Part shown: in pieces, positions 1 to 64,000 of the stretch
Numbering within the stretch: position 1 is the first letter of the stretch
How the letters are laid out: every line of letters starts with the position of its first letter
Assembly: GCF_937425535.1 (NCBI RefSeq)
Contig: NZ_OW485601.1
Location: 3,207,501 to 3,271,500, forward strand
Source: Rhodovastum atsumiense
Lineage (GTDB): Bacteria; Pseudomonadota; Alphaproteobacteria; Acetobacterales; Acetobacteraceae
Direction of reading: 5' to 3'
DNA length: 64,000 nucleotides
Notes under the pieces: model-generated
The model's input: the letters and a program-made list of their open reading frames with translations, nothing else
Database searches by the model: none
What the model was told of the DNA's origin: nothing
Translations under genes and position numbers: made by a program

Positions 1-821
1 GGGGCGGCTTGCGGGGGGCCGAGATCGACCTGCCACAGCCCTCGGTCGGTGCTACCGAGAACCTGATGCTCGCGGCGGTGCTGGCCAGCGGCCGCACCCT
101 GATCCGCAATGCCGCGCGCGAGCCCGAGATCGTCGATCTGGCGCAATGCCTCGGGGCCATGGGGGCCCGGATCAGCGGGGCGGGCGGCGACGTGCTCGCC
201 ATCGAGGGCGGCCATCCGCTGGGGGGGGCCATCCACGCGGTGATGCCCGACCGCATCGAGACCGGCACCATCGCCTGTGCCGCCGCCCTCACCGACGGCG
301 AGATCCTGCTGGAGCATGCGCGGGCCGACCTGCTGGGCGCGGCGGCACCGGCGCTCGCCGCCACCGGGGTGGAGTTGCGAGAGGTCCCGGCCGGGCTGCT
401 TGCCCGTCGTGCGGCTGCGGGGCTGCAGGGGATCGACCTGCAGACCGGTCCCTTTCCGGGCTTCGCCACCGACCTGCAGGCGCCGGTGATGGCGATGCTG
501 ACGCTGGCGCGCGGCGCGAGCGCCATCACCGAGACCATCTTCGAGCAACGCTTCCACCATGTCGGCGAACTGCGGAAGATGGGGGCGAGCATCGCGGTGC
601 ATGGCCGCACCGCCTGGATCCGCGGCGTGCCGCGGCTGGCCGGGGCGCGGGTGACCGGCACCGATGTGCGCGCGGCGGCGGCGCTGGTCCTGGCCGGGCT
701 GGCGGCCCGGGGTGAAACCTGCCTCGACGGGCTCGATCATCTCGACCGCGGCCATGACGGCATGGCGGAAAAGCTGGTCGGCTGCGGCGCCGACATCGTG
801 CGCGCGGCGGAGACGGCCTGA
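1..821 (+). CDS. murA: UDP-N-acetylglucosamine 1-carboxyvinyltransferase (MurA), 5' end missing
   Basis: Adds enolpyruvate to UDP-GlcNAc, the first committed cytoplasmic step of peptidoglycan synthesis. The frame is open from base 3 and ends in TGA at 819-821, so about 272 residues of a normal 420-residue enzyme are present; the catalytic-cysteine part lies outside the window. The visible part carries the family motif LPQPSVGATEN near its start, the PDRIETGT segment, and the late FPGFATDLQAP and FEQRFHHVGEL motifs that form the second EPSP-synthase-type lobe. It converges on the glutathione transferase gene with a 40-base gap. Identification is by recognised family motifs; the start cannot be seen. 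Confidence 0.95.
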   Translation, partial: GGLRGAEIDLPQPSVGATENLMLAAVLASGRTLIRNAAREPEIVDLAQCLGAMGARISGAGGDVLAIEGGHPLGGAIHAVMPDRIETGTIACAAALTDGEILLEHARADLLGAAAPALAATGVELREVPAGLLARRAAAGLQGIDLQTGPFPGFATDLQAPVMAMLTLARGASAITETIFEQRFHHVGELRKMGASIAVHGRTAWIRGVPRLAGARVTGTDVRAAAALVLAGLAARGETCLDGLDHLDRGHDGMAEKLVGCGADIVRAAETA

Positions 822-861
822 CGGCACGGCCGGGAGCCGGGCGAATGGCCCCCGCCGCCGT

Positions 862-1476
862 TCAGCTTCGCGGACAGGCGATGAAGGCCGGCAGGGCTTC
901 CGCGCGCGCGGCCAGCGCTGCCAGGCGGGGATGCTGCTCCGGGGACAGCAGCTCGGCGGTCATGCTGCGGGTGAAGGTCCAGGCGACGGCGACCGAGATG
1001 TCCGCCTGGCCCGGCCGCTCCCCGATCAGCCAGGGCGCATCCGCCGCGGTTTCGGCCTCCAGTTGGGCGTAGGCGGCGGCAAGCTGCGCCTCGATGCGGT
1101 CGATCCAGGGCTGGTGGCGTTTTTCCGCCGGGCGCAGCTTGTGCTCGTAGACGATCTGGACGGTCTTCTCGCAGGCGGCCAGGGCCAGGCCCACCAGGCG
1201 CTGGCAGCGCGCATGCGCCTTCGGATCCTCGGGCGTCAGCCGGCGCAGCGGCGGCACCAGCCGTTCCAGGTGATCGAGGATGAGCGTCGAATCCATCAGC
1301 ACCGTGCCGTCGTCGGTGACGAAGGTCGGCGCCTTGACCACGGGGTTGATCTCGCCAAAGGCCGCGTAATCCGCGAATACCGAAAGTGGTTCGTGGGTGA
1401 AGGGAATTTCCATCATCGCCAGGGAAATCCCGACGCGACGGACATAAGGCGAATCCAGCATGCCGATCAGTCGCAA
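862..1476 (-). CDS. glutathione S-transferase family protein
   Basis: A 204-residue cytosolic GST. The N-terminal thioredoxin-like half begins RLIGMLDSPYVRRVG, with a likely catalytic serine at residue 9, then the KAPTFV cis-proline loop and the MDST glutathione-binding segment; the rest is the all-helical C-terminal domain. I chose a TTG start at 1476 because GGAAAGGAA lies a few bases upstream and the protein then starts exactly where the family does; a longer ATG reading up to 1602 adds an unfamiliar proline-rich leader. The substrate is unknown; such enzymes usually detoxify electrophiles. It is a single gene, convergent with murA. Confidence 0.85.
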   Translation of the reverse strand: MRLIGMLDSPYVRRVGISLAMMEIPFTHEPLSVFADYAAFGEINPVVKAPTFVTDDGTVLMDSTLILDHLERLVPPLRRLTPEDPKAHARCQRLVGLALAACEKTVQIVYEHKLRPAEKRHQPWIDRIEAQLAAAYAQLEAETAADAPWLIGERPGQADISVAVAWTFTRSMTAELLSPEQHPRLAALAARAEALPAFIACPRS

Positions 1477-1812
1477 CGCCTGTTCCTTTCCCGCATGTCG
1501 TTCCGTCCCGCCCAGGACGCGGGTGGGAGGGGGGGGCGCACCCTGCGCGACGCAATGACGCTGCCAGCCGCCGGGGAACTCGGCCACCGCTGTCCAGGCC
1601 ATGCAGCCTTGCGGATGTTGCCGGTCGTCATTCCGGCATGGGCCCCCATGCGGCCGGGAGGGCGATGCCCTGGGAAATGAAATTCAACGTATTGTTACAG
1701 TTTATTCTAATTGACCACTGGTTTCTTTCGTATTTTAATATTTCCACCATGCCGCCCGATCCGGGGCGTGTGCCGGGGTGGCCAGCCACCGTTTCCCGAA
1801 GGAGCTTCCGCC
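1477..1812. other. divergent intergenic region between GST and solute-binding protein genes
   Basis: This 336-base gap is unusual for being AT-rich between about 1675 and 1750 in an otherwise very GC-rich window. It holds the probable promoter of the downstream binding-protein gene, given as a separate entry. I see no convincing small gene in it. Confidence 0.6.
1711..1739 (+). promoter_or_regulatory. probable sigma-70-type promoter of the orphan solute-binding protein gene
   Basis: TTGACC at 1711-1716 and TTTAAT at 1734-1739 match the -35 and -10 consensus at five of six positions each, separated by exactly 17 bases, inside an AT-rich island. Transcription would start near 1746, giving a leader of about 65 bases before the AAGGAG ribosome site. 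This is a pattern match only. Confidence 0.5.
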
Positions 1813-2853
1813 ATGTTGCTCTCTCCCCGCTTGCTGCATCGCCGGGCGCTGTTGCGGGCCGGCGGCGCGGCGATGCTGGCCGCGCCGCCCGGCGGCGTGG
1901 CGGCGGCGGCCCCCGCCGAGCCGGTCCCGGCGGCGAAGCCGCTGAGCAAGGTGCGGTTCATCTGGAATCCGGCGGCATTGTGCAACATCGTCGTCGGCGT
2001 GGCGAAGGACCAGGGGATCTTCACCAAACATGGCCTGGATGTGGAGACCCTGTTCGTGGGCACCGACACCGCCGCCATCCTCGAGGCGCTGTCGATCGGC
2101 AAGGCCGATGCCACCTCGACCTTCCTGATGCGCCTGATGAAGCCGCTGGAAGCCGGCTTCGACGTCCGGCTCACCGCCGGCGTGCATGCCGGCTGCTCCT
2201 ACCTGATCGCCTCGCGCGAGGCCGGCATCAGGACCCTGCAGGACCTGCGGGGCAAGCGCATCGGCGTGTCCGACCTGACCGGCCCGAGCAAGTTCAACTA
2301 CGCGATCTATCTGCAGAAGAACGGCATCAATCCCGACACCGACGTTACCTGGCGGGTCTACCCGGCCGACGTCTTCCCGATCGCCGTCGAGAAGGGCGAG
2401 ATCGAGGCCTTCGTCGATGTCCATCCCAACTCGTACTACGCGCTGAAGCGCAGCAACGGCAGGCTGTTCGAGCTTGCGTCCAGCGGCACCGGGGAGATGG
2501 GCAAGCGGACCTGCTGCGTGCTGGCGGTCGGCGGCAGGCTGCTGCGCAACGACAGGCCGGTCGCCACCGCGCTGACCCGGGCGATGGTCGAGGCGGCGGT
2601 GCTGGTCGATGCCCGCAACGATATCGCCGTGGAATCCGCGCAGCGCCATTCGCCGCGCCAGGTCAAGCCCGAGGAAATCGGCGAGATGATCGCCAGCTAT
2701 CCGTACGACCGGGAACGCGGCTGCCCCACCGGGGACGCCTTCCGCCAGCATGTCGAATCCTACGCCAAGGACCTGCTGGAGGTCGGCATCCTCAAGCCCA
2801 GCACCGATCCCGTGCGCTTCGCCCGGCGCTACACGGTCGACCTGCTGGGCTGA
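1813..2853 (+). CDS. NMT1/SsuA-type ABC transporter substrate-binding protein (orphan)
   Basis: A 346-residue periplasmic protein. The N-terminus has a twin-arginine-like leader (HRRALLRAGGAAML) followed by an alanine-rich cleavage region near residue 35. The mature protein resembles NMT1/SsuA/TauA binding proteins: an early VGVAKDQGIFTKHGLDVE segment, then LRGKRIGVSDLTGPSKFNY, typical of receptors for sulfonates, nitrate, pyrimidine precursors or similar small anions. The ATG follows AAGGAG (1799-1804) by eight bases. No permease or ATPase gene is adjacent, so it either serves a transporter elsewhere or acts with a membrane protein as a sensor. It converges on the helicase gene. The ligand cannot be inferred. 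Confidence 0.8.
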   Translation: MLLSPRLLHRRALLRAGGAAMLAAPPGGVAAAAPAEPVPAAKPLSKVRFIWNPAALCNIVVGVAKDQGIFTKHGLDVETLFVGTDTAAILEALSIGKADATSTFLMRLMKPLEAGFDVRLTAGVHAGCSYLIASREAGIRTLQDLRGKRIGVSDLTGPSKFNYAIYLQKNGINPDTDVTWRVYPADVFPIAVEKGEIEAFVDVHPNSYYALKRSNGRLFELASSGTGEMGKRTCCVLAVGGRLLRNDRPVATALTRAMVEAAVLVDARNDIAVESAQRHSPRQVKPEEIGEMIASYPYDRERGCPTGDAFRQHVESYAKDLLEVGILKPSTDPVRFARRYTVDLLG

Positions 2854-2866
2854 TCGGGCCGGCGGA

Positions 2867-4612
2867 TCAGTCGCGCTGCGGCTTCCGGCGGCCGAACGAG
2901 GCGCGCTCCGGGCGGCGGGGCCCGCCCTCCCGGCGCGGGGCGAAGGACGGCGCCCCGGTCGGCGACAGCCGCACGTCGTCCTCGCCGCCACTCGGCCAGG
3001 TGGCGGTGAAGGCGGCGGCGGTGGCCTCGGCGATCTCGAACTTGGTTTCCTCGTCGAACACGCGGATCGCGCCGATGTCGCGCTTGTTCACGCCGCCGAG
3101 CCGGCAGATCAGCGGCACCAGCCATTTCGGGTCGGCCTTGGCGCGCCGGCCCAGATTCACGCTGAACCACACCTTCGGCCCGTCCTCGCGGGGCGCGCGG
3201 GTGCGCCCGGACGGTGCCGTCGCGCTTTCGTCCCCTGCCTCGCGCGGGCGGCGCGACGGCCGCTCCGTGCCCACGGCGCGCGGCTGCCGGCGCACCGGGC
3301 CGCTGGCGTCGGCCAGTTCCTCCGGGGCGGGCAGGTGGGCGCGCCAGACCCGCAGCAGCGCCGCCGCCAGTTCCTCGGGCGAGCGGCCCTCGGCGAGCTG
3401 GCGCACCAGGTCCGCGTCCTCGGGGGTGGGCTCCTCGGCCAGGATCGGATCGCGCAGCAGCCGCTCGCCGTCGCAGGCGCGGATCGCCTCGGCGGTGGGG
3501 GCGGCGGACCAGTTCGCTGTGACCCCGGCCAGGGAGAGCAGTTGTTCGGCCCGGCGCACCCGGTTGGCCGGCACCACCAGCACGCAGACGCCCTTGCGCC
3601 CGGCCCGCCCGGTGCGGCCGCTGCGGTGCAGCAGCACCGCCTTGTCCACCGGCAGGTCGGCATGGATCACCAGGCCCAGATCCGGCAGGTCGAGCCCGCG
3701 CGCCGCCACGTCGGTGGCAACACAGACCCGCGCATGGCCATCGCGCAGGGATTGCAGGGCGCGGCTGCGCTCGTTCTGGGTCAGCTCGCCGGACAGCGCG
3801 ACCGCGGTGAAGCCGCGCTCGACCAGGCTGCCGTGCAGGTGGCGCACCGCCTCGCGGGTGGCGCAGAACACCAGCGCGCCCGGCGCCTCGAAATAGCGCA
3901 GCACGTTGACCACGGCATGCCCGACCTCGTAGGGGGCGACGCGGACGGCGCGGTACTCGATGTCGGCATGCGGCTGGTTGCGCACCAGCGTGTCGATGCG
4001 CAGCGCATCCCGCTGGAAGCTGCGCGCCAGCGCGGCGATGTCGGGGGCGATGGTGGCGGAGAACAGCAGGGTCCGCCGCTCCTCGGGGCTGGCGCCGAGC
4101 AGCCGTTCCAGCTCCTCGCGGAAGCCCAGGTCGAGCATTTCGTCGGCCTCGTCCAGCACCAGCACGCGGAGCGCGGAGAGATCGAGCCCGCCCCGCTGCA
4201 GGTGGTCGCACAGCCGGCCGGGGGTGCCGACGACGATGTGGCAGCCCGCCTCCAGCGCCCGTGTCTCCCGCCGCGGCTCCATGCCGCCGATGCAGGAGAC
4301 GATGCGCGCGCCGGTTTCCGCATAGAGCCAGGACAGCTCGCGGTGCACCTGCATGGCCAGCTCCCGCGTGGGTGCGACCACCAGGGCGAGCGGGGCGCCG
4401 GCCCGGCCCATCTGTTCCGCCTCGCCGAGCAGCGTGCCGGCGGCGGCCAGCCCATAGGCGACGGTCTTGCCCGAACCGGTCTGGGCGGAGACCAGCAGGT
4501 CGCGCCCCTCGGTTTCCGGGCGCAGCACGGCTTCCTGCACCGGGGTCGGGTCGGCGTAGCCGCGCGCGTCAAGGGCTCGGGCGAGGGCGGGATGAGTGGC
4601 GGGGAACGGCAT
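2867..4612 (-). CDS. DEAD-box ATP-dependent RNA helicase with DbpA-type C-terminal domain
   Basis: A 581-residue RNA helicase for ribosome assembly or mRNA remodelling in the cytoplasm. All core motifs are present: Q motif DPTPVQ (21-26), Walker A AQTGSGKT (43-50), PTREL (81-85), TPGR (130-133), DEAD (154-157), SAT (185-187), then VFCATR, TDVAARGLD and HRSGRTGR in the second RecA lobe. A low-complexity Arg/Pro/Glu linker leads to a C-terminal RNA-binding module (from VWFSVNLGRRAKADPKWLVP) like that of DbpA/DeaD proteins, and an Arg-rich tail. The start ATG at 4612 places the Q motif at the usual distance; upstream ribosome-site match is weak. The family is certain, the exact RNA target is not. 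Confidence 0.92.
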   Translation of the reverse strand: MPFPATHPALARALDARGYADPTPVQEAVLRPETEGRDLLVSAQTGSGKTVAYGLAAAGTLLGEAEQMGRAGAPLALVVAPTRELAMQVHRELSWLYAETGARIVSCIGGMEPRRETRALEAGCHIVVGTPGRLCDHLQRGGLDLSALRVLVLDEADEMLDLGFREELERLLGASPEERRTLLFSATIAPDIAALARSFQRDALRIDTLVRNQPHADIEYRAVRVAPYEVGHAVVNVLRYFEAPGALVFCATREAVRHLHGSLVERGFTAVALSGELTQNERSRALQSLRDGHARVCVATDVAARGLDLPDLGLVIHADLPVDKAVLLHRSGRTGRAGRKGVCVLVVPANRVRRAEQLLSLAGVTANWSAAPTAEAIRACDGERLLRDPILAEEPTPEDADLVRQLAEGRSPEELAAALLRVWRAHLPAPEELADASGPVRRQPRAVGTERPSRRPREAGDESATAPSGRTRAPREDGPKVWFSVNLGRRAKADPKWLVPLICRLGGVNKRDIGAIRVFDEETKFEIAEATAAAFTATWPSGGEDDVRLSPTGAPSFAPRREGGPRRPERASFGRRKPQRD

Positions 4613-4945
4613 GGGCAAAGGATCCGGAGAGGGGGCGCTGGCCGCCACGACCTCCGACCGCGCCGGATCGGCAGGCTGGAAACGGGACAGGCAGGGGGGA
4701 TGGTTGGGCGGCGGCAGATATAGGCCGGGTTGGCGCGCGACCCAAGCGGGGGAACGCCGGGGCAGGGCTGCGCTGTGTTGGCGGGGCGTTGCCCCGCGCC
4801 CCACCAGGAGGCTTCGCCTCCTGGACCTCCACCAAGGGCTTCGCCCTTGGAACCCAATACTCTGTGCCGCGCAGCGCGAATGGGATCCAAGGGCCTTGTG
4901 GCCCTTGGCAGGTCCAGGGCAGCGCCCTGGCCTTGTCTTTTTCCT
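4613..4945. other. intergenic region carrying a complete five-hairpin repeat
   Basis: A 333-base gap between the helicase start and the livF stop. The left part (about 4613-4780) is the helicase upstream region with no feature I can support. The right part is mosaic repeat copy A, described separately, which directly follows the end of the liv operon and could serve as its terminator. Confidence 0.7.
4781..4930 (+). repeat. five-hairpin mosaic repeat, full copy A
   Basis: A 150-base string of five back-to-back hairpins. H1 is GCGGGGC-GTT-GCCCCGC (4781-4797). H2 has 9-bp arms CCAGGAGGC with a TTC loop (4804-4824). H3 is CCAAGGGC-TTC-GCCCTTGG (4832-4850). H4 has 9-bp arms CCAAGGGCC with a TTGT loop (4887-4908). 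H5 is CCAGGGC-AGC-GCCCTGG (4914-4930). A conserved GCCGCGCAGCGC spacer lies between H3 and H4. The same order recurs near 20.1 kb and, inverted, near 60 kb; the right half recurs twice near 33.9 kb. It lies 15 bases beyond the livF stop. Confidence 0.9.
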
Positions 4946-5650
4946 TTAGACGTGCCCCCCCAGATAGGCGGCAACAATGCGCGGATCCTCGGCCAGCGCC
5001 GCGGCTGCCCCGGCCAGGGCGATCCGCCCGCCTTCCATCACCGCGGCGCGATCGGCGACCTTCAGCGCGGCGCGGGCGTTCTGTTCCACCACCAGGATCG
5101 ACACGCCCTGGGCGCGGATGCGGGCGAGCAGCTCGAAGATGTTGCGCACCAGCTTCGGCGCGAGGCCGAGCGAGGGCTCGTCGAGCAGCAGCACGCGCGG
5201 GCGGGCCATCAGCGCCCGGGCGATGCAGAGCATCTGCTGCTCGCCCCCGGAGAGCGAGCCGGCGAGCTGGGCCATGCGTTCGCCCAGACGGGGGAACAGC
5301 GGCAACACCGCGTCGAGTTCGGCCAGCCCGGCGCGGCCGCCGCCCAGGATCAGGTTCTCGCGCACCGTCATGGCGGAGAAGATCTGCCGCCCTTCCGGCG
5401 ACTGGGCGAGCCCGGCGGCGACGATGCGGTGGGCCGGCGCGTTGGTGATGTCGCGCCCGGCCAGCACCACCCGTCCGGACCGGGCGCGGTAGATGCCGGA
5501 GAGCGTGCGCATCAGCGTGGTCTTGCCCACGCCGTTGGCGCCGAGCACGGCCAGCATCTCGCCTTCCGCGAGGGTGAGGTCGATGCCGCGCAGGATCTGC
5601 TGCGAGCCCATGGCGACGTGCAGGTCCTCGATTTCCAGCAGCGCGCTCAT
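4946..5650 (-). CDS. livF: branched-chain amino acid-type ABC transporter ATP-binding protein LivF
   Basis: A 234-residue ATPase, one of the two nucleotide-binding subunits of a HAAT-family importer at the inner membrane. It shows Walker A GANGVGKTT, Q-loop AQSPEGRQIF (typical LivF), signature LSGGEQQM, Walker B VLLLDEPS and the switch region VVEQNARAAL. Its start overlaps the livG stop by four bases (ATGA), indicating translational coupling. Last gene of the reverse-strand operon that begins with the FAD oxidoreductase; it is followed by mosaic repeat copy A. The transported ligand may be an amino acid other than leucine, as the operon enzymes suggest. Confidence 0.93.
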   Translation of the reverse strand: MSALLEIEDLHVAMGSQQILRGIDLTLAEGEMLAVLGANGVGKTTLMRTLSGIYRARSGRVVLAGRDITNAPAHRIVAAGLAQSPEGRQIFSAMTVRENLILGGGRAGLAELDAVLPLFPRLGERMAQLAGSLSGGEQQMLCIARALMARPRVLLLDEPSLGLAPKLVRNIFELLARIRAQGVSILVVEQNARAALKVADRAAVMEGGRIALAGAAAALAEDPRIVAAYLGGHV

Positions 5651-6402
5651 GCCTCGGTCCCCAGATAGGCTTCCAGCACGGCGGCGTCGGATTTCACCGC
5701 GGCGGGCGGCGCGTCGGCGATCTTGCGGCCGGAGGCAAGCACGACGACGCGCTGGCAGATCGACATCACCAGCGTCATGTCGTGCTCGACCAGCATGACG
5801 GTGGTGCCTTCGGCGTGCAGGCGGCGGATGAAGTCGGCGAGCGAGCGGGTCTCGTTGTCGTTCAGCCCGGCGGCGGGTTCGTCGAGGATCAGCAGCCGCG
5901 GATGCATCGCCAGCGCGCGGGCGATTTCCAGGTATTTGCGCTGCCCGTAGGAGAGATTGGCCGCCAGTGCCCCGGCCTGGTCGGCGAGCCCGACCGCCTC
6001 CAGCGCCGCCCAGGCGCGTTCGGAGACGGCACGGGCGCGCGCCCGGCCGCCGAACAGTGCTGCCGGGGCGCTGGTGCCGAGCACGCCGATCGCGCCGATG
6101 CTGACATTGTCGAACACCGTCATGTTCGGGAAGACGCGCAGGTTCTGGAAGGTGCGGCCGATGCCGGCGCGGGCGATGCGCCAGGGCGGCAGCCCGTCGA
6201 TGCGCGTGCCCGCGAACCGGACCTCGCCGGAAGACAGCGGGGTGAAGCCGCAGATCAGGTTGAACAGTGTGGTCTTGCCCGCGCCGTTGGGGCCGATCAG
6301 GCCGACCAGCTCGCCCTCGGCGACGCTGGTGCTGACGTCATCGACCGCGACCAGCCCGCCGAAACGACGGCTGACCGCGCGGATCTCCAGCAATGCGGTC
6401 AT
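5647..6402 (-). CDS. livG: branched-chain amino acid-type ABC transporter ATP-binding protein LivG
   Basis: A 251-residue ATPase partner of LivF. Walker A GPNGAGKTT, LivG-type Q-loop GRTFQNLRVF, the family insertion after it (an Ala/Arg-rich stretch ending in AVSERAW), signature LSYGQRKYLEIARA, Walker B LLILDEPAAGLND and switch VEHDM are all visible. The ATG at 6402 overlaps the livM stop (ATGA), so I prefer it to a longer reading to 6438 that would run into livM. It acts at the cytoplasmic face of the LivHM channel. Confidence 0.93.
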   Translation of the reverse strand: MTALLEIRAVSRRFGGLVAVDDVSTSVAEGELVGLIGPNGAGKTTLFNLICGFTPLSSGEVRFAGTRIDGLPPWRIARAGIGRTFQNLRVFPNMTVFDNVSIGAIGVLGTSAPAALFGGRARARAVSERAWAALEAVGLADQAGALAANLSYGQRKYLEIARALAMHPRLLILDEPAAGLNDNETRSLADFIRRLHAEGTTVMLVEHDMTLVMSICQRVVVLASGRKIADAPPAAVKSDAAVLEAYLGTEA

Positions 6403-7424
6403 CGCCAGCCGAGCCCCCCGCCAGCACCGCGCCGCCATGCACCGGCGAATTGCCGCCGGGCGATGTCAAGCGCCGAGACCTCGCCGATCAGTCCCTTCGG
6501 CAGGAACAGGATCACCCCGAACAGCACGAAGCCCACCAGCAGGTTGCGGATGTCGCCGAGCGGGCGCAGCAGCTCGGGCAACAGGATCAGGATCAGCGCG
6601 CCGACCACCGCGCCGGGCAGCGAGCCCAGACCCCCCACCACCACCATGGCCAGGACCAGGATGGACTGGGTGAAGCCGAAATCGGGCGGGGAGATATAGC
6701 CCGCGGTATGGGCCCACAGCGCCCCGGCGAGGCCGGCGAAGAAACCGGAGATGGCGAAGCTTTCGATCTTCAGGCGGATCGTGTCGATGCCCATGGCATC
6801 AGCGCACTGGTCGTCCTCGCGCAGCGCCCGCAGCGCGTTGCCGTAATAGGAGTGCGAGAGTCGGGCGATCACCCAGATCGAGGCGGCGGTGATGGCCGCC
6901 ACCAGCAGGTAGCGGCGCAGCGGCGAGGCGAGGTCGATGCCCAGCAGCGACTGCTCGCCGAACAGCATCACCCCGAGCGGCCCGCGCGTCAGATCGACCC
7001 AGTTGAGCATCAGCAGGTACAGCATCTGCCCGATGCCCAGCGTCGCCACGGCGAAGTAGATCGACACCAGCCGCATCGTCGGCAGGGCTACCAGCAGAGC
7101 GACGATCGCGGTGACCAGCCCGGCGGCGGGCAGGGTCAGCGCCATCGGCGCGCCGGCGCGCGAGGCGAGCAGGGCGGCGGTATAGGCGCCCACGCCGTAG
7201 AACGCGGCATGGCCCAGTTGCAGCAGCCCCGCCACGCCCGTCACCAGGTGCATCGAGGCGGCGAGCAGCGCGAAGATCAGCGCGGTGTTGGCGACCTGCC
7301 AGAAATAGCCGCGATCGAGGAATTGCAGTGCGCCGGGGATGGCGGCGAACACCACCAGCAGCAGCAGCGCCGTCAGCAGGCGGGCGCGGGCCGTGTCGCT
7401 GAAGGACAGGCTAGACACGTTCAC
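6399..7424 (-). CDS. livM: branched-chain amino acid-type ABC transporter permease LivM
   Basis: A 341-residue inner-membrane permease with about nine to ten hydrophobic helices; the family hallmark SYYGNALRALREDDQCADAM (EAA-like loop contacting the ATPases) and the glycine-rich VVVGGLGSLPGAVVGA segment near the C-terminus are present. The start is GTG at 7424 (a second GTG lies at 7418); either overlaps the livH end by roughly 8-14 bases. It forms the channel with LivH. Confidence 0.9.
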   Translation of the reverse strand: MNVSSLSFSDTARARLLTALLLLVVFAAIPGALQFLDRGYFWQVANTALIFALLAASMHLVTGVAGLLQLGHAAFYGVGAYTAALLASRAGAPMALTLPAAGLVTAIVALLVALPTMRLVSIYFAVATLGIGQMLYLLMLNWVDLTRGPLGVMLFGEQSLLGIDLASPLRRYLLVAAITAASIWVIARLSHSYYGNALRALREDDQCADAMGIDTIRLKIESFAISGFFAGLAGALWAHTAGYISPPDFGFTQSILVLAMVVVGGLGSLPGAVVGALILILLPELLRPLGDIRNLLVGFVLFGVILFLPKGLIGEVSALDIARRQFAGAWRRGAGGGLGWR

Positions 7425-8319
7425 GCACTCCGCCGAACAGCCCGCGCGGGAAGAACACCAGCGTCAGGATCAGGAAGCCATAGGCGACCATGTCGGCCCA
7501 GACCGAGGGCACCACCGTGGTCGCCATGCTCTCGCACAGGCCCAGGATCAGCGCGCAGGCGACCGCCCCGGGGATCGAGGACAGGCCGCCCATCACCATC
7601 GCCACGAAGGCCTTGATGCCGGGCGTGAAGCCCATCGCCGGATAGATCGCCCCGTAATAGAGCCCGACCAGCAGCCCCGCCGCGGCCCCCATCATCGAGC
7701 CGACAGCGAAGGTCCAGACGATGGTGCGGTCGGTGTCGATGCCGACATACTTGGCGCCAAGCGGGTTGTTCGAGACCGCGCGGATGGAAAGCCCGATGCG
7801 GGTATGCTTCAGCACCACCTGCAGCCCGGCCAGCATCACCACCGCCACGCCCAGGATGATCAGGTCGCCCGAGGCGACGGTCACCGGCCCGAGCGCGATC
7901 GGCGTGTTCAGCAGCCGCTCCAGCGGGATCTGCTGGAACTGCGAGCCGTACACAAGCTCCAGCCCCTCGCGCACGATGATCGACAAGGCCAGCGAGGACA
8001 TCAGCGTCGCCTCGCGCATCGCCCGTGATTTCAGACTGGCCTCGTCGGAAAATCTTCGGAACGGCTTGAACCCGGCACGTTCCAGCAGGATGCCGGCGAC
8101 CGCGCCGGCGGCGATCGCGGCCAGCAGCACCGCCACCAGCGGCGGCGCGAAGCCCGCGATCACCATCAGCCCGACATAGGCGCCGATCGTGTAGATCTCG
8201 CCATGGGCGAAGTTCACCACGTTCAGCACGCCGAAGATCAGCGTGAAGCCGATCGCCATCAGCGCATAGGTCAGGCCGAGCGAGACGCCGATCGCCAGCT
8301 GCTGGAGATAGTATTCCAC
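7411..8319 (-). CDS. livH: branched-chain amino acid-type ABC transporter permease LivH
   Basis: A 302-residue inner-membrane permease. The start ..LGLTYALMAIGFTLIFGVLN and NFAHGEIYTIGAY are typical of LivH, as are SIRAVSNNPLGAKYVGID (ATPase-contacting loop) and FVAMVMGGLSSIPGAV. An insertion of about 25 polar residues (KPFRRFSDEASLKSRAM) after the third helix departs from the Escherichia coli protein but occurs in other LivH-type permeases. A GTG start at 8319 lies three bases after the livK stop. It pairs with LivM. Confidence 0.9.
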   Translation of the reverse strand: MEYYLQQLAIGVSLGLTYALMAIGFTLIFGVLNVVNFAHGEIYTIGAYVGLMVIAGFAPPLVAVLLAAIAAGAVAGILLERAGFKPFRRFSDEASLKSRAMREATLMSSLALSIIVREGLELVYGSQFQQIPLERLLNTPIALGPVTVASGDLIILGVAVVMLAGLQVVLKHTRIGLSIRAVSNNPLGAKYVGIDTDRTIVWTFAVGSMMGAAAGLLVGLYYGAIYPAMGFTPGIKAFVAMVMGGLSSIPGAVACALILGLCESMATTVVPSVWADMVAYGFLILTLVFFPRGLFGGVRERV

Positions 8320-8322
8320 CGC

Positions 8323-9435
8323 TCAGCCGGCCACCGCGACGAAGGCACCGTTCTTCACCATCGCCTTGGTCAGCTTCTTCGCCGGCTCGCGGTCGGGGCC
8401 GAAGGTGGTCTCGCCGGTGACGCCCGGATAGTTCTTCGTCTGCGCCAGCGCGTCGCGAACCTTCTCGCGCGTTGGATTGGGCCAGGCGCGCTCCAGGGCG
8501 GCGAGCATGATGCCGACGGCATCATAGGCCTGCGCGGGGAACTGGCCGGGCTCGGCCTGGCCGGTGCGGGCCTTCCAGGCGGCGACGAATTCCTGCACCT
8601 GCGGTTCCGGCGAATTGGGCAGGAAGGTCGCGGTCAGGCGCAGCCCCTCGGCATCGGCGCCGGCCAGCGCCAGCAATTGCTGGTTATAGGCGGCGGAGGT
8701 GGAGTGCACCGGGATGCCGATGCCAAGCTGCTTCATCTGCTTCAGGAACTGTGCCGCATCTTCATAGAAGAAGCCGGTGTAGACGACATCCGGCTTGCTG
8801 CGTGCGATCTTGGTGATGATCGGACGGAAATCCTGCAGGCCACGATTGAAGTATTCGGAAAACACCACTTCGCCGCCACGTGGCTTCAGCCCGTCGACGA
8901 AGCCGCTCACCACCGACTGGCCCCAGTCGGTCTGCTCGGAGATCACCGCGACGCGGCGGTGGCCCTCCGCAAGCAGCCACTCGGCGTTGTACGGCCCTTC
9001 CTGCGCCTGGGTGGTGATGTTGCGGAACTGCCACTTCGAGATCTTCGTGTAGTCCGGGTGCGAGGCAGTCTGCGAGAGCTGCGCCATGCCGGCCTGAGCG
9101 TAGACCTGCCCGGATGCCATCGACACGCCCGAGGTGAAGTCGCCGAGCACCGCCAGAATTGTGCGGTCATCGACAAACTTGCGCGCGATCGCGACACCTT
9201 CGCGCGAATCCGAACGTGAATCCTCGTAGACGATTTCCACCCGGAACGGTTTGTCGGCGCGGTTGAAGCGGTCCAGCGCGATCTCGGCGGCGTTGCGGAA
9301 ATCCTGGCCGTACTGGGCGGTGCCGCCGGTCAGCGGCAACTGGTAGCCCAGCCGCAGCACCGGTTTGTCGGCGGCACGGGCGGGGCCGGCGAGCAGGGCG
9401 CCGGTGGCGAGCAACAGGCTGCGACGGTCGAGCAT
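8323..9435 (-). CDS. livK: periplasmic amino-acid-type binding protein (LivK/UrtA class)
   Basis: A 370-residue Peripla_BP_6 receptor. The signal sequence MLDRRSLLLATGALLAGPARA is followed by KPVLRLGYQLPLTGGTAQYG, the usual start of the mature fold; later landmarks are VLGDFTSGVSMA (ligand loop), QTDWGQS and the FPAQAYDAVGIMLAALE helix. An ATG at 9435 with AGGA about ten bases upstream gives a normal signal peptide; a longer start at 9456 is possible. It heads the transporter part of the operon, 92 bases after the ATC-hydrolase-like gene. Ligand unknown: this class also takes urea, short amides and aromatic acids. Confidence 0.88.
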   Translation of the reverse strand: MLDRRSLLLATGALLAGPARAADKPVLRLGYQLPLTGGTAQYGQDFRNAAEIALDRFNRADKPFRVEIVYEDSRSDSREGVAIARKFVDDRTILAVLGDFTSGVSMASGQVYAQAGMAQLSQTASHPDYTKISKWQFRNITTQAQEGPYNAEWLLAEGHRRVAVISEQTDWGQSVVSGFVDGLKPRGGEVVFSEYFNRGLQDFRPIITKIARSKPDVVYTGFFYEDAAQFLKQMKQLGIGIPVHSTSAAYNQQLLALAGADAEGLRLTATFLPNSPEPQVQEFVAAWKARTGQAEPGQFPAQAYDAVGIMLAALERAWPNPTREKVRDALAQTKNYPGVTGETTFGPDREPAKKLTKAMVKNGAFVAVAG

Positions 9436-9527
9436 CGGATCATTCCTGGATGGCATCGTGGAAGGCCCCCCGGGCCCCGGTCATGGTAGATGTCGGTTGC
9501 CCGCGGGGGATGCAAGGGCCGGGCCGC

Positions 9528-10049
9528 TCAGTCCTTGCCCGGCAGCACGCGCAGGGTGCAGCAGCCTTCGCGGCCGGGCTGCCAGGTCTCGCCGGCGAAG
9601 GTGAAGCCCGCCGCGGTGAACATGCCCTGGTCGATGGCGCCGGCGATCTCGCACAGGTCCTTCAGGTCGGCATCGCCGCAGCCTTCGGCCTGCCACGCTT
9701 CCTTCAGCGGGCAACGGTGGAAATGAATGGTCAGCTCGGCCTCGTCGCAGCGGCGCAGCTCCGGGGAGAACAGCGTCTCGCCCTCGATGATGCCGCCGAG
9801 GAAGTCGCGGCTCAGCCCGGCGAGGTCGGCGGGGCCGTGCCCGGCGAGGCCGGCCCCGGCCTTCTCGCCCATCTGCCGCGTGGCTTCCTTCATCAGCGTC
9901 ATGGCGCGCTCGCGGCCGAGTTCGGCGCGCAGCACCTCGAACATGCGGGCATAGAAGGCGGCGCGCATGGCGAAGGCACGGCGCAGCAGGGCGTGCACCT
10001 CGGTGGCGGCCATGGTGGTTTGGGTGGGCATCGTCGGTTCCTTGGGCAT
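9528..10049 (-). CDS. L-2-amino-thiazoline-4-carboxylic acid hydrolase-like protein
   Basis: A 173-residue soluble protein that I assign, with moderate confidence, to the ATC-hydrolase family, in which a ring-opening hydrolase converts 2-amino-thiazoline carboxylate towards cysteine. What is visible: a helical N-terminal half (LRRAFAMRAAFYARMFEVL), then ELTIHFHRCPLKEAW, whose CPL motif is characteristic, and a C-terminal CCTLRV. The ATG at 10049 overlaps the stop of the FAD oxidoreductase (TGATG), so the two are co-translated; a second ATG at 10031 has a better AAGGAA site. Position between an amine oxidase and a liv importer suggests a catabolic role. The real substrate is unproven. Confidence 0.6.
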   Translation of the reverse strand: MPKEPTMPTQTTMAATEVHALLRRAFAMRAAFYARMFEVLRAELGRERAMTLMKEATRQMGEKAGAGLAGHGPADLAGLSRDFLGGIIEGETLFSPELRRCDEAELTIHFHRCPLKEAWQAEGCGDADLKDLCEIAGAIDQGMFTAAGFTFAGETWQPGREGCCTLRVLPGKD

Positions 10050-11356
10050 CAGGCGATCTCCCTGGCATCGCGCCAGCGATATTCCAGCAGCTTCAGCGGC
10101 GCGACGCGACGCAGCAGCCCGTGCAGCGGCAGCGGCGTGGGCGGGCCGAAGGGCAGCGCCACCTGTTCGGTGCCGGTGCCGCCGGCGAGGCGGGCGAATT
10201 CGCGGCCGATGGCGATGGCCAGCGACACCGCGCGGCCGTTGCAGCCGGTCCAGCCCCAGGCATCGGGGCCGAGTTCGTGGAAGCGCGGGGCGTAATCGGG
10301 CGTCATGCCGATATAGCCGTTCCAGACATAATCGAAGCGCACCGTGCCGAGCTGCGGCCAGATGCGGGCGAGCCGGGTGGCGATGCGCGCCTGCAGCCGT
10401 TCCACGGCGTTCACCGGCAGGATCAGCGCGCCGCCGGTCACCAGCCGGTCGCGCGCGTCCCAGCGGGCGAAATACAGGTCGCCATGCGTGTCCGACATCG
10501 CCTGCCGGCCGGGGATCACGGTGCGGCGCAGCACCGGATCGACCGGCGCGGTCGCCATCTGCCAGGAATGCACCGGCACCACCTCGCGCGCCACCGCGGG
10601 CGCCAGGGCGGGGGCGAGCTCGCCGGTATAGGCGTTGCTTGCCAGCACCAGCGCGCGCGCCCGCACCGTGCCGCGGGCGCCGCGGACGATCCAGTTGCCC
10701 TCGACGCGATCGAAGCCGAGCACCGGCGAGCGGACGCAGATGCGCCCGCCCCGGCCGAGCACCGCGGCGGCGAGGCCGCGCGCCAGCGCCAGCGGGTTGA
10801 TGTGCCCGCCGCTGCGGTTCCAGAAGCCGCCGTGCCAGTAGCCGCTGCCCATCATGTTGCGCATCTGCATGCGATCGAGCAGCTCGACCGGCGCGCCCCA
10901 GCGCTCCCACTGGCGCACGCGCGTTTCCGCGATGCGCATCCGCCCGGGCGAGTGCGCGGGCTGCACCCAGCCGGTCTGCTCGGCCTCGGCGGCGATGTCG
11001 CAGCGGCGCACCGTCTCGAACAGCAGGTCGGCCGAGCCGCCGAGCATGGCGGCGAAACGTTCCCCGGCGCCGCCGTAGCGCGCCACCAGGTCGTCCGGGT
11101 TCATCCGGGTGAGGGTGGGGATCACCTGGCCGTTGTTGCGGCCGGAGGCGCCCCAGCCGGGTGCCATGGCCTCGACCACCAGCACGTCGGTGCCGGCCTC
11201 GGCTAGGTGCAGGGCGGTGGACAGGCCGGTGAAGCCGGCGCCGATCACGACGACGTCGGCGCGTTGCTCGCCCTCGAGCACCGGCAGGTCGGGCGCGGAC
11301 GGGGTGACCGCCGCCCAGAGCGAGGGCGGCCAGGGAACGGGATCGGTCTGGGGCAT
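10049..11356 (-). CDS. FAD-dependent amine/amino-acid oxidoreductase (DAO family, PuuB-like)
   Basis: A 435-residue flavoprotein. The Rossmann dinucleotide motif VVVIGAGFTGLSTALHLAEAG sits near residue 35, preceded by a WPPSLW segment typical of gamma-glutamylputrescine oxidase-type enzymes; GASGRNNGQV follows, and the C-terminal WGWTGCNGRAVSLAIAIG closes the FAD site. Such enzymes deaminate amines or D-/N-methyl amino acids with release of ammonia. It is the first gene of a seven-gene reverse operon ending in livF. The start at 11356 gives a normal-length enzyme and leaves a 137-base divergent gap to hldD. Confidence 0.83.
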   Translation of the reverse strand: MPQTDPVPWPPSLWAAVTPSAPDLPVLEGEQRADVVVIGAGFTGLSTALHLAEAGTDVLVVEAMAPGWGASGRNNGQVIPTLTRMNPDDLVARYGGAGERFAAMLGGSADLLFETVRRCDIAAEAEQTGWVQPAHSPGRMRIAETRVRQWERWGAPVELLDRMQMRNMMGSGYWHGGFWNRSGGHINPLALARGLAAAVLGRGGRICVRSPVLGFDRVEGNWIVRGARGTVRARALVLASNAYTGELAPALAPAVAREVVPVHSWQMATAPVDPVLRRTVIPGRQAMSDTHGDLYFARWDARDRLVTGGALILPVNAVERLQARIATRLARIWPQLGTVRFDYVWNGYIGMTPDYAPRFHELGPDAWGWTGCNGRAVSLAIAIGREFARLAGGTGTEQVALPFGPPTPLPLHGLLRRVAPLKLLEYRWRDAREIA

Positions 11357-11493
11357 ATCCGGGTGTACTCTGTGCTGCCTCGCAACACTGCGCCAGGACG
11401 GCGCCGAGGAAAAGCGGCCAGATGCGCGCGACCCCGCCGCCGTCATCTCATCATGCTTGCGGGCGGCGGGGGGATTGTCCTACTCCGGCAGGC

Positions 11494-12468
11494 ATGATCC
11501 TGATCACTGGCGGCGCCGGCTTCATCGGTTCGAATCTGCATGCAGCGCTGGCTGCGCGGGGCCACGAGACGATCGTGGTCGATCGCCTGCGCAGCGACGG
11601 CAAGTGGCACAACCTCGCGCACCATCCGCCGACCGCGATTGTCGCGCCGGAAGAGCTGCAGAATTTCCTCGCCCTGCAGCCGCCGATCGAGATGGTGTTC
11701 CATCTCGGCGCGATCAGCGCCACCACGGCGACCGATGGCGACCTGGTCTGGCACACCAATGTCGGCCTGTCGCAGGAGCTGTGGAAATGGTGTTCCTCGC
11801 TCGGGGTGCGGATGATCTACGCCTCCTCGGCGGCGACCTACGGGGCCGGCGCACAGGGCTTCGAGGATGGGCTGGACGATCTTGGCAATTTGCGTCCGCT
11901 CAATCTTTACGGCTGGTCCAAGCACGCCTTCGACCTGAGCGTGGCGCGCGCCGTGGCCGGGCGGCGCAAGCGGCCGCCGCAATGGGTGGGCCTGAAATTC
12001 TTCAACGTCTACGGGCCGAACGAGTACCACAAGGGATCGCAGGTCTCGGTGGTGAAGGTGAAATACGACGAGGTGCGGCGCGGCCAGGCGCCGCGGCTGT
12101 TCCGCAGCGACCGGCCCGATGTCGCGGATGGCGAGCAGAAGCGCGACTTCATCTGGGTCGGCGATGTCGTGGACGTGCTGCTCTGGCTGCAGGACACGCC
12201 GGGCGTGAGCGGGCTGTTCAATGTCGGCACCGGCCAGGCGCGCAGCTATCGCGACCTCGCCCACGCGGTCTGCCGCGCGGGTGGGGCGAAGGAAGACATC
12301 GAGTTCATCGACATGCCGGCCAATCTGCGCGGCCAGTACCAGTCCTTCACCGAGGCGCGCATGGATCGCCTGCGCGCGGCCGGCTACACGAAGCCCTTCA
12401 CCTCGCTTGAAGACGGCATCAACCGCTATATCACCGAGTATCTGGCGATGCCGGATCCCTACGTCTGA
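11494..12468 (+). CDS. hldD: ADP-L-glycero-D-manno-heptose 6-epimerase
   Basis: A 324-residue extended SDR epimerase that makes ADP-L-glycero-beta-D-manno-heptose for the lipopolysaccharide inner core. N-terminal NADP-binding GGAGFIG (6-12), active-site YASSAATYG (109-117) and the catalytic pair Tyr139/Lys143 in LYGWSKHAFD are visible, together with LKFFNVYGPNEYHKGSQVSV, which is specific for this epimerase. The ATG at 11494 begins immediately with the Rossmann strand. It transcribes divergently from the amine-oxidase operon and converges on the ABC-ATPase gene, with a strong hairpin between the two stops. Its pathway partner hldE lies 6 kb away beyond the metal module. Confidence 0.95.
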   Translation: MILITGGAGFIGSNLHAALAARGHETIVVDRLRSDGKWHNLAHHPPTAIVAPEELQNFLALQPPIEMVFHLGAISATTATDGDLVWHTNVGLSQELWKWCSSLGVRMIYASSAATYGAGAQGFEDGLDDLGNLRPLNLYGWSKHAFDLSVARAVAGRRKRPPQWVGLKFFNVYGPNEYHKGSQVSVVKVKYDEVRRGQAPRLFRSDRPDVADGEQKRDFIWVGDVVDVLLWLQDTPGVSGLFNVGTGQARSYRDLAHAVCRAGGAKEDIEFIDMPANLRGQYQSFTEARMDRLRAAGYTKPFTSLEDGINRYITEYLAMPDPYV

Positions 12469-12474
12469 TTGCGG

Positions 12475-12501
12475 GCGCCGCCGCGATGGCCGCGGCGGCG
12501 C
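12475..12501. terminator. bidirectional hairpin between hldD and the ABC-ATPase gene
   Basis: A perfect 11-bp stem, GCGCCGCCGCG (12475-12485) with its complement at 12491-12501 and a five-base loop, fills the 40-base gap between convergent stop codons. No T tract follows, so it may work as a bidirectional block rather than a classic intrinsic terminator. Confidence 0.6.
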
Positions 12502-12508
12502 ACCGGAT

Positions 12509-13480
12509 TCAGGTTTGCTGCCAGGCGGGCAGCAGCGTCTCGCCGCGTCGCACCGCATCACGCAGCCTCGCGAGGCGGTGGTCATGCGCCTGCAACTCGG
12601 CCTGCAGCGCCTGCTCTTCGGGCGAGGTCGCGACCACCGCGGCGATGCCGCCGTTGCGGATGATCACGCGCCGCGCGCCCGACAGCGCCAGCAGCGGATC
12701 ATGGGTCGACAGCAGCACGATCTTGCCCCGGCTGGTGAACAGGCGCAGCGCCTGCCGGCGATCCACCCCGGCATTCTCGATCTCGTCGATCAGCACCACC
12801 GGCTTCGCGCTCAGCAGGGCGGCATCGGCGATCATCAGCGCGCGGGACTGGCCGCCGCTCAGCTGCGTCAGCGGCGTGGCGGCGGTGAACGGCTCGCCGG
12901 CCATGGCGATGGCGGCGTCCAGCACGGTCCGCGCCGCCGCCCGTGGATCAGCGACGCCACAGCTTTCGGCGTGCAGGGACAGGAAGTCCTCGACGTGCAG
13001 GTCCAGCACGAAATTCATGTTCTGGGAGATCTGCGCCACCAGCCGCGCCTCGGCCGAGACGCGCATGCGCGGGGCAGGGGTCGCGCCGTTGACCCGCACC
13101 ACCCGGCGACTCGGCGTGTCGCCCTGGGCGAGGCATTCGATGTCGGCCAGCAGACGGCTTTTGCCCGAGCCGGTCGGGCCGACGATGGCCACCACCTCGC
13201 CCGGCCGCAGGCAGAGCGGGACCGCTTCCGGCTGTCCGTCCTTGTCGCAGCCTTGCGTCACCTCCAGGCATTCCAGCGTGATGCCGCCGCCGGCAGGGCG
13301 CGCGGCCAGGAAGGCGCGCAACTGCTCCTGCAGGGCCGCCAGGGTCCAGCCGCCTCCGTCCCTGACCTCCCAGGGGAGCGATTGCCAGTAGTCCTGCAGC
13401 GAACACGCGGCCGCCGGCACGGGCAGGCCGTGCCGGCGCAGGAAGTCCGTGTCCACCGTCATGGTCGCGGCGCCGGTCAT
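12509..13480 (-). CDS. soluble ABC-type ATPase of unknown function (metal module)
   Basis: A 323-residue protein with a full ABC nucleotide-binding domain: Walker A GPTGSGKS (101-108), signature LSGGQ (207-211), Walker B VVLIDE (228-233) and switch His260 in LLSTHD. It is preceded by about 85 residues unlike a transporter subunit (helical, with WQSLPWEVRDGGGWTL). After Walker B the sequence reads IDEIENAGVDRR instead of the usual DEPTSALD, so the catalytic Glu is present but the D-loop is unusual. No permease gene is near. Start overlaps the GTPase stop (ATGA). It may energise cofactor or protein remodelling, by analogy with soluble ABC ATPases such as component A2, but that is inference. Confidence 0.75.
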   Translation of the reverse strand: MTGAATMTVDTDFLRRHGLPVPAAACSLQDYWQSLPWEVRDGGGWTLAALQEQLRAFLAARPAGGGITLECLEVTQGCDKDGQPEAVPLCLRPGEVVAIVGPTGSGKSRLLADIECLAQGDTPSRRVVRVNGATPAPRMRVSAEARLVAQISQNMNFVLDLHVEDFLSLHAESCGVADPRAAARTVLDAAIAMAGEPFTAATPLTQLSGGQSRALMIADAALLSAKPVVLIDEIENAGVDRRQALRLFTSRGKIVLLSTHDPLLALSGARRVIIRNGGIAAVVATSPEEQALQAELQAHDHRLARLRDAVRRGETLLPAWQQT

Positions 13481-14175
13481 GGTTCCTGCTCCTCGATGCG
13501 CATCCGGCGGATCACGCCGTGCTGGAACTCCGCGCCGATGCGGGTCTGGCCGAAGCAGTAGGAACAGACCGCGGCGGGCACGGAGAAACGCAGGCGCCCG
13601 CCGGTCAGCGCCGCTTCCTCCGGCGCGTCCCGCCACAGCATGGCGACTTCCCGGCATCCCTGGCCGGTGATGCCGTTGGCGAACAGGATCTCGGCGCGCG
13701 CGTTCACCTGGCGGATGCGGAAGGCGAAGACGTCGCGCTCGGCCTGGCTGACGATGTCGCCCTTCGTCACCACCACCAGGTCGGCGGTGCGCAGCATCGG
13801 CCCGACCTTGCGCGGGGTGTCGATGCCCGAGAGGTTGTCCAGCACGCACATCGCCAGGAAGCCGCGCAGATGCGGCGCGCAGCGGTTGCACAATCCCGCC
13901 GTCTCGCTCACCAGCAGGTCGAGTCCCTGGCGCGCGCCCCAGGCGGCGCAGGCCTCGACATTGGTGACAAAATAATGGTCCGGGCAGGTGTTGCCGGAAA
14001 TCCCGGTCAGCACCGGGATGCCCTCGGCCTCATAGGCCGCCGCATCCAGGCTGGTCAGGCAATCGAACTTCACCACCCCGGTCCGCAGCCCCGCCGCGCG
14101 CAGATGCCGCAGCGCCCGCAGGATGACCGAGGTCTTGCCCGACGAAGGCGGGCCGGCGACCGTCACCAGCTTCAT
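13477..14175 (-). CDS. HypB/UreG-like P-loop GTPase with cysteine pairs (metal module)
   Basis: A 232-residue G3E/SIMIBI-class nucleotide-binding protein. P-loop GPPSSGKTS (8-16), a Walker-B-like DLLVSETAG (86-94) and the base-recognition TKGD (137-140) are all visible. It also has potential metal ligands: Cys64 in GNTCPDHYF, Cys96-x2-Cys99 in GLCNRCAPH, Cys110, and Cys204-x2-Cys207 in AVCSYCFG. HypB, UreG and CobW proteins use such folds to hand nickel, zinc or cobalt to client enzymes. Stop overlaps the start of the ABC ATPase, and its start overlaps the preceding gene's stop, so the three are tightly coupled. Metal and client are unknown. Confidence 0.75.
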   Translation of the reverse strand: MKLVTVAGPPSSGKTSVILRALRHLRAAGLRTGVVKFDCLTSLDAAAYEAEGIPVLTGISGNTCPDHYFVTNVEACAAWGARQGLDLLVSETAGLCNRCAPHLRGFLAMCVLDNLSGIDTPRKVGPMLRTADLVVVTKGDIVSQAERDVFAFRIRQVNARAEILFANGITGQGCREVAMLWRDAPEEAALTGGRLRFSVPAAVCSYCFGQTRIGAEFQHGVIRRMRIEEQEP

Positions 14176-15185
14176 CGTTTCAGATCCATGCCAAGGGCGC
14201 CCCGCGCCAGCGCGGCGTCGCAGAGCGGGTGCAATCCGGGAAAATCGAGGCCGCGGGCGTGCGACCAGCCCAGCCAGCGCAAGGGGCCGGGCAGGGGGGC
14301 GCCGCCGCTGTCGTCACGGTTGCTGGCGCAGCCCGCGCTTTCCATCCGGCCGGCCCAGTCCCGGCCGGTCAGCAACGCATGCGCAAGCCGCGCCGCCGGC
14401 GGGGCGTCGTGCCGGCGCAGCAGCAGCAACGGCACCGCGTAGGCCCCCTCGCGCGGCCAGACCAGGGCCACGCGGTCGCGATGGATGTTGTTGAGCGCCC
14501 AGAAATACGGAAGGATCGCCAGCGCGGCGCCCTCCGGATCGCCGGAACCCAGGTTGCGCGCCATCTGCGCACCGCCGCGGAATCCCCACATGTTCGCGCC
14601 CAGCGCCTGCAGCCCGTCCAGGCCGAAATCGACGAACAGGTTGAACAGCAGCACGCCCGCGAGCCGCCCGTCGCTGCCGTTGGCAACGATGTCGCCGCGG
14701 TACTGCGGCGAGAGCAGGTCCTCCCAGCCTTGCGGCACCGGGCGCCCGCGCAGACGGGCGCGGTCGGCCAGGATTACCCAGGGACCGGCGCCGTACACCT
14801 CGCAAACCCCGAGCGGATCGGCGAGCCCCGCCGCGGCGAGATCGGGACGCAGCGCCGGCTGCGGTCGCGGCTGGTAGAGCCCGGCCTGCTGCCAGCGCGT
14901 GGTGAAGCCGGGCCGCGTGAAGCGGCCGAGCCCGGCATCGGAGAGCAGGCCGGGCAACCAGTCCGCATCCTCGGTCTCGTGCACCCAGGCGCAGTCCGGG
15001 CTGTCCAGGCTGGCCGGCACGTACCAGGCGGCGGTCAGGCCGCTGCGGCGCCGCTCCCGTTCGAAGCCTTCATGCAAATGCTGGCGCACCATCCGGCGCA
15101 GCGGCGGGAACACATGGCCGAAATAGTCCAGGCGCCGCCGCGGCCCGCCTTCCTCCTCCGGGAAGGCCGGTTCGTCGCCGCTCAT
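14172..15185 (-). CDS. periplasmic-binding-protein-fold protein lacking a signal peptide (metal module)
   Basis: A 337-residue protein resembling type-2 ABC binding proteins for Fe(III) or polyamines: PQGWEDLLSPQYRGDIVANG, the FFRGGAQM-like GFRGGAQMARNLGSGDPEGA and VALVWPREGAYAVPLLLL correspond to hinge and ligand-cleft segments of that fold. Oddly, the N-terminus is acidic/charged (MSGDEPAFPEEEGGPRRR) with no hydrophobic leader, and the only good start, ATG at 15185, overlaps the upstream stop by four bases. It therefore probably stays in the cytoplasm, where it could bind a metal complex for the GTPase and ATPase encoded next. An unseen frameshift removing a signal peptide is possible, but upstream is occupied by the preceding gene. 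Confidence 0.65.
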   Translation of the reverse strand: MSGDEPAFPEEEGGPRRRLDYFGHVFPPLRRMVRQHLHEGFERERRRSGLTAAWYVPASLDSPDCAWVHETEDADWLPGLLSDAGLGRFTRPGFTTRWQQAGLYQPRPQPALRPDLAAAGLADPLGVCEVYGAGPWVILADRARLRGRPVPQGWEDLLSPQYRGDIVANGSDGRLAGVLLFNLFVDFGLDGLQALGANMWGFRGGAQMARNLGSGDPEGAALAILPYFWALNNIHRDRVALVWPREGAYAVPLLLLRRHDAPPAARLAHALLTGRDWAGRMESAGCASNRDDSGGAPLPGPLRWLGWSHARGLDFPGLHPLCDAALARGALGMDLKR

Positions 15186-16225
15186 GGCGCGGCGGTGCCG
15201 GCGAACAGCAGGTGCAGGTCGGCATCGGTCAGGGCGACGCCGAAGAACAGACGGAAGAACGCCCGCGTTTCCGCTGGCAGATCGATCCTGTACCGATCCG
15301 GGTGCAACCGGCCCGCCAGCCATTGCACCCCCATGATCCGCATGTAGGAGGGCGGCCGGTCCATCCAGTTGAACGGCAGCGACGGCACCACCAGCACGCG
15401 CCGGCTGCGCACCGCCGCGAGCGTCTGCCAGCGTGGTTCCGTCAGGAACATCGTGGCGGTGCGGGGGAAGCGCACCAGGATGACGTCCGGGTCCAGCAGC
15501 AGCACCGTCTCCGCGGTCATCGTGGCGGTGGCGGCGAAGCTGTTGGCGGCCGCGCAGTGCAGCACGTTGCGCCCGCCGGCCAGCCCGATCACCTCGGCCC
15601 GGGCGGAGCCGTCGCACTGGCTCTGCAGCCCGTCGGGGGATTCGGCGTAGTAGACACGCGGCCGCTGCCCGTCCGGCAGGTCGCGCAGCGCGGCGGCGAC
15701 GCGGGCGCCGGTTTCTTCCAGATAGCGTGCCAGTGCCTCGCCGCGTTCTGGCCTTTGCAGCACCGCGCCGAGGAAGCGGAAGGTCGCCGGGTACTGCTCC
15801 AGCCGCTCGGCCGCCACCGCCACCGCCGGCCTGCCGAGCCGGGCCATGGTGGCGCGCACCTGCTCCGACAGCCCGGTGCCGTCCAGCACCACGCCGAGGT
15901 CGATGCCGGCCGCCATCAACTGTTCAGGGTTCGTGGTCTGGATGCCGCTGACCGACAGCCGCGGCAGCGCGGCGAAGCCGGGCGGCAGGAAGCGGGCGAG
16001 GTCCGGCGTGGTGTCGAAATAGCTGCCCGCCAGCAGGTCGGGGGCGATCGCCGCCATGATCGCCACGGCGGAGGAGAACGCCCCGTACACGCGGTGGATG
16101 TCGGCCGGCAGCGTGATCGTCCGTCCGCTCATGTCCACCACCTCGCGCGCCCGGGCGGGGGACGCGGCCAGCAGCAGCGCGGCCGCGAACAGGGTGGCGC
16201 GGGCGATCCGGCGCAGGATCATCAT
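15182..16225 (-). CDS. periplasmic binding protein for siderophore/haem/cobalamin-type ligand
   Basis: A 347-residue class III binding protein (Peripla_BP_2). The leader LRRIARATLFAAALLLAASPARA is a clear signal peptide; the mature part starts EVVDMSGRTITLPADIHRVYG, the standard opening of FepB/BtuF/HmuT proteins, and later has DPDVILV and MRIMGVQWLAGRLHPD. Two N-terminal ATGs (16225, 16222) are both usable. It lies 15 bases after the TonB receptor gene and overlaps the next gene by four bases. No FecCD-type permease follows, so delivery across the inner membrane must use another system or a different route. Confidence 0.85.
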   Translation of the reverse strand: MMILRRIARATLFAAALLLAASPARAREVVDMSGRTITLPADIHRVYGAFSSAVAIMAAIAPDLLAGSYFDTTPDLARFLPPGFAALPRLSVSGIQTTNPEQLMAAGIDLGVVLDGTGLSEQVRATMARLGRPAVAVAAERLEQYPATFRFLGAVLQRPERGEALARYLEETGARVAAALRDLPDGQRPRVYYAESPDGLQSQCDGSARAEVIGLAGGRNVLHCAAANSFAATATMTAETVLLLDPDVILVRFPRTATMFLTEPRWQTLAAVRSRRVLVVPSLPFNWMDRPPSYMRIMGVQWLAGRLHPDRYRIDLPAETRAFFRLFFGVALTDADLHLLFAGTAAP

Positions 16226-16240
16226 CTTTCCCCCTCCTCC

Positions 16241-18415
16241 TCAGAACCGGACCTGCAGCGCCGCCCAGACGGTGCGCGGCGCGCCGAGGAAGGCACTGGC
16301 ATTGCCGGCATTGGTGCCGTTGATGCTGCTCGGGAACACCGACACCCAGTAGCGCTCGTCGAACAGGTTCTTCACCCCGAGTCGCCAGGTCACGTCCCGG
16401 CCCCAGAGATCGGTCGCGTAGCGGGCGCCGAGATCGAGCGTGGTGTAGGCGTCCGCCCAGGTGGTGTTGGTGTCGTTGGCGGCGCGCCGGCCGGTGTGGT
16501 GGAGGTTCATCTCCAGCGCGAGCCCCGGCAGCGCCGGCACCCGGTATTCGGTGTAGAGATTGGCCTGGATGCGCGGCACGCCGACCACCAGCTTGCCGCT
16601 GGTCGCGGGGCTCACGGTGTCGGTCAGTTCCGGGTCGAGCAGGGTGACGCCGCCGAACACCGTCAGGTCCTCGACCGGGTTGCCCTTGGCCGAAAGCTCC
16701 AGCCCGTAATTGACCTGGGTGCCCTGTTCGCGGAACACGTTGTCGCTGCCGGTATAGGCGAAGGGGCGGGTCATGCGGAACAACGCCGCCGCCAGGTCCA
16801 CCGCGGCCATGCGGGCCTTCCAGCCCAGTTCGAACTGCTCGCTGCGATAGGGCGGCAGGATCTCGCCGGCATTGGCGACGCCGGAGGTGGGCGCGGTGTC
16901 GCCTTTCTGCAGGCTGTCGGCATAGGTGAAGTACAGCATCATGTCCGGCAGCGGCCGGAACATCAGGCTGGCGGTGGGGCTGATTCCGTTCTGGTGATAG
17001 CCCGAGGTCTTCGTTCCGCTGGTGTCCCAGCTCGCCCCTTGCAGCCAGTCCTGGCTGAACGCGGCCAGCACCGACCAGCGCTCGGTGAAGGTGATGGTGT
17101 CGCCGGCGATCAGGCTGAACTGGCGGTTCTGGCCGGAGCGGTATTTCGGTCCCACATCCAGCCAGGCCGGCGGGTTGAACACGGTGGGGGCGTACAGGCT
17201 GGCGCTGCCCAGGGTGTAGCTGCGGGTATAGCGTGGCGTGAACTGGGTCTGCTGGAAGCCGTTGCTGCCCAGCATCAGGTCATGCGTGAGCCCGAGCCCG
17301 CGCACCCGCCCGTTCAGGTAGAGCAGCATGCTGTCCACCGTGGTGGTGCCGGACATGTTGGTGCTGATGGAAGATGTGTAGGTCCTGGCGTTGCTCGCGA
17401 GCGTGTTGGTGACGCCATACAGGATGCGGGTCGCTTCCTGGTGCAGCCCCCCCCCGGTCACCGACCAGTCGTCGGAGAAGCTGTGGCGCAGGCGGGTGCT
17501 GACGATGTTGGTCTCCAGCTGCTGGCCGGCGAAGCTCTGGCCATAGCCGACCTTCGTAGGATCGAGTGCGGCGGGCAGGGGCGTGGTCTGGCTGTAGGAG
17601 AACGATCCGGGATAGCCGTTGGCGATCTGCAGGTAATGGCTGGCGTTCAGCTCCAGCGTGGTGGCATCGGAGACGTGCAGGTCGAAATTGCCGCTGACCA
17701 TCTCGCGGCGAAGGTGACTGCCGCCGACATAGCCGGTGCCATCGGCGATCAGGCCGTTCAGGCGGTAGCCGAACCGGGCGACCTGCCCGCCGACATCGGT
17801 GTGCACGGTGCCGATGCCGGCGCTGTCGAAGCCCAGGGACAGCTTGCGCAACGGCTCCTCGGTTGGCCGCTTGAGGATGTAGTTGAAGGTGCCGGCCGGG
17901 GCGGCCGGCCCATAGAGCGCCCCCGACAGCCCCTGCAGCAGTTCCACTGCCTCCAGTTGTTCCATCGGATAGGCGGTGACGCCGAACACGTTCAGCCCGT
18001 CCATGCGGGTGTTCTGGACGATGTCGCCCTGGAAGCCACGGCTCTGCGGCCGTCCGACATCCAGCCCGCCGCGTGCCTCGATCTGGGCGGAGGGGAAATA
18101 GCGGATGGCCTCGCTGAGCGTGCGTGCGCCCACCGCTTCCATCATCGGGCTGGAGATGTCCTGGATCGAATAAGGCGTTTCCAGTTTCGGCCGGTTGCCC
18201 AGCGGGCCGAGATCGACGCGGGCCCGGCGATAGCCGTCCCCGGCGCCGCCGCTCGCTTCCCGCGGCGGCGCCGAGACCACGACCGGATCCACCCAGGTTT
18301 CTTGGCCCGGCGCGTCGGCGCCCTGGGCCAGAGCGCTGCCACTGCCCAGCAGCCAGGCAGCCAGCGCCGCACCAGGGGATGTGATCCGAGTTGAGAATGA
18401 AGAAACGGCCATCAT
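16241..18415 (-). CDS. TonB-dependent outer-membrane receptor (siderophore/metal complex)
   Basis: A 724-residue receptor. Signal peptide (MAVSSFSTRITSPGAALAAWLLGSGSALAQ), then a plug domain with TPYSIQDISSPMM and a TonB-type N-terminal VVVSAPPRE, then AAPAGTFNYILKRPT (typical of siderophore receptors), and a 22-strand barrel ending in the required C-terminal aromatic ALQVRF. Start at 18415 or the adjacent ATG at 18412; the GTG at 18433 is less likely. A small hairpin (arms TCCGCAC, 18427-18444) lies just upstream. It is the first gene of the permease-less metal module and sits 146 bases downstream of hldE. Iron-responsive control is likely but I find no sure Fur box. Confidence 0.9.
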   Translation of the reverse strand: MMAVSSFSTRITSPGAALAAWLLGSGSALAQGADAPGQETWVDPVVVSAPPREASGGAGDGYRRARVDLGPLGNRPKLETPYSIQDISSPMMEAVGARTLSEAIRYFPSAQIEARGGLDVGRPQSRGFQGDIVQNTRMDGLNVFGVTAYPMEQLEAVELLQGLSGALYGPAAPAGTFNYILKRPTEEPLRKLSLGFDSAGIGTVHTDVGGQVARFGYRLNGLIADGTGYVGGSHLRREMVSGNFDLHVSDATTLELNASHYLQIANGYPGSFSYSQTTPLPAALDPTKVGYGQSFAGQQLETNIVSTRLRHSFSDDWSVTGGGLHQEATRILYGVTNTLASNARTYTSSISTNMSGTTTVDSMLLYLNGRVRGLGLTHDLMLGSNGFQQTQFTPRYTRSYTLGSASLYAPTVFNPPAWLDVGPKYRSGQNRQFSLIAGDTITFTERWSVLAAFSQDWLQGASWDTSGTKTSGYHQNGISPTASLMFRPLPDMMLYFTYADSLQKGDTAPTSGVANAGEILPPYRSEQFELGWKARMAAVDLAAALFRMTRPFAYTGSDNVFREQGTQVNYGLELSAKGNPVEDLTVFGGVTLLDPELTDTVSPATSGKLVVGVPRIQANLYTEYRVPALPGLALEMNLHHTGRRAANDTNTTWADAYTTLDLGARYATDLWGRDVTWRLGVKNLFDERYWVSVFPSSINGTNAGNASAFLGAPRTVWAALQVRF

Positions 18416-18561
18416 GTTCCCACCGCTCCGCACGCGAGTGCGGACGAGTGCTTCAGGAACGGCTCAGGCCGTGATCGGACCGGCGCGGCGGATCGGCGCG
18501 CGCTGTCAGTGTGTCGTCGGAACGTTAATCATCCGGCGGCGGTGATTCAAGCGCCCCTGGA

Positions 18562-20016
18562 TCAGCCCGTCGGCTCCCCCGCCATCCGCTGCACCAGGCG
18601 CGTCGTCGATTGCCCTTCTTCAAGCGTCGCCAGGATGACGCGCCCGCCAGCCGCCTGCACCACATCCGCGCCGACGACGGTGTCGATGGTGTAGTCTGCA
18701 CCTTTCACCAGCACGTCCGGCTGCAGCGCCTCGATGACGGCAAGCGGCGTGTCCTGCTCGAACAGCAGCACGAGGTCCACCGGGCGCAGCGCGCCGATCA
18801 CGCGGGCGCGGGCCGCCTCGGTCTGCAGCGGTCGCGACGGCCCCTTCAGCCGGTGCACCGAGGCATCGCTGTTGAGTGCCACGATCAGCCGGTCGCAGGC
18901 GGCGGCGGCCTGTTCGAGCAGCGAGATATGGCCGGGATGCAACAGGTCGAAGCAGCCATTGGTGAAGCCGACCACCAGCCCCTGCCGCCGCCATGCCTCG
19001 CGCTGGCGGATCGCGTCGGCCAGGGCGACGACCCCGGGCGGGGGCATGCGGCGCGGATGCGCGGCACGGTCGAGCGCCGCCTGCAGCTCGGCGCGCGTGA
19101 CCACGGCGGTGCCGATCTTGCCGACGACGATGCCGGCGGTCTCGTTGGCCAGGCGCATGGCCTCGGCCATGGGCAGGCCGGCGGCGATGCCGAGGGCGAG
19201 CGTGGCCACCACGGTGTCGCCGGCACCGGAGACGTCGAACACCTCGCGCGCAGCGGTGGGCAGGTGGATCGGCGGCGTGCCCGGGGCGAAATAGGACATG
19301 CCGAGTTCCGAGCGTGTCAGCAGCACGGCGGCATTGGTGATCGCGATCATGGCGGCGGCGGCACGCTCGGCCTCGGCGTCGGTGTCGCAGGGCAGGCCGG
19401 TCGCCTCGGTGAGCTCGCGGCGATTGGGGGTGATCAGGTCGGCGCCGGCATAGACGGCAACGTCGCGCCGCTTGGGATCGACCAGCACCGGGCAGCCGGC
19501 GGCGCGCGCCGCGGCGATGGCGGCATGCAGCACCGCATCGGCGCAGACGCCCTTGCCGTAATCGGAGATCACCATGACCTGCGCCCAGCGCGCCGCCGCC
19601 TGCACCGCGGCGATCAGTGCCTCGCGCGGCGCGGTATCGAGCGGGCGGTTGTCCTCGCGGTCGATGCGGACGAACTGGTGGTGGCCGGAGGCGACGCGGG
19701 TCTTGGTGATGGTGGGGCGCGAGGGATCGGTCACCAACCCCGAAGTATCGACCACCCCGAGCCCGGCAAGCAGGTCGCATACCATGTGCGCTTCGGCATC
19801 GGCACCGACGATGCCGACCAGGCGCACGCAGCCGCCGAGGGCGGCAAGATTGGCGGCGACATTGGCCGCGCCGCCGGCGGCGCGCCGCTCCGAGGCCGGA
19901 CGCATCACCGCGACCGGGGCTTCGGGGGAAATGCGGGTGGCGTGGCCATCGATGTGGACATCCAGCATCACGTCGCCGACGACGGCGATGCGGCATGCTG
20001 CGAAATCGAGTCTCAC
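18562..20016 (-). CDS. hldE: bifunctional heptose-7-phosphate kinase / heptose-1-phosphate adenylyltransferase
   Basis: A 484-residue two-domain enzyme making ADP-D-glycero-beta-D-manno-heptose for lipopolysaccharide. Residues 1 to about 310 are a PfkB-type kinase (VVGDVMLDVHIDGHATRISPEAP, GGAANVAANLAALGG, and DVSGAGDTVVATLA with the catalytic Asp). Residues from about 340 form a cytidylyltransferase-like domain with TNGCFDLLHPGHISLLEQA (HxGH motif) and RLKGPSRPLQ. I chose GTG at 20016 because GGAGG lies six bases upstream; a GTG at 20031 is an alternative. It follows icd on the same strand, separated by mosaic repeat copy B, and precedes the TonB receptor. The HldD partner is at 11494. Confidence 0.95.
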   Translation of the reverse strand: MRLDFAACRIAVVGDVMLDVHIDGHATRISPEAPVAVMRPASERRAAGGAANVAANLAALGGCVRLVGIVGADAEAHMVCDLLAGLGVVDTSGLVTDPSRPTITKTRVASGHHQFVRIDREDNRPLDTAPREALIAAVQAAARWAQVMVISDYGKGVCADAVLHAAIAAARAAGCPVLVDPKRRDVAVYAGADLITPNRRELTEATGLPCDTDAEAERAAAAMIAITNAAVLLTRSELGMSYFAPGTPPIHLPTAAREVFDVSGAGDTVVATLALGIAAGLPMAEAMRLANETAGIVVGKIGTAVVTRAELQAALDRAAHPRRMPPPGVVALADAIRQREAWRRQGLVVGFTNGCFDLLHPGHISLLEQAAAACDRLIVALNSDASVHRLKGPSRPLQTEAARARVIGALRPVDLVLLFEQDTPLAVIEALQPDVLVKGADYTIDTVVGADVVQAAGGRVILATLEEGQSTTRLVQRMAGEPTG

Positions 20017-20080
20017 GACGGCCTCCGGCACTGCTGCTGCGCAAATCCTATGGTACGAGGCGCAGCCTCACGCAAGTGTG

Positions 20081-20230
20081 GCGGGGCGTTGCCCCGCGCC
20101 CTACCAGGAGGCTTCGCCTCCTGGACCTCCACCAAGGGCTTCGCCCTTGGAACCCGATTTTCTGTGCCGCGCAGCGCTTTTGGGGTGCAGGGGCCTTGTG
20201 GCCCCTGCCGGGTCGAGGGCAGAGCCCTCG
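20081..20230 (+). repeat. five-hairpin mosaic repeat, full copy B
   Basis: Same length and hairpin order as copy A, directly beyond the icd stop codon. H1-H3 are identical to copy A. H4 has arms GCAGGGGCC/GGCCCCTGC (20187-20208) where copy A has CCAAGGGCC/GGCCCTTGG. H5 is CGAGGGC-AGA-GCCCTCG (20214-20230) where copy A has CCAGGGC/GCCCTGG. Both arms changed together, so pairing is kept. Confidence 0.9.
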
Positions 20231-20237
20231 TCTTCCT

Positions 20238-21452
20238 TCAGGCCATCGCCTTCTTCAGATTCTCGTCGATCTTGCCAAGGAAGTCCTGGGTATTCAGCCA
20301 GGGCTGGTCGCGACTGATCAGGATCGCGAGGTCCTTGGTCATGAATCCGCTTTCCACCGTTTCGACGCAGACGCGTTCGAGCGTATCGGCGAAGGCGGTC
20401 ACGTCCGGGGTGCCATCGAACTGTCCCCGATAGGCCAGGCCGCGGGTCCAGGCGAAGATCGAGGCGATCGGGTTGGTGCTGGTCTCGCGGCCCTTCTGGT
20501 GCTCGCGGTAGTGGCGGGTGACGGTGCCGTGCGCCGCCTCGCTTTCGACGGTCTGGCCGTCCGGGCTCATCAGCACCGAGGTCATCAGGCCGAGCGAGCC
20601 GAAGCCCTGGGCCACGGTGTCGCTCTGCACGTCGCCGTCGTAATTCTTGCAGGCCCACACATAACCGCCGCTCCATTTGAGCGAGGAGGCGACCATGTCG
20701 TCGATCAGGCGGTGCTCGTAGGTCAGGCCGGCGGCCTCGAACTTCTCGCGGAACTCGCGGTCGTAGATCTCCTGGAACACATCCTTGAACATGCCGTCAT
20801 AGGCCTTGAGGATGGTGTTCTTGGTGGAAAGGTAGACCGGGTAGTTGCGCAGCAGGCCATAGTTGAAGCTGGCGCGGGCGAAACCCTCGATCGAGGCGCG
20901 GGTGTTGTGCATCCCCAGGATCACGCCCGGCCCCTTGAAGTCGTGCACCTCCAGTACCTGCGGTGGGCCGCCGTCGGCGGGCTGGTAGGTGAGGCTCACC
21001 CGGCCGGGGCCGGGGATCTTGGTCTCGGTGGCGCGGTAGATGTCGCCGTAGGCATGGCGGCCGATGACGATCGGCTGGGTCCAGTGCGGCACCAGCCGCG
21101 GCACGTTGCTGCAGATGATCGGCTCGCGGAAGATGGTGCCGTCGAGGATGTTGCGGATGGTGCCGTTCGGGCTGCGCCACATCTTCTTGAGCCCGAACTC
21201 GGCGACGCGGGCCTCGTCGGGGGTGATGGTGGCGCATTTCACGCCGACGCCATATTGCTTGATGGCGTTGGCGGCATCGACGGTGACCTGGTCGTCGGTC
21301 TGGTCGCGGTGCTCAATACCTAAATCGTAATACTTAAGATCGATATCAAGATAAGGGAGAATTAGCTTGTCCTTGATGAAGCCCCAGATGATCCTGGTCA
21401 TTTCGTCCCCGTCGAGTTCGACGACCGGGGTCTTCACCTTGATTTTCGCCAT
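20238..21452 (-). CDS. icd: NADP-dependent isocitrate dehydrogenase
   Basis: A 404-residue homodimer-type (eukaryote-like) isocitrate dehydrogenase of the TCA cycle, oxidatively decarboxylating isocitrate to 2-oxoglutarate with NADPH production. The opening [17 protein letters not shown], the substrate-binding KSPNGTIRN equivalent ([20 protein letters not shown]), [20 protein letters not shown] and [23 protein letters not shown] are diagnostic. The ATG at 21452 is preceded by AGGGCGGA and gives the usual length. Monocistronic; mosaic repeat copy B follows its stop within eight bases and probably ends transcription. Divergent from the nucleoside deoxyribosyltransferase gene. Confidence 0.97.
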
Positions 21453-21601
21453 TCCGCCCTCTTGAATTTGCCCGGCTGCCCAGTGCAGCCCCGTCTTTGG
21501 CGCAACGCGCGCTTCTGCCACCCCGTCCGCGCCCGCACAAGGCCCGGCGCGGTGGCAGCCGGCGCTTCCCCCAGAGGCCGTTCCCGGGCAGGCTCGACCC
21601 C

Positions 21602-22177
21602 ATGCGCGTCTATCTCGCCGGACCTGATGTCTTCATGCCCGACCCGCTCGACCGCGCCGCCGCCCTCAAGGCAGTGTGCCGGCGGCATGGGCTGACCGGT
21701 GTCTCGCCGCTCGATGCCCTGGCCGACGAACCGTCCGACTGGGCCGCCCTGGCCGAGGCGCGGCGGATTGCCCTGCGCAACGAGGCGCATATCCGCTCCT
21801 GCGTTGCCCTGATCGCCAATCTCACGCCCTTCCGCGGCCCGAGCGCCGATGCCGGCACGGTGTTCGAGGTCGGGTTCATGCGCGCGCTCGGCCGCCCGGT
21901 CTTCGGCTGGTCGAACGACCCGCGCCTGTTCGCCGATCGCACCCAGGCCTTTCTCAACGGTTTCGCCCGCTGCACCGAGGCAGGCTGGCGCGACGGGGAG
22001 GATATGCTGCTCGAGGATTTCGCCCTGCGCGACAACCTGATGATCGACGGGGCGGTGCTGGCCTCGGGCGGGGCGCTGTTCGTGGCCGATCCGCCCGCGC
22101 AGGGGCGCTGGTCGGACCTGTCCGCCTTCGAAGCCTGCGTGGCCGCCCTGGCGACCGCGCTGGGGCAGCGGGGATAG
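21602..22177 (+). CDS. nucleoside 2-deoxyribosyltransferase family protein
   Basis: A 191-residue cytosolic enzyme that exchanges bases on 2'-deoxyribonucleosides or hydrolyses the glycosidic bond of (deoxy)nucleotides. It starts [15 protein letters not shown] (the family's GPxVF loop), has a conserved acidic region [13 protein letters not shown], and the catalytic Glu lies in [18 protein letters not shown]. The C-terminal [13 protein letters not shown] is also typical. The ATG at 21602 begins exactly with the first strand. Role is probably nucleotide salvage or clean-up; the gene stands alone and is followed by the GTAGGGCGGA palindrome. Confidence 0.85.
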
Positions 22178-22182
22178 CAGGC

Positions 22183-22258
22183 GTAGGGCGGACGCAGTCC
22201 GCCATCGCAAGCCTCCGCAAGCTGGCCGGCTGGCGTTGGCGGACTGCGTCCGCCCTAC
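22183..22258. repeat. GTAGGGCGGA palindromic repeat, copy 1
   Basis: Perfect 22-base inverted repeat (22183-22204 and 22237-22258), starting GTAGGGCGGACGCAGTCC, around a 32-base middle. It lies six bases after the deoxyribosyltransferase stop, between convergent genes. A second member with longer 31-base arms but a similar 32-base middle is at 33881-33974. Such elements resemble REP/MITE palindromes; it may also terminate transcription. Confidence 0.85.
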
Positions 22259-22289
22259 ATCACTGCATCACGCCATCACTGGCGGTGGA

Positions 22290-23450
22290 TCAGATGCCGG
22301 GTTCCTCGGTCGCCGTCGTCCGGGGGGCCAGCGGCCCGAGGGCGGCGGCGATGCCGAAGGCGCCGGGCAGGCCGCCCTTGGGGAACAGTCGCGTCACATG
22401 CCCCATCTTCCGGCCTGGGCGGGCTTCCACCTTGCCGTAGTGGTGCGGGATCAGCCCGGGGGTGGCGACGATCTCGGTCCAGAGCGCCATGTCGCCGGGA
22501 CCGATCAGGTTCTTCATCACCGCGTCCGAATGCCGCACCGCCGGCGGCAGCGGCAGGCCGGCGACGGCGCGGATATGCATCTCGAACTGGCTGGTCGGGC
22601 AGGCGTCGATGGTCCAGTGCCCGGAATTGTGCGGCCGCGGCGCGATCTCGTTGACCAGCACCCGGCCGTCGGCGGTGACGAACATCTCCACCGCGAGCAG
22701 CCCTATCAGGTCGAGCCCGTCGGCCACCCGCCGTGCCGTCGCCTGCGCCGCCTGGGCGATTCGCTCCGGGACGCGGGCGGGGGCGAGGGTGGTGTCGAGG
22801 ATGTGGTCGCGGTGGCTGTTTTCCACCGTGTCGAAGGCCGCCATGCTGCCGTCGGAGGCACGCGCCACCACCACGCTGATCTCGGCCGAGAAGTCGACGA
22901 AGCCTTCCAGGATCAGCGGCCGGGGCGAGAGCGCGGCGAAGGCGGGGGCGAGGTCGTCCGGCGTGCGCAGCAGCGCCTGACCCTTGCCGTCATAGCCCAG
23001 CCGGGCGGTCTTCAGCACCGCCGGCAGGCCGATGCGCGCGACCGCCTCCCGCAGTTCCTGCAGGCTGTCCACCGCCGCCCAGGGGGTGGTCTGCACGCCG
23101 ATGCTGTTGAGGAAGCTTTTCTCCGCCAGCCGGTACTGGCTGATGCGCAGCACCGCCGGGGCCGGTCGGACCGGTTTCAGCGCCGCCAGAAGGTCGAGTC
23201 CCTCGGCGCTGACGTTCTCGAACTCGAAGGTGATCACGTCGGCCGCGGCGGCGAAGGCGCGCAGCGCCACCGGGTCCTCGTACTCGCCGAGGGTGACGCC
23301 GGAGGCCACCTGTCCCGCCGGGCTGTTCGCCTCTGGCGTCAGCACGTGGCAGCGATAGCCGAGCCGCGCGGCCGCGAGTGCCGACATGCGGCCAAGCTGG
23401 CCGCCGCCGACGATGCCGATGGTGGAATTCGGCGGGAGCGCGGTGCTCAT
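22290..23450 (-). CDS. purK: 5-(carboxyamino)imidazole ribonucleotide synthase
   Basis: A 386-residue ATP-grasp enzyme of purine biosynthesis that carboxylates AIR to N5-CAIR. N-terminal [15 protein letters not shown]-grasp landmarks [14 protein letters not shown] and [16 protein letters not shown], and the metal/substrate segment [23 protein letters not shown] are clear. Start ATG at 23450 overlaps the purE stop by four bases, so the two enzymes of the N5-CAIR route are translationally coupled. It converges on the deoxyribosyltransferase gene. Confidence 0.97.
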
Positions 23451-24043
23451 GCGTCCGCCGGGTCCGTTGGTTCCATGGCGACGGCCTCCGTCTGTTCCGC
23501 CCGCAGCGCATCCAGGCGACGGGCGAGGGCCGGGTCGGCGGTGGCCAGGATCGCTGCGGCGAGCAGGGCAGCGTTGACGGCCCCGGCTCGCCCGATCGCC
23601 AGCGTGCCGACCGGTATGCCGGCTGGCATCTGCACGATCGAGAGCAATGAATCCATCCCCTTCAGCGCATGGCTCTCCACCGGTACACCGAGGACAGGCA
23701 GCGCCGTCCAGGCGGCGCACATGCCGGGCAGGTGCGCCGCGCCGCCGGCGCCGGCGATGATCACCTTCAGCCCGCGCGCGCGGGCGCCGGTGGCATAGGC
23801 CTGCAGCCGGTCGGGGGTGCGGTGGGCGGAGACGATGCGCGTCTCGTGCGGCACGCCAAGGCGCGTCAGCATCTCGGCGGCATGACGCAGCGTCGCCCAG
23901 TCGGACTGGCTGCCCATGATGAGGCCGACCAGCGGCGCGGCCCCGCTGTCCTGGTTGGAGGGGACCACGTCCTGCGATTCCACGTCTTCGGGCTCCACGG
24001 CCCTGGGGGCCACGGTCTGGGGGGGCACGGCTGGGGAAGACAC
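23447..24043 (-). CDS. purE: N5-carboxyaminoimidazole ribonucleotide mutase
   Basis: Class I PurE, converting N5-CAIR to CAIR. The core starts at [17 protein letters not shown] and shows [23 protein letters not shown], and [34 protein letters not shown], all active-site segments of the octameric enzyme. An additional 37 residues at the N-terminus ([19 protein letters not shown]...) are low-complexity and look repetitive; the true start may be further in. It is ten bases upstream-coupled to a DUF465 gene on the same strand, an order common in alphaproteobacteria. Confidence 0.95.
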
Positions 24044-24053
24044 TGCCGGCGGA

Positions 24054-24263
24054 TCAGGCGATGCTGTCGGGAATCAGGCGTGATTCCAGCCAGGAGATCT
24101 CGTCCTTGAGCAGCAGCTTGCGCTTCTTCAGCCGTTGCAATTGCAACTGATCCATCGCCCCGTGCTCGGACAGCCGCGAGATGACGGTGTCAAGATCGCG
24201 ATGCTCGCTTCGCAGTTCGTGCAGCTTGCGCAGCAGGGAGTCACGGTCGGTCAGCATGGCCAT
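24054..24263 (-). CDS. DUF465/YdcH family small protein
   Basis: A 69-residue, highly charged helical protein ([21 protein letters not shown], then [19 protein letters not shown]) matching the YdcH/DUF465 family, predicted to be a short antiparallel coiled coil. Function unknown. It lies ten bases before purE on the same strand and is divergent from a second, shorter DUF465 gene at 24462. Confidence 0.85.
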
Positions 24264-24461
24264 CTGTTACCATATCGTGTGGCGTCCGCATACGCGTCCA
24301 GGATTGCGCATCTTTCATGCCGAGGCCCTGGCAAAATCCGCCGGGAGTGGGTTACGATTTGATGGCACGCGGCCAGCCGGGAAAGAGTGGTCCGCTTGCT
24401 AAAGGGACGGCCCCGGTCCGCGTGCCAGTAGTGACGGCACATCCCCCGAAGAGGAGGCCAC

Positions 24462-24632
24462 ATGAGCCTGCAGTCCCGCATCGAGAGCCTGAAGCAGCGT
24501 CACGCAAGCCTCGAGGCTCGGATTACCGACGAGGACGCCCGTCCGAAACCTGATGCGGACACCTTGGTACGGCTCAAGATCGAGAAGCTGCGGGTAAAGG
24601 AGGAGATGGAGCGACTGCGCCCGCCGAACTGA
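24462..24632 (+). CDS. second DUF465/YdcH family small protein
   Basis: A 56-residue protein, MSLQSRIESLKQRHASLEAR... ending VKEEMERLRPPN, again a charged helical hairpin of the DUF465 type. GAGGAGG at 24451-24457 lies five bases before the ATG, a strong ribosome site that supports expression of this very short gene. It is divergent from the 69-residue paralogue, with a 198-base gap, and is followed by a decayed mosaic repeat. Function unknown. Confidence 0.8.
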   Translation: MSLQSRIESLKQRHASLEARITDEDARPKPDADTLVRLKIEKLRVKEEMERLRPPN

Positions 24633-24657
24633 GGCAGCAGCGCCAGCAACCGGCCAC

Positions 24658-24749
24658 GGGGGCGTTGCCCCCTGGCCCTGCCGGAGAAGCCAACCCGGGG
24701 GGTCGTTGCTCCCCCCAGATATTCCGCCAGGGGCCGTTCAGGCCCTTGG
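24658..24749 (+). repeat. decayed relative of the hairpin-mosaic repeat
   Basis: Three hairpins in series between convergent genes: GGGGGC-GTT-GCCCCC (24658-24672), six G pairing with six C (24697-24716), and CCAGGGGCC/GGCCCTTGG with one G-T pair (24727-24749). The first keeps the GTT loop and the last the outer CCA/TGG of the complete copies, but the spacers have diverged. It probably acts as a terminator. Confidence 0.55.
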
Positions 24750-24806
24750 CTCACATCCCCTGACACCATGGTCCGCTCCGCCGTCACGCGCCCTCGCCGT
24801 GGCGCG

Positions 24807-25385
24807 TCAGGCTGCCTCGTCCGCCTCGGGCGGCGGCGGCACCGGCACGGCCTGGCCTTCGCGGGTCAGGCGTTCGTTCGCCTGCTGCACCATCAGGTGC
24901 AGGTCGGTCTGGCTGCACAGGCCCAGGATCACCGGGTCGCGCGGCTTGATGTTGGGGGAATTCCAGTGCGTCTTGTCACGCACCTTCTGGATGGTGTCCT
25001 TGGTGGTGCCCATCAGCTTGGCGATCTGCGCATCCGAGAGCTGCGGATAGTTGCGCAGCAGGAAGGCGATGCCGTCCGGGCGGTCGTTGCGCTTGGCGAC
25101 CGGGGTGTAGCGCGCGCCCTTGTTCTTCTTGGGCATCGGGATGGCGCTGGTGGCGAGCTTCAGCCGCGCCTCCGGCGAGCCTTCGCAGCGCTTGATCTCG
25201 GCCGCGGTGAGCTGGCCATGGGCGATCGGATCGTAGCCGACGATGCCCTGCGCCACCTCGCCATCCGCGATCGCCTGCACCTCGAGCGGGTGCATGCCGC
25301 AGAAATCGGCGATCTGCGTGAAGGTCAGGGCCGTCTTCTCGATCAGCCAGACGGCCGTCGCCTTGGGCATCAGGGGAAGGGTCAT
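24807..25385 (-). CDS. trcR: cell-cycle transcriptional regulator TrcR (DUF1013)
   Basis: A 192-residue DUF1013 protein, a family restricted to alphaproteobacteria and known in Caulobacter as TrcR, an essential transcription-associated factor. It shows two helix-turn-helix-like segments: LIEKTALTFTQIADFCGMHPLEVQAIADGE and LSDAQIAKLMGTTKDTIQKVRDKTHWN, with the conserved NIKPRDPVILGLCSQTDL following. The C-terminus is a Pro-rich tail. An ATG at 25385 or the internal MPK start at residue 6 is possible. It stands alone between the decayed repeat and a divergent DUF1192 gene. Confidence 0.9.
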   Translation of the reverse strand: MTLPLMPKATAVWLIEKTALTFTQIADFCGMHPLEVQAIADGEVAQGIVGYDPIAHGQLTAAEIKRCEGSPEARLKLATSAIPMPKKNKGARYTPVAKRNDRPDGIAFLLRNYPQLSDAQIAKLMGTTKDTIQKVRDKTHWNSPNIKPRDPVILGLCSQTDLHLMVQQANERLTREGQAVPVPPPPEADEAA

Positions 25386-25565
25386 GACGTGCTACCTTGG
25401 CGGTCTCGTGGCGTTCTGGCGTGGGCTCGTGCGCGGGGCCTGCGGCTGCTGCGCCGCCGGAATTCGGGCCTGCCGGAACGAGAGGAATGTGCGGCATATG
25501 GCCCTCGCATGACCGGCCGGTCAAGCCGGACGCCGGGCTGTACGCCTGAAAGGGAAGGAGAAAAA

Positions 25566-25766
25566 ATGGTGATCGCCGAGGATGACGACCTGCCGCGGCC
25601 CTCGCAGCGCCGTCTGGCGCCGCTGCCCCTCGATCTGCTCGGGGTGGCGGAGCTGCGTGCCTATATCGGGGAGCTGCAGGGCGAGATCGCCCGCGTCGAG
25701 GCGGAGATCACCCGCAAATCCTCCCATCGCGACGCGGCCGCCGCCTTTTTCCGCAAGCCGGGCTGA
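25566..25766 (+). CDS. DUF1192 family small protein
   Basis: A 66-residue protein with the family pattern: acidic N-terminus (EDDDLPRP), then LLGVAELRAYIGELQGEIARVEAEI, a short coiled-coil helix, and a C-terminal AAAAFFRKPG. AAGGAG precedes the ATG at 25566. DUF1192 is widespread in alphaproteobacteria; its role is unknown. Divergent from trcR and convergent with hsp20, separated from the latter by a strong hairpin. Confidence 0.85.
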   Translation: MVIAEDDDLPRPSQRRLAPLPLDLLGVAELRAYIGELQGEIARVEAEITRKSSHRDAAAAFFRKPG

Positions 25767-25797
25767 TCACAGGCGCCAGGGAAAGGGTCACAAGAAA

Positions 25798-25818
25798 GGG
25801 GGGCGCGATGCGCCCCCC
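25798..25818. terminator. bidirectional hairpin between DUF1192 and hsp20 genes
   Basis: Perfect 9-bp stem GGGGGGCGC-GAT-GCGCCCCCC between two convergent stop codons (25766 and 25847). Very stable; only a short T follows. Confidence 0.7.
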
Positions 25819-25846
25819 TCCGGTTCCACGGGCTGGTTCAACCGTG

Positions 25847-26317
25847 TCAGGCGGCCTGCGTGACCGTCTGCGGCTCGCCGGTCAGGCGGGGAGCCGAGCC
25901 ATTTACGGGGATGCGGCGCGGCTTCAGCGCTTCCGGCACCACCCGCCGCAGGTTCACGTGCAGCAGGCCGTTGTCCAGGTCCGCCCCGTCGACGACGATG
26001 TGGTCGGCCAGCACGAAGCGACGCTCGAAGGCGCGGCCGGCGATGCCGCGGTACAGCACCTCGACCTTCTGGCCCTCGCCGTTGCCGATGCGGCCGGAGA
26101 CGGTCAGGGTGTTGTCCTTGACCACGAGTTCGATGTCATCGCTGCCGAAGCCGGCCACCGCCATGGTGATGCGGTAGCTGTCCTCGCCGGTCTTTTCCAC
26201 GTTGTACGGGGGATAGGACGTGTCGGCCGCTGCGGTCTGCGCCGTGTCCATCAGGCGCACCAGGCGGTCGAAGCCGATCGCGGTACGGAACAGCGGGGCG
26301 AAATCAAAAGCGTTCAT
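25847..26317 (-). CDS. Hsp20/alpha-crystallin small heat-shock protein
   Basis: A 156-residue IbpA-class holdase. N-terminal NAFDFAPLFRTAIGFDRLVRLMD, the alpha-crystallin domain from YPPYNVEKTGEDSYRITMAVAGF to FVLADHIVVDGADLDNGLLHVNLRRVVPE, and the C-terminal IPVNG (I-x-V anchor for oligomers). ATG at 26317 with AGGAGGT six bases upstream. A sigma-32-type promoter and a ROSE-like RNA thermometer precede it, so both transcription and translation should rise on heat shock. Confidence 0.95.
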   Translation of the reverse strand: MNAFDFAPLFRTAIGFDRLVRLMDTAQTAAADTSYPPYNVEKTGEDSYRITMAVAGFGSDDIELVVKDNTLTVSGRIGNGEGQKVEVLYRGIAGRAFERRFVLADHIVVDGADLDNGLLHVNLRRVVPEALKPRRIPVNGSAPRLTGEPQTVTQAA

Positions 26318-26322
26318 TGTCA

Positions 26323-26342
26323 ACCTCCTGCAAGAGCAAGGT
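26323..26342 (-). ncRNA. ROSE-type RNA thermometer hairpin over the hsp20 ribosome site
   Basis: On the transcript, ACCUUGCU pairs with AGGAGGU across a CUUGC loop: A-U, C-G, C-G, U-A, U-G, one bulged G, C-G, U-A. The UUGCU with bulged G opposite the Shine-Dalgarno AGGA is the defining core of ROSE elements controlling alphaproteobacterial small heat-shock genes. A second strong GC hairpin lies just upstream (about 26343-26380). The start codon follows six bases after the ribosome site. Confidence 0.75.
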
Positions 26343-26421
26343 CCAGTTTCCGGGCCGCCCCTGCGGGGCCGGCCCTGTCGGAAGGCTCCGGAACCCCTCC
26401 TGGGCATTCCGGACACCCCCG

Positions 26422-26450
26422 ATATGGAAAACGCCGCCCCCCGGTTCAAG
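26422..26450 (-). promoter_or_regulatory. RpoH (sigma-32) heat-shock promoter of hsp20
   Basis: Reading on the reverse strand, CTTGAA (26450-26445), a 17-base spacer and CCATAT (26427-26422) fit the alphaproteobacterial RpoH promoter pattern. Transcription would begin near 26415, giving a leader of roughly 95-100 bases, the size expected for a ROSE element. Confidence 0.7.
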
Positions 26451-26488
26451 GGGGGGCGGCGCCGGATCCGTGGCAGGAGGTGCAGCGG

Positions 26489-26716
26489 CTACTTCTTCTT
26501 GAGGCCGAGGCCGGCGAACTTCTTGTTGAACTTCGCCACCTGTCCCCCGGTGTCGATGATCCGCTGCACGCCGGTCCAGGCCGGGTGCGACTTCGGGTCG
26601 ATGTCCAGCCGCAGCGACTCGCCGGGCTTGCCGTAGCAGGACCGGGTCTTGAACTGCGTGCCGTCCGTCATGATGACGGTGATCTCGTGGTAGTCCGGGT
26701 GGATGCCCGCCTTCAT
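26489..26716 (-). CDS. rpmE: 50S ribosomal protein L31
   Basis: A 75-residue ribosomal protein. [29 protein letters not shown], then [15 protein letters not shown] and a basic C-terminus [13 protein letters not shown] are typical of alphaproteobacterial L31. It lacks the paired CxxC zinc ligands of the zinc-binding form, so it belongs to the zinc-independent type. A small upstream gap separates it from the aspartoacylase-like gene; it lies upstream of hsp20 on the same strand but hsp20 has its own promoter. Confidence 0.95.
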
Positions 26717-26820
26717 CGCTGCTCGCTCCTGGGTGGCCGCGCCGATCCCGACCGGCGCGGCGAAGCCGCGGCCTATACAAGCCGGGGGAAGCAGGCGCAA
26801 GCAGGGGGTGCCCACGCCGC

Positions 26821-27795
26821 TCAGGCGTCGAGGAAGCGCGCCAGCCGCACCGCGGTATGGCCGCGGCTTGCCCGCAGGCTCGGCATCACCAGCATGCAGT
26901 CGTCGTGCGGGGTGCGGATCTCCCGGGTGCCGTCCAGCGCGATCAGGGTGTTGCCGCGCTCGATCACCTGGCCGCCGCGCCAGGGCTGCACGAAGGCGAA
27001 GCCCGCGGTTGCGGCGGTCACCGTCATCGTCACCTCTGCCATGCGCTGCGGTGGCACGGGGCCGGCCGGGGGCAGGGCCGGGTGCGCATCCACCAGGCCG
27101 GCATGGCGCAGCAGGCCGGCGACCGAGGCTTCCATCGCCGTGACGGTGTCGGGCTCCCAGTGCTGGCCCGCTTCCACCAGCACCGCGGTGGCCTCGGCGG
27201 CGGGGGCGGTGAAGCGGGCATAGTCGATGATGCGCCGCCCGGTGACGTGGCCTTCGTCGGCCACCACCAGCGCGGGCGTGCCGATGTCGCGGGCCAGTGC
27301 CCGCCCCCTCGCCGTCGGGCCGCTCAGGATCAGCGGGTCGGACGGCCATAGCATCGAATGCAGGTCGAGCAGGATGTCGGCGGCATCGATCATCGGGCGA
27401 ATCTCGCGCGCCCGGTCCAGCTCCGCCGAGCGCCGGCCGCTCTCCAGCAGGTCCTCGTCCCACAGGCGGTTGAGGTCCTCGTCGATGAAGCGGCTGCCGG
27501 TCGGCTGCTCGGGGATGAAGCGGTGGAAGGCGGCGAGGTTGACGAAGCCGCAGGTCAGCCGTCCGCGCGCCGGCCGCAGCGCCGCGCGCAGCAACCGGTC
27601 CAGCACGATCGCCCCGGCAATCTCGTTGCCGTGTGTCAGCGCCAGGACCATCACATGCGGGCCCGGCGCCTCGGCCGCGTGGCTGACGAAGCCGGGCACC
27701 CCGGTATTCCCGGCCTCCCAGGGGGAGAGGTCGGGGGCGCGCAGGCGCACGTCGAAATGCGGCAGGGGCATCGGAGTCGGGGTGAGGGTTTCCAT
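26821..27795 (-). CDS. succinylglutamate desuccinylase/aspartoacylase family protein
   Basis: A 324-residue zinc carboxypeptidase-like hydrolase. Zinc site motifs THGNE and ILLDLHSM are visible, plus the [10 protein letters not shown] segment containing the substrate arginine and [13 protein letters not shown] with the probable catalytic Glu. The family deacylates N-acyl amino acids. I chose ATG at 27795 because AAGG precedes it at suitable distance; longer starts up to 27837 exist. It is 104 bases upstream of rpmE on the same strand. Actual substrate unknown. Confidence 0.85.
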
Positions 27796-28050
27796 CGGTG
27801 CCTTCATTCCCTGGCCGGGCCGGATTCGCCATGCCACGGATTGGTCCCTGTCCCCCGTCCCGCGCCGGCATCAGTCGCCGCAGGCCCAGATTTCTGTTCT
27901 CCCATGGCGGCAGTCTATACGCGCCGGCGGCGCCGGCAACCGCGCGCCTGCCCGGTCATCGGGGGCATGTCGGCGCTGCGTCGGGGGAAGGTTGAAGATC
28001 GCCCGGGCCGCATCATCGGCCGCGCGTGCGGCGCCGCCCCGGCGGGAGGA

Positions 28051-28824
28051 TCAGCCGTCGGCGCAGGCGGGGCCGGGATCGCTGACCAGGACGTAGCCGG
28101 CGCCGCGCACCGACTGGATCAGCCGCTGGCCCCGGTCATCGTCGGCGAGCTTGCGCCGCAGGCTGAAGATCAATTGGTCGATGCTGCGGTCCTCCGGCCG
28201 CCACGGGCGGCGCAGCGCCGCCTCGGACAGCCGCTCGCGCGAGACCGGCTCGCCGATCGCCTCGACCAGCGTCTGCAGCGCGGCGAACTCGGCACCGGTC
28301 AGCACCACCGGCCGGTCCTCGGCATCGGTCACCGAGCGCCGCTGCAGGTCGATACGGAACGGGCCGACCTGGTGAACCGAGGACGGGCGGGCGGCGCGGG
28401 CCGGTCCGCGCCCATGCGTGCGCCGGTGCACCGCGCGGATGCGCGCCACCATCTCGCGCATCTGCACCGGCTTGGCGATGTAGTCGTCGGCGCCGAGCTC
28501 GAGCCCGACCACGCGTTCGGTTTCCTCGGCGCGGCCGGACACGACGATGATCCCGCAGTCCTGCTCCTGCGACAGCCAGCCGATCAGCGAGACGCCGTTG
28601 GTGTCCGGCAGTTCGAGGTCGACCAGCACGACATCGGGCGAGAAGCTCTTCTTCAGCTCCATGCCGCGCGCGCCGGTGGGCGCCCAGGCCGTGCGCATCC
28701 CCGAGCGTTCGAGGAAACGGCGAATGGTTTCGGCCACCGCCGCATTGTCCTCGATCAGCAGGACGCGGGGCATCAGCAGCGGCGGGGAAGGCTCTGCTGT
28801 CATGCTGGTCCGATGGTCATGCAT
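28051..28824 (-). CDS. OmpR-family two-component response regulator
   Basis: A 257-residue regulator. Receiver domain: acidic pocket IEDN (24-27), phosphoacceptor Asp69 in VVLVDLELPD, conserved Lys118 in YIAKPV. DNA-binding winged-helix domain from about 155: LTGAEFAALQTLVEAIGEPVSRERLSEAA, RSIDQLIFSLRRKL and SVRGAGYVL. Start taken at 28824 (AGG five bases upstream); ATGs at 28803 and 28773 would also leave an intact receiver. It is divergent from a large hybrid histidine kinase across a 337-base AT-richer gap; these may or may not form a pair, since the hybrid kinase has its own receiver. Confidence 0.9.
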   Translation of the reverse strand: MHDHRTSMTAEPSPPLLMPRVLLIEDNAAVAETIRRFLERSGMRTAWAPTGARGMELKKSFSPDVVLVDLELPDTNGVSLIGWLSQEQDCGIIVVSGRAEETERVVGLELGADDYIAKPVQMREMVARIRAVHRRTHGRGPARAARPSSVHQVGPFRIDLQRRSVTDAEDRPVVLTGAEFAALQTLVEAIGEPVSRERLSEAALRRPWRPEDRSIDQLIFSLRRKLADDDRGQRLIQSVRGAGYVLVSDPGPACADG

Positions 28825-29161
28825 CTTGCCTGGGAACGTGCGGGTCTTGCCGAAGGATCACCCGGTCCCGTCCATCCGCTGCTTCGTGTCCCTGATGAAC
28901 GCGAGCCGGGAAAATGATTAACAAATACCATCGGCTGTTTTTCAAGTGAGGAGACACGCTTACATGTACTCGTGATGTCGCAGATTGATTCCATGAAGGA
29001 GCATGTGCAAGCGAGAGATGCAACTGCTCCGGCTCTGTCGTAACGTCCTGTTGCGTGCGAGGCACGGAGATCATCTCATTTTTTGGCATTGTCCGGCATT
29101 TTGGCGTCAAGGGCAGGACAGTGCGAGAAATTATCAGTATTGCCGTCGACAGAAGGCACTC
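28825..29161. other. divergent intergenic region between response regulator and hybrid kinase
   Basis: A 337-base gap, AT-richer than its surroundings around 28910-28960 and 29085-29150. It must hold the promoters of both divergent genes, but I find no motif pair that I would defend, and no convincing small gene. Confidence 0.5.
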
Positions 29162-31978
29162 ATGCTCGATCGCATTCCCCTGCGGCTCTTCCGCTTCCTG
29201 CAGGCACCACGGCGGATCCGGCGCCGTGCGCGTGAGGTCACCCTGGTCGGCGGGTTGGCCCTGGTGTTGTTGCTCGGTGCCGCCCTTGCCGCCGTGCTCG
29301 ACGACCGTCGCCGTGCCCTCGAGGCCGCGGCGCAGGAGCTCGCCCGGGTCGCCGACGCCACCGCCGCCGCCGCGCGCCTGGTCACCGACGCGGCGCAACG
29401 CCAGCTCGACGATGTCGCCGCCGGCGTCGGTGCGCCGGGCGAGGACATCGCCGCATCGCTGCGCCGGATGGTGTCGCGCACCATCGGTGCGCGCGGGGCG
29501 GTGGTGCTGTCGCCGCAAGGCGAGCTGCGTGCCGCCACGGGCGAGATCGAGGCGACGGATCCGGCTTTGTTGCGGCGCGAAATGTTGCCCTGGCTGCAGC
29601 ACCAGGCACCGCTTCCCTGGCTGGGCATGGCCGGCGGCGTGCTGTGGCTGGCGCAGCGCCTGACCGCCCCGGACGGCACCGTCACCGGCGCGGTCGCGTT
29701 GGCGCTGGGGGGCGAGTGGCTGGCGACGCTGGCGCAGCAGGCCGGCATCGACGGCGAGGGGGAGCTGGTGCTGCTTGATGCAGATCGGCAAAGAGCCATC
29801 GTCGCCGGCCCGGCCGCCACCGCCAGCCTGCCCGCGATCGCGGCGCTGCTGAGGGACGCGCCCGTGTCGGGGCCGGTCGTCCTGGGCGGTTCCGGCCGCC
29901 GCCTGCTGGCGTTTCGTCCGCTGCTGCCTGGCCGGCTCGAGCTTGCCGTGTTGCGCGGGGTCGACGACGTGCTGGCCGGCTGGTGGCGGCGGGCCACCAC
30001 CACCGCCGCGGTGCTGGCCGGCGTGTTCGCCCTGCTGCTGTTCGCCGGGCTGCGATTGCGCCATCGCATCGTGCTGTTGCAGCGCCAGAACCTGCGCCAC
30101 ATGCGCCAACTGGCACAGCTCGCCACCATTTCCGAGCGCCTGTCGCGGCTGCGCGACCTCACCGAGATCGCCGCCCGCGCCGAGTCGGCCGGACGCTCGC
30201 TGCTGTCCTGCGAGTGCGTGGAGGTGCAGCTTTGCCGCGGGCCCGTGTTGCCGCCCGAGCCTGCGTCCCGGCAGCGCGGCGTCGAGCTGCTCAGCACCGG
30301 GGGGGAACGTCTCGGTCGGCTGGTGCTGACGCGCGGCGCGGGCGAGGGCTTCACCGCCGAGGACGAGCTGCTGCTCGAGCAGTTCGCCCGCGCCGTCGCC
30401 TCGGCGCTGGAGGGCGCCACGCTGCTTGCCGACACGATGCGTTCGAAATCCGAACTGGAAATGATCCTTTCCACCATCAGTGACGGCATGGTGGTGCTCG
30501 ATCCCGGCTGGGTGTTTCGCTACGTCAACGCCGCCGCCGCCCGCTACCTGCAGCGCCCGTGCGAGGAGATGCTGGGGGCGTGCCTGTGGGAGCTGTTCCC
30601 CGGCCTTACCGGATCGGAGATGGCCGAGCGGCTGCAGACGGCCGCGGCGACCGGCCAGGATGCGGTGTTCACCAGCGCCTACCCGCCGCTGAATGCCTGG
30701 TTCGAACTGCGCGCCTTTCCCTTCGCCGGCGGGCTGACATTGTATTTCCGCGATGTCACCGCCCAGCGCGAAACCGAGGAGAAGCTGCGCCAGGCGCAGA
30801 AGCTGGAGGCGATCGGCCAGTTGACCAACGGCATCGCCCACGACGTCAACAACCTGCTGACCGTCATCCTCGGCAATCTCGAGCTGCTGGCCCTGCGCGC
30901 CGAGGACCGCGAGCGCGGCGTGCCCGAGCCCGAGGAGGAGCGTGGCCTCGACATCACCCTCGCCGAGGCCGGGCTGCGCGCGGGCGAAAGCGCGAGCCGG
31001 CTGATGCACCGCCTGCTTGCCTTCTCCCGCCGCCAGGCGCTGGCGCCGCAGGTGGTTGCCACCGCGGATCTGCTGCAGAGCCTGCAGCCATTGCTCGACC
31101 GCACGCTGAGCGAACAGGTGACGCTGCGCATGCACTGGCCCGCCGATCTGTGGCTCACCCGGGTCGATCCGGCCGAGCTGGAAAGCGCCATCCTCAACCT
31201 CACCATCAACGCCAAGGACGCCATGCCCGGGGGCGGCACGCTGATTATCGAGGCGGCCAACGTCACCATCGACCGGGTCTACGCCGCGGTGGCGGGGGTG
31301 GAGCGGACCGGCGACCACGTCATGATCTCGGTCGCCGATACCGGCATCGGCATGGGCAAGGAGGTGATGGCGCGCGCCTTCGACCCGTTCTTCACCACCA
31401 AGGCTCCTGGCAAGGGCACCGGTCTCGGCCTGTCCATGGTCTACGGCTTCACCCGCCAGTCCGGGGGACATGTGCTGATCGACAGCGAACCGGGTCAGGG
31501 TACCATGGTGCGCCTGTATCTGCCGCGCGCCCTGCCCGAGGACGGCGCCGGCGAGGCCGAGGTGCGCCCGGGCGTGGCCGGGGGCGACGAGACCATCCTG
31601 CTGGTGGAGGACAATGACCTGGTGCGCGCCCACACCGAAACCATGCTGCGCGGCCTGGGCTACACCGTGGTGGCGGCCCCCGATGGCGCCACCGCGATCC
31701 GCCGGCTCGTCGACGGGCTGGGGCCCGACCTGCTGCTGACCGACGTCATCCTGCCCGGCGGCATGACCGGGCGCGATGTCGCCGAGCGGGCGCAGCGTCT
31801 GGTGCCCGGCCTGAAGGTGCTGTTCATCTCCGGCTATGCTGGCAACGTGCTGATGGAAAACGGACGGCTGCCGCCGGGCGTCGACCTGCTGGGCAAGCCG
31901 TTCCGGCGCAGCGAGCTGGCGGCGCGCATCCGCGCCCAGCTTGCCCCGGAGACGGCGCCGCCGCTCGAACGCGCCTGA
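29162..31978 (+). CDS. membrane hybrid sensor histidine kinase with C-terminal receiver
   Basis: A 938-residue kinase. Order: TM1 (about 26-47), a periplasmic sensor of about 230 residues, TM2 (about 278-298), a linker with a GAF-like segment, a PAS domain from about 433 ([22 protein letters not shown]), HisKA with phosphoacceptor His560 in [11 protein letters not shown], HATPase with N-box [11 protein letters not shown]1 ADTGIGMG, F-box FDPFFTTK, G2 GTGLGLSM, and a receiver from about 812 ([15 protein letters not shown], phosphoacceptor in [10 protein letters not shown], Lys in LLGKPFR). The HDVNN type is common in kinases that act with their own receiver. ATG at 29162 gives a normal cytoplasmic leader. 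Signal unknown. Confidence 0.9.
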
Positions 31979-32098
31979 CCGTTTCCTTCCCCCCTCATCC
32001 TGGCGCCGCCCCGGGCTGATGCAGCGATGATCGCCGACTGTCTCCCGCCCCGGATGCGAAGCTGCTATGGAACGAAAGCAAACGGGGAGAAAACGGAC

Positions 32099-33802
<1,704 letters not shown>

Positions 33803-33807
33803 GAAGG

Positions 33808-33875
33808 CGAGGGCTCTGCCCTCGACCCGGCAGGGGCCACAAGGCCCCTGCACCCCATTCGCGCTGCGCGGCAAA
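33808..33875 (-). repeat. mosaic repeat half copy C (H5-H4, inverted)
   Basis: Reverse-oriented right half of the five-hairpin repeat: H5 as CGAGGGC-TCT-GCCCTCG (33808-33824), H4 with GCAGGGGCC arms (33830-33851) and the conserved GCGCTGCGCGGC spacer to 33873. Stem sequences match copy B (20.1 kb). It starts six bases after the acyl-CoA synthetase stop. Confidence 0.85.
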
Positions 33876-33880
33876 TTGAC

Positions 33881-33974
33881 GTAGGGCGGATAAGCGAAGC
33901 GCCATCCGCCATTACAACGCTCCTCAAGGTGGCTGGCTTGCGTTGGCGGATGGCGCTTCGCTTATCCGCCCTAC
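33881..33974. repeat. GTAGGGCGGA palindromic repeat, copy 2
   Basis: A perfect 31-base inverted repeat (33881-33911 and 33944-33974), starting GTAGGGCGGATAAGCGAAGC, around a 32-base middle that aligns with the middle of copy 1 at 22183-22258. It sits between two half copies of the mosaic repeat that point outwards from it, suggesting insertion into, or rearrangement of, a mosaic repeat. Confidence 0.88.
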
Positions 33975-33983
33975 AGGTACTTG

Positions 33984-34052
33984 CTGTGCCGCGCAGCGCT
34001 TATGGGATCCAAGGGCCTTGTGGCCCTTGGTCGGTCCAGGGCGAAGCCCTGG
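33984..34052 (+). repeat. mosaic repeat half copy D (H4-H5)
   Basis: Forward right half: spacer GCCGCGCAGCGC, H4 with CCAAGGGCC arms and TTGT loop (34009-34030), H5 as CCAGGGC-GAA-GCCCTGG (34036-34052). Stem sequences match copy A (4.8 kb), unlike neighbouring half copy C which matches copy B. It ends three bases before the isoaspartyl peptidase stop codon on the opposite strand and can terminate that operon. Confidence 0.85.
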
Positions 34053-34054
34053 CC

Positions 34055-34993
34055 TTACGGCTCCCCGCCGTAGATCCCGGTGACCGGCCGCCCGTCTGCC
34101 CGCACCACGCCGCGGTACATGCCGCGCGAATTGAAGGGCAGCACCACGTTGCCGGCGGCGTCCACCGCGATCAGCCCGCCCGATCCGCCGACCCCGGCCA
34201 GTTCCGCCACCACGTCGCCGGCCGCCTGGGCCAGCGAGTGCCCGGCGAGGCGCATGCGCGCGGCGATCTCGTGCGCCGCGCCGTAGCGGATGAAGAACTC
34301 GCCATGGCCGGTGGCCGAAACCGCGCAGCTGGCGTTGTCCGCCCAGGTGCCGGCGCCGATCACCGGGCTGTCGCCGACGCGGCCGGGCAGTTTCGCGGTC
34401 ATGCCGCCGGTCGAGGTCGCCGCGGCGATGTCGCCGTGCCTGTCGCGGGCGACAGCGCCGACCGTGCCGTGCTTGGCCGCGTCATCGCGGGTGTCGCGGC
34501 CGCCGGCCGCACGGCGCGCCAGCTCGGCGCGCAGCGCTTCCTGCCGGCGTTCGCAGGCGAAATAGGCGGGATCGACGAATGCGACGCCGTGCTCGCGGCA
34601 GAAGCGCATCGCCCCGTCGCCGATCAGCAGCACGTGCTCGGATTGCTCCATCACCGCGCGCGCCGCCAGCACCGGGTTGCGTGGGCCGCAGATGCCGGCG
34701 ACGGCGCCCGCCGCGCGGTTGCGCCCGTCCATCACCGCGGCATCCATCTCCTGCACGCCGTCGGTGGTGTAGACCGCGCCGCGGCCGGCGTTGAACAGGA
34801 TGTCGTCCTCCAGCGCCATCACCGCGGCGGTGACGGCGTCGAGCGCCCGGCCACCCTGCTCCAGCACCCGGTACCCGGCCAGCAGCGCCGCGCGCAGCCC
34901 GCCGTGATAGGCGGCCTCGCGTTCCGGGGTCATGGTTTCCGGGCTCATGGTGCCGGCGCCACCGTGGATGGCGAGCACGAAATTCTGGTCCAA
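34055..34993 (-). CDS. iaaA: isoaspartyl peptidase / plant-type L-asparaginase
   Basis: A 312-residue Ntn-hydrolase precursor that self-cleaves before the nucleophile Thr177 in KHGTVGAVA. Other landmarks: AIHGGAGT at the N-terminus, LFNAGRGAVYTTDG and the C-terminal-subunit GGMTAKLPGRVGDSPVIGAGTWADN with the substrate Arg/Asp, and GHGEFFIRY. It removes beta-aspartyl residues from dipeptides and hydrolyses asparagine. I chose TTG at 34993, seven bases after AGGAG; a TTG at 35008 is alternative. Last gene of the peptide-import operon. In E. coli, iaaA is likewise linked to the gsiABCD glutathione importer. Confidence 0.92.
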   Translation of the reverse strand: MDQNFVLAIHGGAGTMSPETMTPEREAAYHGGLRAALLAGYRVLEQGGRALDAVTAAVMALEDDILFNAGRGAVYTTDGVQEMDAAVMDGRNRAAGAVAGICGPRNPVLAARAVMEQSEHVLLIGDGAMRFCREHGVAFVDPAYFACERRQEALRAELARRAAGGRDTRDDAAKHGTVGAVARDRHGDIAAATSTGGMTAKLPGRVGDSPVIGAGTWADNASCAVSATGHGEFFIRYGAAHEIAARMRLAGHSLAQAAGDVVAELAGVGGSGGLIAVDAAGNVVLPFNSRGMYRGVVRADGRPVTGIYGGEP

Positions 34994-35021
34994 GACGAGG
35001 CTCCTCAACGCAGGAAGCGTA

Positions 35022-35840
35022 TCAACGCAGGAAGGCGGCGAGGGCGGAGACGGTGTTCAGCCAGCCGAGCACCTGCGCCATGGTCTCCGCCGCGAAGGCG
35101 ACCGTGATCGGGCCGGGGCGTTCCGCCACCGGGATGATGGCGGCCAGGTCGGCGAGCGCGGGCGTGGCGAGATCGAGTTCCAGCCGGTACGGCCCGGCGA
35201 TGCGGAAAGGGGCGATGCGGGCGGCGTCGCGCACCGCTGTCGCGGCGGCATCGCGCAGCATTTCCCGCGCGCGCGCCGGCGCGACGGCGCGCGCGGCGCG
35301 CTGCCCCAGCGCCTGCTTGACGACGACGCGCTGCGCGACCGGGAACAGGGCGCCGCAGCTTGTTGCGGTGGCGTCGTCCCCCGAGATCAGGATCACCGGC
35401 ACGCCGAGCGCGCCGGCATAGGCGCCGTACAGCGTCGCCTCGGAACAGGCGGTGCCGTTCAGCCGCACGGCGCGGAAGGCGGCGCCGTTGGTGGTGTGCG
35501 CCAGCACCCCGAATTCCCCCGCGCCGGCGTGGAAGCCCACGCACATCACCCCGGCATGCTCCGCGCCGAGGCCCGCGAACATGTTCGCCGGCTTGGGCTT
35601 GCCCAGGATCAGCTCGGCGCGCGGATCGATCAGTTCGGGCAGCAGGTTCAGCATCGGCCCGTGCCCGTCATTGACCAGCACTTCCGCCGCGCCGCCGGCG
35701 AAGGCACCGTCGATGGCGGCGTTCACTTCCTCGGTCATCAGGCGCCGGGCGCGTTCGTATTCGGGATTGCCGGGCTGTCCGTGCTGCGGCGCAACCACGC
35801 CGGCAATGCCCTCGATGTCGGCGGAGATGTAGATCTTCAT
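35022..35840 (-). CDS. dppA: D-aminopeptidase DppA (M55 family)
   Basis: A 272-residue zinc-dependent D-stereospecific aminopeptidase. Its metal ligands line up with the family: Asp8 and Glu10 in SADIEGIAG, His60 in NDGHGPM, His104 in GFHAGAGEFG and Glu134 in CSEATLYGAYAG. It hydrolyses D-Ala-containing dipeptides from peptidoglycan turnover or imported peptides in the cytoplasm. It lies 22 bases after the permease gene and 28 before iaaA on the same strand, as in peptide-transport operons of many bacteria. Confidence 0.93.
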   Translation of the reverse strand: MKIYISADIEGIAGVVAPQHGQPGNPEYERARRLMTEEVNAAIDGAFAGGAAEVLVNDGHGPMLNLLPELIDPRAELILGKPKPANMFAGLGAEHAGVMCVGFHAGAGEFGVLAHTTNGAAFRAVRLNGTACSEATLYGAYAGALGVPVILISGDDATATSCGALFPVAQRVVVKQALGQRAARAVAPARAREMLRDAAATAVRDAARIAPFRIAGPYRLELDLATPALADLAAIIPVAERPGPITVAFAAETMAQVLGWLNTVSALAAFLR

Positions 35841-35862
35841 GCGGAAGATCGCTGCGCCCGAA

Positions 35863-36741
35863 TCATGTCAGCTTTTGGTTCAGTGCGTCGCGCAGCCCGT
35901 CGCCGAGCAGGTTGAAGGCCAGCACGGTGACGAAGATCGCAAGCCCCGGGAACAGCGTCAGGTGGTCGGCCACCCCGAGATAGCTGCGCCCGTCCGCCAG
36001 CATCGCCCCCCATTCCGGACTGGGTGGCTGCGCGCCGAGGCCGAGGAAGGACAGGCTCGCCGCCGTCAGGATGGCGATGCCGATGCGCAAGGACGCCGTG
36101 ATGATCACCGCCGGCAGCGTGCCCGGCAGGATGTGGCGCAGGATCAGGGTCGGCGCGCGCACGCCGATGCTGCGCGCCGCCCGCACATAGAGCGCGTTCT
36201 TCAGCGCCAGCGTCTCGCCGCGGACGAGGCGGGCGAACACCGGCACGCCGAAGATGCCGGTGGCCCAGACCACGTTGGAGACGCCCGGCCCCAGGATGGC
36301 GACCACGCCGATCGCCAGCAGCAGGCCGGGGAAGGCCAGCAGCACGTCGCAGAAGCGCATCACCAGGCTGTCCACCCAGCGCCCGCACCAGCCGCTCAGC
36401 AGTCCGAGCAGCAGCCCGACCACGCCGCTGAAGGTCACCGCCGAGATGCCCACCGCGAGCGAGATGCGCCCGCCCCAGATGATGCGGCTGAGGATGTCGC
36501 GCCCATAGGCGTCGGTGCCGAGCAGATGCTCCGCCGAGGGGCCGGCCAGCACGTTCTCGTAGTCGGGCAGGGATGGGTCGAAGGGCGCGATCCAGGGCGC
36601 GGCGGCGGCGATCAGCGCCAGCAGCACGATGGCGAGCCCGGCCGCCATGGCCACGCGCTTGCGCCGGAAGCGCCGCCAGAACTCGGCCCGCGGCGAGGTG
36701 ATGCGGGACGCGGCGGCGGTGGGGTCGCTGGAAGAGGTCAT
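35863..36741 (-). CDS. peptide ABC transporter permease (DppC/GsiD type)
   Basis: A 292-residue inner-membrane permease of the peptide/nickel family: cytoplasmic N-terminus with [15 protein letters not shown], six predicted helices, [16 protein letters not shown] in the first periplasmic part, and the EAA loop [26 protein letters not shown]. Start overlaps the partner permease stop by four bases. Forms the channel with the DppB-type subunit. Confidence 0.9.
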
Positions 36742-37658
36742 CGCGGCCGGATCTCGGGATTCACCAGGCCGTACAGCATGTCGACGACCAGGTTGATGAG
36801 GATGAATTCAGCGGAGAACAGCATGATCTCCGCCTGGATGACCGGGTAGTCGCGATAGGCGACGCTGTCGACCAGCAGGCGGCCGAGGCCGGGCCAGGAA
36901 AACACCGTTTCCACCACCACCGAGCCGCCGAGCAGGAAGCCGAATTGCAGGCCGGTCATGGTGATGACCGGGATCAGCGCGTTGCGCAGCGTGTGCCGCA
37001 GCACCACGCGCCGTTCCGGCACGCCCTTGGACCGGGCGGTGCGGACATAGTCCTCCGATGCCACCTCGACGAAGGCCGAGCGGGTGAAGCGCGCCAGCAC
37101 CGCCGCCACCGCGACGCCAAGGGTGAAGGAGGGCAGCACGAAATGCTGCCAGGTGCCGTAGCCGCCGGTCGGCAGCAGGCCGAGATGCACCGAGAACAGG
37201 TCGATCAGCAGCAGGCCGAGCCAGAAGGCGGGGAAGGAGATGCCGGACACCGCCAGCACCATCCCCACCCGGTCGAGCAACTTGCCGCGCTTGACGCCCG
37301 AGATCACGCCGATGCCCATGCCGACGACGACCGCCCAGGCCATCGCCGCGAGGGTCAGCAGCAAGGTCGGCAGGAAGCGCTCGCCGATTTCCATGGCCAC
37401 CGGCCGCTTCGTGCGCGCGGAGACGCCGAGGTTGCCCTGCAGCGTCTGCCACACGTAGCGGCCGTACTGTTCGACCAGCGGCCGGTCGAGGCCGAGCTCC
37501 TGCCGCACCGCCTCGACGTCCTGCAGCGCGGCGTCCGGCCCCGCCACCAGCCGCGCCGGGTCGCCGGGCAGCAGGTGGACGAAGCCGAACACGAAGATGG
37601 ACACCACGACCAGCACCGGCAGGGTGCTGATCAGGCGGCGCAGAAGGTAGCTCGGCAT
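36738..37658 (-). CDS. peptide ABC transporter permease (DppB/GsiC type)
   Basis: A 306-residue inner-membrane permease. N-terminal [31 protein letters not shown], the [16 protein letters not shown] region, and the EAA loop [31 protein letters not shown] are family signatures, ending in [19 protein letters not shown] at 37658 lies four bases beyond the binding-protein stop. Partner of the DppC-type subunit. Confidence 0.92.
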
Positions 37659-37662
37659 CGGC

Positions 37663-39237
37663 TCAGTTGGTCAGTTCGGCGGCCTCGGGCAGCAGCCCGC
37701 GGTCCGGCATCTGGTAGAAGCCGGAGAGCTTCTTCGACTGGGCGGCGAGCGTCGGCTCGACCACCAGGAAGACCCAGGGCGCGTCCTCCCAGATGTGCTT
37801 CTGCGCGTCGGCATAGGCGGCGGCGCGCTTCGCCGGGTCGGCGGTGGTCAGCGCCGCGTCGATGGCGCGGTTCACCTCCGGGCTGTCGTAATAGCCGGTG
37901 TTGAACAGCGCCGGCGGGAAGGCGCTGCCGGCCAGCAGCGGACGCAGGCCCCAGTCGGCGTCGCCGGTCGAGGACGACCAGCCGCCCATCTGCATCTGCA
38001 TCTCGCTTTCCGCCGGAGTCTTGGCGCCGTAGAGCCGGGCGTAGAGCATCGGCACTTCCATGCCGCTGATCGTCACCTTGATGCCCACGGCGGCAAGCTG
38101 CTGCTGCACCACCTGCATCATGCGCATGGACAGGCTGTTGTTGGCGCCCCAGATCTCGGTTTCGAAGCCGTTCGGGTAGCCGGCCTCGGCCAGCAGCTTC
38201 TTCGCCTTGGCCACGTCGTGGGTATAGGGCGTCTGCTTCACGTAGAAGCCCAGGCCCGGCGGGATCGCCGAATCCAGCGGCTGGGCGAAGCCGTTGAAGA
38301 CCACGCGGTTGAAGGCCTGCCGGTCGATGGCGTAGTTCAGCGCCTGGCGCACCCGCACGTCGTTGAACGGCTTCTTCGTCACGTTCAGCGTGACGTAGCG
38401 CACGACGATCGAGGGCTCGTTGATGATGGTGACCGCCTTGTTGTTCTGCACCACCTTCACCATCTCCGGCGGCATCGGATAGATGAAGTGGGCCTCGCCG
38501 GTCTGCAGCATGGCGATGCGCGAGCCGTTCTCCGGCACGCTGCGGAAGGTCACCGACTTCACCTTCGGCAGGCCCGGCTTGCGGTAATGCGGGTTGGCCA
38601 CGACCTTCAGCGTGTCGGCGTTCCAACTGACGAAGGTGAACGGCCCGGTGCCGACCGGATTGCGGCCGATCTCCTTGCCGTACTGCGCGACCGCCTTGGG
38701 GCTGACCATCATCGCCGCGGCATGGGCGATGGTCGGCACGAAGGCGCCGAACGGGCTCTTCAGCACCACCTTGACCGTGGCCGGGTCGATCACCTCGGTG
38801 CGCTCGACCATCGAGAACATGCTCGACCGCTTCAGCTTGACGTTCGGGTCGGTCAGGCGGTCGAAATTCGCCTTCACCGCGGCGGCGTCGAAGGGCGTGC
38901 CGTCGTGGAAGACCACGCCCTTCTGCAGCTTGAAGGTGAATTCGGTGGCGGTGTCGTTGGCGACGTAGCTCTCCGCCAGCATGGGGACGAGCTTCATGTC
39001 CTTGTCGAAGCCGTACAGCCCCTCGTAGACCAGCCGGCAGGCCGATTGCGACAGCGTGTCGTTGATGTCGGCCGGATCGAGCCCGGTCAGGTTGTCCGGC
39101 ACGCCGACCACGAGATCCCCGGCCGGGGCGGCGGCGCGTGCGGGGGAGGCGAGCAGCCCGTCCATGGCGGGCACGGCGGCGAGGCCCAGCACCGTTCCGA
39201 GCAAGGCACGGCGTGATACGTCCGGATGGGAAGACAT
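37663..39237 (-). CDS. peptide/glutathione ABC transporter substrate-binding protein (SBP family 5)
   Basis: A 524-residue periplasmic receptor. Twin-arginine-like leader [20 protein letters not shown] and cleavage near [11 protein letters not shown]; the mature part opens [18 protein letters not shown] and has the family stretch [20 protein letters not shown] and [21 protein letters not shown] precedes the ATG at 39237. It follows the fused ATPase gene by 16 bases. Related to DppA/GsiB/NikA receptors; the linked peptidases favour a peptide ligand. Confidence 0.9.
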
Positions 39238-39253
39238 GGCCGGGATTCCTCCG

Positions 39254-41101
39254 TTAGTACATGCCACCGACGCGGTGGCGCGCCACGAAATGGTCCTCTC
39301 CCACCGCCACCAGCGGCGCGGTCTCGGGCGGGTCGTCCAGCGGACGCATCGGCGAGGGGACCTCACTGTCGTCGATACCGGTTTCACGACCCCGGCGCCG
39401 CGGGTCGGCGGCCGGCACGGCGGCGAGCAGGCGCTGCGTGTAGGGGTGGCGCGGGTTCGACAGCACCGCCTGGCGCGGGCCGATCTCGACGACCTGGCCG
39501 AGATACATCACCGCCACGCGGTGGGCGACGCGCTCCACCACCGCCATGTCGTGCGAGATGAACAGGTAGGCGAGGCCGCGGCGCGCCTGCAGGTCCATCA
39601 GCAGGTTCACCACCTGCGCGCGGATCGACACGTCGAGCGCGGCCACCGCCTCGTCGGCGATGATGACCCGGGGCTCGCTGGCCAGGGCCCGGGCGATGCA
39701 GACGCGCTGGCACTCGCCGCCGGAGAGTTCGTGCGGGTAGCGGTACACGTAGGCGGCCGGCAGCCCGACCTGGTGCAGCAATTCCCGCACCCGCGCCTCC
39801 ACGGCAATGCCGCTGGCGAGGCCGTGGGTGAGGATCGGCTCGGCCACCGAGACGCCGATGGTCAGGCGCGGATCGAGCGAGGCGAAGGGATCCTGGAAGA
39901 CATATTGTACGCCGCGCCGCAGTGCCGCCTCGCTGGCCGGGGTCAGTTGCGTCACGTCCCGGCCCTCGAACAGGATGTGCCCGCCGACGGGCTGTTCGAG
40001 CCGCAGGATGCTGAGGCCGGTGGTGGACTTGCCGCAGCCGGATTCGCCGACAACAGCCAGCGTCTCGCCGGCGCGCAGCGAGAGCGATACCTTCTCGACC
40101 GCATGGATGCGCCCGACCGCGCGCCCGAGCAGGCCGCCGCGCACGTCGAAGCGCGTGGTCAGGTCGCGCACTTCCAGCACCGGCGCGGCCCCGGCGGCGA
40201 CGGTGTCCTGCGGTGTGGGCGCGTCTTCCTCGGGGCTCGGGAAGGCCAGCGGCAAGGGATGCGCGGCGAGGCTGCCCAGCCGCGGCACGGCGGCGAGCAG
40301 GCGCTGCGTGTAGGGATGGCGCGGCGCCTCGAAGATCGCCACCGCGTCGCCTTCCTCCACCTTCTCGCCGCGGCGCATCACCGCGACCCGGTCGGCGACC
40401 TCGGCCACCACGCCCATGTCGTGGGTGATGAAGATCATCGCCATGTCGAGATCGCGCTGCAGCGAGCGCATCAGCCGCAGCACCTGCGCCTGCACCGTGA
40501 CGTCGAGCGCCGTGGTCGGCTCGTCGGCGATCAGCAGGCGCGGCCGGCAGGAGAGGGCGACGGCGATCATCACCCGCTGTCGCATCCCGCCGGAAAGCTG
40601 GAACGGGTATTGCCGCAACCGTTGCACGGCGGCGGGGATGCGCACCTGTTCCAGCAGCCGCCGCGCCTCGGCCCAGGCGGCGGTGCGGTCGAGCCCCTGG
40701 TGCAGCATGACCGATTCGGCGATCTGCTCGCCGATGCGCAGCACCGGGTTGAGCGAGGTCATCGGGTGCTGGAACACCATGGCGATGTCCGACCCGCGCA
40801 GGCGGCGCATGCCCTCCGGCGTCTCCGCCGCGAGGTCGCGCACCACGCCGTCGCGGCCGCGCCAGCGGATCGAACCGCCGGCGATCCGGCCGCTCGTGTA
40901 GTCGATCAGCCGGGTGATGGCGAGCGAGGTGACCGATTTGCCCGAGCCCGATTCCCCCACCACCGCGAGGGTTTCGCCGTCGCCGACCCACAGGTCGAGG
41001 TCGCGGACCGCCGTGACCCGCCCCCGATCGGTATCGAAAACGACGGTCAGGCCGGAGATGTCCAGCAACGGGGCAGGGCTGGGGGAAGGCGAAAGGAGCA
41101 T
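39254..41101 (-). CDS. fused dual-domain peptide ABC transporter ATPase (GsiA-like)
   Basis: A 615-residue protein containing both ATPase subunits in tandem. Domain 1: Walker A GESGSGKS (49-56), LSGGMRQRVMIA, LLIADEPTTALDV. Domain 2: Walker A GESGCGKST (from about 352), LSGGECQRVCIARA, VIIADEAVAALDV. Each is followed by the oligopeptide-transporter extension RHPYTQRLLAAVP. In domain 2 the usual DEPxxALD reads DEAVAALD, the catalytic Glu is retained. E. coli GsiA (623 aa) has the same architecture. It is the first gene of the six-gene import-and-hydrolysis operon. Confidence 0.93.
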   Translation of the reverse strand: MLLSPSPSPAPLLDISGLTVVFDTDRGRVTAVRDLDLWVGDGETLAVVGESGSGKSVTSLAITRLIDYTSGRIAGGSIRWRGRDGVVRDLAAETPEGMRRLRGSDIAMVFQHPMTSLNPVLRIGEQIAESVMLHQGLDRTAAWAEARRLLEQVRIPAAVQRLRQYPFQLSGGMRQRVMIAVALSCRPRLLIADEPTTALDVTVQAQVLRLMRSLQRDLDMAMIFITHDMGVVAEVADRVAVMRRGEKVEEGDAVAIFEAPRHPYTQRLLAAVPRLGSLAAHPLPLAFPSPEEDAPTPQDTVAAGAAPVLEVRDLTTRFDVRGGLLGRAVGRIHAVEKVSLSLRAGETLAVVGESGCGKSTTGLSILRLEQPVGGHILFEGRDVTQLTPASEAALRRGVQYVFQDPFASLDPRLTIGVSVAEPILTHGLASGIAVEARVRELLHQVGLPAAYVYRYPHELSGGECQRVCIARALASEPRVIIADEAVAALDVSIRAQVVNLLMDLQARRGLAYLFISHDMAVVERVAHRVAVMYLGQVVEIGPRQAVLSNPRHPYTQRLLAAVPAADPRRRGRETGIDDSEVPSPMRPLDDPPETAPLVAVGEDHFVARHRVGGMY

Positions 41102-41406
41102 AGGGGTGGGAAAGGTCCAGAAAGCACGACAACGGAACGGTCGCCGCTTCCAGGCAACCCGGGCGCATACAAAGCCGATCTCGCGCGAATAACCAATGGA
41201 AACATGACGCGCTTGTCCCGTTCGGTTTGCAGGTCTGTGTCGGTTGTGCCCAAACAGGAACGATCCGGAAACGGGCGCATGGCGGTTTTTCGCCGCGCAG
41301 GCGCCATGTGTTCCGCCGCCGCCACATCCGGCATTTGCCGTCCTGCGGCCGCTCTCGGTAGTTTCCCGGTGTTGTCCGCCCCCACAGCCAGCGAGCAGCT
41401 TGCCCC
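41102..41406. other. divergent intergenic region, gsiA-like operon and HAD gene
   Basis: This 305-base gap between the ATPase start and the HAD phosphatase start should contain the promoters of both. I see no clear promoter pair, repeat or small gene. Confidence 0.5.
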
Positions 41407-42078
41407 GTGACCCCCCGCCGCATCGCCGCCGTCGTGTTCGACATGGACGGCACCCTGATTGATAGCGAGAGCATCTACCGGGCTGCCCTGGTGCAGGCGA
41501 TGGAGGCGCTCGGGCGCACGGTAGACGAGGCGTTCCTACACGCGATCACCGGTCTGCCGGGACCCGAGATCACCCTGCGCATCCGCGCGCGCTATGGCGA
41601 GGACTTTCCCTTCGCGGCGTTCCACCGCCATTACGTCGCCCGGCGCGACACCCTGGCCGGCGACGGCATCCCGTTGCGGCCGGGGGCGGCCGAGGCGCTG
41701 CGGTTCGTGGCCGGGCTCGGCCTGCCGATCGCGCTGGCCACCTCGTCGATGCGCGCCTCCGCGCTCGGGCACCTGCGGCGCCTGGAGATCCTGGCGCATT
41801 TCACTGCGGTGGTGACGCGCGACGACGTCGTCCGCAGCAAGCCGCATCCCGACCTGTTCCTGAAGGCGGCGGCGCTGCTGGGCGTGGCGCCTGCGGATTG
41901 CCTCGCGGTCGAGGATTCGGTGGCGGGCGTCACCGCGGCGCTGGCGGCGGGGATGATGACGGTGATGGTGCCTGACCTGGTGATGCCGGACGCAGAGATG
42001 CGCCGGGCCTGCGTCGCCGTGCACGGCAGCCTGCACGAACTGCCGTTACTGTTCCCGCCGGAAGACGGGGCGGCCTGA
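41407..42078 (+). CDS. HAD-superfamily phosphatase (beta-phosphoglucomutase-like)
   Basis: A 223-residue subfamily IA HAD enzyme. Motif I FDMDGTLID with nucleophile Asp12 and acid/base Asp14, motif II Ser in LATSS, motif III Lys in RSKPHPDLFLKAA and motif IV VEDSVAGVTAALAAGM are intact. A four-helix cap lies between motifs I and II. The start is GTG at 41407; the ribosome site is weak. Likely hydrolyses a sugar phosphate or phosphoglycolate-like metabolite. It converges on DUF2066 with only three bases between stops. Confidence 0.88.
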   Translation: MTPRRIAAVVFDMDGTLIDSESIYRAALVQAMEALGRTVDEAFLHAITGLPGPEITLRIRARYGEDFPFAAFHRHYVARRDTLAGDGIPLRPGAAEALRFVAGLGLPIALATSSMRASALGHLRRLEILAHFTAVVTRDDVVRSKPHPDLFLKAAALLGVAPADCLAVEDSVAGVTAALAAGMMTVMVPDLVMPDAEMRRACVAVHGSLHELPLLFPPEDGAA

Positions 42079-42081
42079 TCC

Positions 42082-42807
42082 TCAGCGCCGCCCGGCCAGC
42101 ACCGCCAGGGCGCCGGCGAGCGCGTCGCGGAACGCCGCATCGAAGGACACCCCGGTGATGCGCCAGTCATGGGCGCGCCCCTGCCAGTCCAGGTGCCATT
42201 CGCCGACCCAGCCCAGCTCCGCCTCGCTCCAGGTGAGGTGGCCGGTCAGGGGCACGGTGCCGGGGAAGGCGGCGTCGGGAGTGGCGCGCGGCGGCAGGGC
42301 GACGCGCAGGCCGTAGCGGCGCGCGGCGGCCAGCAATGCCTGGCGCTGGCGCTCGCCGTCATCGGCGTCGTTGGAGAGCGGATAGGTGCCGCCGTCCTGG
42401 TCGCGCACGCTGATGCGGGCGAGCAGGCGGGGGCGCAAGGCGGTCCAGGCCGGCACGCCCAGCCGGTCCAGCGCGGCGCGGATGCCGGCGGGGTCGAAAT
42501 GGGCGATGTAGTCCCACGGGCGGTCGCGCGTGCCCTGCTCGTCGTGGTGTGGCATGTCGGTCAGGCGGTCGAGGAACACGTCGTCCTCGACCAGGGCGGC
42601 GGCGTCGATGCCCTCAAGGCGGGAATCCTCGGCCAGGGCGGGTTCGCCCGAGACCTTCACCATCACCTCGCGCAGGGCCCGGGGCAGCGCCTCGGCGCGG
42701 CTGGCCGGGCCGGTGCCGGAGACGATGGCATGGCCCTCGAACAGGTCGTCCGCCCGGGCGGCGGGGGCGGCCAGCAGCAGTGCGGCAAGCAGGAAGCGGC
42801 CTTTCAT
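42082..42807 (-). CDS. DUF2066 domain-containing exported protein
   Basis: A 241-residue protein with signal peptide MKGRFLLAALLLAAPAARADD, followed by the DUF2066 pattern: early ALPRALREVMVKVSGEPALAEDSRLEGI, then AHFDPAGIRAALDRLGVPAW and a C-terminal GHLTWSEAELGWVGEWHLDWQGR. Function unknown; the N-terminal segment (RALREVMVKVSG) recurs across proteobacteria in periplasmic proteins. It is divergent from the LRAT-like gene. Confidence 0.8.
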   Translation of the reverse strand: MKGRFLLAALLLAAPAARADDLFEGHAIVSGTGPASRAEALPRALREVMVKVSGEPALAEDSRLEGIDAAALVEDDVFLDRLTDMPHHDEQGTRDRPWDYIAHFDPAGIRAALDRLGVPAWTALRPRLLARISVRDQDGGTYPLSNDADDGERQRQALLAAARRYGLRVALPPRATPDAAFPGTVPLTGHLTWSEAELGWVGEWHLDWQGRAHDWRITGVSFDAAFRDALAGALAVLAGRR

Positions 42808-43016
42808 GGCGCGAGCGTAGCACGCGGGACCGCCGAAGGCAGGTCCGCCTCTCCCGAGAGGGCGATGCACCAATGCGAAAACAATGCATGTGATTTTCAA
42901 TTGCAGGACGATACACATCGTTCTGGCGCCGAGAGAAATTCCGCGCGCCGTGGTGGCGGTGCGGGGCTCGGAACGGCAGGAAGGGACCATGCCATCGCCC
43001 CCTGGAAGCGGCGGGC

Positions 43017-43568
43017 ATGGCGGATTCTCCTCGTCCTGGCGATCATCTCGTTTCGAGGCGGGGCGTCTATACCCATCATGGCCTCTGCTCCGGCAAGGGG
43101 CGCGTCATCCATTACGCCGGCAGCGCGCGCGCGGGCGTACAGGGCCCGGTCGAGGAAATCCCGCTGGCGCAATTCACGGCCGGACACGGCTTTGCCATCC
43201 GGCCCCACAAGGGCCGCGCCTTCTCGCGGGCGGAGAGCGTGCGGCGCGCCCGCTCGCGCATCGGCGAGGACAATTACTGCCTGTTCACCAACAACTGCGA
43301 GCACTTCGTGCTCTGGTGCATCACCGGGAAGCCTCATAGCGCGCAGATAACGATCAGCTCCCAGGCCGTGATCGGTATGCTGGCCGGCGCTGCCGTCCGC
43401 GCCGCGGGCGGTGGGGCCATCGGTGGGCTGGCGGCGAGTATCGCCGGCCCCGCGGTGGTCGCCGTGGCCGCCGCCTATGGGATCTACGGGCTGGCAAGGT
43501 GGCTGGAAAAACCGCCGCGCTCCGCCGGGGCCAAGGGACATGCCAGAGCCGGGAAAGCGAAGGCGTGA
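43017..43568 (+). CDS. LRAT-like/NC-domain cysteine protein with hydrophobic C-terminus
   Basis: A 183-residue protein with the lecithin:retinol-acyltransferase-type fold within the NlpC/P60 superfamily. GDHLVSRRGVYTHHG (first His20/His21), VIHYAG (His32) and NYCLFTNNCEHFVLWCITG with catalytic Cys94 are visible. Members act as thiol acyltransferases, phospholipases or are of unknown role in bacteria. Residues about 117-160 form a glycine/alanine-rich hydrophobic segment that could be two membrane passes, followed by a basic tail. GGAAG lies upstream of the ATG. It lies beside a glycosyltransferase pair of lower GC. Function in this organism is unknown. Confidence 0.8.
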   Translation: MADSPRPGDHLVSRRGVYTHHGLCSGKGRVIHYAGSARAGVQGPVEEIPLAQFTAGHGFAIRPHKGRAFSRAESVRRARSRIGEDNYCLFTNNCEHFVLWCITGKPHSAQITISSQAVIGMLAGAAVRAAGGGAIGGLAASIAGPAVVAVAAAYGIYGLARWLEKPPRSAGAKGHARAGKAKA

Positions 43569-43608
43569 CGACGCGCCAGCGCGCGCCCCGCCGGGAAGCT
43601 GCGGTCCA

Positions 43609-44529
43609 TCAGATCCTGGAGCGACGTCCCGGCCCCAGGCGGTTGGACCATCCGTCGGAGGCGCCCCACCAGAAGGCACGCAGCACACGCACGCGTTTGC
43701 CTCGGTAGGCAACCCAATAGGCCACGCCCTGGACGAACAGATACGGCAACAGCCGCAATCTCCACCGCAGGGGGGCAAGCCCTTCGCGCATCATGGCAAC
43801 CTGGTTGCGCACGTACGTGTACAGGCGGGCGGGGGGTTGCCGGGCCAGCAGCATGCCCAGGACCGGGATGCGGATGATCCCCTGGCCCAGCCGATGCGGC
43901 ATGATGGCCGTGCTGTCGATCCAGCATGAATATCCCTGGCGCCAGGCCCGGAAGCACCACTCGATATCGACCGCATCGATGAAGAAGTCGGTGCGGAAAC
44001 CTCCGAGTTGCTCGAAGGCATCAAGGTTGATCAGGGAACCGGACGAGATCGCGAATTCGGCCGGGTGCAGCGTTCCGTTGACGCTGCCCCCGGCAAGATG
44101 GAACGGGTGAGGGGGCTTGAATGTGCCGTCCTCCGCCGACACCGGCAGCGGCCCGATCAGCGCCGGCTTTTTCCCGAGCCGGATCAGATCCATCATGCCC
44201 TGGCGCAGGTGCGTCAACATGCCGGCCTGCGGCGAGGAATCCTGATCGAAGATCAGGAGCAGGTCCGCCCCTGCCTGCCGGGACGCGGCCGCCATGGTGT
44301 TGTAGGCGAGGCCGAGTCCGGCATTGGTGCCGTCGTTCAGGAACGTGATGCCGCCCGCGGCGGCGGCACATAATCGTTGCTTCAGCGCCGGGTCGAGCGT
44401 GGAATTCTGAAAGATCCAGACCTTCCCCGCTTCCCTGGACATTCGTCCAACCAGATCGATGAGCAATTCCGGAACCGGGTCATAGGCGACGATGCCAATG
44501 TCGCTGGGCAAGCCGTTGGCCGTGAGCAT
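43609..44529 (-). CDS. family 2 glycosyltransferase (rhamnosyltransferase-like)
   Basis: A 306-residue GT-A-fold glycosyltransferase. IGIVAYDPVPELLIDLV at the N-terminus, LNDGTNAGLGLAYN, the DxD-like LIFDQDSSP and FFIDAVDIEWCFRAWRQGY (acceptor/catalytic segment) match rhamnosyltransferases that build O-antigen. Hydrophobic C-terminal residues suggest membrane association. Start ATG at 44529, with GTG at 44532 as an alternative. Nine bases after the larger glycosyltransferase gene, so it is likely co-transcribed. Sugar specificity is uncertain. Confidence 0.85.
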   Translation of the reverse strand: MLTANGLPSDIGIVAYDPVPELLIDLVGRMSREAGKVWIFQNSTLDPALKQRLCAAAAGGITFLNDGTNAGLGLAYNTMAAASRQAGADLLLIFDQDSSPQAGMLTHLRQGMMDLIRLGKKPALIGPLPVSAEDGTFKPPHPFHLAGGSVNGTLHPAEFAISSGSLINLDAFEQLGGFRTDFFIDAVDIEWCFRAWRQGYSCWIDSTAIMPHRLGQGIIRIPVLGMLLARQPPARLYTYVRNQVAMMREGLAPLRWRLRLLPYLFVQGVAYWVAYRGKRVRVLRAFWWGASDGWSNRLGPGRRSRI

Positions 44530-44538
44530 CACCAGGCC

Positions 44539-46830
44539 CTAACCCGTGATCCGCACGGGCTGGATTCGCTCGCTGGCCGGGTCGATCTCGGCAATGATGC
44601 GGGAAAATTGCGCAATATCGTCTGGAAATGCGTAAATTTCCGCTTTTCTGCTCACCTGCAGGACAAGCGCAGCCGCTTCATGCAGGCTGGGATTGGTCGC
44701 CGTCAAAAGACGGCATGGATCCCCCATCGCAGCGAAGGTGGCCAGCAATCCCCGATCTCCGCTGGCATCCAGCAGGATGGGCGGATGGGGAGCCCTTTCG
44801 GCGATCCGCTCGCAGACCGAAATCACATGTCCCAGGTCCTGCCCGGACGACGTCCGCAGCACGAAGACCTCATGATCACCCGTCATGGGCTGTGCCTGCC
44901 GCCATGGGACCTGACGACGCGCGTGCCGGGCAAGCTGGTAGTCCGCCCGCACGAGGCTGAGGTTGGGATTGTAATAAGGATCATTCGCCAGTGTGCTGCC
45001 CCAGCGGGACAGCATCGTGGCGATTTCGCCTTCGAAACGCGCCCGCTTGTCCGGATCCGTATCCAGCCCGCGGCTTGCGGATTCATGGTGGTAGAGTTCG
45101 GCAAGCGGGGTCCAGATGATCTTGTATCCGCGCTGGCGGATTTTCAGGCACAGATCGACATCATTGAAGGCAACGGTGAGCGCTCGCTCGTCGAGGCCGC
45201 CAATTTCTTCAAACACGGACCTGCGAAGTGCGAGGCACGCCCCGGTGACGGCGGATGCCTCGTGGGCCAGCAACAATATGCCGAAATAGCCGGGATCGTT
45301 GCGCTCTGATCCAAGCAGGATGTGATTGGCAACGCCTCCTTCGCCGGAAGGGCCATGCCCGGCGCCGACCACCACGCCGCCATGTTGCACGCGACCGTCA
45401 CCGTACAGCAGGCGTGCGCCGACGGCCCCGACCTCCGGCCGGATCGCCTGTGCGACCATGGCCTTCAGCCAGCCGGGGTCGATCACCTCAACATCGTTGT
45501 TCAGGAGAAGGATGATCTCACCGGTCGAGATTTCGGCCGCGCGGTTATTGAGCAGGGAGTAATTGAATGGACCGTCGATATTCAGTAATCTTACCCGCCT
45601 GTCGCGCGCCAAATTCTGAAAAAGTGTGAAGGTCTTTTGCTCGACGCTTCCATTGTTGACGATAATGACTTCAAGGTTTTCGTAGTCGGTCCTGTGGAGC
45701 AGGCCGTCCACACAAACCGAGAGGAGGTCCGATCGATCGCGCGTCGGGATGATGACCGAAACCCGTGGGTGTCTGGCCGGAACGGGGCGTTCGACCTTGA
45801 CCCAGCCTGGCATGTCGTCACGCATCGTCACGGATGCGCCCTTCACGCCGGTTCGTTCCAGGTGCTCCAGAACCGCGCGCCGGGCCGCTTCCGCGCATTG
45901 GCGCAACTGGCTTTCGGAGAAGGAACGGGCCTGGCCGCCCTGGCGCCAGTGATAAAGCACTGTGGGGATGTGGCGGATCCGGTCGGCTGAGGTGTGCTCG
46001 GAGAACCGCAGGGTCAGATCGTAATCCTGACTGCCCTCGAAGCCCGGACGGAACCCACCGATCTTGTTGAGGATCGAGCGACGGTAAACCCCGAGATGGC
46101 TCACGATATTCTGGCTCAGGAGCAGCTCGGGATCCCACCCGGGCTTGAAATAAGGATTTGAGCGAACCCCTAAGTCGTTGAACTTGTCTTCATCCGAGAA
46201 GATCAGATCTGCGTTCGGGTGCGCATTGATCTCGGCCACCACCTCATAAAGCGCATGAGGGGGGAGGCGATCGTCGTGATCCATCAGCGCAACGAATTCG
46301 CCGGTCGCAAGAGCCAGGGCGGAATTGCTGGCGTGGCAAATATGTCCGTTCCCCGCCCGGCGCACGATCTTGATGCGCCTGTCGCCCGCAGCGAATTCCT
46401 GCAGCACCTTCCATGTCATGGGGGTCGTGGACGCATCGTCGGCGATGCAGAGTTCCCAGTTCTCGTACAACTGGCCGGTCACCGACGTGATGGCCTCGCG
46501 AAGCAACGCCTCCCGGGTGTTGTATGCCGGCATGATCACGGAGATCAGAGGCTTGAACCGGAAACGCGCGATATGCATCCTGATCGCCACGTGGTCGGCT
46601 TCTCCCCGTGGCTCGTTGAGGGCGATCCAATCGGCATAGCTGCCCTCAGGGGCGGTGATCCGCTGAAGTGCACGATTGAAGCGCGGACCGAACCAGGGCA
46701 ACCGCAGCGCCAGACGAATAATGAATCTGGCAATCAAATGCGCGGTTCGAAAAGATACGGCAAATTTTTTTACAATTGGCAGAAATCGATTTAAAAACTG
46801 AAATATATATCCATGTATTTTAGATTTCAT
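44539..46830 (-). CDS. bifunctional (two-domain) family 2 glycosyltransferase
   Basis: A 763-residue protein with two GT2 catalytic domains. Domain 1 from about residue 100: ISVIMPAYNTREALLREAITSV and FVALMDHDDRLPPHAL. Domain 2 from about 360: VSVIIPTRDRSDLLSVCVDGL and IILLLNNDVEVIDPGWL, then FNDVDLCLKIRQRGYKIIW. The N-terminal 80 residues are basic and hydrophobic (IHGYIFQFLNRFLPIV). ATG at 46830 is preferred to a TTG at 46857. The first 90 bases are unusually AT-rich, unlike the rest of the window, hinting at transfer. Such proteins make O-antigen or capsule backbones. Confidence 0.88.
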   Translation of the reverse strand: MKSKIHGYIFQFLNRFLPIVKKFAVSFRTAHLIARFIIRLALRLPWFGPRFNRALQRITAPEGSYADWIALNEPRGEADHVAIRMHIARFRFKPLISVIMPAYNTREALLREAITSVTGQLYENWELCIADDASTTPMTWKVLQEFAAGDRRIKIVRRAGNGHICHASNSALALATGEFVALMDHDDRLPPHALYEVVAEINAHPNADLIFSDEDKFNDLGVRSNPYFKPGWDPELLLSQNIVSHLGVYRRSILNKIGGFRPGFEGSQDYDLTLRFSEHTSADRIRHIPTVLYHWRQGGQARSFSESQLRQCAEAARRAVLEHLERTGVKGASVTMRDDMPGWVKVERPVPARHPRVSVIIPTRDRSDLLSVCVDGLLHRTDYENLEVIIVNNGSVEQKTFTLFQNLARDRRVRLLNIDGPFNYSLLNNRAAEISTGEIILLLNNDVEVIDPGWLKAMVAQAIRPEVGAVGARLLYGDGRVQHGGVVVGAGHGPSGEGGVANHILLGSERNDPGYFGILLLAHEASAVTGACLALRRSVFEEIGGLDERALTVAFNDVDLCLKIRQRGYKIIWTPLAELYHHESASRGLDTDPDKRARFEGEIATMLSRWGSTLANDPYYNPNLSLVRADYQLARHARRQVPWRQAQPMTGDHEVFVLRTSSGQDLGHVISVCERIAERAPHPPILLDASGDRGLLATFAAMGDPCRLLTATNPSLHEAAALVLQVSRKAEIYAFPDDIAQFSRIIAEIDPASERIQPVRITG

Positions 46831-47210
46831 GGCGAACGGCCTTCCGCTTCGCTTCAATAAAGAAACGGTCGACCCAAAGGGGTGCCGATGCTGATTTCAA
46901 TCGGCATGGGAGAGGCCATGTCATGCGCCTGGAACGGCGCGCAATCCTCGCCCGGGGAAACCAGAACCATGACACGCGGAGCGGGGAAAACGGCCATCAG
47001 GGGCAGCCTCGAAACAACGGAGAGGATGCGCCCCAGATATGTGGGAAGAATTCCCACGTCAACCGAAATGAGCTATGCCATGCCCCGCGGCCGGCAGGGC
47101 CACGATGGTTCCGGGATGGTATCTCCTTGTTTTCGCGCGCGGCCGTATTCACCCGGGCCGCGCGCAGGCCGGTCAGCCCTTCGGGCTGCCGGTGTTACCT
47201 GCGGTCAGAC
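46831..47210. other. intergenic region upstream of the glycosyltransferase operon
   Basis: A 380-base gap with a 17-base inverted repeat GTGGGAA-GAA-TTCCCAC (47041-47057) and, at its right end, the two-hairpin repeat described separately. Short open frames exist on both strands (for example 46854-47057 reverse) but have no codon or domain support. The glycosyltransferase promoter presumably lies here. Confidence 0.5.
47135..47194 (-). repeat. two-hairpin terminator-like repeat, copy 1
   Basis: Follows the SDR stop on the reverse strand. First hairpin (about 47169-47193): CCGGCAGCCC and GGGCTGACCGG on the transcript. Second hairpin: GCGCGCGGCC (47135-47144) with its perfect complement (47156-47165). 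The same two hairpins in the same order follow the RTX gene at 55294-55350. Confidence 0.75.
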
Positions 47211-47924
47211 TCAGACATAGATCATCCGGCGGGTCATGCCGCCGTCGACCACGAACTCGGCGCCGGTGACGAAGCCGCTCTCCGGGCCGACCAGGAAGGC
47301 GACCAGGGCGGCGATGTCCTCGGGCGTGCCGACCCGCCCGGCCGGGTGCTGCGCATGATCGGCGGGGCGCAACGTCCCGCCATGGGTGTGGATCCAGCCC
47401 GGGCTGATGCAATTGGCCCGTACCTCCGGCCCGAGGCTGACCGCCAGCGCATGGGTCAGCGCCACCAGCCCGCCCTTCGAGGCGGTGTAGGGGAAGGTGT
47501 CCGGCTCGGACATGTGCGCGCGGGTCGAGGCGATGGTGACGATGGCGCCGCGCGCCGCCCGCAGCAGGTCCTCGGCGGCACGGGCGAGCAGGAAGGTGGC
47601 GGTGAGGTTGGTGGCGAGCACCGTGTTCCACTCGGTCAGCGTCAGCTCGGACAGGCTGCGGGTGATGCCGAAGCCGGCATTGCTGACCAGCGCGTCCAAC
47701 CGGCCTTCCTGCGTGCGCACCGAAGCGACGGTGCGGATGACCTCGTCCTCGTCGGCCATGTCGGCCTGCTCGAAGCGGGCGCCGAGCCGGGCGGCGAGGT
47801 CGGCGCCGGCGGGGTCGCGGTCGACCAGCACCACGCGCCAGCCCTCGCGCGCGAGCCGGGCGGCGACCGCCGCCCCGATGCCGCGTGCCGCCCCGGTGAC
47901 CAGGGCCGTCCGATCCTCCGGCAT
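47211..47924 (-). CDS. SDR-family NAD(P)-dependent oxidoreductase
   Basis: A 237-residue classical short-chain dehydrogenase. Cofactor motif TGAARGIG (10-17), NAG in VSNAGFG, catalytic Ser in TIASTRAH and YTASK, and the NCISPGWI loop followed by GAEFVVDGGMT. The acidic VDRDP after the second strand hints at NAD preference. GGGAG precedes the ATG by about seven bases. Substrate unknown. Divergent from the SOUL gene. Confidence 0.9.
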   Translation of the reverse strand: MPEDRTALVTGAARGIGAAVAARLAREGWRVVLVDRDPAGADLAARLGARFEQADMADEDEVIRTVASVRTQEGRLDALVSNAGFGITRSLSELTLTEWNTVLATNLTATFLLARAAEDLLRAARGAIVTIASTRAHMSEPDTFPYTASKGGLVALTHALAVSLGPEVRANCISPGWIHTHGGTLRPADHAQHPAGRVGTPEDIAALVAFLVGPESGFVTGAEFVVDGGMTRRMIYV

Positions 47925-48076
47925 GAGCGTCTCCCTTCTGCCTGCCGTGCCAACGCCGCCGGCGCGCCGCCGATGCGCCGGGACGGCGCTGCTTTCACGT
48001 GTGATGATCTCTCTTTCTGTGACGCAACCCCGGTCCCATCTGCGCAGTCAAGCGGGATGCAGGAGAGGAGGGGACA

Positions 48077-48709
48077 ATGTCGCAGATGCGCCTGGCGGCG
48101 ATGGCGTCGGGGGTGTTGCTGGCCGGCTGCTCGGTGCTCGGGGTGCGCCAGGGCACCGAGGAGCCGCGCTATACCGTGCTCGCGCTGGCCAACGGGGTGG
48201 AGATCCGCCGCTACGGCCCGCGCATCGCCGCCGAGACGGTGGTGGCGCAGGACGAGATGGCGGCCCGCAACACCGGGTTCCGCCGGCTGGCCCGCTACAT
48301 CTTCGGGGCCAATCGCCGGCAGGTGAAGATCGAGATGACGGCGCCGGTGGCGCAGGGGCACGGCGAGGCGATCGCCATGACCGCGCCGGTGGCGCAGGAC
48401 CGCCGCCCGGACGGGGCCTGGGTGATCCGCTTCTTCATGCCGGCGAAATGGACCATGGAGACGCTGCCGGTGCCGGATGACCCGGCGGTGCTGCTGGTGC
48501 AGGTGCCCGAGCAGACGGTGGCGGTGCTGCGCTTCACCGGCTGGCGCGACGCCGGGACGATCGCCGGGCGGCAATCGGAGCTGCTGCGGCGGCTGGAGGC
48601 GACGACGTGGCGGGCGGAGGGCAAGCCGGTCGTCTGGTTCTACGATCCGCCCTGGACGATCCCGTTCCTTCGGCGCAACGAGGTGGTGGTCCCGGTGCTG
48701 CCACGCTGA
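48077..48709 (+). CDS. SOUL-family haem-binding lipoprotein
   Basis: A 210-residue SOUL/HBP protein with a lipoprotein signal ending LAGC, so probably anchored to a membrane from the periplasmic side. Domain landmarks: EIRRYGPRIAAETVV, GFRRLARYIFGANRRQVKIEMTAPV and repeated IAMTAPVAQ, then IRFFMPAKWTMETLPVPDDPAV and VAVLRFTGW. Family members bind haem or tetrapyrroles; the role in bacteria is poorly defined. GGAGGGG lies just before the ATG. Confidence 0.88.
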   Translation: MSQMRLAAMASGVLLAGCSVLGVRQGTEEPRYTVLALANGVEIRRYGPRIAAETVVAQDEMAARNTGFRRLARYIFGANRRQVKIEMTAPVAQGHGEAIAMTAPVAQDRRPDGAWVIRFFMPAKWTMETLPVPDDPAVLLVQVPEQTVAVLRFTGWRDAGTIAGRQSELLRRLEATTWRAEGKPVVWFYDPPWTIPFLRRNEVVVPVLPR

Positions 48710-48725
48710 GGCGGCGGTTTCCGCG

Positions 48726-49664
48726 TCAGGCCGGCACGGGTGTTGCGGGGCGGATGAAGCCCGGCGCGGTGGCCCCCTGCACCGTCGTCGTGCTCACGCG
48801 GGCCGGCGCGGGGGTGGCGAGGAAGCCGTGCTCGGTGCCGGAGGCGTCCTCGTAGGTTCCCACCACCAGCCCGGCGTTGTTGAGATCCTGCGCATAGGTG
48901 TTCGCCGTGGCGGACGCCTCCAGCGAGGTGAAGCGGCCGTGATCGAGCAGGTAGACGCGGTTATGGCCGATGCCCTCGCCATTGGGCTGCGGCACCGTCA
49001 CCCAGAGATTGCCGACGACCTGGCCGCGGTTGTTGATGCCTTCCACGGTCGGCGGCAGGTCGGTGCCCGGCGGGACGATGTCGGTGAAGCGGCCGCCGGG
49101 ATGCGCGAGGAAGGCATCGCCGCTGAACGAGCCGGGGGCGTTGTGGGCGCTGATGGTGATCTCGCCGGCATTGTCGATGCCGCTGGCGTGCAGGTAGGTG
49201 CCGCCGATGGGGGCGGCCGGGCCATCCGGATAGCCGGGCACGCGGATGGTGGTGAAGCGGCCCTGGCCGTAGCGGAAGACGTTGGCCTGGATCAGGTGCG
49301 CGCCCGCCGTCCGGGTGCTGCCCACGATCTGGCCGGAATCGTTGATGTCCTCCGGCAGGGTGGCGGCCGCGCCGGGGGCATCGAGCGTGGTGAAGCGGCC
49401 GTTGTTGTCGAGGAACCCGTGCTCGTGTCCCAGCCGGTCCAGATAGCTGCCGACGATCTGGCCCTGGTTGTTGATGCCGGAGGCACTGGTGGCGGTAGCG
49501 CCCGGTGCGTCGATGGTGGTGACGTTGCGCCCGGTCCTGAGGAATCCGTGCTTGTGTCCGGACCTGTCGACGTACGAGCCGACGATCTGGCCGCTGTCGT
49601 TCAGCCCCATTGGCAAAGTGCTGCTGGCCCCCGGAATCGCAATGTCAGTAAATATGTAAGCCAT
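48726..49664 (-). CDS. HAF-repeat extracellular protein
   Basis: A 312-residue protein built almost wholly from HAF repeats: units such as GINNQGQIVGSYLDRLGHEHGFL, alternating with FTTLDAPGAAAT-type strands, repeat about six to seven times. The fold is expected to be a beta-propeller-like or beta-rich extracellular structure. There is no clear signal peptide after the chosen ATG at 49664 (MAYIFTDIAIPGA), so it may use a non-Sec route; a longer start at 49718 adds a hydrophobic stretch. Function unknown. It converges on the SOUL gene. Confidence 0.75.
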   Translation of the reverse strand: MAYIFTDIAIPGASSTLPMGLNDSGQIVGSYVDRSGHKHGFLRTGRNVTTIDAPGATATSASGINNQGQIVGSYLDRLGHEHGFLDNNGRFTTLDAPGAAATLPEDINDSGQIVGSTRTAGAHLIQANVFRYGQGRFTTIRVPGYPDGPAAPIGGTYLHASGIDNAGEITISAHNAPGSFSGDAFLAHPGGRFTDIVPPGTDLPPTVEGINNRGQVVGNLWVTVPQPNGEGIGHNRVYLLDHGRFTSLEASATANTYAQDLNNAGLVVGTYEDASGTEHGFLATPAPARVSTTTVQGATAPGFIRPATPVPA

Positions 49665-50100
49665 TGCAGCATGACTCCTGGATTTCCAAAACGATTCGAA
49701 CAAGAACGCCAGCAACATAACATTATTGGATATACGTCGGGATTGATTTGACCTTCATCACAGAAATATGCACGGAAGTTCTGCGGCGGGACCAATAACG
49801 GCCGCGGTGACATGGGCGGCCGTCACGCCGGCCGGCGGGGTTTCCTCAACGGGCTGTTAATGTGCGCGGCGTCTTATGGCGGGGCGGCCTTCACCTGCTG
49901 AAGGCGTGCGGCGGGGCCCGCAGGACCGGATCGGTGAGGGGGCGCGCGAGCGGAACGGCGGACGGTTTTCGAAAGGGGGGGGCTCGTGGCTTTTCCCGCG
50001 TGACCCGGTCCGCCCCGTGTCGCCGTGCCGTCTGCATCCCCGTGCCGGGACGGGCACCGGCGTCAAGCGGTTGCCATGATCCTGGCTGGAGACCTGAAAT
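49665..50100. other. divergent intergenic region, HAF protein and TPP enzyme
   Basis: A 436-base gap, AT-rich at 49670-49770 where promoters are likely, then GC-rich. No repeat or small gene that I can support. The TPP gene ribosome site GGAG lies about ten bases before ATG 50101. Confidence 0.5.
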
Positions 50101-51840
50101 ATGCCCGATCTGCGCCGGCACGCGGAGTCCAATTTCCTCTGGGCCTGTGCCATTGTCGACGCCCTCGTCTCGGCCGGGGTGCGTCATGCGGTGATGTCGC
50201 CGGGGGCCCAGATGGTGCCGGTCGCGCTGGCCTGCCGGCGCAACCAGGCGCTGCGCTGCTCGGTCGTCGTGGACGAGCGCAGCGCGGCGTTCAAGGCGCT
50301 CGGCCTTGCGCGCGGGGCGCGGGCGCCGGTGATCCTGGTCTGCACTTCCGGCTCCGCGGTCGGGCAGTTCTATCCGGCGATCATCGAGGCGAATCTCGGG
50401 ATGGTCCCGCTGATCGTGCTGACCTGCGACAAGCCGCCCGAAAGCCAGTTCCGGGCGGTGGCGCAGGCGATGGACCAGGACCGGATCTATGCCTCGCATG
50501 TGCGCGCCTCGCACGACCTGCGGCTGCCCGACGAGACCATCGCGCTGCTGCCCTCGCTGGTCGGCAAGCTGGTCGAGGCGTCGCTCTGGCCGACGCCGGG
50601 GCCGGTGCACCTGAACCTGAGCTTCCGCCCGCCGCTGGTGCCGGCGGGCCGGCAGGGCCCGGAGCTGCCGGCCCCGCCCTGGGTGCAGATGCCGGTGCGG
50701 ATGCCGCAGCCGGACGACGCGCGGTCCCTGGCGCGGATCATCTCCGCCGGCCCCGGGGTGATCGTCTGCGGCCCGCGCGAACTCGGCCACGAGACCGCCG
50801 CGGCGATCAGCGAGCTGGCGGCGCACCTCAACTGCCCGGTGCTGGCCGATTCCTGCTCCGGCCTGCGCTTCGGCGGCCATGACCGCAGCGCCCTGATCAC
50901 GCATGCCGACGCGGTGCTGCGCCGCTGCCCGCCGGGGGATGCCGCGCCGGCGTGGATCCTGCGCTTCGGCGGCACACCGACCTCGGAGACGGTGCTGTCC
51001 TGGCTCGATGGCAGCGGCGCGCGCGAGCACATCATCGTCGAGGAAACCGAGCTCTGGCCGGATCCGCTGGCGCAGGCCAGGACGACGCGGATCCTGCGCG
51101 CCACCCCGGCGCTCGTCTGCCGCCAGTTGCGCAAGGCGGCACGGCCGGCGCCCGTGTCATGGCTCGCGACCTTCCAGGCGGAAGACCGCCGCGCCGCCCG
51201 CATCCTGCACGGGCTGTGCGACCGGCCCGGCCCGTTCTGGGAGGCACATATCATCCGCCGCCTGCTGGCGAGCCTCGGCGACGGTGACACGCTGCTGGTC
51301 GGCAACAGCACCCCCATTCGCGATTTCGATGCGTTTTCCGGCACCGCGCCCGACTGGATCCGGCTGATCGCGAACCGGGGCAGCAACGGCATCGATGGCG
51401 GCGTCGCCTTCCTCGCCGGCCTCGCCGAGGCGTCGTGCGGCCGGACGGTCGGGATCATCGGCGACCTGGCGTTCAGCCACGATGTCGGCGCGCTGCAACT
51501 GGCCAGGGGGCGCGATGTCACGCTGGTCGTCGTCAACAACGGCGGTGGCGCCATCTTCGAGTACCAGGCAGTGGCCGGGATTGCCGAATTCGCCGATTTC
51601 CTGGCCGCCCCCGGGCTCGACATCGCCGCCCTCGCCGCGGCGTTCGGATGGACGCACCATGTCGCCACCGAAGAGACCGCCTTTGCCACCGCGCTGCGCC
51701 GGACCCGCGCGACGCCGGGGCCGCATCTGATCGAGGCGGTGGTCGATCGTGCCGCCAGCGTGGCCCGGCACCGGATGTTCACCGCCCTGGTGGCGCAGGA
51801 CGGGGAAGGGGCCGAACTGGAGGCACTCGCGCCGGCCTGA
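50101..51840 (+). CDS. MenD-like thiamine-diphosphate-dependent enzyme (orphan)
   Basis: A 579-residue TPP enzyme most like MenD: N-terminal SPGAQMVPVALAC with VVDERSAAFKALGLA (activating Glu59), VCTSGSAVGQFYPAIIEANL, LTCDKPPE, then C-terminal VGNSTPIRDFDAF, ANRGSNGIDGGVAF, GIIGDLAFSHDVGAL and VVNNGGGAIFEY (TPP/Mg site). True MenD makes SEPHCHC for menaquinone, but the substrate Arg of its SPGSRS motif is replaced by SPGAQM and no other men gene is in this window. It probably performs a different 2-oxoacid ligation. Alphaproteobacteria usually rely on ubiquinone. Solitary gene convergent with the chemoreceptor. Confidence 0.8.
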   Translation: MPDLRRHAESNFLWACAIVDALVSAGVRHAVMSPGAQMVPVALACRRNQALRCSVVVDERSAAFKALGLARGARAPVILVCTSGSAVGQFYPAIIEANLGMVPLIVLTCDKPPESQFRAVAQAMDQDRIYASHVRASHDLRLPDETIALLPSLVGKLVEASLWPTPGPVHLNLSFRPPLVPAGRQGPELPAPPWVQMPVRMPQPDDARSLARIISAGPGVIVCGPRELGHETAAAISELAAHLNCPVLADSCSGLRFGGHDRSALITHADAVLRRCPPGDAAPAWILRFGGTPTSETVLSWLDGSGAREHIIVEETELWPDPLAQARTTRILRATPALVCRQLRKAARPAPVSWLATFQAEDRRAARILHGLCDRPGPFWEAHIIRRLLASLGDGDTLLVGNSTPIRDFDAFSGTAPDWIRLIANRGSNGIDGGVAFLAGLAEASCGRTVGIIGDLAFSHDVGALQLARGRDVTLVVVNNGGGAIFEYQAVAGIAEFADFLAAPGLDIAALAAAFGWTHHVATEETAFATALRRTRATPGPHLIEAVVDRAASVARHRMFTALVAQDGEGAELEALAPA

Positions 51841-51862
51841 CGGCCGGTGTCGCTGAGGAGGT

Positions 51863-51895
51863 GGACGGGCGGCCGTGCTCCGGCCGGTCCCGTCC
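51863..51895. terminator. bidirectional hairpin between TPP enzyme and chemoreceptor genes
   Basis: Nested stem GGACGGG/CCCGTCC (51863-51869, 51889-51895) continuing into CGGCCG/CGGCCG (51870-51875, 51881-51886) with a TGCTC loop and a two-base bulge, between convergent stops. Confidence 0.65.
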
Positions 51896-51913
51896 ATTCC
51901 CCGCCGCAACCGG

Positions 51914-53980
51914 TCAGGCCGTCCGCAGGCGGGTGAGAAACCCGTCCACCTTGCTGCCGAGCGCGCCGGTCTGGGTGCGCACCTCGCCGGCCATGGCGGC
52001 GACCTGGGAAGATGCCTCCGAACTCTGCTGCGCCGCCTTATCGACCCGGGCGATGATCCGGCCGATTTCGGTGGTGCTTTCGGCGGCGCGCTGGGTGTTA
52101 CCGGCGATTTCCTGCGTCGCCATGCCCTGCTCGGTCATCGCGGCGGCGATCGTGGTGGCGATCTGATTCATCCGCTCGATCGTGCCGGCGACGTTGCCGA
52201 TGACGCTGGCGGTGTCCTGCGTCGCCCGCTGCATCAGGTTGATCTGCGAGACGATCTCGGCGGTGGCGTTGCCGGTCTGGGTGGCCAGCGTCTTCACTTC
52301 CGCCGCGACCACGCTGAATCCCTTGCCGGCCTGCCCCGCGCGGGCCGCCTCGATGGTGGCGTTGAGCGCGAGCACGTTGGTCTTGCTGGCGATGTCGCTG
52401 ATCAGCGCGACCACCTCGCCGATCTTGCCGGCCGCCGAGGTCAGGCCGTGCACCTGGCTGACCGCGCCGTTCGCCTGCTCGACCGCTTCCGCGGCCACCT
52501 GCGTCGAGGCGGCGATCTGCCGGTTGATCTCCTGGATGGAGTTGGACATCTCCTCGGTGGCGGCGGCGACCGACTGCACGTTGGCGGTGGTGTCCGACGA
52601 GGCGGAGGCCATGGCCGAAGCCTCGGTGCTGGTCTGGCCCGCCATCCCGGCCATGGCGTGGGCGGTGTCCTGCATGCGCCCGGCGGCGGTGCCCACCGCG
52701 CCGACCACCTGCCTGATGTCGGTTTCCAGGTCGTCGGCCATGCGCAGCAGCATGGCGCGGCGCTCGGCGAGTTCGCGCGCTTCCGCCTGCTTCTGTTCCT
52801 CGGTCAGCCGCGCCACGCGCTGGGTGTGTTCCTTGAAGACGGACAGCGCCCCGGCCATCCGGCCCACCTCGTCGCCGCGGTCGCCATAGGGGATGTCGCG
52901 GTCCGCGCCGGCCGCGAGCTCGGACATCACGGTGGAGAGGCGGACGATCGGGGTCAGCACGCGCCGCATGAACAGGACCATGGCGAGCGCGGTCAGCCCC
53001 AGCACCACCAGGATGGCCGCGGCCGTCACGATCGTCCCCTGCAGGCCGGTGGCGCGGATCTCCTCCACCGCCGCCTGGCCGTCGACGAGGGCGGCGTCGC
53101 GGATGCGCATCAGCGAGGCATTGGCCTCGACCGCGGATTTGCGCCAGGCATCGACGCCGACCGGATAGGGCGTGCCGGCGAAGGCGGCGGCGACCAGCTC
53201 GTTGCGCAGCCCGCTATTGGCGCCGAAGTAACGGTCGCGCGCGAACCCGATCCCGTTGCGGGTCGTGGCCGGGATGGCCGGGTCGTCGCTGCGGTCGAGG
53301 ATCTCGGCCCAGAGCTGGTCGATGCGGCCGGTGGTGTGGTTGATGCGGTCGCGTTCGTCCTGCGTGGCCGCGCGCCCGGCGGAGAGCAGGTCCGACAGCA
53401 GCAGCGAGGTGATGCTCGCCGCCTGCCGGATTTCCCAGCCCTTCTCGGCGATGTCGAGCAGGCTGCCGGCTTCCGGGCTGAGCCGCATCGTCTCGTTCAG
53501 GCGTTCCTGGATCAGCCGGTTCAGCCCGGCGATCGCGACGCCGTATTCATCCATGATGGTGGTGGCGATGGTGGCGGGGCGCGCCGGCTTCGGCTGGGCC
53601 CACTGGCTTTCGGCGCTGGCCCGCGCCGCCTGGATGCGGGTGCGGACCGCCTGCACCTGGCCGTGCAGCTCCGGCAGGTCGCGGGTGAGGAGCTCCAGCC
53701 GCGAGAGCTCCGCATCCGAGGCATCCCGGTTGGCGGTGTATTCCCGCAGCATGTCAGCGCCCGCCGGGGCGGCGCCGAGCAGGGCGCGGTTCACCGGCCC
53801 GCGCTCGATGGTCAGGTTGCCGCTGGCCCCGAAGGCGGCGGCCAGCGTCGCCTCGGCGGCATAGGTCAGGCGGGCCCGGTCGTAGGAATCCCAGCGATCC
53901 CGTAGTTGCAGGCCGGCCATCAGCACGACGATGCCGGATAGCATCGCTGCAAATGCCAGCCCCAATGTTCGGATGGACAT
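51914..53980 (-). CDS. methyl-accepting chemotaxis protein
   Basis: A 688-residue inner-membrane chemoreceptor. TM1 about 7-27, a roughly 285-residue helical periplasmic sensor, TM2 about 313-336, a HAMP domain ([30 protein letters not shown]), and a cytoplasmic signalling hairpin with the conserved tip [21 protein letters not shown] near 532-552 and [13 protein letters not shown] following. Start ATG at 53980 lies after GGGAGA; a TTG at 53986 is alternative. Divergent from the RTX gene. Ligand unknown; implies motility or taxis. Confidence 0.93.
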
Positions 53981-54346
53981 ACGCAATCTCCCGTATTCAG
54001 ATGGCGCGCTTCAGGGCATTGGGGAATGTTCCTGTATCGAAGCGACGCCCGTTTTCCTGCCGGCCTGCTGGTTCCGTGCCGGTTGGCGACGCAGGATGTT
54101 CATGCGTTTGCTTGGCCGTTACGGGGGCATCCGGACGGCGCGACCACAGCACGGGCCGGTTAATCCCGAATGAGCGGCGGGGGGGGTTGCGCCGCGACGG
54201 GCGGAACGGAGCGTCGCGACGTGACCCGCGGGTGGATCATGGGTAAGTGAAGTCGCGGATTATACTGAAGCCGTGCTAGTATTTAATGCAGTGGGATTTG
54301 CACTTGGCCGGGCTTTTTGACCGGAAACTGCACGGGGGAAGACGGC
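53981..54346. other. divergent intergenic region, chemoreceptor and RTX protein
   Basis: A 366-base gap. An AT-rich stretch at about 54250-54300 (containing TATACT and TAGTATTTAATG) likely holds the RTX promoter. I see no gene or repeat. Confidence 0.5.
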
Positions 54347-55291
54347 ATGGCGTTCATCATCGGCACGCCTCGGGGCGACACCCTCACCGGCAGCAACACG
54401 GCCGACCGGATCCTGGGCCTTGGCGGCGATGACCGCCTCTACGGCCTGGCCGGCGACGACCTGCTCGACGGGGCAGGGGGCAACGACACCATCGCCGCGG
54501 GCAGCGGCACCGACCAGGTGGTGGGCGGTGATGGCAACGACTCCCTCTATCTTGACGGGCCGCAATGGCCGGTCGCCGAGGGGGCCGGCAACGACACCGG
54601 ATCCGGGGGCAGGGGCAACGATTCCATCTGGGGCGACGGCGGCAACGACGTCATGGCGGGCGATGACGGCCAGGATACTCTGGACGGGTTCTTCGGCGAC
54701 GACACCATTCGCGGCGGCACGGGTAATGACCGCATCACCGGCGGGCCGACCGAGTTCCGCTTCCAGGGGGTCGAGGACCGTGACGTGCTCTGGGGCGACG
54801 CCGGGGACGATTTCATCGAGGGCGGCACCGACGATGACCGGCTGCATGGCGGTCCGGGCCGGGACACGCTCGATGGCGGCACCGGCTCCGACACGCTCTG
54901 GGGCGACAGCGGGTCCGACACCTTCCTGTTCGGCTGGAGCGGCAATGGCGGTCCGGACTACCTGCTCGATGGCATGACCGACGTGGTGATGGATTTCACC
55001 CCCGGGCAGGACGTGCTCGACCTCGAGCGGCTCAATGCTGCCTATTTCACTTCCTATGTCGACCCGCCCGGCGCGGTCGTGATGGTCCCCACCACTCACG
55101 TCTTCACGTTCCTCGGCACCGCCCCTTTCAGCGGCAGCGGGCGCCCGGAAATGCGCTACGACGTGCGTGAGGGCGACGTCTATGTCCAGCTCGACGCCGG
55201 CTTCGGGACCACCCGGCCCGATGGCATTGCGGACCAGACTATCGTGCTGGTCGGCCTCGATCGCCTGGCTGTTGCCGACGTCGTGCTCTGA
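54347..55291 (+). CDS. RTX-type calcium-binding repeat protein, probably secreted
   Basis: A 314-residue protein with glycine-aspartate nonapeptide repeats (GGxGxDxLx type) covering about residues 14-205: for example LGLGGDDRLYGLAGDDLLDGAGGNDTI and GGTGNDRITGG. Calcium-bound parallel beta-rolls are expected. The C-terminal 100 residues (DVVMDFTPGQDVLDLERLNAAYF ... IVLVGLDRLAVADVVL) have the composition of uncleaved type I secretion signals. No N-terminal leader. GGGGGAAG precedes the ATG. No secretion genes are adjacent. Followed directly by the two-hairpin repeat. Confidence 0.85.
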   Translation: MAFIIGTPRGDTLTGSNTADRILGLGGDDRLYGLAGDDLLDGAGGNDTIAAGSGTDQVVGGDGNDSLYLDGPQWPVAEGAGNDTGSGGRGNDSIWGDGGNDVMAGDDGQDTLDGFFGDDTIRGGTGNDRITGGPTEFRFQGVEDRDVLWGDAGDDFIEGGTDDDRLHGGPGRDTLDGGTGSDTLWGDSGSDTFLFGWSGNGGPDYLLDGMTDVVMDFTPGQDVLDLERLNAAYFTSYVDPPGAVVMVPTTHVFTFLGTAPFSGSGRPEMRYDVREGDVYVQLDAGFGTTRPDGIADQTIVLVGLDRLAVADVVL

Positions 55292-55293
55292 TG

Positions 55294-55350
55294 CCGGCAG
55301 CCCGCAGGGCTGACAGGTCTGCGCGCGGGGATGGTGGGGCGGCCGCGCGC
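55294..55350 (+). repeat. two-hairpin terminator-like repeat, copy 2
   Basis: Begins three bases after the RTX stop: CCGGCAGCCCGCAGGGCTGA (first hairpin) and GCGCGCGG (55321-55328) pairing with CCGCGCGC (55343-55350). Same order and largely the same sequence as copy 1 at 47135-47194, which follows the SDR stop. Confidence 0.75.
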
Positions 55351-55530
55351 GGCACCAGAGACATGCCAGCCGGCCGCCCGCACCCGAATGGGTCAATCCT
55401 TCGGCCGGCTGGTACGCGCGGGAAGCTCCCCGGCGTGTCGTGGCATCGGCGCCTTGCCGGAATGCTTGCGCCCACTCCGCCGCTCGGCGATGCTGATGCC
55501 AGAATGCGCAACAGCATCAGGGGGAATTGC

Positions 55531-55776
55531 ATGAGCCCGGGCACGATCGTCGCACTGGAGTTCGCGATCACGTTCGGCGTGCCGATCTGGCTGTGCCTGC
55601 GCCCGATGGGCGCCACGCGCGATGATCCCGACCGTCGCGGGCCGCCGCCTCCCGCCCCGGTCACTCCGCCCGCGCCCGAGCCGGTCCTGGCCGCCCCGCG
55701 CGCGCTGCCGGATTGCCTGCTGCCGCGGCCGCAGGCCAGGCTGCAGGAGGCGGCACGGGAGAAGGAGCCTGCCTGA
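55531..55776 (+). CDS. small single-pass membrane protein, uncharacterised
   Basis: An 81-residue protein: one hydrophobic helix (TIVALEFAITFGVPIWLCL), then a proline-rich cytoplasmic or periplasmic tail (PPPPAPVTPPAPEP) ending in a charged AREKEPA. GGGGGAA precedes the ATG. No family recognised; the ribosome site, the transmembrane helix and its position ahead of a convergent DUF4328 gene support it as a real small gene. Confidence 0.55.
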   Translation: MSPGTIVALEFAITFGVPIWLCLRPMGATRDDPDRRGPPPPAPVTPPAPEPVLAAPRALPDCLLPRPQARLQEAAREKEPA

Positions 55777-55814
55777 CCGGTGGCCGGGACGGCGGCTGCC
55801 GTCGCCGCCCGGCG

Positions 55815-56450
55815 TCAGGCGATCAGTCCCTGCCGTTCGGCGTGCGAGGCCTGCATGCGGCCGATATCGGTGATGATCACCCGCAGCAATCCCGCGGCGA
55901 CGATCGTGGCGATGTCGGTGAGGATGATCAGCAGATGGCTGCTGACCAGGCCGGCGACGTCCTCCGGGGCCGGCCCGAGCGTGGCCAAGGCCGCAAGCGC
56001 GGCGGCGCTCAGCACCAGCCGCCACCACCAGGTGATCGCGGTCGGCACCGCTTCGCCTTTCCAGTGGCGCGGATCGCTGCTGGCCTGCCAGATTTCCCGC
56101 AGCACTTGCAGCGGTTTCCACAGATTGGCGAGCGGCACGACATACCACCCGGCCGACCAGCCCGGGGTGAAGCGCAGCCCCGCCGCGCCGAGGCCATGGG
56201 CGTTGCGGTTGGCCGACCAGGTCCAGGCCAGCAGCAGGATGCCCGTCGCCAGCCCGGTGCCGAGGCGCAGCGGCGTCAGGCTGGCGGCATCTTCCTCGGC
56301 GGCCGGGCCGAGGCGCAGCAACTGGATGGTCGTGGTCACGTTCCAGACCACCGCCACGGTGCAGACGGCGATGGCGAGCTGGAGCAGGCGGCCCGTCCAT
56401 TTCGTCAGGCCGCCGAGATCGTGGAACCGGTCATGACTGTGGCGAGGCAT
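55815..56450 (-). CDS. DUF4328 multi-pass membrane protein
   Basis: A 211-residue protein with about five membrane helices. The diagnostic DUF4328 stretch is LRFTPGWSAGWYVVPLANLWKPLQVLREIWQAS between helices 2 and 3. Function unknown. The start at 56450 gives a short soluble leader MPRHSHDRFHDLGGL. It may overlap a divergent gene if the latter used its longest start. Confidence 0.78.
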   Translation of the reverse strand: MPRHSHDRFHDLGGLTKWTGRLLQLAIAVCTVAVVWNVTTTIQLLRLGPAAEEDAASLTPLRLGTGLATGILLLAWTWSANRNAHGLGAAGLRFTPGWSAGWYVVPLANLWKPLQVLREIWQASSDPRHWKGEAVPTAITWWWRLVLSAAALAALATLGPAPEDVAGLVSSHLLIILTDIATIVAAGLLRVIITDIGRMQASHAERQGLIA

Positions 56451-56552
56451 CGCGCGTCGGCAGTCCCTGGCTTTTCCGTGGGGCACGCATGCTCCGTCGT
56501 GATCGTAACAAGGGCAAGCGGTTTTCCGGCCCCGCCGGCATCCGGCCGTGGG

Positions 56553-56933
56553 GTGCCTGCGCGCCGGCCCGTCTGGGCGGTGGCGGTGCTGGCCATCCTG
56601 CTCTGCCTCGTCCAGGGTCTTGCCGGCAGCCTGCCGCGTCCGCCGCCGGCCTGGGCGGGGGATCCGTTCAGCGACCCGGCCGCGATCTGCCATGTGCCGG
56701 CGGCGGATGGGGCGCCCGCCGCGCCGGCGCAGCCCCCGCCCGCGCATGACTGCGCCCTCTGCCCGTCCTGCCTGGGCCTGACCGCACCGCCGGCGCTGCC
56801 GGTGGTGGCCACGATGCTGCCGGTGCGCCTGCCGTGCTGGTTCCGGCTCGCCGGCCTGCCGCCCCCGGCGCAGGCGCCCCCGGCGCCGCGGCTGCCGGTG
56901 CCGCCGCCGCGCGGCCCTCCCGTTTCCCTCTGA
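56553..56933 (+). CDS. DUF2946-like small membrane protein with cysteine motif
   Basis: A 126-residue protein from a GTG at 56553: hydrophobic helix RPVWAVAVLAILLCLVQGLAG, a Pro/Ala-rich loop, then HDCALCPSCLGL, a histidine/cysteine motif resembling DUF2946 proteins, and a proline-rich tail. DUF2946-like proteins often sit beside copper or iron transport genes; this one directly precedes the iron importer (57003). A longer ATG start at 56433 would overlap the divergent DUF4328 start, so I doubt it. Function inferred only from context. Confidence 0.5.
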   Translation: MPARRPVWAVAVLAILLCLVQGLAGSLPRPPPAWAGDPFSDPAAICHVPAADGAPAAPAQPPPAHDCALCPSCLGLTAPPALPVVATMLPVRLPCWFRLAGLPPPAQAPPAPRLPVPPPRGPPVSL

Positions 56934-57002
56934 ACCACGCGCGGCCACCGGCCACGCGTTCCTGTTCGTTCAGATCGGACTCAAGCCCCGAGGGGTCATC
57001 CC

Positions 57003-58142
57003 ATGCCTGCTCCCGTCGCGCGCCTGCCGCGCCGCGCCACCCTTGCCTTGCCGCTTATCCTGCCGCTGGCCGCCGCCCTGCCCGGACGCGCCCGTGCCGC
57101 CCTGCCGCCGATCACCGACGCGATCGGGCGGCAGGTGCGCCTGTCCGCTCCTGCCGGGCGCATCGTGCTCGGCTTCAACTACGAGGAATTCACCGCCATC
57201 GCCGGCCCCGCCGGCTGGGACCGCGTCGTCGGCTTCGGGCGGGCGCTCTGGGCCGGCTGGCGCCCCGCCAGCTTCAGTCGCTACCGGGCGGTGATCCCCC
57301 GGCTCGATACGCTCGCCGATGTCGGCAACACCGACGACAACAGCTTCAGCCTGGAACGCGTGCTGTCGCTGCGGCCCGACCTGGTGATCCTCCCCGCATG
57401 GTCGTACGGGGTGCTCGGGGAGCAGGTGGCGCAACTGGAGGCGCTCGGCATCCCGGTCATGGTCATCGACTACAACGCGCAGGAACCGGCGCGGCACGCC
57501 GCCAGCACCATCGCGCTCGGCATCGTTGCCGGCAGCGAGGAGCGTGGCCGTGCCCTTGCCGCGATGTATCTCGACCGGGTCGCCGACATCGGCCGCCGCA
57601 TTGCCGGCGCCCCGCACCGTCCGCGGGTCTACCTGGAACTCAGCCAGGGTGGGGCCGGCGTGGTCGGCAACACCTACTGGCAGGGAATGTGGGGCCGCAT
57701 CTTCGACATGGTGGGCGCGGACAACATCGCCGCCGGACGCATTCCCAAGGCCTGGGGGCCGCTCAATCCGGAATACGTGCTGACCGCCGATCCGGAGGCG
57801 ATCTTCATCGGGGGCTCCTCCTGGGTCGGGCGCCCCAACGCGGTGCCCACCGGGTTCGATGCCGACATCGCCACCACCCGCGCCCGCCTCGCCCCCTACG
57901 CGCGTCGCCAGGGCTGGGCGGAGCTGACGGCGATCCGCACCGGGGAGCTGCATGCCATCGAGCACGGGTTGTGCCGGGCGCTGTACGACTACACGGCGAT
58001 GCAGTACATCGCCAAGGCGATCTTCCCAGACCGGTTCACCGATATCGACCCGGTGGAGGAGCTGCGCCGCTACCACGCGCAATACCTGCCCGTCCGCTTC
58101 GAGGGCACCTGGATGGCGCGACTGGCGCCGGTGGGGGCATGA
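57003..58142 (+). CDS. iron-complex ABC transporter substrate-binding protein
   Basis: A 379-residue class III binding protein with an N-terminal leader (RLPRRATLALPLILPLAAALPGRARA). The mature part has ITDAIGRQVRLSAPAGRIVLGFNYEEF and later VYLELSQGGAGVVGNTYWQGMWGRIFDMVGADNIA, AEYVLTADPEAIFIGG-type hinge, all typical of FepB/FecB/BtuF-like proteins. It overlaps the permease start by four bases, forming a coupled SBP-permease-ATPase importer. Siderophore, haem or cobalamin cannot be separated from sequence alone. Confidence 0.9.
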   Translation: MPAPVARLPRRATLALPLILPLAAALPGRARAALPPITDAIGRQVRLSAPAGRIVLGFNYEEFTAIAGPAGWDRVVGFGRALWAGWRPASFSRYRAVIPRLDTLADVGNTDDNSFSLERVLSLRPDLVILPAWSYGVLGEQVAQLEALGIPVMVIDYNAQEPARHAASTIALGIVAGSEERGRALAAMYLDRVADIGRRIAGAPHRPRVYLELSQGGAGVVGNTYWQGMWGRIFDMVGADNIAAGRIPKAWGPLNPEYVLTADPEAIFIGGSSWVGRPNAVPTGFDADIATTRARLAPYARRQGWAELTAIRTGELHAIEHGLCRALYDYTAMQYIAKAIFPDRFTDIDPVEELRRYHAQYLPVRFEGTWMARLAPVGA

Positions 58143-59227
58143 ACCCGCGCTGTGCCATCCGGCCGGCCTGGGCGATGGAGCCCCTGCCGGCCGCAACCGG
58201 CCCCGCGATCGCGGCATGGCGGGCCGCCAATGCCAGGCGGGCGGCGGTGACGCTGGTTGCGCTGGCCGGGCTTGGGATCAGCTTCGCCCTCGACCTCGCC
58301 ACCGGGCCGGCCATGCTGAAGCTGCCGGCGGTGCTGGCGGCGCTGGCCGGGCAGGGCGACGATCCCCTGGTCAACGCCATCGTCCACACGCTGCGCCTGC
58401 CGGTGGCGTTGATGGCGATGGTGGTCGGCGCCGCGCTCGGCCTGTCCGGGGCGGTGATGCAGACCATCCTGAACAATCCGCTGGCCAGCAGCTACACGCT
58501 GGGCATCTCGGCCGGGGCGGGGTTCGGGGCGGCGCTGGCGATCCTGGCCGGGGCGGCGCTGCCACTGCCCGAAGCCTGGGCCATTCCGCTCGCCGCCTTC
58601 GGTTTCGCCGCTCTGGCCTGCGCCATGGTGGGGGGCGTCGGCCGGCTGCGCGGGGCGACGCCGGAGCTGCTGGTGCTGGCCGGCATCGCCTGCCTGTTCC
58701 TGTTCCAGGCGCTGCTGTCGCTGCTGCAGTTCCTCGCCTCGCCCGAGGCGCTGCAGCAGATCGTGTTCTGGCTGTTCGGCAGCCTGCAGCGGGCCAGCCT
58801 GGGCAAGGTCGGGGTGGTGACGCTGGTGCTCGCTTTGGTGCTGCCGCTGCTGCTGCGCGACGCCTGGCGGCTGACCGCGCTGCAATTCGGCGACGAGCGG
58901 GCGCGGGCACTCGGGGTGGGGGTGGACGGGCTGCGGCTGCGCGCCTTCACCGCGGTGTCGCTGCTCACCGGCGCGGCGGTGGCCTTCGTCGGCACCATCG
59001 GCTTCATCGGGCTGGTGGCGCCGCATGTCGCCCGCATGCTGGTGGGCGAGGACCAGCGCCACATGCTGCCGGCCTCGGCTGCTTTCGGGGCGCTGCTGCT
59101 CTCGGCGGCGTCGGTGGCCAGCAAGCTGATCCTGCCCGGCACGGTGTTCCCGATCGGCATCGTCACCGCGCTGATCGGCGTGCCGTTCTTCGCCTGGCTG
59201 GTGCTGGCGCGGGAGCGACGGGCATGA
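58139..59227 (+). CDS. FecCD-type ABC transporter permease
   Basis: A 362-residue inner-membrane permease with about ten helices. RLPVALMAMVVGAALGLSGAVMQTILNNPLASSYTLGISAGAGFGAAL is the family signature, followed by RARALGVGVDGLR and FVGTIGFIGLVAPHVARMLVGEDQRHMLPASAAFGALLL. ATG at 58139 overlaps the binding-protein stop. A homodimer would form the channel. Confidence 0.93.
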   Translation: MNPRCAIRPAWAMEPLPAATGPAIAAWRAANARRAAVTLVALAGLGISFALDLATGPAMLKLPAVLAALAGQGDDPLVNAIVHTLRLPVALMAMVVGAALGLSGAVMQTILNNPLASSYTLGISAGAGFGAALAILAGAALPLPEAWAIPLAAFGFAALACAMVGGVGRLRGATPELLVLAGIACLFLFQALLSLLQFLASPEALQQIVFWLFGSLQRASLGKVGVVTLVLALVLPLLLRDAWRLTALQFGDERARALGVGVDGLRLRAFTAVSLLTGAAVAFVGTIGFIGLVAPHVARMLVGEDQRHMLPASAAFGALLLSAASVASKLILPGTVFPIGIVTALIGVPFFAWLVLARERRA

Positions 59228-59970
59228 GGCTGCGGGCAAGCGGCCTGTCGGTGCGCTACGGCACCAGGCGGGCGGTGGACGGGGTTGACCTGGAGGCGGC
59301 CCCCGGCGAGGTGCTCGCCATCCTCGGTGCCAACGGCTCGGGCAAGTCGACGCTGCTGCGCGCCTTCGCCGGGCTGCTGCCCTGCCAGGGCGAGCTGCGC
59401 TGGGATGAGGCGACGCGCCCCCCGGTGACGCGCATCGGCTACCTGCCGCAGGACAACGCGGCCCGGCCGGTACTGACCGGGTTCGAGGTCGTGCTGCTGG
59501 GCCGGCTGCGCACGCTGGCGCTGCGGCCCTCGCCCGCGGACCTCGCCGGTGCGGCGGCGGCGCTGGAGGAAGTCGGCGCGGGCGCCTTCGCCACGCGGCG
59601 CATCGGCCAGCTCTCGGGCGGGCAACGCCAACTCGTGCTGCTGGCCCAGGTGCTGGCAGGCGACCCGGCGGTGCTGCTGCTCGACGAGCCGACCAGCGCA
59701 CTCGACATCGCCCACCAGCTGCAGGTGCTGCAACTGCTGCGCGATGCCACGCGCCGGCGCGGGCTCACCAGCCTGGTCGTGCTGCACGACATCAACGCCG
59801 CCCTGCGCTTCGCCGACCGGGTGGCGGTGATGCAGGCCGGGCGGCTGGTGGGGACGGGGCGGCCCGCTGACATCGCGCGGCCGGCCGTGCTGGGGGAGGC
59901 TTTCAACGTGCGGGTGGCCGTCGACCATGGGTCGGATGGGCACCCGGTGGTGTTGCCGCTCAGGGCTTAA
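59224..59970 (+). CDS. iron-complex ABC transporter ATP-binding protein (FecE/BtuD type)
   Basis: A 248-residue ATPase. Walker A GANGSGKST (about 34-42), GYLPQDNAA Q-loop, LSGGQRQLVLLAQVLA signature, VLLLDEPTSALDIAHQLQVL Walker B and D-loop, VVLHDIN switch. ATG overlaps the permease stop by four bases. It completes a three-gene importer; a full mosaic repeat follows eight bases after its stop. Confidence 0.93.
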   Translation: MRLRASGLSVRYGTRRAVDGVDLEAAPGEVLAILGANGSGKSTLLRAFAGLLPCQGELRWDEATRPPVTRIGYLPQDNAARPVLTGFEVVLLGRLRTLALRPSPADLAGAAAALEEVGAGAFATRRIGQLSGGQRQLVLLAQVLAGDPAVLLLDEPTSALDIAHQLQVLQLLRDATRRRGLTSLVVLHDINAALRFADRVAVMQAGRLVGTGRPADIARPAVLGEAFNVRVAVDHGSDGHPVVLPLRA

Positions 59971-59977
59971 GGGAAGG

Positions 59978-60123
59978 CCAGGGCGCTGCCCTGGACCTGC
60001 CAAGGGCCACAAGGCCCTTGGATCCCATAAGCGCTGCGCGGCAAAGAATGGGTTCCAAGGGCAAAGCCCTTGGTGGAGGTCCAGGAGGCGAAGCCTCCTG
60101 GCGGGTCCGGGGCAGCGCCCCGG
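59978..60123 (-). repeat. five-hairpin mosaic repeat, full copy E (inverted)
   Basis: Order H5-H4-H3-H2-H1 on the plus strand. H5 CCAGGGC-GCT-GCCCTGG (59978-59994), H4 with CCAAGGGCC arms (60000-60021), GCGCTGCGCGGC spacer, H3 about 60054-60072, H2 about 60081-60101, H1 CCGGGGC-AGC-GCCCCGG (60107-60123). H1 differs from copies A and B at the outer pair (C-G instead of G-C), again on both arms. It separates the convergent importer and DUF2892 genes. Confidence 0.9.
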
Positions 60124-60128
60124 CGGTG

Positions 60129-60311
60129 TCAGGTACGCAGCCCGATCATCGTGTAGAGCGGGCACCACCGGACCAGGGCGGTGCCCAGTGGCACGATGCC
60201 GATCAGGCCGAGCCAGCGCAGGTCGCCGGTACCCAGGGCCGCGAAGGCCAGCAGGGCGAGGCCGGCGACGATGCGGATCACGCGGTCGGTGGTGCCGATA
60301 TTCTGGTTCAT
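60129..60311 (-). CDS. DUF2892 (YgaP-like) small membrane protein
   Basis: A 60-residue protein: NQNIGTTDRVIRIVAGLALLAFAALG, then LRWLGLIGIVPLGTALVRWCPLYTMIGLRT, i.e. two helices with a conserved Arg/Cys between, matching DUF2892. The same domain forms the membrane part of the sulfurtransferase YgaP. It lies 19 bases after the AhpD-like gene on the same strand, and both are divergent from an ArsR regulator. Confidence 0.85.
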   Translation of the reverse strand: MNQNIGTTDRVIRIVAGLALLAFAALGTGDLRWLGLIGIVPLGTALVRWCPLYTMIGLRT

Positions 60312-60330
60312 CGTGGGATCTCCGGTGTGA

Positions 60331-60693
60331 TCAGGCGGACGTGCCGGCGGCGCGAGCCTTGAACTGGTCGAAGGCTTCCAGGGCCTGGGCGGCGTACATC
60401 ACCGAGGGACCTGCGCCCATGTAGATGGCCATGCCCATGGTTTCGAGCACTTCCTCGCGGGTCGCGCCCTGGCGCACCGCCGCCTCGGCGTGGAAGGCGA
60501 CACAGGCGTCGCAGCGGGTTGCCACGGCGATGCCAAGCGCGATCAGCTCCTTGGTCTTCGTGTCGAGGGCCTTGGCTTCCAGCGCGGCGCGGGAGAGGGC
60601 GGAGAAGCCCTTCATCACGTCGGCGGCGCCGGTGCGCAGTTCGCGCAGCGGGGCCGACAGCCCGGCCGCCAGTTCGGGCCAGTTCTCGTGCAT
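60331..60693 (-). CDS. carboxymuconolactone decarboxylase family protein (AhpD-like)
   Basis: A 120-residue helical protein with the redox-active motif Cys61-x2-Cys64-x3-His68 (RCDACVAFH) of AhpD-type alkylhydroperoxidases. The usual CMD helix ELIALGIAVATR precedes it, and EEVLETMGMAIYMGAGPSVMYA follows. Likely a small disulfide reductase or peroxidase. ATG at 60693; first gene of a two-gene unit with DUF2892. Confidence 0.9.
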   Translation of the reverse strand: MHENWPELAAGLSAPLRELRTGAADVMKGFSALSRAALEAKALDTKTKELIALGIAVATRCDACVAFHAEAAVRQGATREEVLETMGMAIYMGAGPSVMYAAQALEAFDQFKARAAGTSA

Positions 60694-60767
60694 CGTCGGT
60701 CGTCCTTCCAGGCAGGAGGTGATGCCGGCGGCATGCCGCCGGCGGGAGTGGCCTGGACCTCGTTTAA

Positions 60768-60847
60768 TCAAATTTGAGGAAATTTTCAAGTAACTATCCG
60801 GACGGCATTTTCATCTTGCCGGCCGAGCTATTTCACAATATGTTCAA
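60768..60847. promoter_or_regulatory. divergent AT-rich control region with ArsR-type inverted repeats
   Basis: An island of low GC between the AhpD-like and ArsR genes. It contains the perfect palindrome TCAAATTTGA (60768-60777) and two similarly spaced half-site pairs: TTGA-N8-TCAA (60774-60789) and TTCA-N8-TCAA (60832-60847). This is the form of operator expected for a dimeric ArsR-family repressor acting on both genes. Pattern only. Confidence 0.55.
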
Positions 60848-60949
60848 GTTTTATCGTCGCCCAACCGGCGTTGTCGCTGTTCCAGTCCGACGTGCCGCGT
60901 GACCCGGCCTGTACCGGCAGGGGGCATGCTCCCGAGGAAGTCCGCTGCC

Positions 60950-61276
60950 ATGAACCACGTGCCCGCCGCGCCCGTTGCCGAGATGGAGGCCCATGCCGCT
61001 GCCGCCGAGGCATTCCTGCGCTCGATCGCCAACCGCCACCGGCTGATGGTGCTGTGCACGCTGATCGAGGGCGAGGTGTCTGCCGGGGATCTCAGTCGCC
61101 GGCTGGGGCTGACGCAGTCGAACCTGTCGCGGCATCTCGGCACGCTGCGCGAGGAAGGGCTGGTGGCGACGCGGCGGGAGGCGACCACGATCTACTACCG
61201 GATCGCTTCCGACCGCGTGCGCACCATCCTGCAGGTGCTCTACGACATGTTCTGCGCCGGCAAGCCCGGCTGCTAA
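60950..61276 (+). CDS. ArsR-family regulator, probable SqrR/BigR/YgaV-type persulfide sensor
   Basis: A 108-residue winged-helix repressor. DNA-recognition helix LTQSNLSRHLGTLREEGLVATRREATTIYY. Two cysteines, Cys36 (LMVLCTLIEGE) and Cys102 (DMFCAG), are 66 residues apart, exactly the spacing of the reactive pair in SqrR (41/107) and BigR (42/108), which form a tetrasulfide when reactive sulfur is present. A third Cys108 ends the protein. No arsenic-type metal motif is seen. It probably represses itself and the divergent AhpD-like/DUF2892 genes. GAGGAAG lies upstream of ATG 60950; a longer start at 60899 exists. Confidence 0.82.
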   Translation: MNHVPAAPVAEMEAHAAAAEAFLRSIANRHRLMVLCTLIEGEVSAGDLSRRLGLTQSNLSRHLGTLREEGLVATRREATTIYYRIASDRVRTILQVLYDMFCAGKPGC

Positions 61277-61818
61277 GCGGCCTGCCGCGCCGGCAGCATG
61301 CGGCGCAGCACCCCGTCGCGCATGACCAGGTGGTGGTACAGCGCCGCCGCGAAATGCCCCGCCACCAGGGTCGCCAGCAGATACGCCAGCACCTCGTGCG
61401 TCCCGTGCCAGAGCCCGCCGCCGGGCACGGTGAAGGGGGCGGGGATGGAGACGCCGCCGAGTAGCGCCACGTCGCGCCCGCGCGACCAGGGCATCATCAG
61501 GCCGGTCACCGGCATGGCGACGAGGATGCTGATCAGGCTCAGATGCATCGCATCGCGGACGCGGCCCATCAGGCCGGGCTCGCCGGGCAGGTGGTCGCGC
61601 GCCGCCAGCCGCCACAGCACGCGCAGGGCGGCCAGGGTCAGGATGGTGACGCCCAGGGTGAAGTGGATGCTGACCGGGGTGGCGCGCAGCTCGCGTGGGA
61701 TGTCCTCCAGCACGATCCCCAGGCCCCAGGCGGCGATCACCAGGATGACGGTGCCCCAGTGCAGGGCGCGGGTGACGACGCCGTAGCGCTCCGTCGCGAC
61801 GGGAGGCGGAACTGACAT
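61273..61818 (-). CDS. cytochrome b561 family protein
   Basis: A 181-residue integral membrane di-haem protein with four helices. Candidate haem ligands: His20 in TRALHWG, His52 in SIHFTLG, and a C-terminal HFAAALYHHLVMRDG cluster. Start MSVPPPVATERYGVVTRALHWG is typical. Family members oxidise quinol or pass electrons to periplasmic partners. It converges with the ArsR gene by a four-base stop overlap. Confidence 0.9.
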   Translation of the reverse strand: MSVPPPVATERYGVVTRALHWGTVILVIAAWGLGIVLEDIPRELRATPVSIHFTLGVTILTLAALRVLWRLAARDHLPGEPGLMGRVRDAMHLSLISILVAMPVTGLMMPWSRGRDVALLGGVSIPAPFTVPGGGLWHGTHEVLAYLLATLVAGHFAAALYHHLVMRDGVLRRMLPARQAA

Positions 61819-62279
61819 GAAGGACTCTCCTTTTAGCTCTCTGGGCGGATCGTTCCACCGCGTGGCGCACCCTGGCCGTTCCTGGCTGAACCGGGCCTGA
61901 GCGAATTGTTCAGCTTCAGTTCATCTCGGCCCGGCGCCTGCCACCGGAGGCGTCCGGCCGCGTTGACAGCGGATCCTGTTGGGGGCGACCTCCATGCCTG
62001 ATCATCGTTCCGTCCGGCCCGCCTGTCCTGGCGGGTCTACCAGCCCCAACCTGGCGGCGAAGCAGGCCCCGCCGATGGGTCACAGTCGGGTGTGGGGTTG
62101 GATTCGCCCTGCTGTGGGCAACGGCATTCTGCCAGTGTCTGGTGCCCCGCCCATGCATGTTGCCATATTGCAGACTGAGACCTGACCGGGAGCCGGCAGC
62201 AGATCATCGTGCGCACACGGCATCGCCTTCCTTTCTCCGCAACATCGTCCAGCCCCAATGAGCGGCCCACGGGCGAACG
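61819..62279. other. intergenic region before the sensor kinase
   Basis: A 461-base gap between divergent genes. Short frames (for example 61979-62185) lack support. I recognise no repeat, promoter pair or RNA in it. Confidence 0.5.
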
Positions 62280-64000
62280 ATGCGGTTGACCGGGCCCGCG
62301 CCCCCCGGGTCGCCCGATCCGTTCAGCTTTTCCGGCGGCGAGATGGGGAGCCTGATCCGGGCCAAGGGGTGGCAGGCCACCACGCCGGGCGCGATCGCGC
62401 GCTGGCCGGCGACGTTGCGCACCACCGTGGAGATCATGCTCGGCTCCCGCTACGCCATGTGGATGGGCTGGGGGAAGGAGCTGACCTTCTTCTACAACGA
62501 CGCCTATCGTCCCACGCTCGGGGTGAAGCATCCCTGGGCGCTCGGCTCGCCGGCGCGCGAGGTCTGGGCGGAGATCTGGGACACCATCGGCCCGCGCATC
62601 GACCATGTGCTGCGCACCGGCGAGGCTACCTATGACGAGGGCCTGCGGCTGATCCTGGAGCGCTCGGGCTTTCCCGAGGAGACCTTCCACACCTTCTCCT
62701 ACAGCCCCTTGCCGGATGGGGCGGGCGGCGTGGGCGGCATGCTCTGCGTGGTCACCGAGGACACGCGGCGCGTCATCGGCGAACGCCGCCTGGCGCTGCT
62801 GCGCGAACTCGGCGCGCGCGCGCTCGGCATGCGCTCGCCGGAGGCGTTCTTTGGGGTGCTGGCGGAATGCCTCGGCGAGCGCAACCCGGACCTGCCGTTC
62901 AGCCTGGTCTACACGCTCGCCCCGGATGGCAAGGCGGCGACGCTCGCTTGCTGCAGCGGCATCGGCCGCGACCATCCGGCCGCGCCGGCCACGATCGCGC
63001 TCGCGGACGGGGGCGGCGGGCCGTGGGAGCTGGCCGAGGTGCTGGCACGGGGCAGAGGCGTGGAGGTCGATGACCTCAGCGCCCGGTTCCGCGACCTGCC
63101 GGGCGGGCCGTGGCGCAAGCCGCCGGCGCGTGCGCTGGTGCTGCCGATCGCCCAGCAGGGCCAGTCCCGCTGCGCCGGCTTCCTGGTCGCGGCACTCAAC
63201 CCGTACCGTCCGCTGGACGAGGAGTATCGCGGCTTCATCGAGCTGCTGGCCGGGCAGGTCGCCGCCGGGCTCGCCGATGCGCGCGCCTATGCGGAAGAAC
63301 GCCGCCGCGCCGAGGCGCTGGCCGAGCTGGACCGGGCCAAGACCACGTTCTTCTCCAATGTCAGCCACGAGTTCCGCACGCCGCTGACGCTGATGCTCGG
63401 CCCGATCGAGGAAGTGCTGGCCACCGATGCGGCCGGATCGGCGCGGCCCCTGCTGGAGCTGGCCCACCGCAACGGCCTGCGCCTGCTGCGGCTGGTCAAC
63501 ACCCTGCTCGATTTCTCGCGCGTCGAGGCCGGCCGCGTGCAGGCGAGCTACGAGCCGGTCGAGCTGGGCACGCTGACCGCCTCGCTCGCCGCCAATTTCC
63601 GCTCGGCCTGCGAGCGCGCCGGGCTGGGGCTGGAGGTGGATTGCCCGCGCCTGCCCGAGCCGGTCTTCGTCGACCGCGACATGTGGGAGAAGATCGTCCT
63701 CAACCTGCTCTCCAACGCGTTCAAGTTCACCCTTGCCGGCGGCATCGCCGTGTCGCTGCGCTGGGACGGGCAGGGGGCGGAGCTGGCGGTGCGCGACAGC
63801 GGCATCGGCATTCCCGAGGCCGAGCTGCCGCGGCTGTTCGAGCGCTTCCACCGCGTCGAGGGCGCGGCCGGGCGGACCATGGAGGGCAGCGGCATCGGGC
63901 TCGCGCTGGTGCAGGAACTGGTGCGGCTGCATGGCGGCGGCATCACCGTGGAGAGCACGCCCGGACGCGGCAGCACCTTCCGGGTGACCATCCCGGCCGG
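62280..64000 (+). CDS. soluble PAS-GAF sensor histidine kinase, 3' end missing
   Basis: At least 573 residues, open at the window end. N-terminal PAS-like segment FSGGEMGSLIRAKGW, WPATLRTTVEIMLGSRYAMWMGWGKEL and FTFSYSPLPDGAGGVGG; a GAF domain (about 160-330) with LLRELGARALGMRSPEAFF; HisKA with His363 in NVSHEFRTPLTLMLGPIEE; HATPase N-box NLLSNAFKFT, G1 DSGIGIP, G2 GSGIGLALV. The ATG at 62280 keeps the PAS start; a nearby ATG at 62258 is out of frame. In this family a receiver or output domain often follows, outside the window. Cytoplasmic, no TM seen. Confidence 0.88.
   Translation, partial: MRLTGPAPPGSPDPFSFSGGEMGSLIRAKGWQATTPGAIARWPATLRTTVEIMLGSRYAMWMGWGKELTFFYNDAYRPTLGVKHPWALGSPAREVWAEIWDTIGPRIDHVLRTGEATYDEGLRLILERSGFPEETFHTFSYSPLPDGAGGVGGMLCVVTEDTRRVIGERRLALLRELGARALGMRSPEAFFGVLAECLGERNPDLPFSLVYTLAPDGKAATLACCSGIGRDHPAAPATIALADGGGGPWELAEVLARGRGVEVDDLSARFRDLPGGPWRKPPARALVLPIAQQGQSRCAGFLVAALNPYRPLDEEYRGFIELLAGQVAAGLADARAYAEERRRAEALAELDRAKTTFFSNVSHEFRTPLTLMLGPIEEVLATDAAGSARPLLELAHRNGLRLLRLVNTLLDFSRVEAGRVQASYEPVELGTLTASLAANFRSACERAGLGLEVDCPRLPEPVFVDRDMWEKIVLNLLSNAFKFTLAGGIAVSLRWDGQGAELAVRDSGIGIPEAELPRLFERFHRVEGAAGRTMEGSGIGLALVQELVRLHGGGITVESTPGRGSTFRVTIPA

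Follow-up and report, generated by a model that had tools for sequence, protein, structure and literature searches.

How molybdenum and vanadium reach the nitrogenase cofactor once they have been taken up is understood only in part, and many diazotrophs have no NifQ. According to the part of PMC11605450 consulted, NifQ is a recognized molybdenum donor. The closest described relative of the locus analyzed here is the Avin_02430-02420-02410 operon of Azotobacter vinelandii, which the accessible text of PMC9542535 presents as an operon that depends on VnfA1 and has no assigned function, linked to the V-nitrogenase and encoding an SBP, a "nickel binding GTPase" and an ABC ATPase, together with -02400 (nitroreductase) and -02390 (glutamate-cysteine ligase). 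The same text places Avin_00450 in class B, activated by VnfA1 only when both Mo and V are absent, and cites Addo and Dos Santos 2020 for the conservation of the former operon, here called V-type. In a literature search made mostly at the level of titles and abstracts, no other report on the second, window-type form described below was recognized, and no passage on it was found in the consulted part of the A. chroococcum genome paper (PMC4465626).

The locus lies in a 64,000-nucleotide stretch of the Rhodovastum atsumiense genome, hereafter the window. Five open genes occupy the minus strand between positions 12509 and 18415. The first encodes a TonB-dependent outer-membrane receptor (TBDR) of the siderophore-receptor type (16241..18415; 724 aa from the ATG, with an alternative GTG start at 18433), and is separated by 15 bases from that of PBP1, a periplasmic Peripla_BP_2 binding protein (15182..16225; 347 aa). 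The remaining three genes form what we call the trio: PBP2, an SBP_bac_6 protein of the FbpA/FutA fold (14172..15185; 337 aa), a GTPase of the HypB/UreG fold (13477..14175; 232 aa) and a soluble ABC ATPase that is extended at its N-terminus (12509..13480; 323 aa). The first-pass annotation had described five reverse-strand genes, four of them joined by four-base overlaps, and ATGA overlaps are indeed present at the PBP1/PBP2, PBP2/GTPase and GTPase/ABC junctions. The downstream neighbor (11422-12468) is a plus-strand gene of the epimerase family, and no nitroreductase or ligase gene adjoins the module. Its description as permease-less stands in that no permease or FecE-type ATPase is encoded within the five genes and no permease adjoins them; it does not extend further, as a separate PBP-FecCD-FecE set lies on the plus strand of the window (~57003-59970, ~40 kb away) and a FecCD permease is present in the cluster of a second trio copy of this genome. 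No ModA, ModB or nitrogenase genes were found anywhere in the window, nor any tRNA by ARAGORN.

The TBDR reaches 273 bits against TIGR01783 (cut-off 223.5) and also matches the Plug and TonB barrel domains. PBP1 belongs to Peripla_BP_2 (PF01497, 4.6e-8), and its matches in the PDB include 4pag (2e-60) and HI_1472 (3psa/3psh, 2e-9), which we take to be the molybdate-binding protein MolA. It thus shares its fold with the binding proteins of the MolBCA/BtuCDF-type (FecCD) importers, and a likeness to iron-siderophore binding proteins was observed as well as that to HI_1472. Unlike type II importers (FecBCD/BtuCDF), the module encodes no permease with its binding protein and ATPase. The N-terminus of PBP1 is hydrophobic and signal-peptide-like (best 12-residue hydropathy 2.34, and 2.28-2.96 in five comparison PBP1s), whereas PBP2 reaches only 0.32 and is predicted to be cytoplasmic, in agreement with the earlier proposal of a binding-protein fold without a signal peptide. 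PBP2 matches SBP_bac_6 (Pfam, 9e-43), and the top Foldseek matches of its AlphaFold model (pLDDT 93.3) are FutA/FbpA. FbpA has a Tyr pair; in PBP2 no tyrosine is conserved at >=75%.

The likeness of the GTPase to HypB and UreG, also proposed before, is borne out at the level of fold: these are the top Foldseek matches of its AlphaFold model (pLDDT 86.5), and the cobW/HypB/UreG domain is matched at 8e-12, above the gathering score. However, the protein remains below the equivalog cut-offs of both HypB (43.9 of 121.2 bits) and UreG (30.9 of 204.2 bits), and it differs from them in its partners, a binding protein and an ABC ATPase, and in its CPDH and two CxxC motifs (C64-P-D-H67, C96-x-x-C99 and C204-x-x-C207), which are invariant in 31/31 GTPase sequences. 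The ABC ATPase matches ABC_tran (1e-14) over residues 87-233, and no NCBIfam cut-off was reached among the matches listed (25 of 151 families). SufC and other permease-less ABC ATPases are likewise soluble and act in a metal-cofactor context, a likeness of general description. None of the five proteins has a Pfam match to the NifQ domain PF04891.

The PBP2-GTPase-ABC trio is conserved and recurs across many phyla, which makes a chance gene arrangement untenable. We analyzed the best 80 of 494 confirmed trio loci, several of them near-duplicates or MAGs on short contigs, with ORF-based gene calls from a custom script; the query alignment for the locus search included two V-type copies and a Fusobacterium GTPase. 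A FecCD-type permease was found in 23 of these best 80 loci (10/36 among those of at least 20 kb), so that homologues are not always located beside such a permease. ModA was detected in 22 of the best 80 loci and ModA or nitrogenase-type genes in 27; in the other 53, many of them short, neither was found. For 50 trio genomes, hand-picked from the 77 loci first listed with long loci favored and mostly carrying trios outside the subclade of the window, ModA lay within the fetched locus in 17, where ModA number and genome size predict 0.40; the simulated count was at most 5 in 200,000 simulations. Restricting the ModA queries to those from E. coli and Pseudothauera still gave 15/50, and the control queries (E. 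coli BioB, UvrB and YbhK) matched 0/84 loci. Of the 50 genomes, 40 have nifH above the cut-off and 10 do not. ModA was missing at 1e-15 in three of the 50, and neither ModA nor nifH was found at these cut-offs in G091 and G111. The trio is also present in Fusobacterium vincentii, in which, to our knowledge, no nitrogenase is expected; a 2.1-Mb Fusobacterium record labelled as a plasmid was the single trio record in the plasmid collection.

In a quick GTPase tree computed without bootstrap, a window-type clade of 12 rows (SH-aLRT 100) comprises the window copy, the A. vinelandii 47 kb copy, Pseudothauera C26 and nine Verrucomicrobiota rows, with the window GTPase 69-77% identical to the other members. 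The V-type copies (L007, L011, L114, L115 and L117) form a separate clade (SH-aLRT 94), outside of which the window GTPase falls. Among the Verrucomicrobiota genomes with a window-type trio, nifH is above its cut-off in 7/8, compared with 31/387 genomes sampled from the phylum (Fisher 3e-7; 3e-6 when two nearly identical rows are counted as one); this background covers Verrucomicrobiota only, and the sample includes one trio genome (G088). One paralogous form of the trio tracks the V-nitrogenase, whereas in Verrucomicrobiota the trio goes with nifH in genomes that have no vnfG match. Two loci illustrate the genomic context. A Desulfuromonadaceae contig (L034/L118) carries, all on one strand, TBDR-PBP1-PBP2-GTPase-ABC and further on ModE-ModD-ModA-ModB-ModC-NifH-NifD-NifK; between the trio and ModE lie four more genes, for a second TBDR, a methyltransferase, a radical-SAM protein and one product without an identification. 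In Pseudothauera, a window-type PBP1-trio is located between ModABC and TBDR-PBP-FecCD-FecE-MosA-(MosB)-vnf genes.

All three nitrogenases, the Mo, the V and the Fe-only enzyme, are encoded in the source genome (nif, vnf and anf clusters), as are a NifQ within the nif cluster (PF04891, 1e-51) and a MosA with an adjacent paralogue. The final nitrogenase-family gene in its vnf region is followed, ~10 kb further on, by the second trio. The genomes carrying a trio are exactly those carrying vnfG, in 2/80 relatives and 2/398 genomes of the phylum, the source genome being one of the two in both sets; this co-occurrence bears mainly on the V-type copy. A. vinelandii likewise has both kinds of trio. 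Its V-type copy at 232 kb, taken as Avin_02430-02410, shares the trio order of the window and has a GTPase (as Avin_02420) 57% identical to that of the window; the window copy in contrast belongs to the other clade, has a TBDR-PBP1 front end and lies outside any nitrogenase cluster. The first-pass annotation had recognized no described system of this composition, a statement that the report on this V-linked relative, in the accessible text of PMC9542535, overtakes. The A. vinelandii window-type operon (45-49 kb), which from interpolated gene numbers (PBP1 45.6 and 47.0) probably corresponds to Avin_00450 onward, has the order PBP1-PBP2-GTPase-ABC (48/45/72/64% identical to the window proteins) and, like the window module, no adjacent FecCD permease; it differs in that no TBDR was found in the locus and a VnfA1-type site is present.

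We favor, with moderate confidence, the interpretation that the five genes form an accessory module that scavenges and handles a nitrogenase heterometal, most likely molybdenum and in second place vanadium. We infer the identity of the metal, a permease acting in trans and every hand-over step. The TBDR would bring in the chelated metal, PBP1 would ferry it across the periplasm and a FecCD-type permease encoded elsewhere would transport it inward, where PBP2, whose binding-protein fold is predicted to stay in the cytoplasm, would accept either the metal or its complex. Release of the metal and its hand-over to storage (MosAB) or cofactor assembly may then be powered by the HypB-like GTPase together with the soluble ABC ATPase. 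The earlier suggestion that a metal complex is first taken up and then handled in the cytoplasm is supported. More tentatively, and with some doubt, the trio could be a nucleotide-driven cytoplasmic machine, a counterpart of HypB/UreG, that mobilizes a metal, Mo in the window type and V in the V type, and inserts it or passes it on to nitrogenase cofactor assembly; it would then act as a donor route alongside NifQ, or in its place in organisms that lack NifQ, the two types having arisen by duplication and divergence for different metals. In diazotrophs of many phyla this three-protein module offers a short, testable gene list for the Mo/V hand-over step, and it may matter for moving nitrogen fixation into other hosts. 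An ordinary ABC importer minus its permease does not explain the module fully, for two reasons. In L067 and L015 the trio, with its own ATPase, has a distinct FecCD/FecE pair nearby, so that this ATPase, as previously proposed, does more than drive a neighboring permease. In addition, a signal-peptide-like N-terminus is absent from 20/20 PBP2 family members examined, whose hydropathy runs from -0.29 to 1.48.

That the module serves vanadium instead of molybdenum, as a second acquisition route for the V-nitrogenase, appears unlikely. All three proteobacterial window-type genomes found (the source, A. vinelandii and Pseudothauera) have vnfG and a V-type trio, and the Pseudothauera window-type trio sits in a vnf cluster, but this cluster also holds ModABC and MosA, 6/8 Verrucomicrobiota genomes with a trio of the window-type clade have nifH and no vnfG match, and 4/9 Verrucomicrobiota loci contain HTH-PF12727 regulators (PF12727/COG1910 being, we assume, molybdate-related). 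Less probable again is a ferric siderophore uptake operon with extra cytoplasmic genes aiding iron release, linked to nitrogenase through its iron demand: the type of the receptor, the similarity of PBP1 to siderophore-binding proteins and the FutA/FbpA-like fold of PBP2 would agree with it, whereas the ModA enrichment, the missing conserved tyrosine of PBP2 and the rarity of the GTPase in its phylum (2/398 genomes at 1e-50) argue against it. We regard as quite improbable a role of the trio in sensing or in the regulation of storage, in which PBP2 reads cytoplasmic molybdate and the NTPases load or mobilize the Mo storage protein, not serving cofactor assembly; loading of this protein is ATP-dependent and MosA is adjacent in Pseudothauera and present in the source genome, but among the trio loci themselves MosA was detected in 1/84. 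A nickel or cobalt insertion module, a comparison drawn earlier, would agree with the HypB/UreG-like fold of the GTPase but is very improbable, given that the GTPase scores below both equivalog cut-offs and that the enriched neighbors found are molybdate transporter and nitrogenase genes, in a neighbor search that had no dedicated models for hydrogenase, urease or cobalamin genes.

Upstream of PBP1 in the A. vinelandii window-type operon, a sigma-54-like site and a VnfA1 motif are located at 53 bp and 192 bp, respectively. In L018 the motif matches twice in 20.7 kb, with a rough chance estimate of about one, and the case for a putative control site there would rest on the motif position and the nearby sigma-54-like site, not on the motif by itself. 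VnfA1/sigma-54 control of the window operon was rejected, as neither a VnfA1 motif nor a strict sigma-54 site was found upstream, and so was riboswitch control, as no Rfam family reached its gathering threshold between positions 9000 and 22500. Directly upstream of the TBDR ATG, at 18427..18444, lies a perfect 7-bp inverted repeat (TCCGCAC-N4-GTGCGGA), the sole match in the window and seen in 0/100 shuffles, for a pattern picked after the site had been seen; judging from its sequence and position, it is possibly an operator or a leader hairpin.

The first-pass annotation described five reverse-strand genes running from an outer-membrane receptor to a permease-less ABC ATPase, and this arrangement was borne out by Pfam and NCBIfam searches, with three ATGA overlaps among the genes. 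All lie on the minus strand and encode a siderophore-type TonB-dependent receptor (TBDR, 16241-18415), a periplasmic Peripla_BP_2 protein (PBP1, 15182-16225), an SBP_bac_6 protein (PBP2, 14172-15185), a CobW/HypB/UreG nucleotide-binding GTPase (13477-14175) and an ABC ATPase of the ABC_tran family (12509-13480). The TBDR and PBP1 genes are separated by a gap of 15 bases. According to hydropathy, a signal-peptide-like N-terminus is present in PBP1 and absent from PBP2, as it is from 19 other members of the PBP2 family that were checked. The nearest solved folds are FutA and FbpA for the PBP2 model (pLDDT 93.3), and HypB and UreG for that of the GTPase (pLDDT 86.5). The GTPase motifs C64-P-D-H67, C96-x-x-C99 and C204-x-x-C207 were conserved without exception in 31 of 31 GTPases, among them the distant third paralogue that this genome encodes. 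Most of the 47 aligned PBP2 sequences carry a PCP motif; in those of the window, of the Azotobacter vinelandii copy at 47 kb and of Pseudothauera C26, a proline replaces the motif's cysteine and the common histidine of the family, at 204 or 203-205, is missing. A perfect 7-bp inverted repeat (18427-18444), found once in the window, directly precedes the TBDR start.

A genome-contig scan with the GTPase gave at least 494 confirmed relatives, the best 80 of which were kept as loci. The PBP2, GTPase and ABC ATPase genes, whose recurrence the first-pass annotation had proposed to check, were indeed found together in many phyla, Fusobacterium included, mostly in the order PBP2-GTPase-ABC. In the methanogen loci L078, L080 and L085, the GTPase and ABC genes were recognised and no third gene of the trio. 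PBP2 has an N-terminal extension in many loci, and Pfam confirmed a DUF1858 domain within it in three. A FecCD permease was observed in 23 of these best 80 loci, and in 10/36 of those of at least 20 kb. The Fusobacterium record of locus L010 (NZ_CP084075.1, 2.1 Mb) is filed as a plasmid in PLSDB; its size and the dnaK/dnaJ-like genes spotted by eye suggest a chromosome.

There is good support for an association of the module with Mo/V and nitrogenase. Among the best 80 of the at least 494 relatives, ModA was found in 22 loci (20/84 when two ModA queries are counted as best hit), nitrogenase-type genes were detected by similarity in ten (L025 and L044 with NifB only), and one or the other was present in 27. 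Three unrelated control queries matched 0 of 84 loci. Of the 50 trio genomes searched, 47 encode ModA, and in 17 (15 by the two-query count) it lies within the trio locus, against 0.40 expected by random placement, which reached a maximum of 5 genomes over 200,000 simulations. In L057 and L040, PBP2-GTPase-ABC is followed by ModE, ModABC, NifH and NifD, with intervening genes including ModD in L040, and the trio loci L082 and L084 hold AnfD, AnfK and ModABC. In the locus L034/L118, the five-gene order of the window is followed by a second TBDR, a methyltransferase, a radical-SAM protein and one further gene, and these in turn by ModE-ModD-ModABC and NifHDK. The locus L067, from a Deltaproteobacteria MAG (Myxococcota in the tree labels), encodes FmdE (PF02663, molybdenum formylmethanofuran dehydrogenase operon protein; 3402-3998) near FecCD-FecE-trio-TBDR-PBP1-ModABC.

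A GTPase tree of 88 rows, built by a quick method, placed the window in a clade of 12 rows (SH-aLRT 100) with the A. vinelandii copy at 47 kb, Pseudothauera C26 and nine Verrucomicrobiota rows; we refer to this clade as window-type. Of the nine Verrucomicrobiota loci, four encode a PF12727-like HTH protein and a DUF364-like protein, and Pfam confirmed three HTH-PF12727 and two DUF364 proteins. Another clade (SH-aLRT 94), which we call V-type, contains the second copies of R. atsumiense, A. vinelandii and Pseudothauera, together with those of genomes G004 and G288, in each of which no other copy was found.

In the R. atsumiense genome (7.42 Mb, nine contigs), three GTPase copies were found at 1e-20 or better. 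The second, 58% identical to that of the window, belongs to a TBDR-FecCD-FecE-PBP-...-PBP2-GTPase-ABC cluster and follows a vnf cluster. About 10 kb separate the start of its PBP2 from the final nitrogenase-family gene, a stretch that holds the TBDR-FecCD-FecE-PBP set. The VnfD of this vnf cluster scored 966 bits (cut-off 823), and its VnfK fell just under its own cut-off (871 vs 874). A VnfA1-type motif lies upstream of the PBP2 gene (L007:7898). The genome also encodes AnfD (1085 bits, cut-off 874), NifD (852 bits, cut-off 654), NifQ and a MosA that reads intact and lies next to a paralogue presumed to be MosB. This set fits the V-nitrogenase found besides Mo-nitrogenase in Rhodopila globiformis, as given in the accessible text of PMC8777916. 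Upstream of this V-type trio, L007 encodes a D-Ala-D-Ala-ligase-like ATP-grasp protein (6859-7881; weak, under the Pfam cut-off); a similar protein is encoded in G004 (L011, 772-1920), where a nitroreductase comes after the trio.

In A. vinelandii, the copy at 232 kb matches the VnfA1-dependent Avin_02430-02410 operon in position, gene content and upstream VnfA1 motif, as far as the accessible text of PMC9542535 describes it. The operon at 45-49 kb (PBP1-PBP2-GTPase-ABC) is orthologous to that of the window; upstream of its PBP1 lie a sigma-54-like site, TGGCATCGGGGTTGCA, at 53 bp and a VnfA1 motif at 192 bp. When gene numbers were interpolated linearly, this PBP1 came out as gene 45.6 or 47.0 and is therefore probably Avin_00450, which PMC9542535 reports to be activated by VnfA1 only when both Mo and V are missing. 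One anchor of the interpolation was Avin_01300, presumed to be modA2 in view of the ModA match seen at 128 kb and the accessible text of PMC9542535. The parts of the module are of known kinds, and the V-type operon is already in print, with no function given. In the literature searched, with subscription papers mostly outside reach, we recognised nothing that treats the window-type trio, its linkage with a TonB/PBP front end or a cross-phylum association of the trio with ModABC or nitrogenase.

The metal of the window copy could be molybdenum or vanadium. Among 80 related genomes, the trio GTPase was detected at 1e-20 in two, R. atsumiense itself and G004, and vnfG exceeded its cut-off in the same two; among 398 genomes of the phylum, the GTPase was detected at 1e-50 in two, R. 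atsumiense and G288, and vnfG again exceeded its cut-off in just these two (Fisher p 0.013 and 0.0025, respectively, with R. atsumiense left out). This co-occurrence mainly concerns the V-type copy, since no other kind was found in G004 or G288. Over the 50 trio genomes, vnfG-like matches occurred in 16, three of them over cut-off, and nifH was over cut-off in 40. Nine of the ten searched genomes with a window-type trio had nifH over cut-off; in the remaining one, G087, a NifN/NifK-like gene lies where its locus L020 ends. In Verrucomicrobiota, nifH was over cut-off in 7/8 genomes with a window-type trio vs 31/387 in the phylum sample. Since six of these eight relatives have nifH and no vnfG match, molybdenum is favoured for the window copy, and vanadium comes second.

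In the simplest account, TBDR and PBP1 would take up a chelated heterometal, which may enter the cell via a permease encoded elsewhere. Candidate permeases acting in trans are the FecCD of the second copy and that of a plus-strand set at 57003-59970 in the window, which lies about 40 kb away and comprises a Peripla_BP_2 protein, the FecCD permease and a FecE-type ATPase. PBP2, the GTPase and the ATPase would then process the metal in the cytoplasm, towards storage or cofactor assembly, by hand-over steps that we infer.

The trio also occurs in Fusobacterium, and some genomes that carry it lack nifH or ModA, which indicates that the family extends beyond nitrogenase. In R. atsumiense, the third GTPase copy (39% identical) and an ABC ATPase (42%) form a paralogous pair in L008 (G000:C1:188000-207000, 7343-10725), accompanied by a NifS-like aminotransferase and a PF04060 Fe-S protein, and a search of this locus for PBP2 gave no match. 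This GTPase retains all six Cys/His motif residues, and the paralogous pair suggests a wider metal-cofactor role of the GTPase and ATPase.
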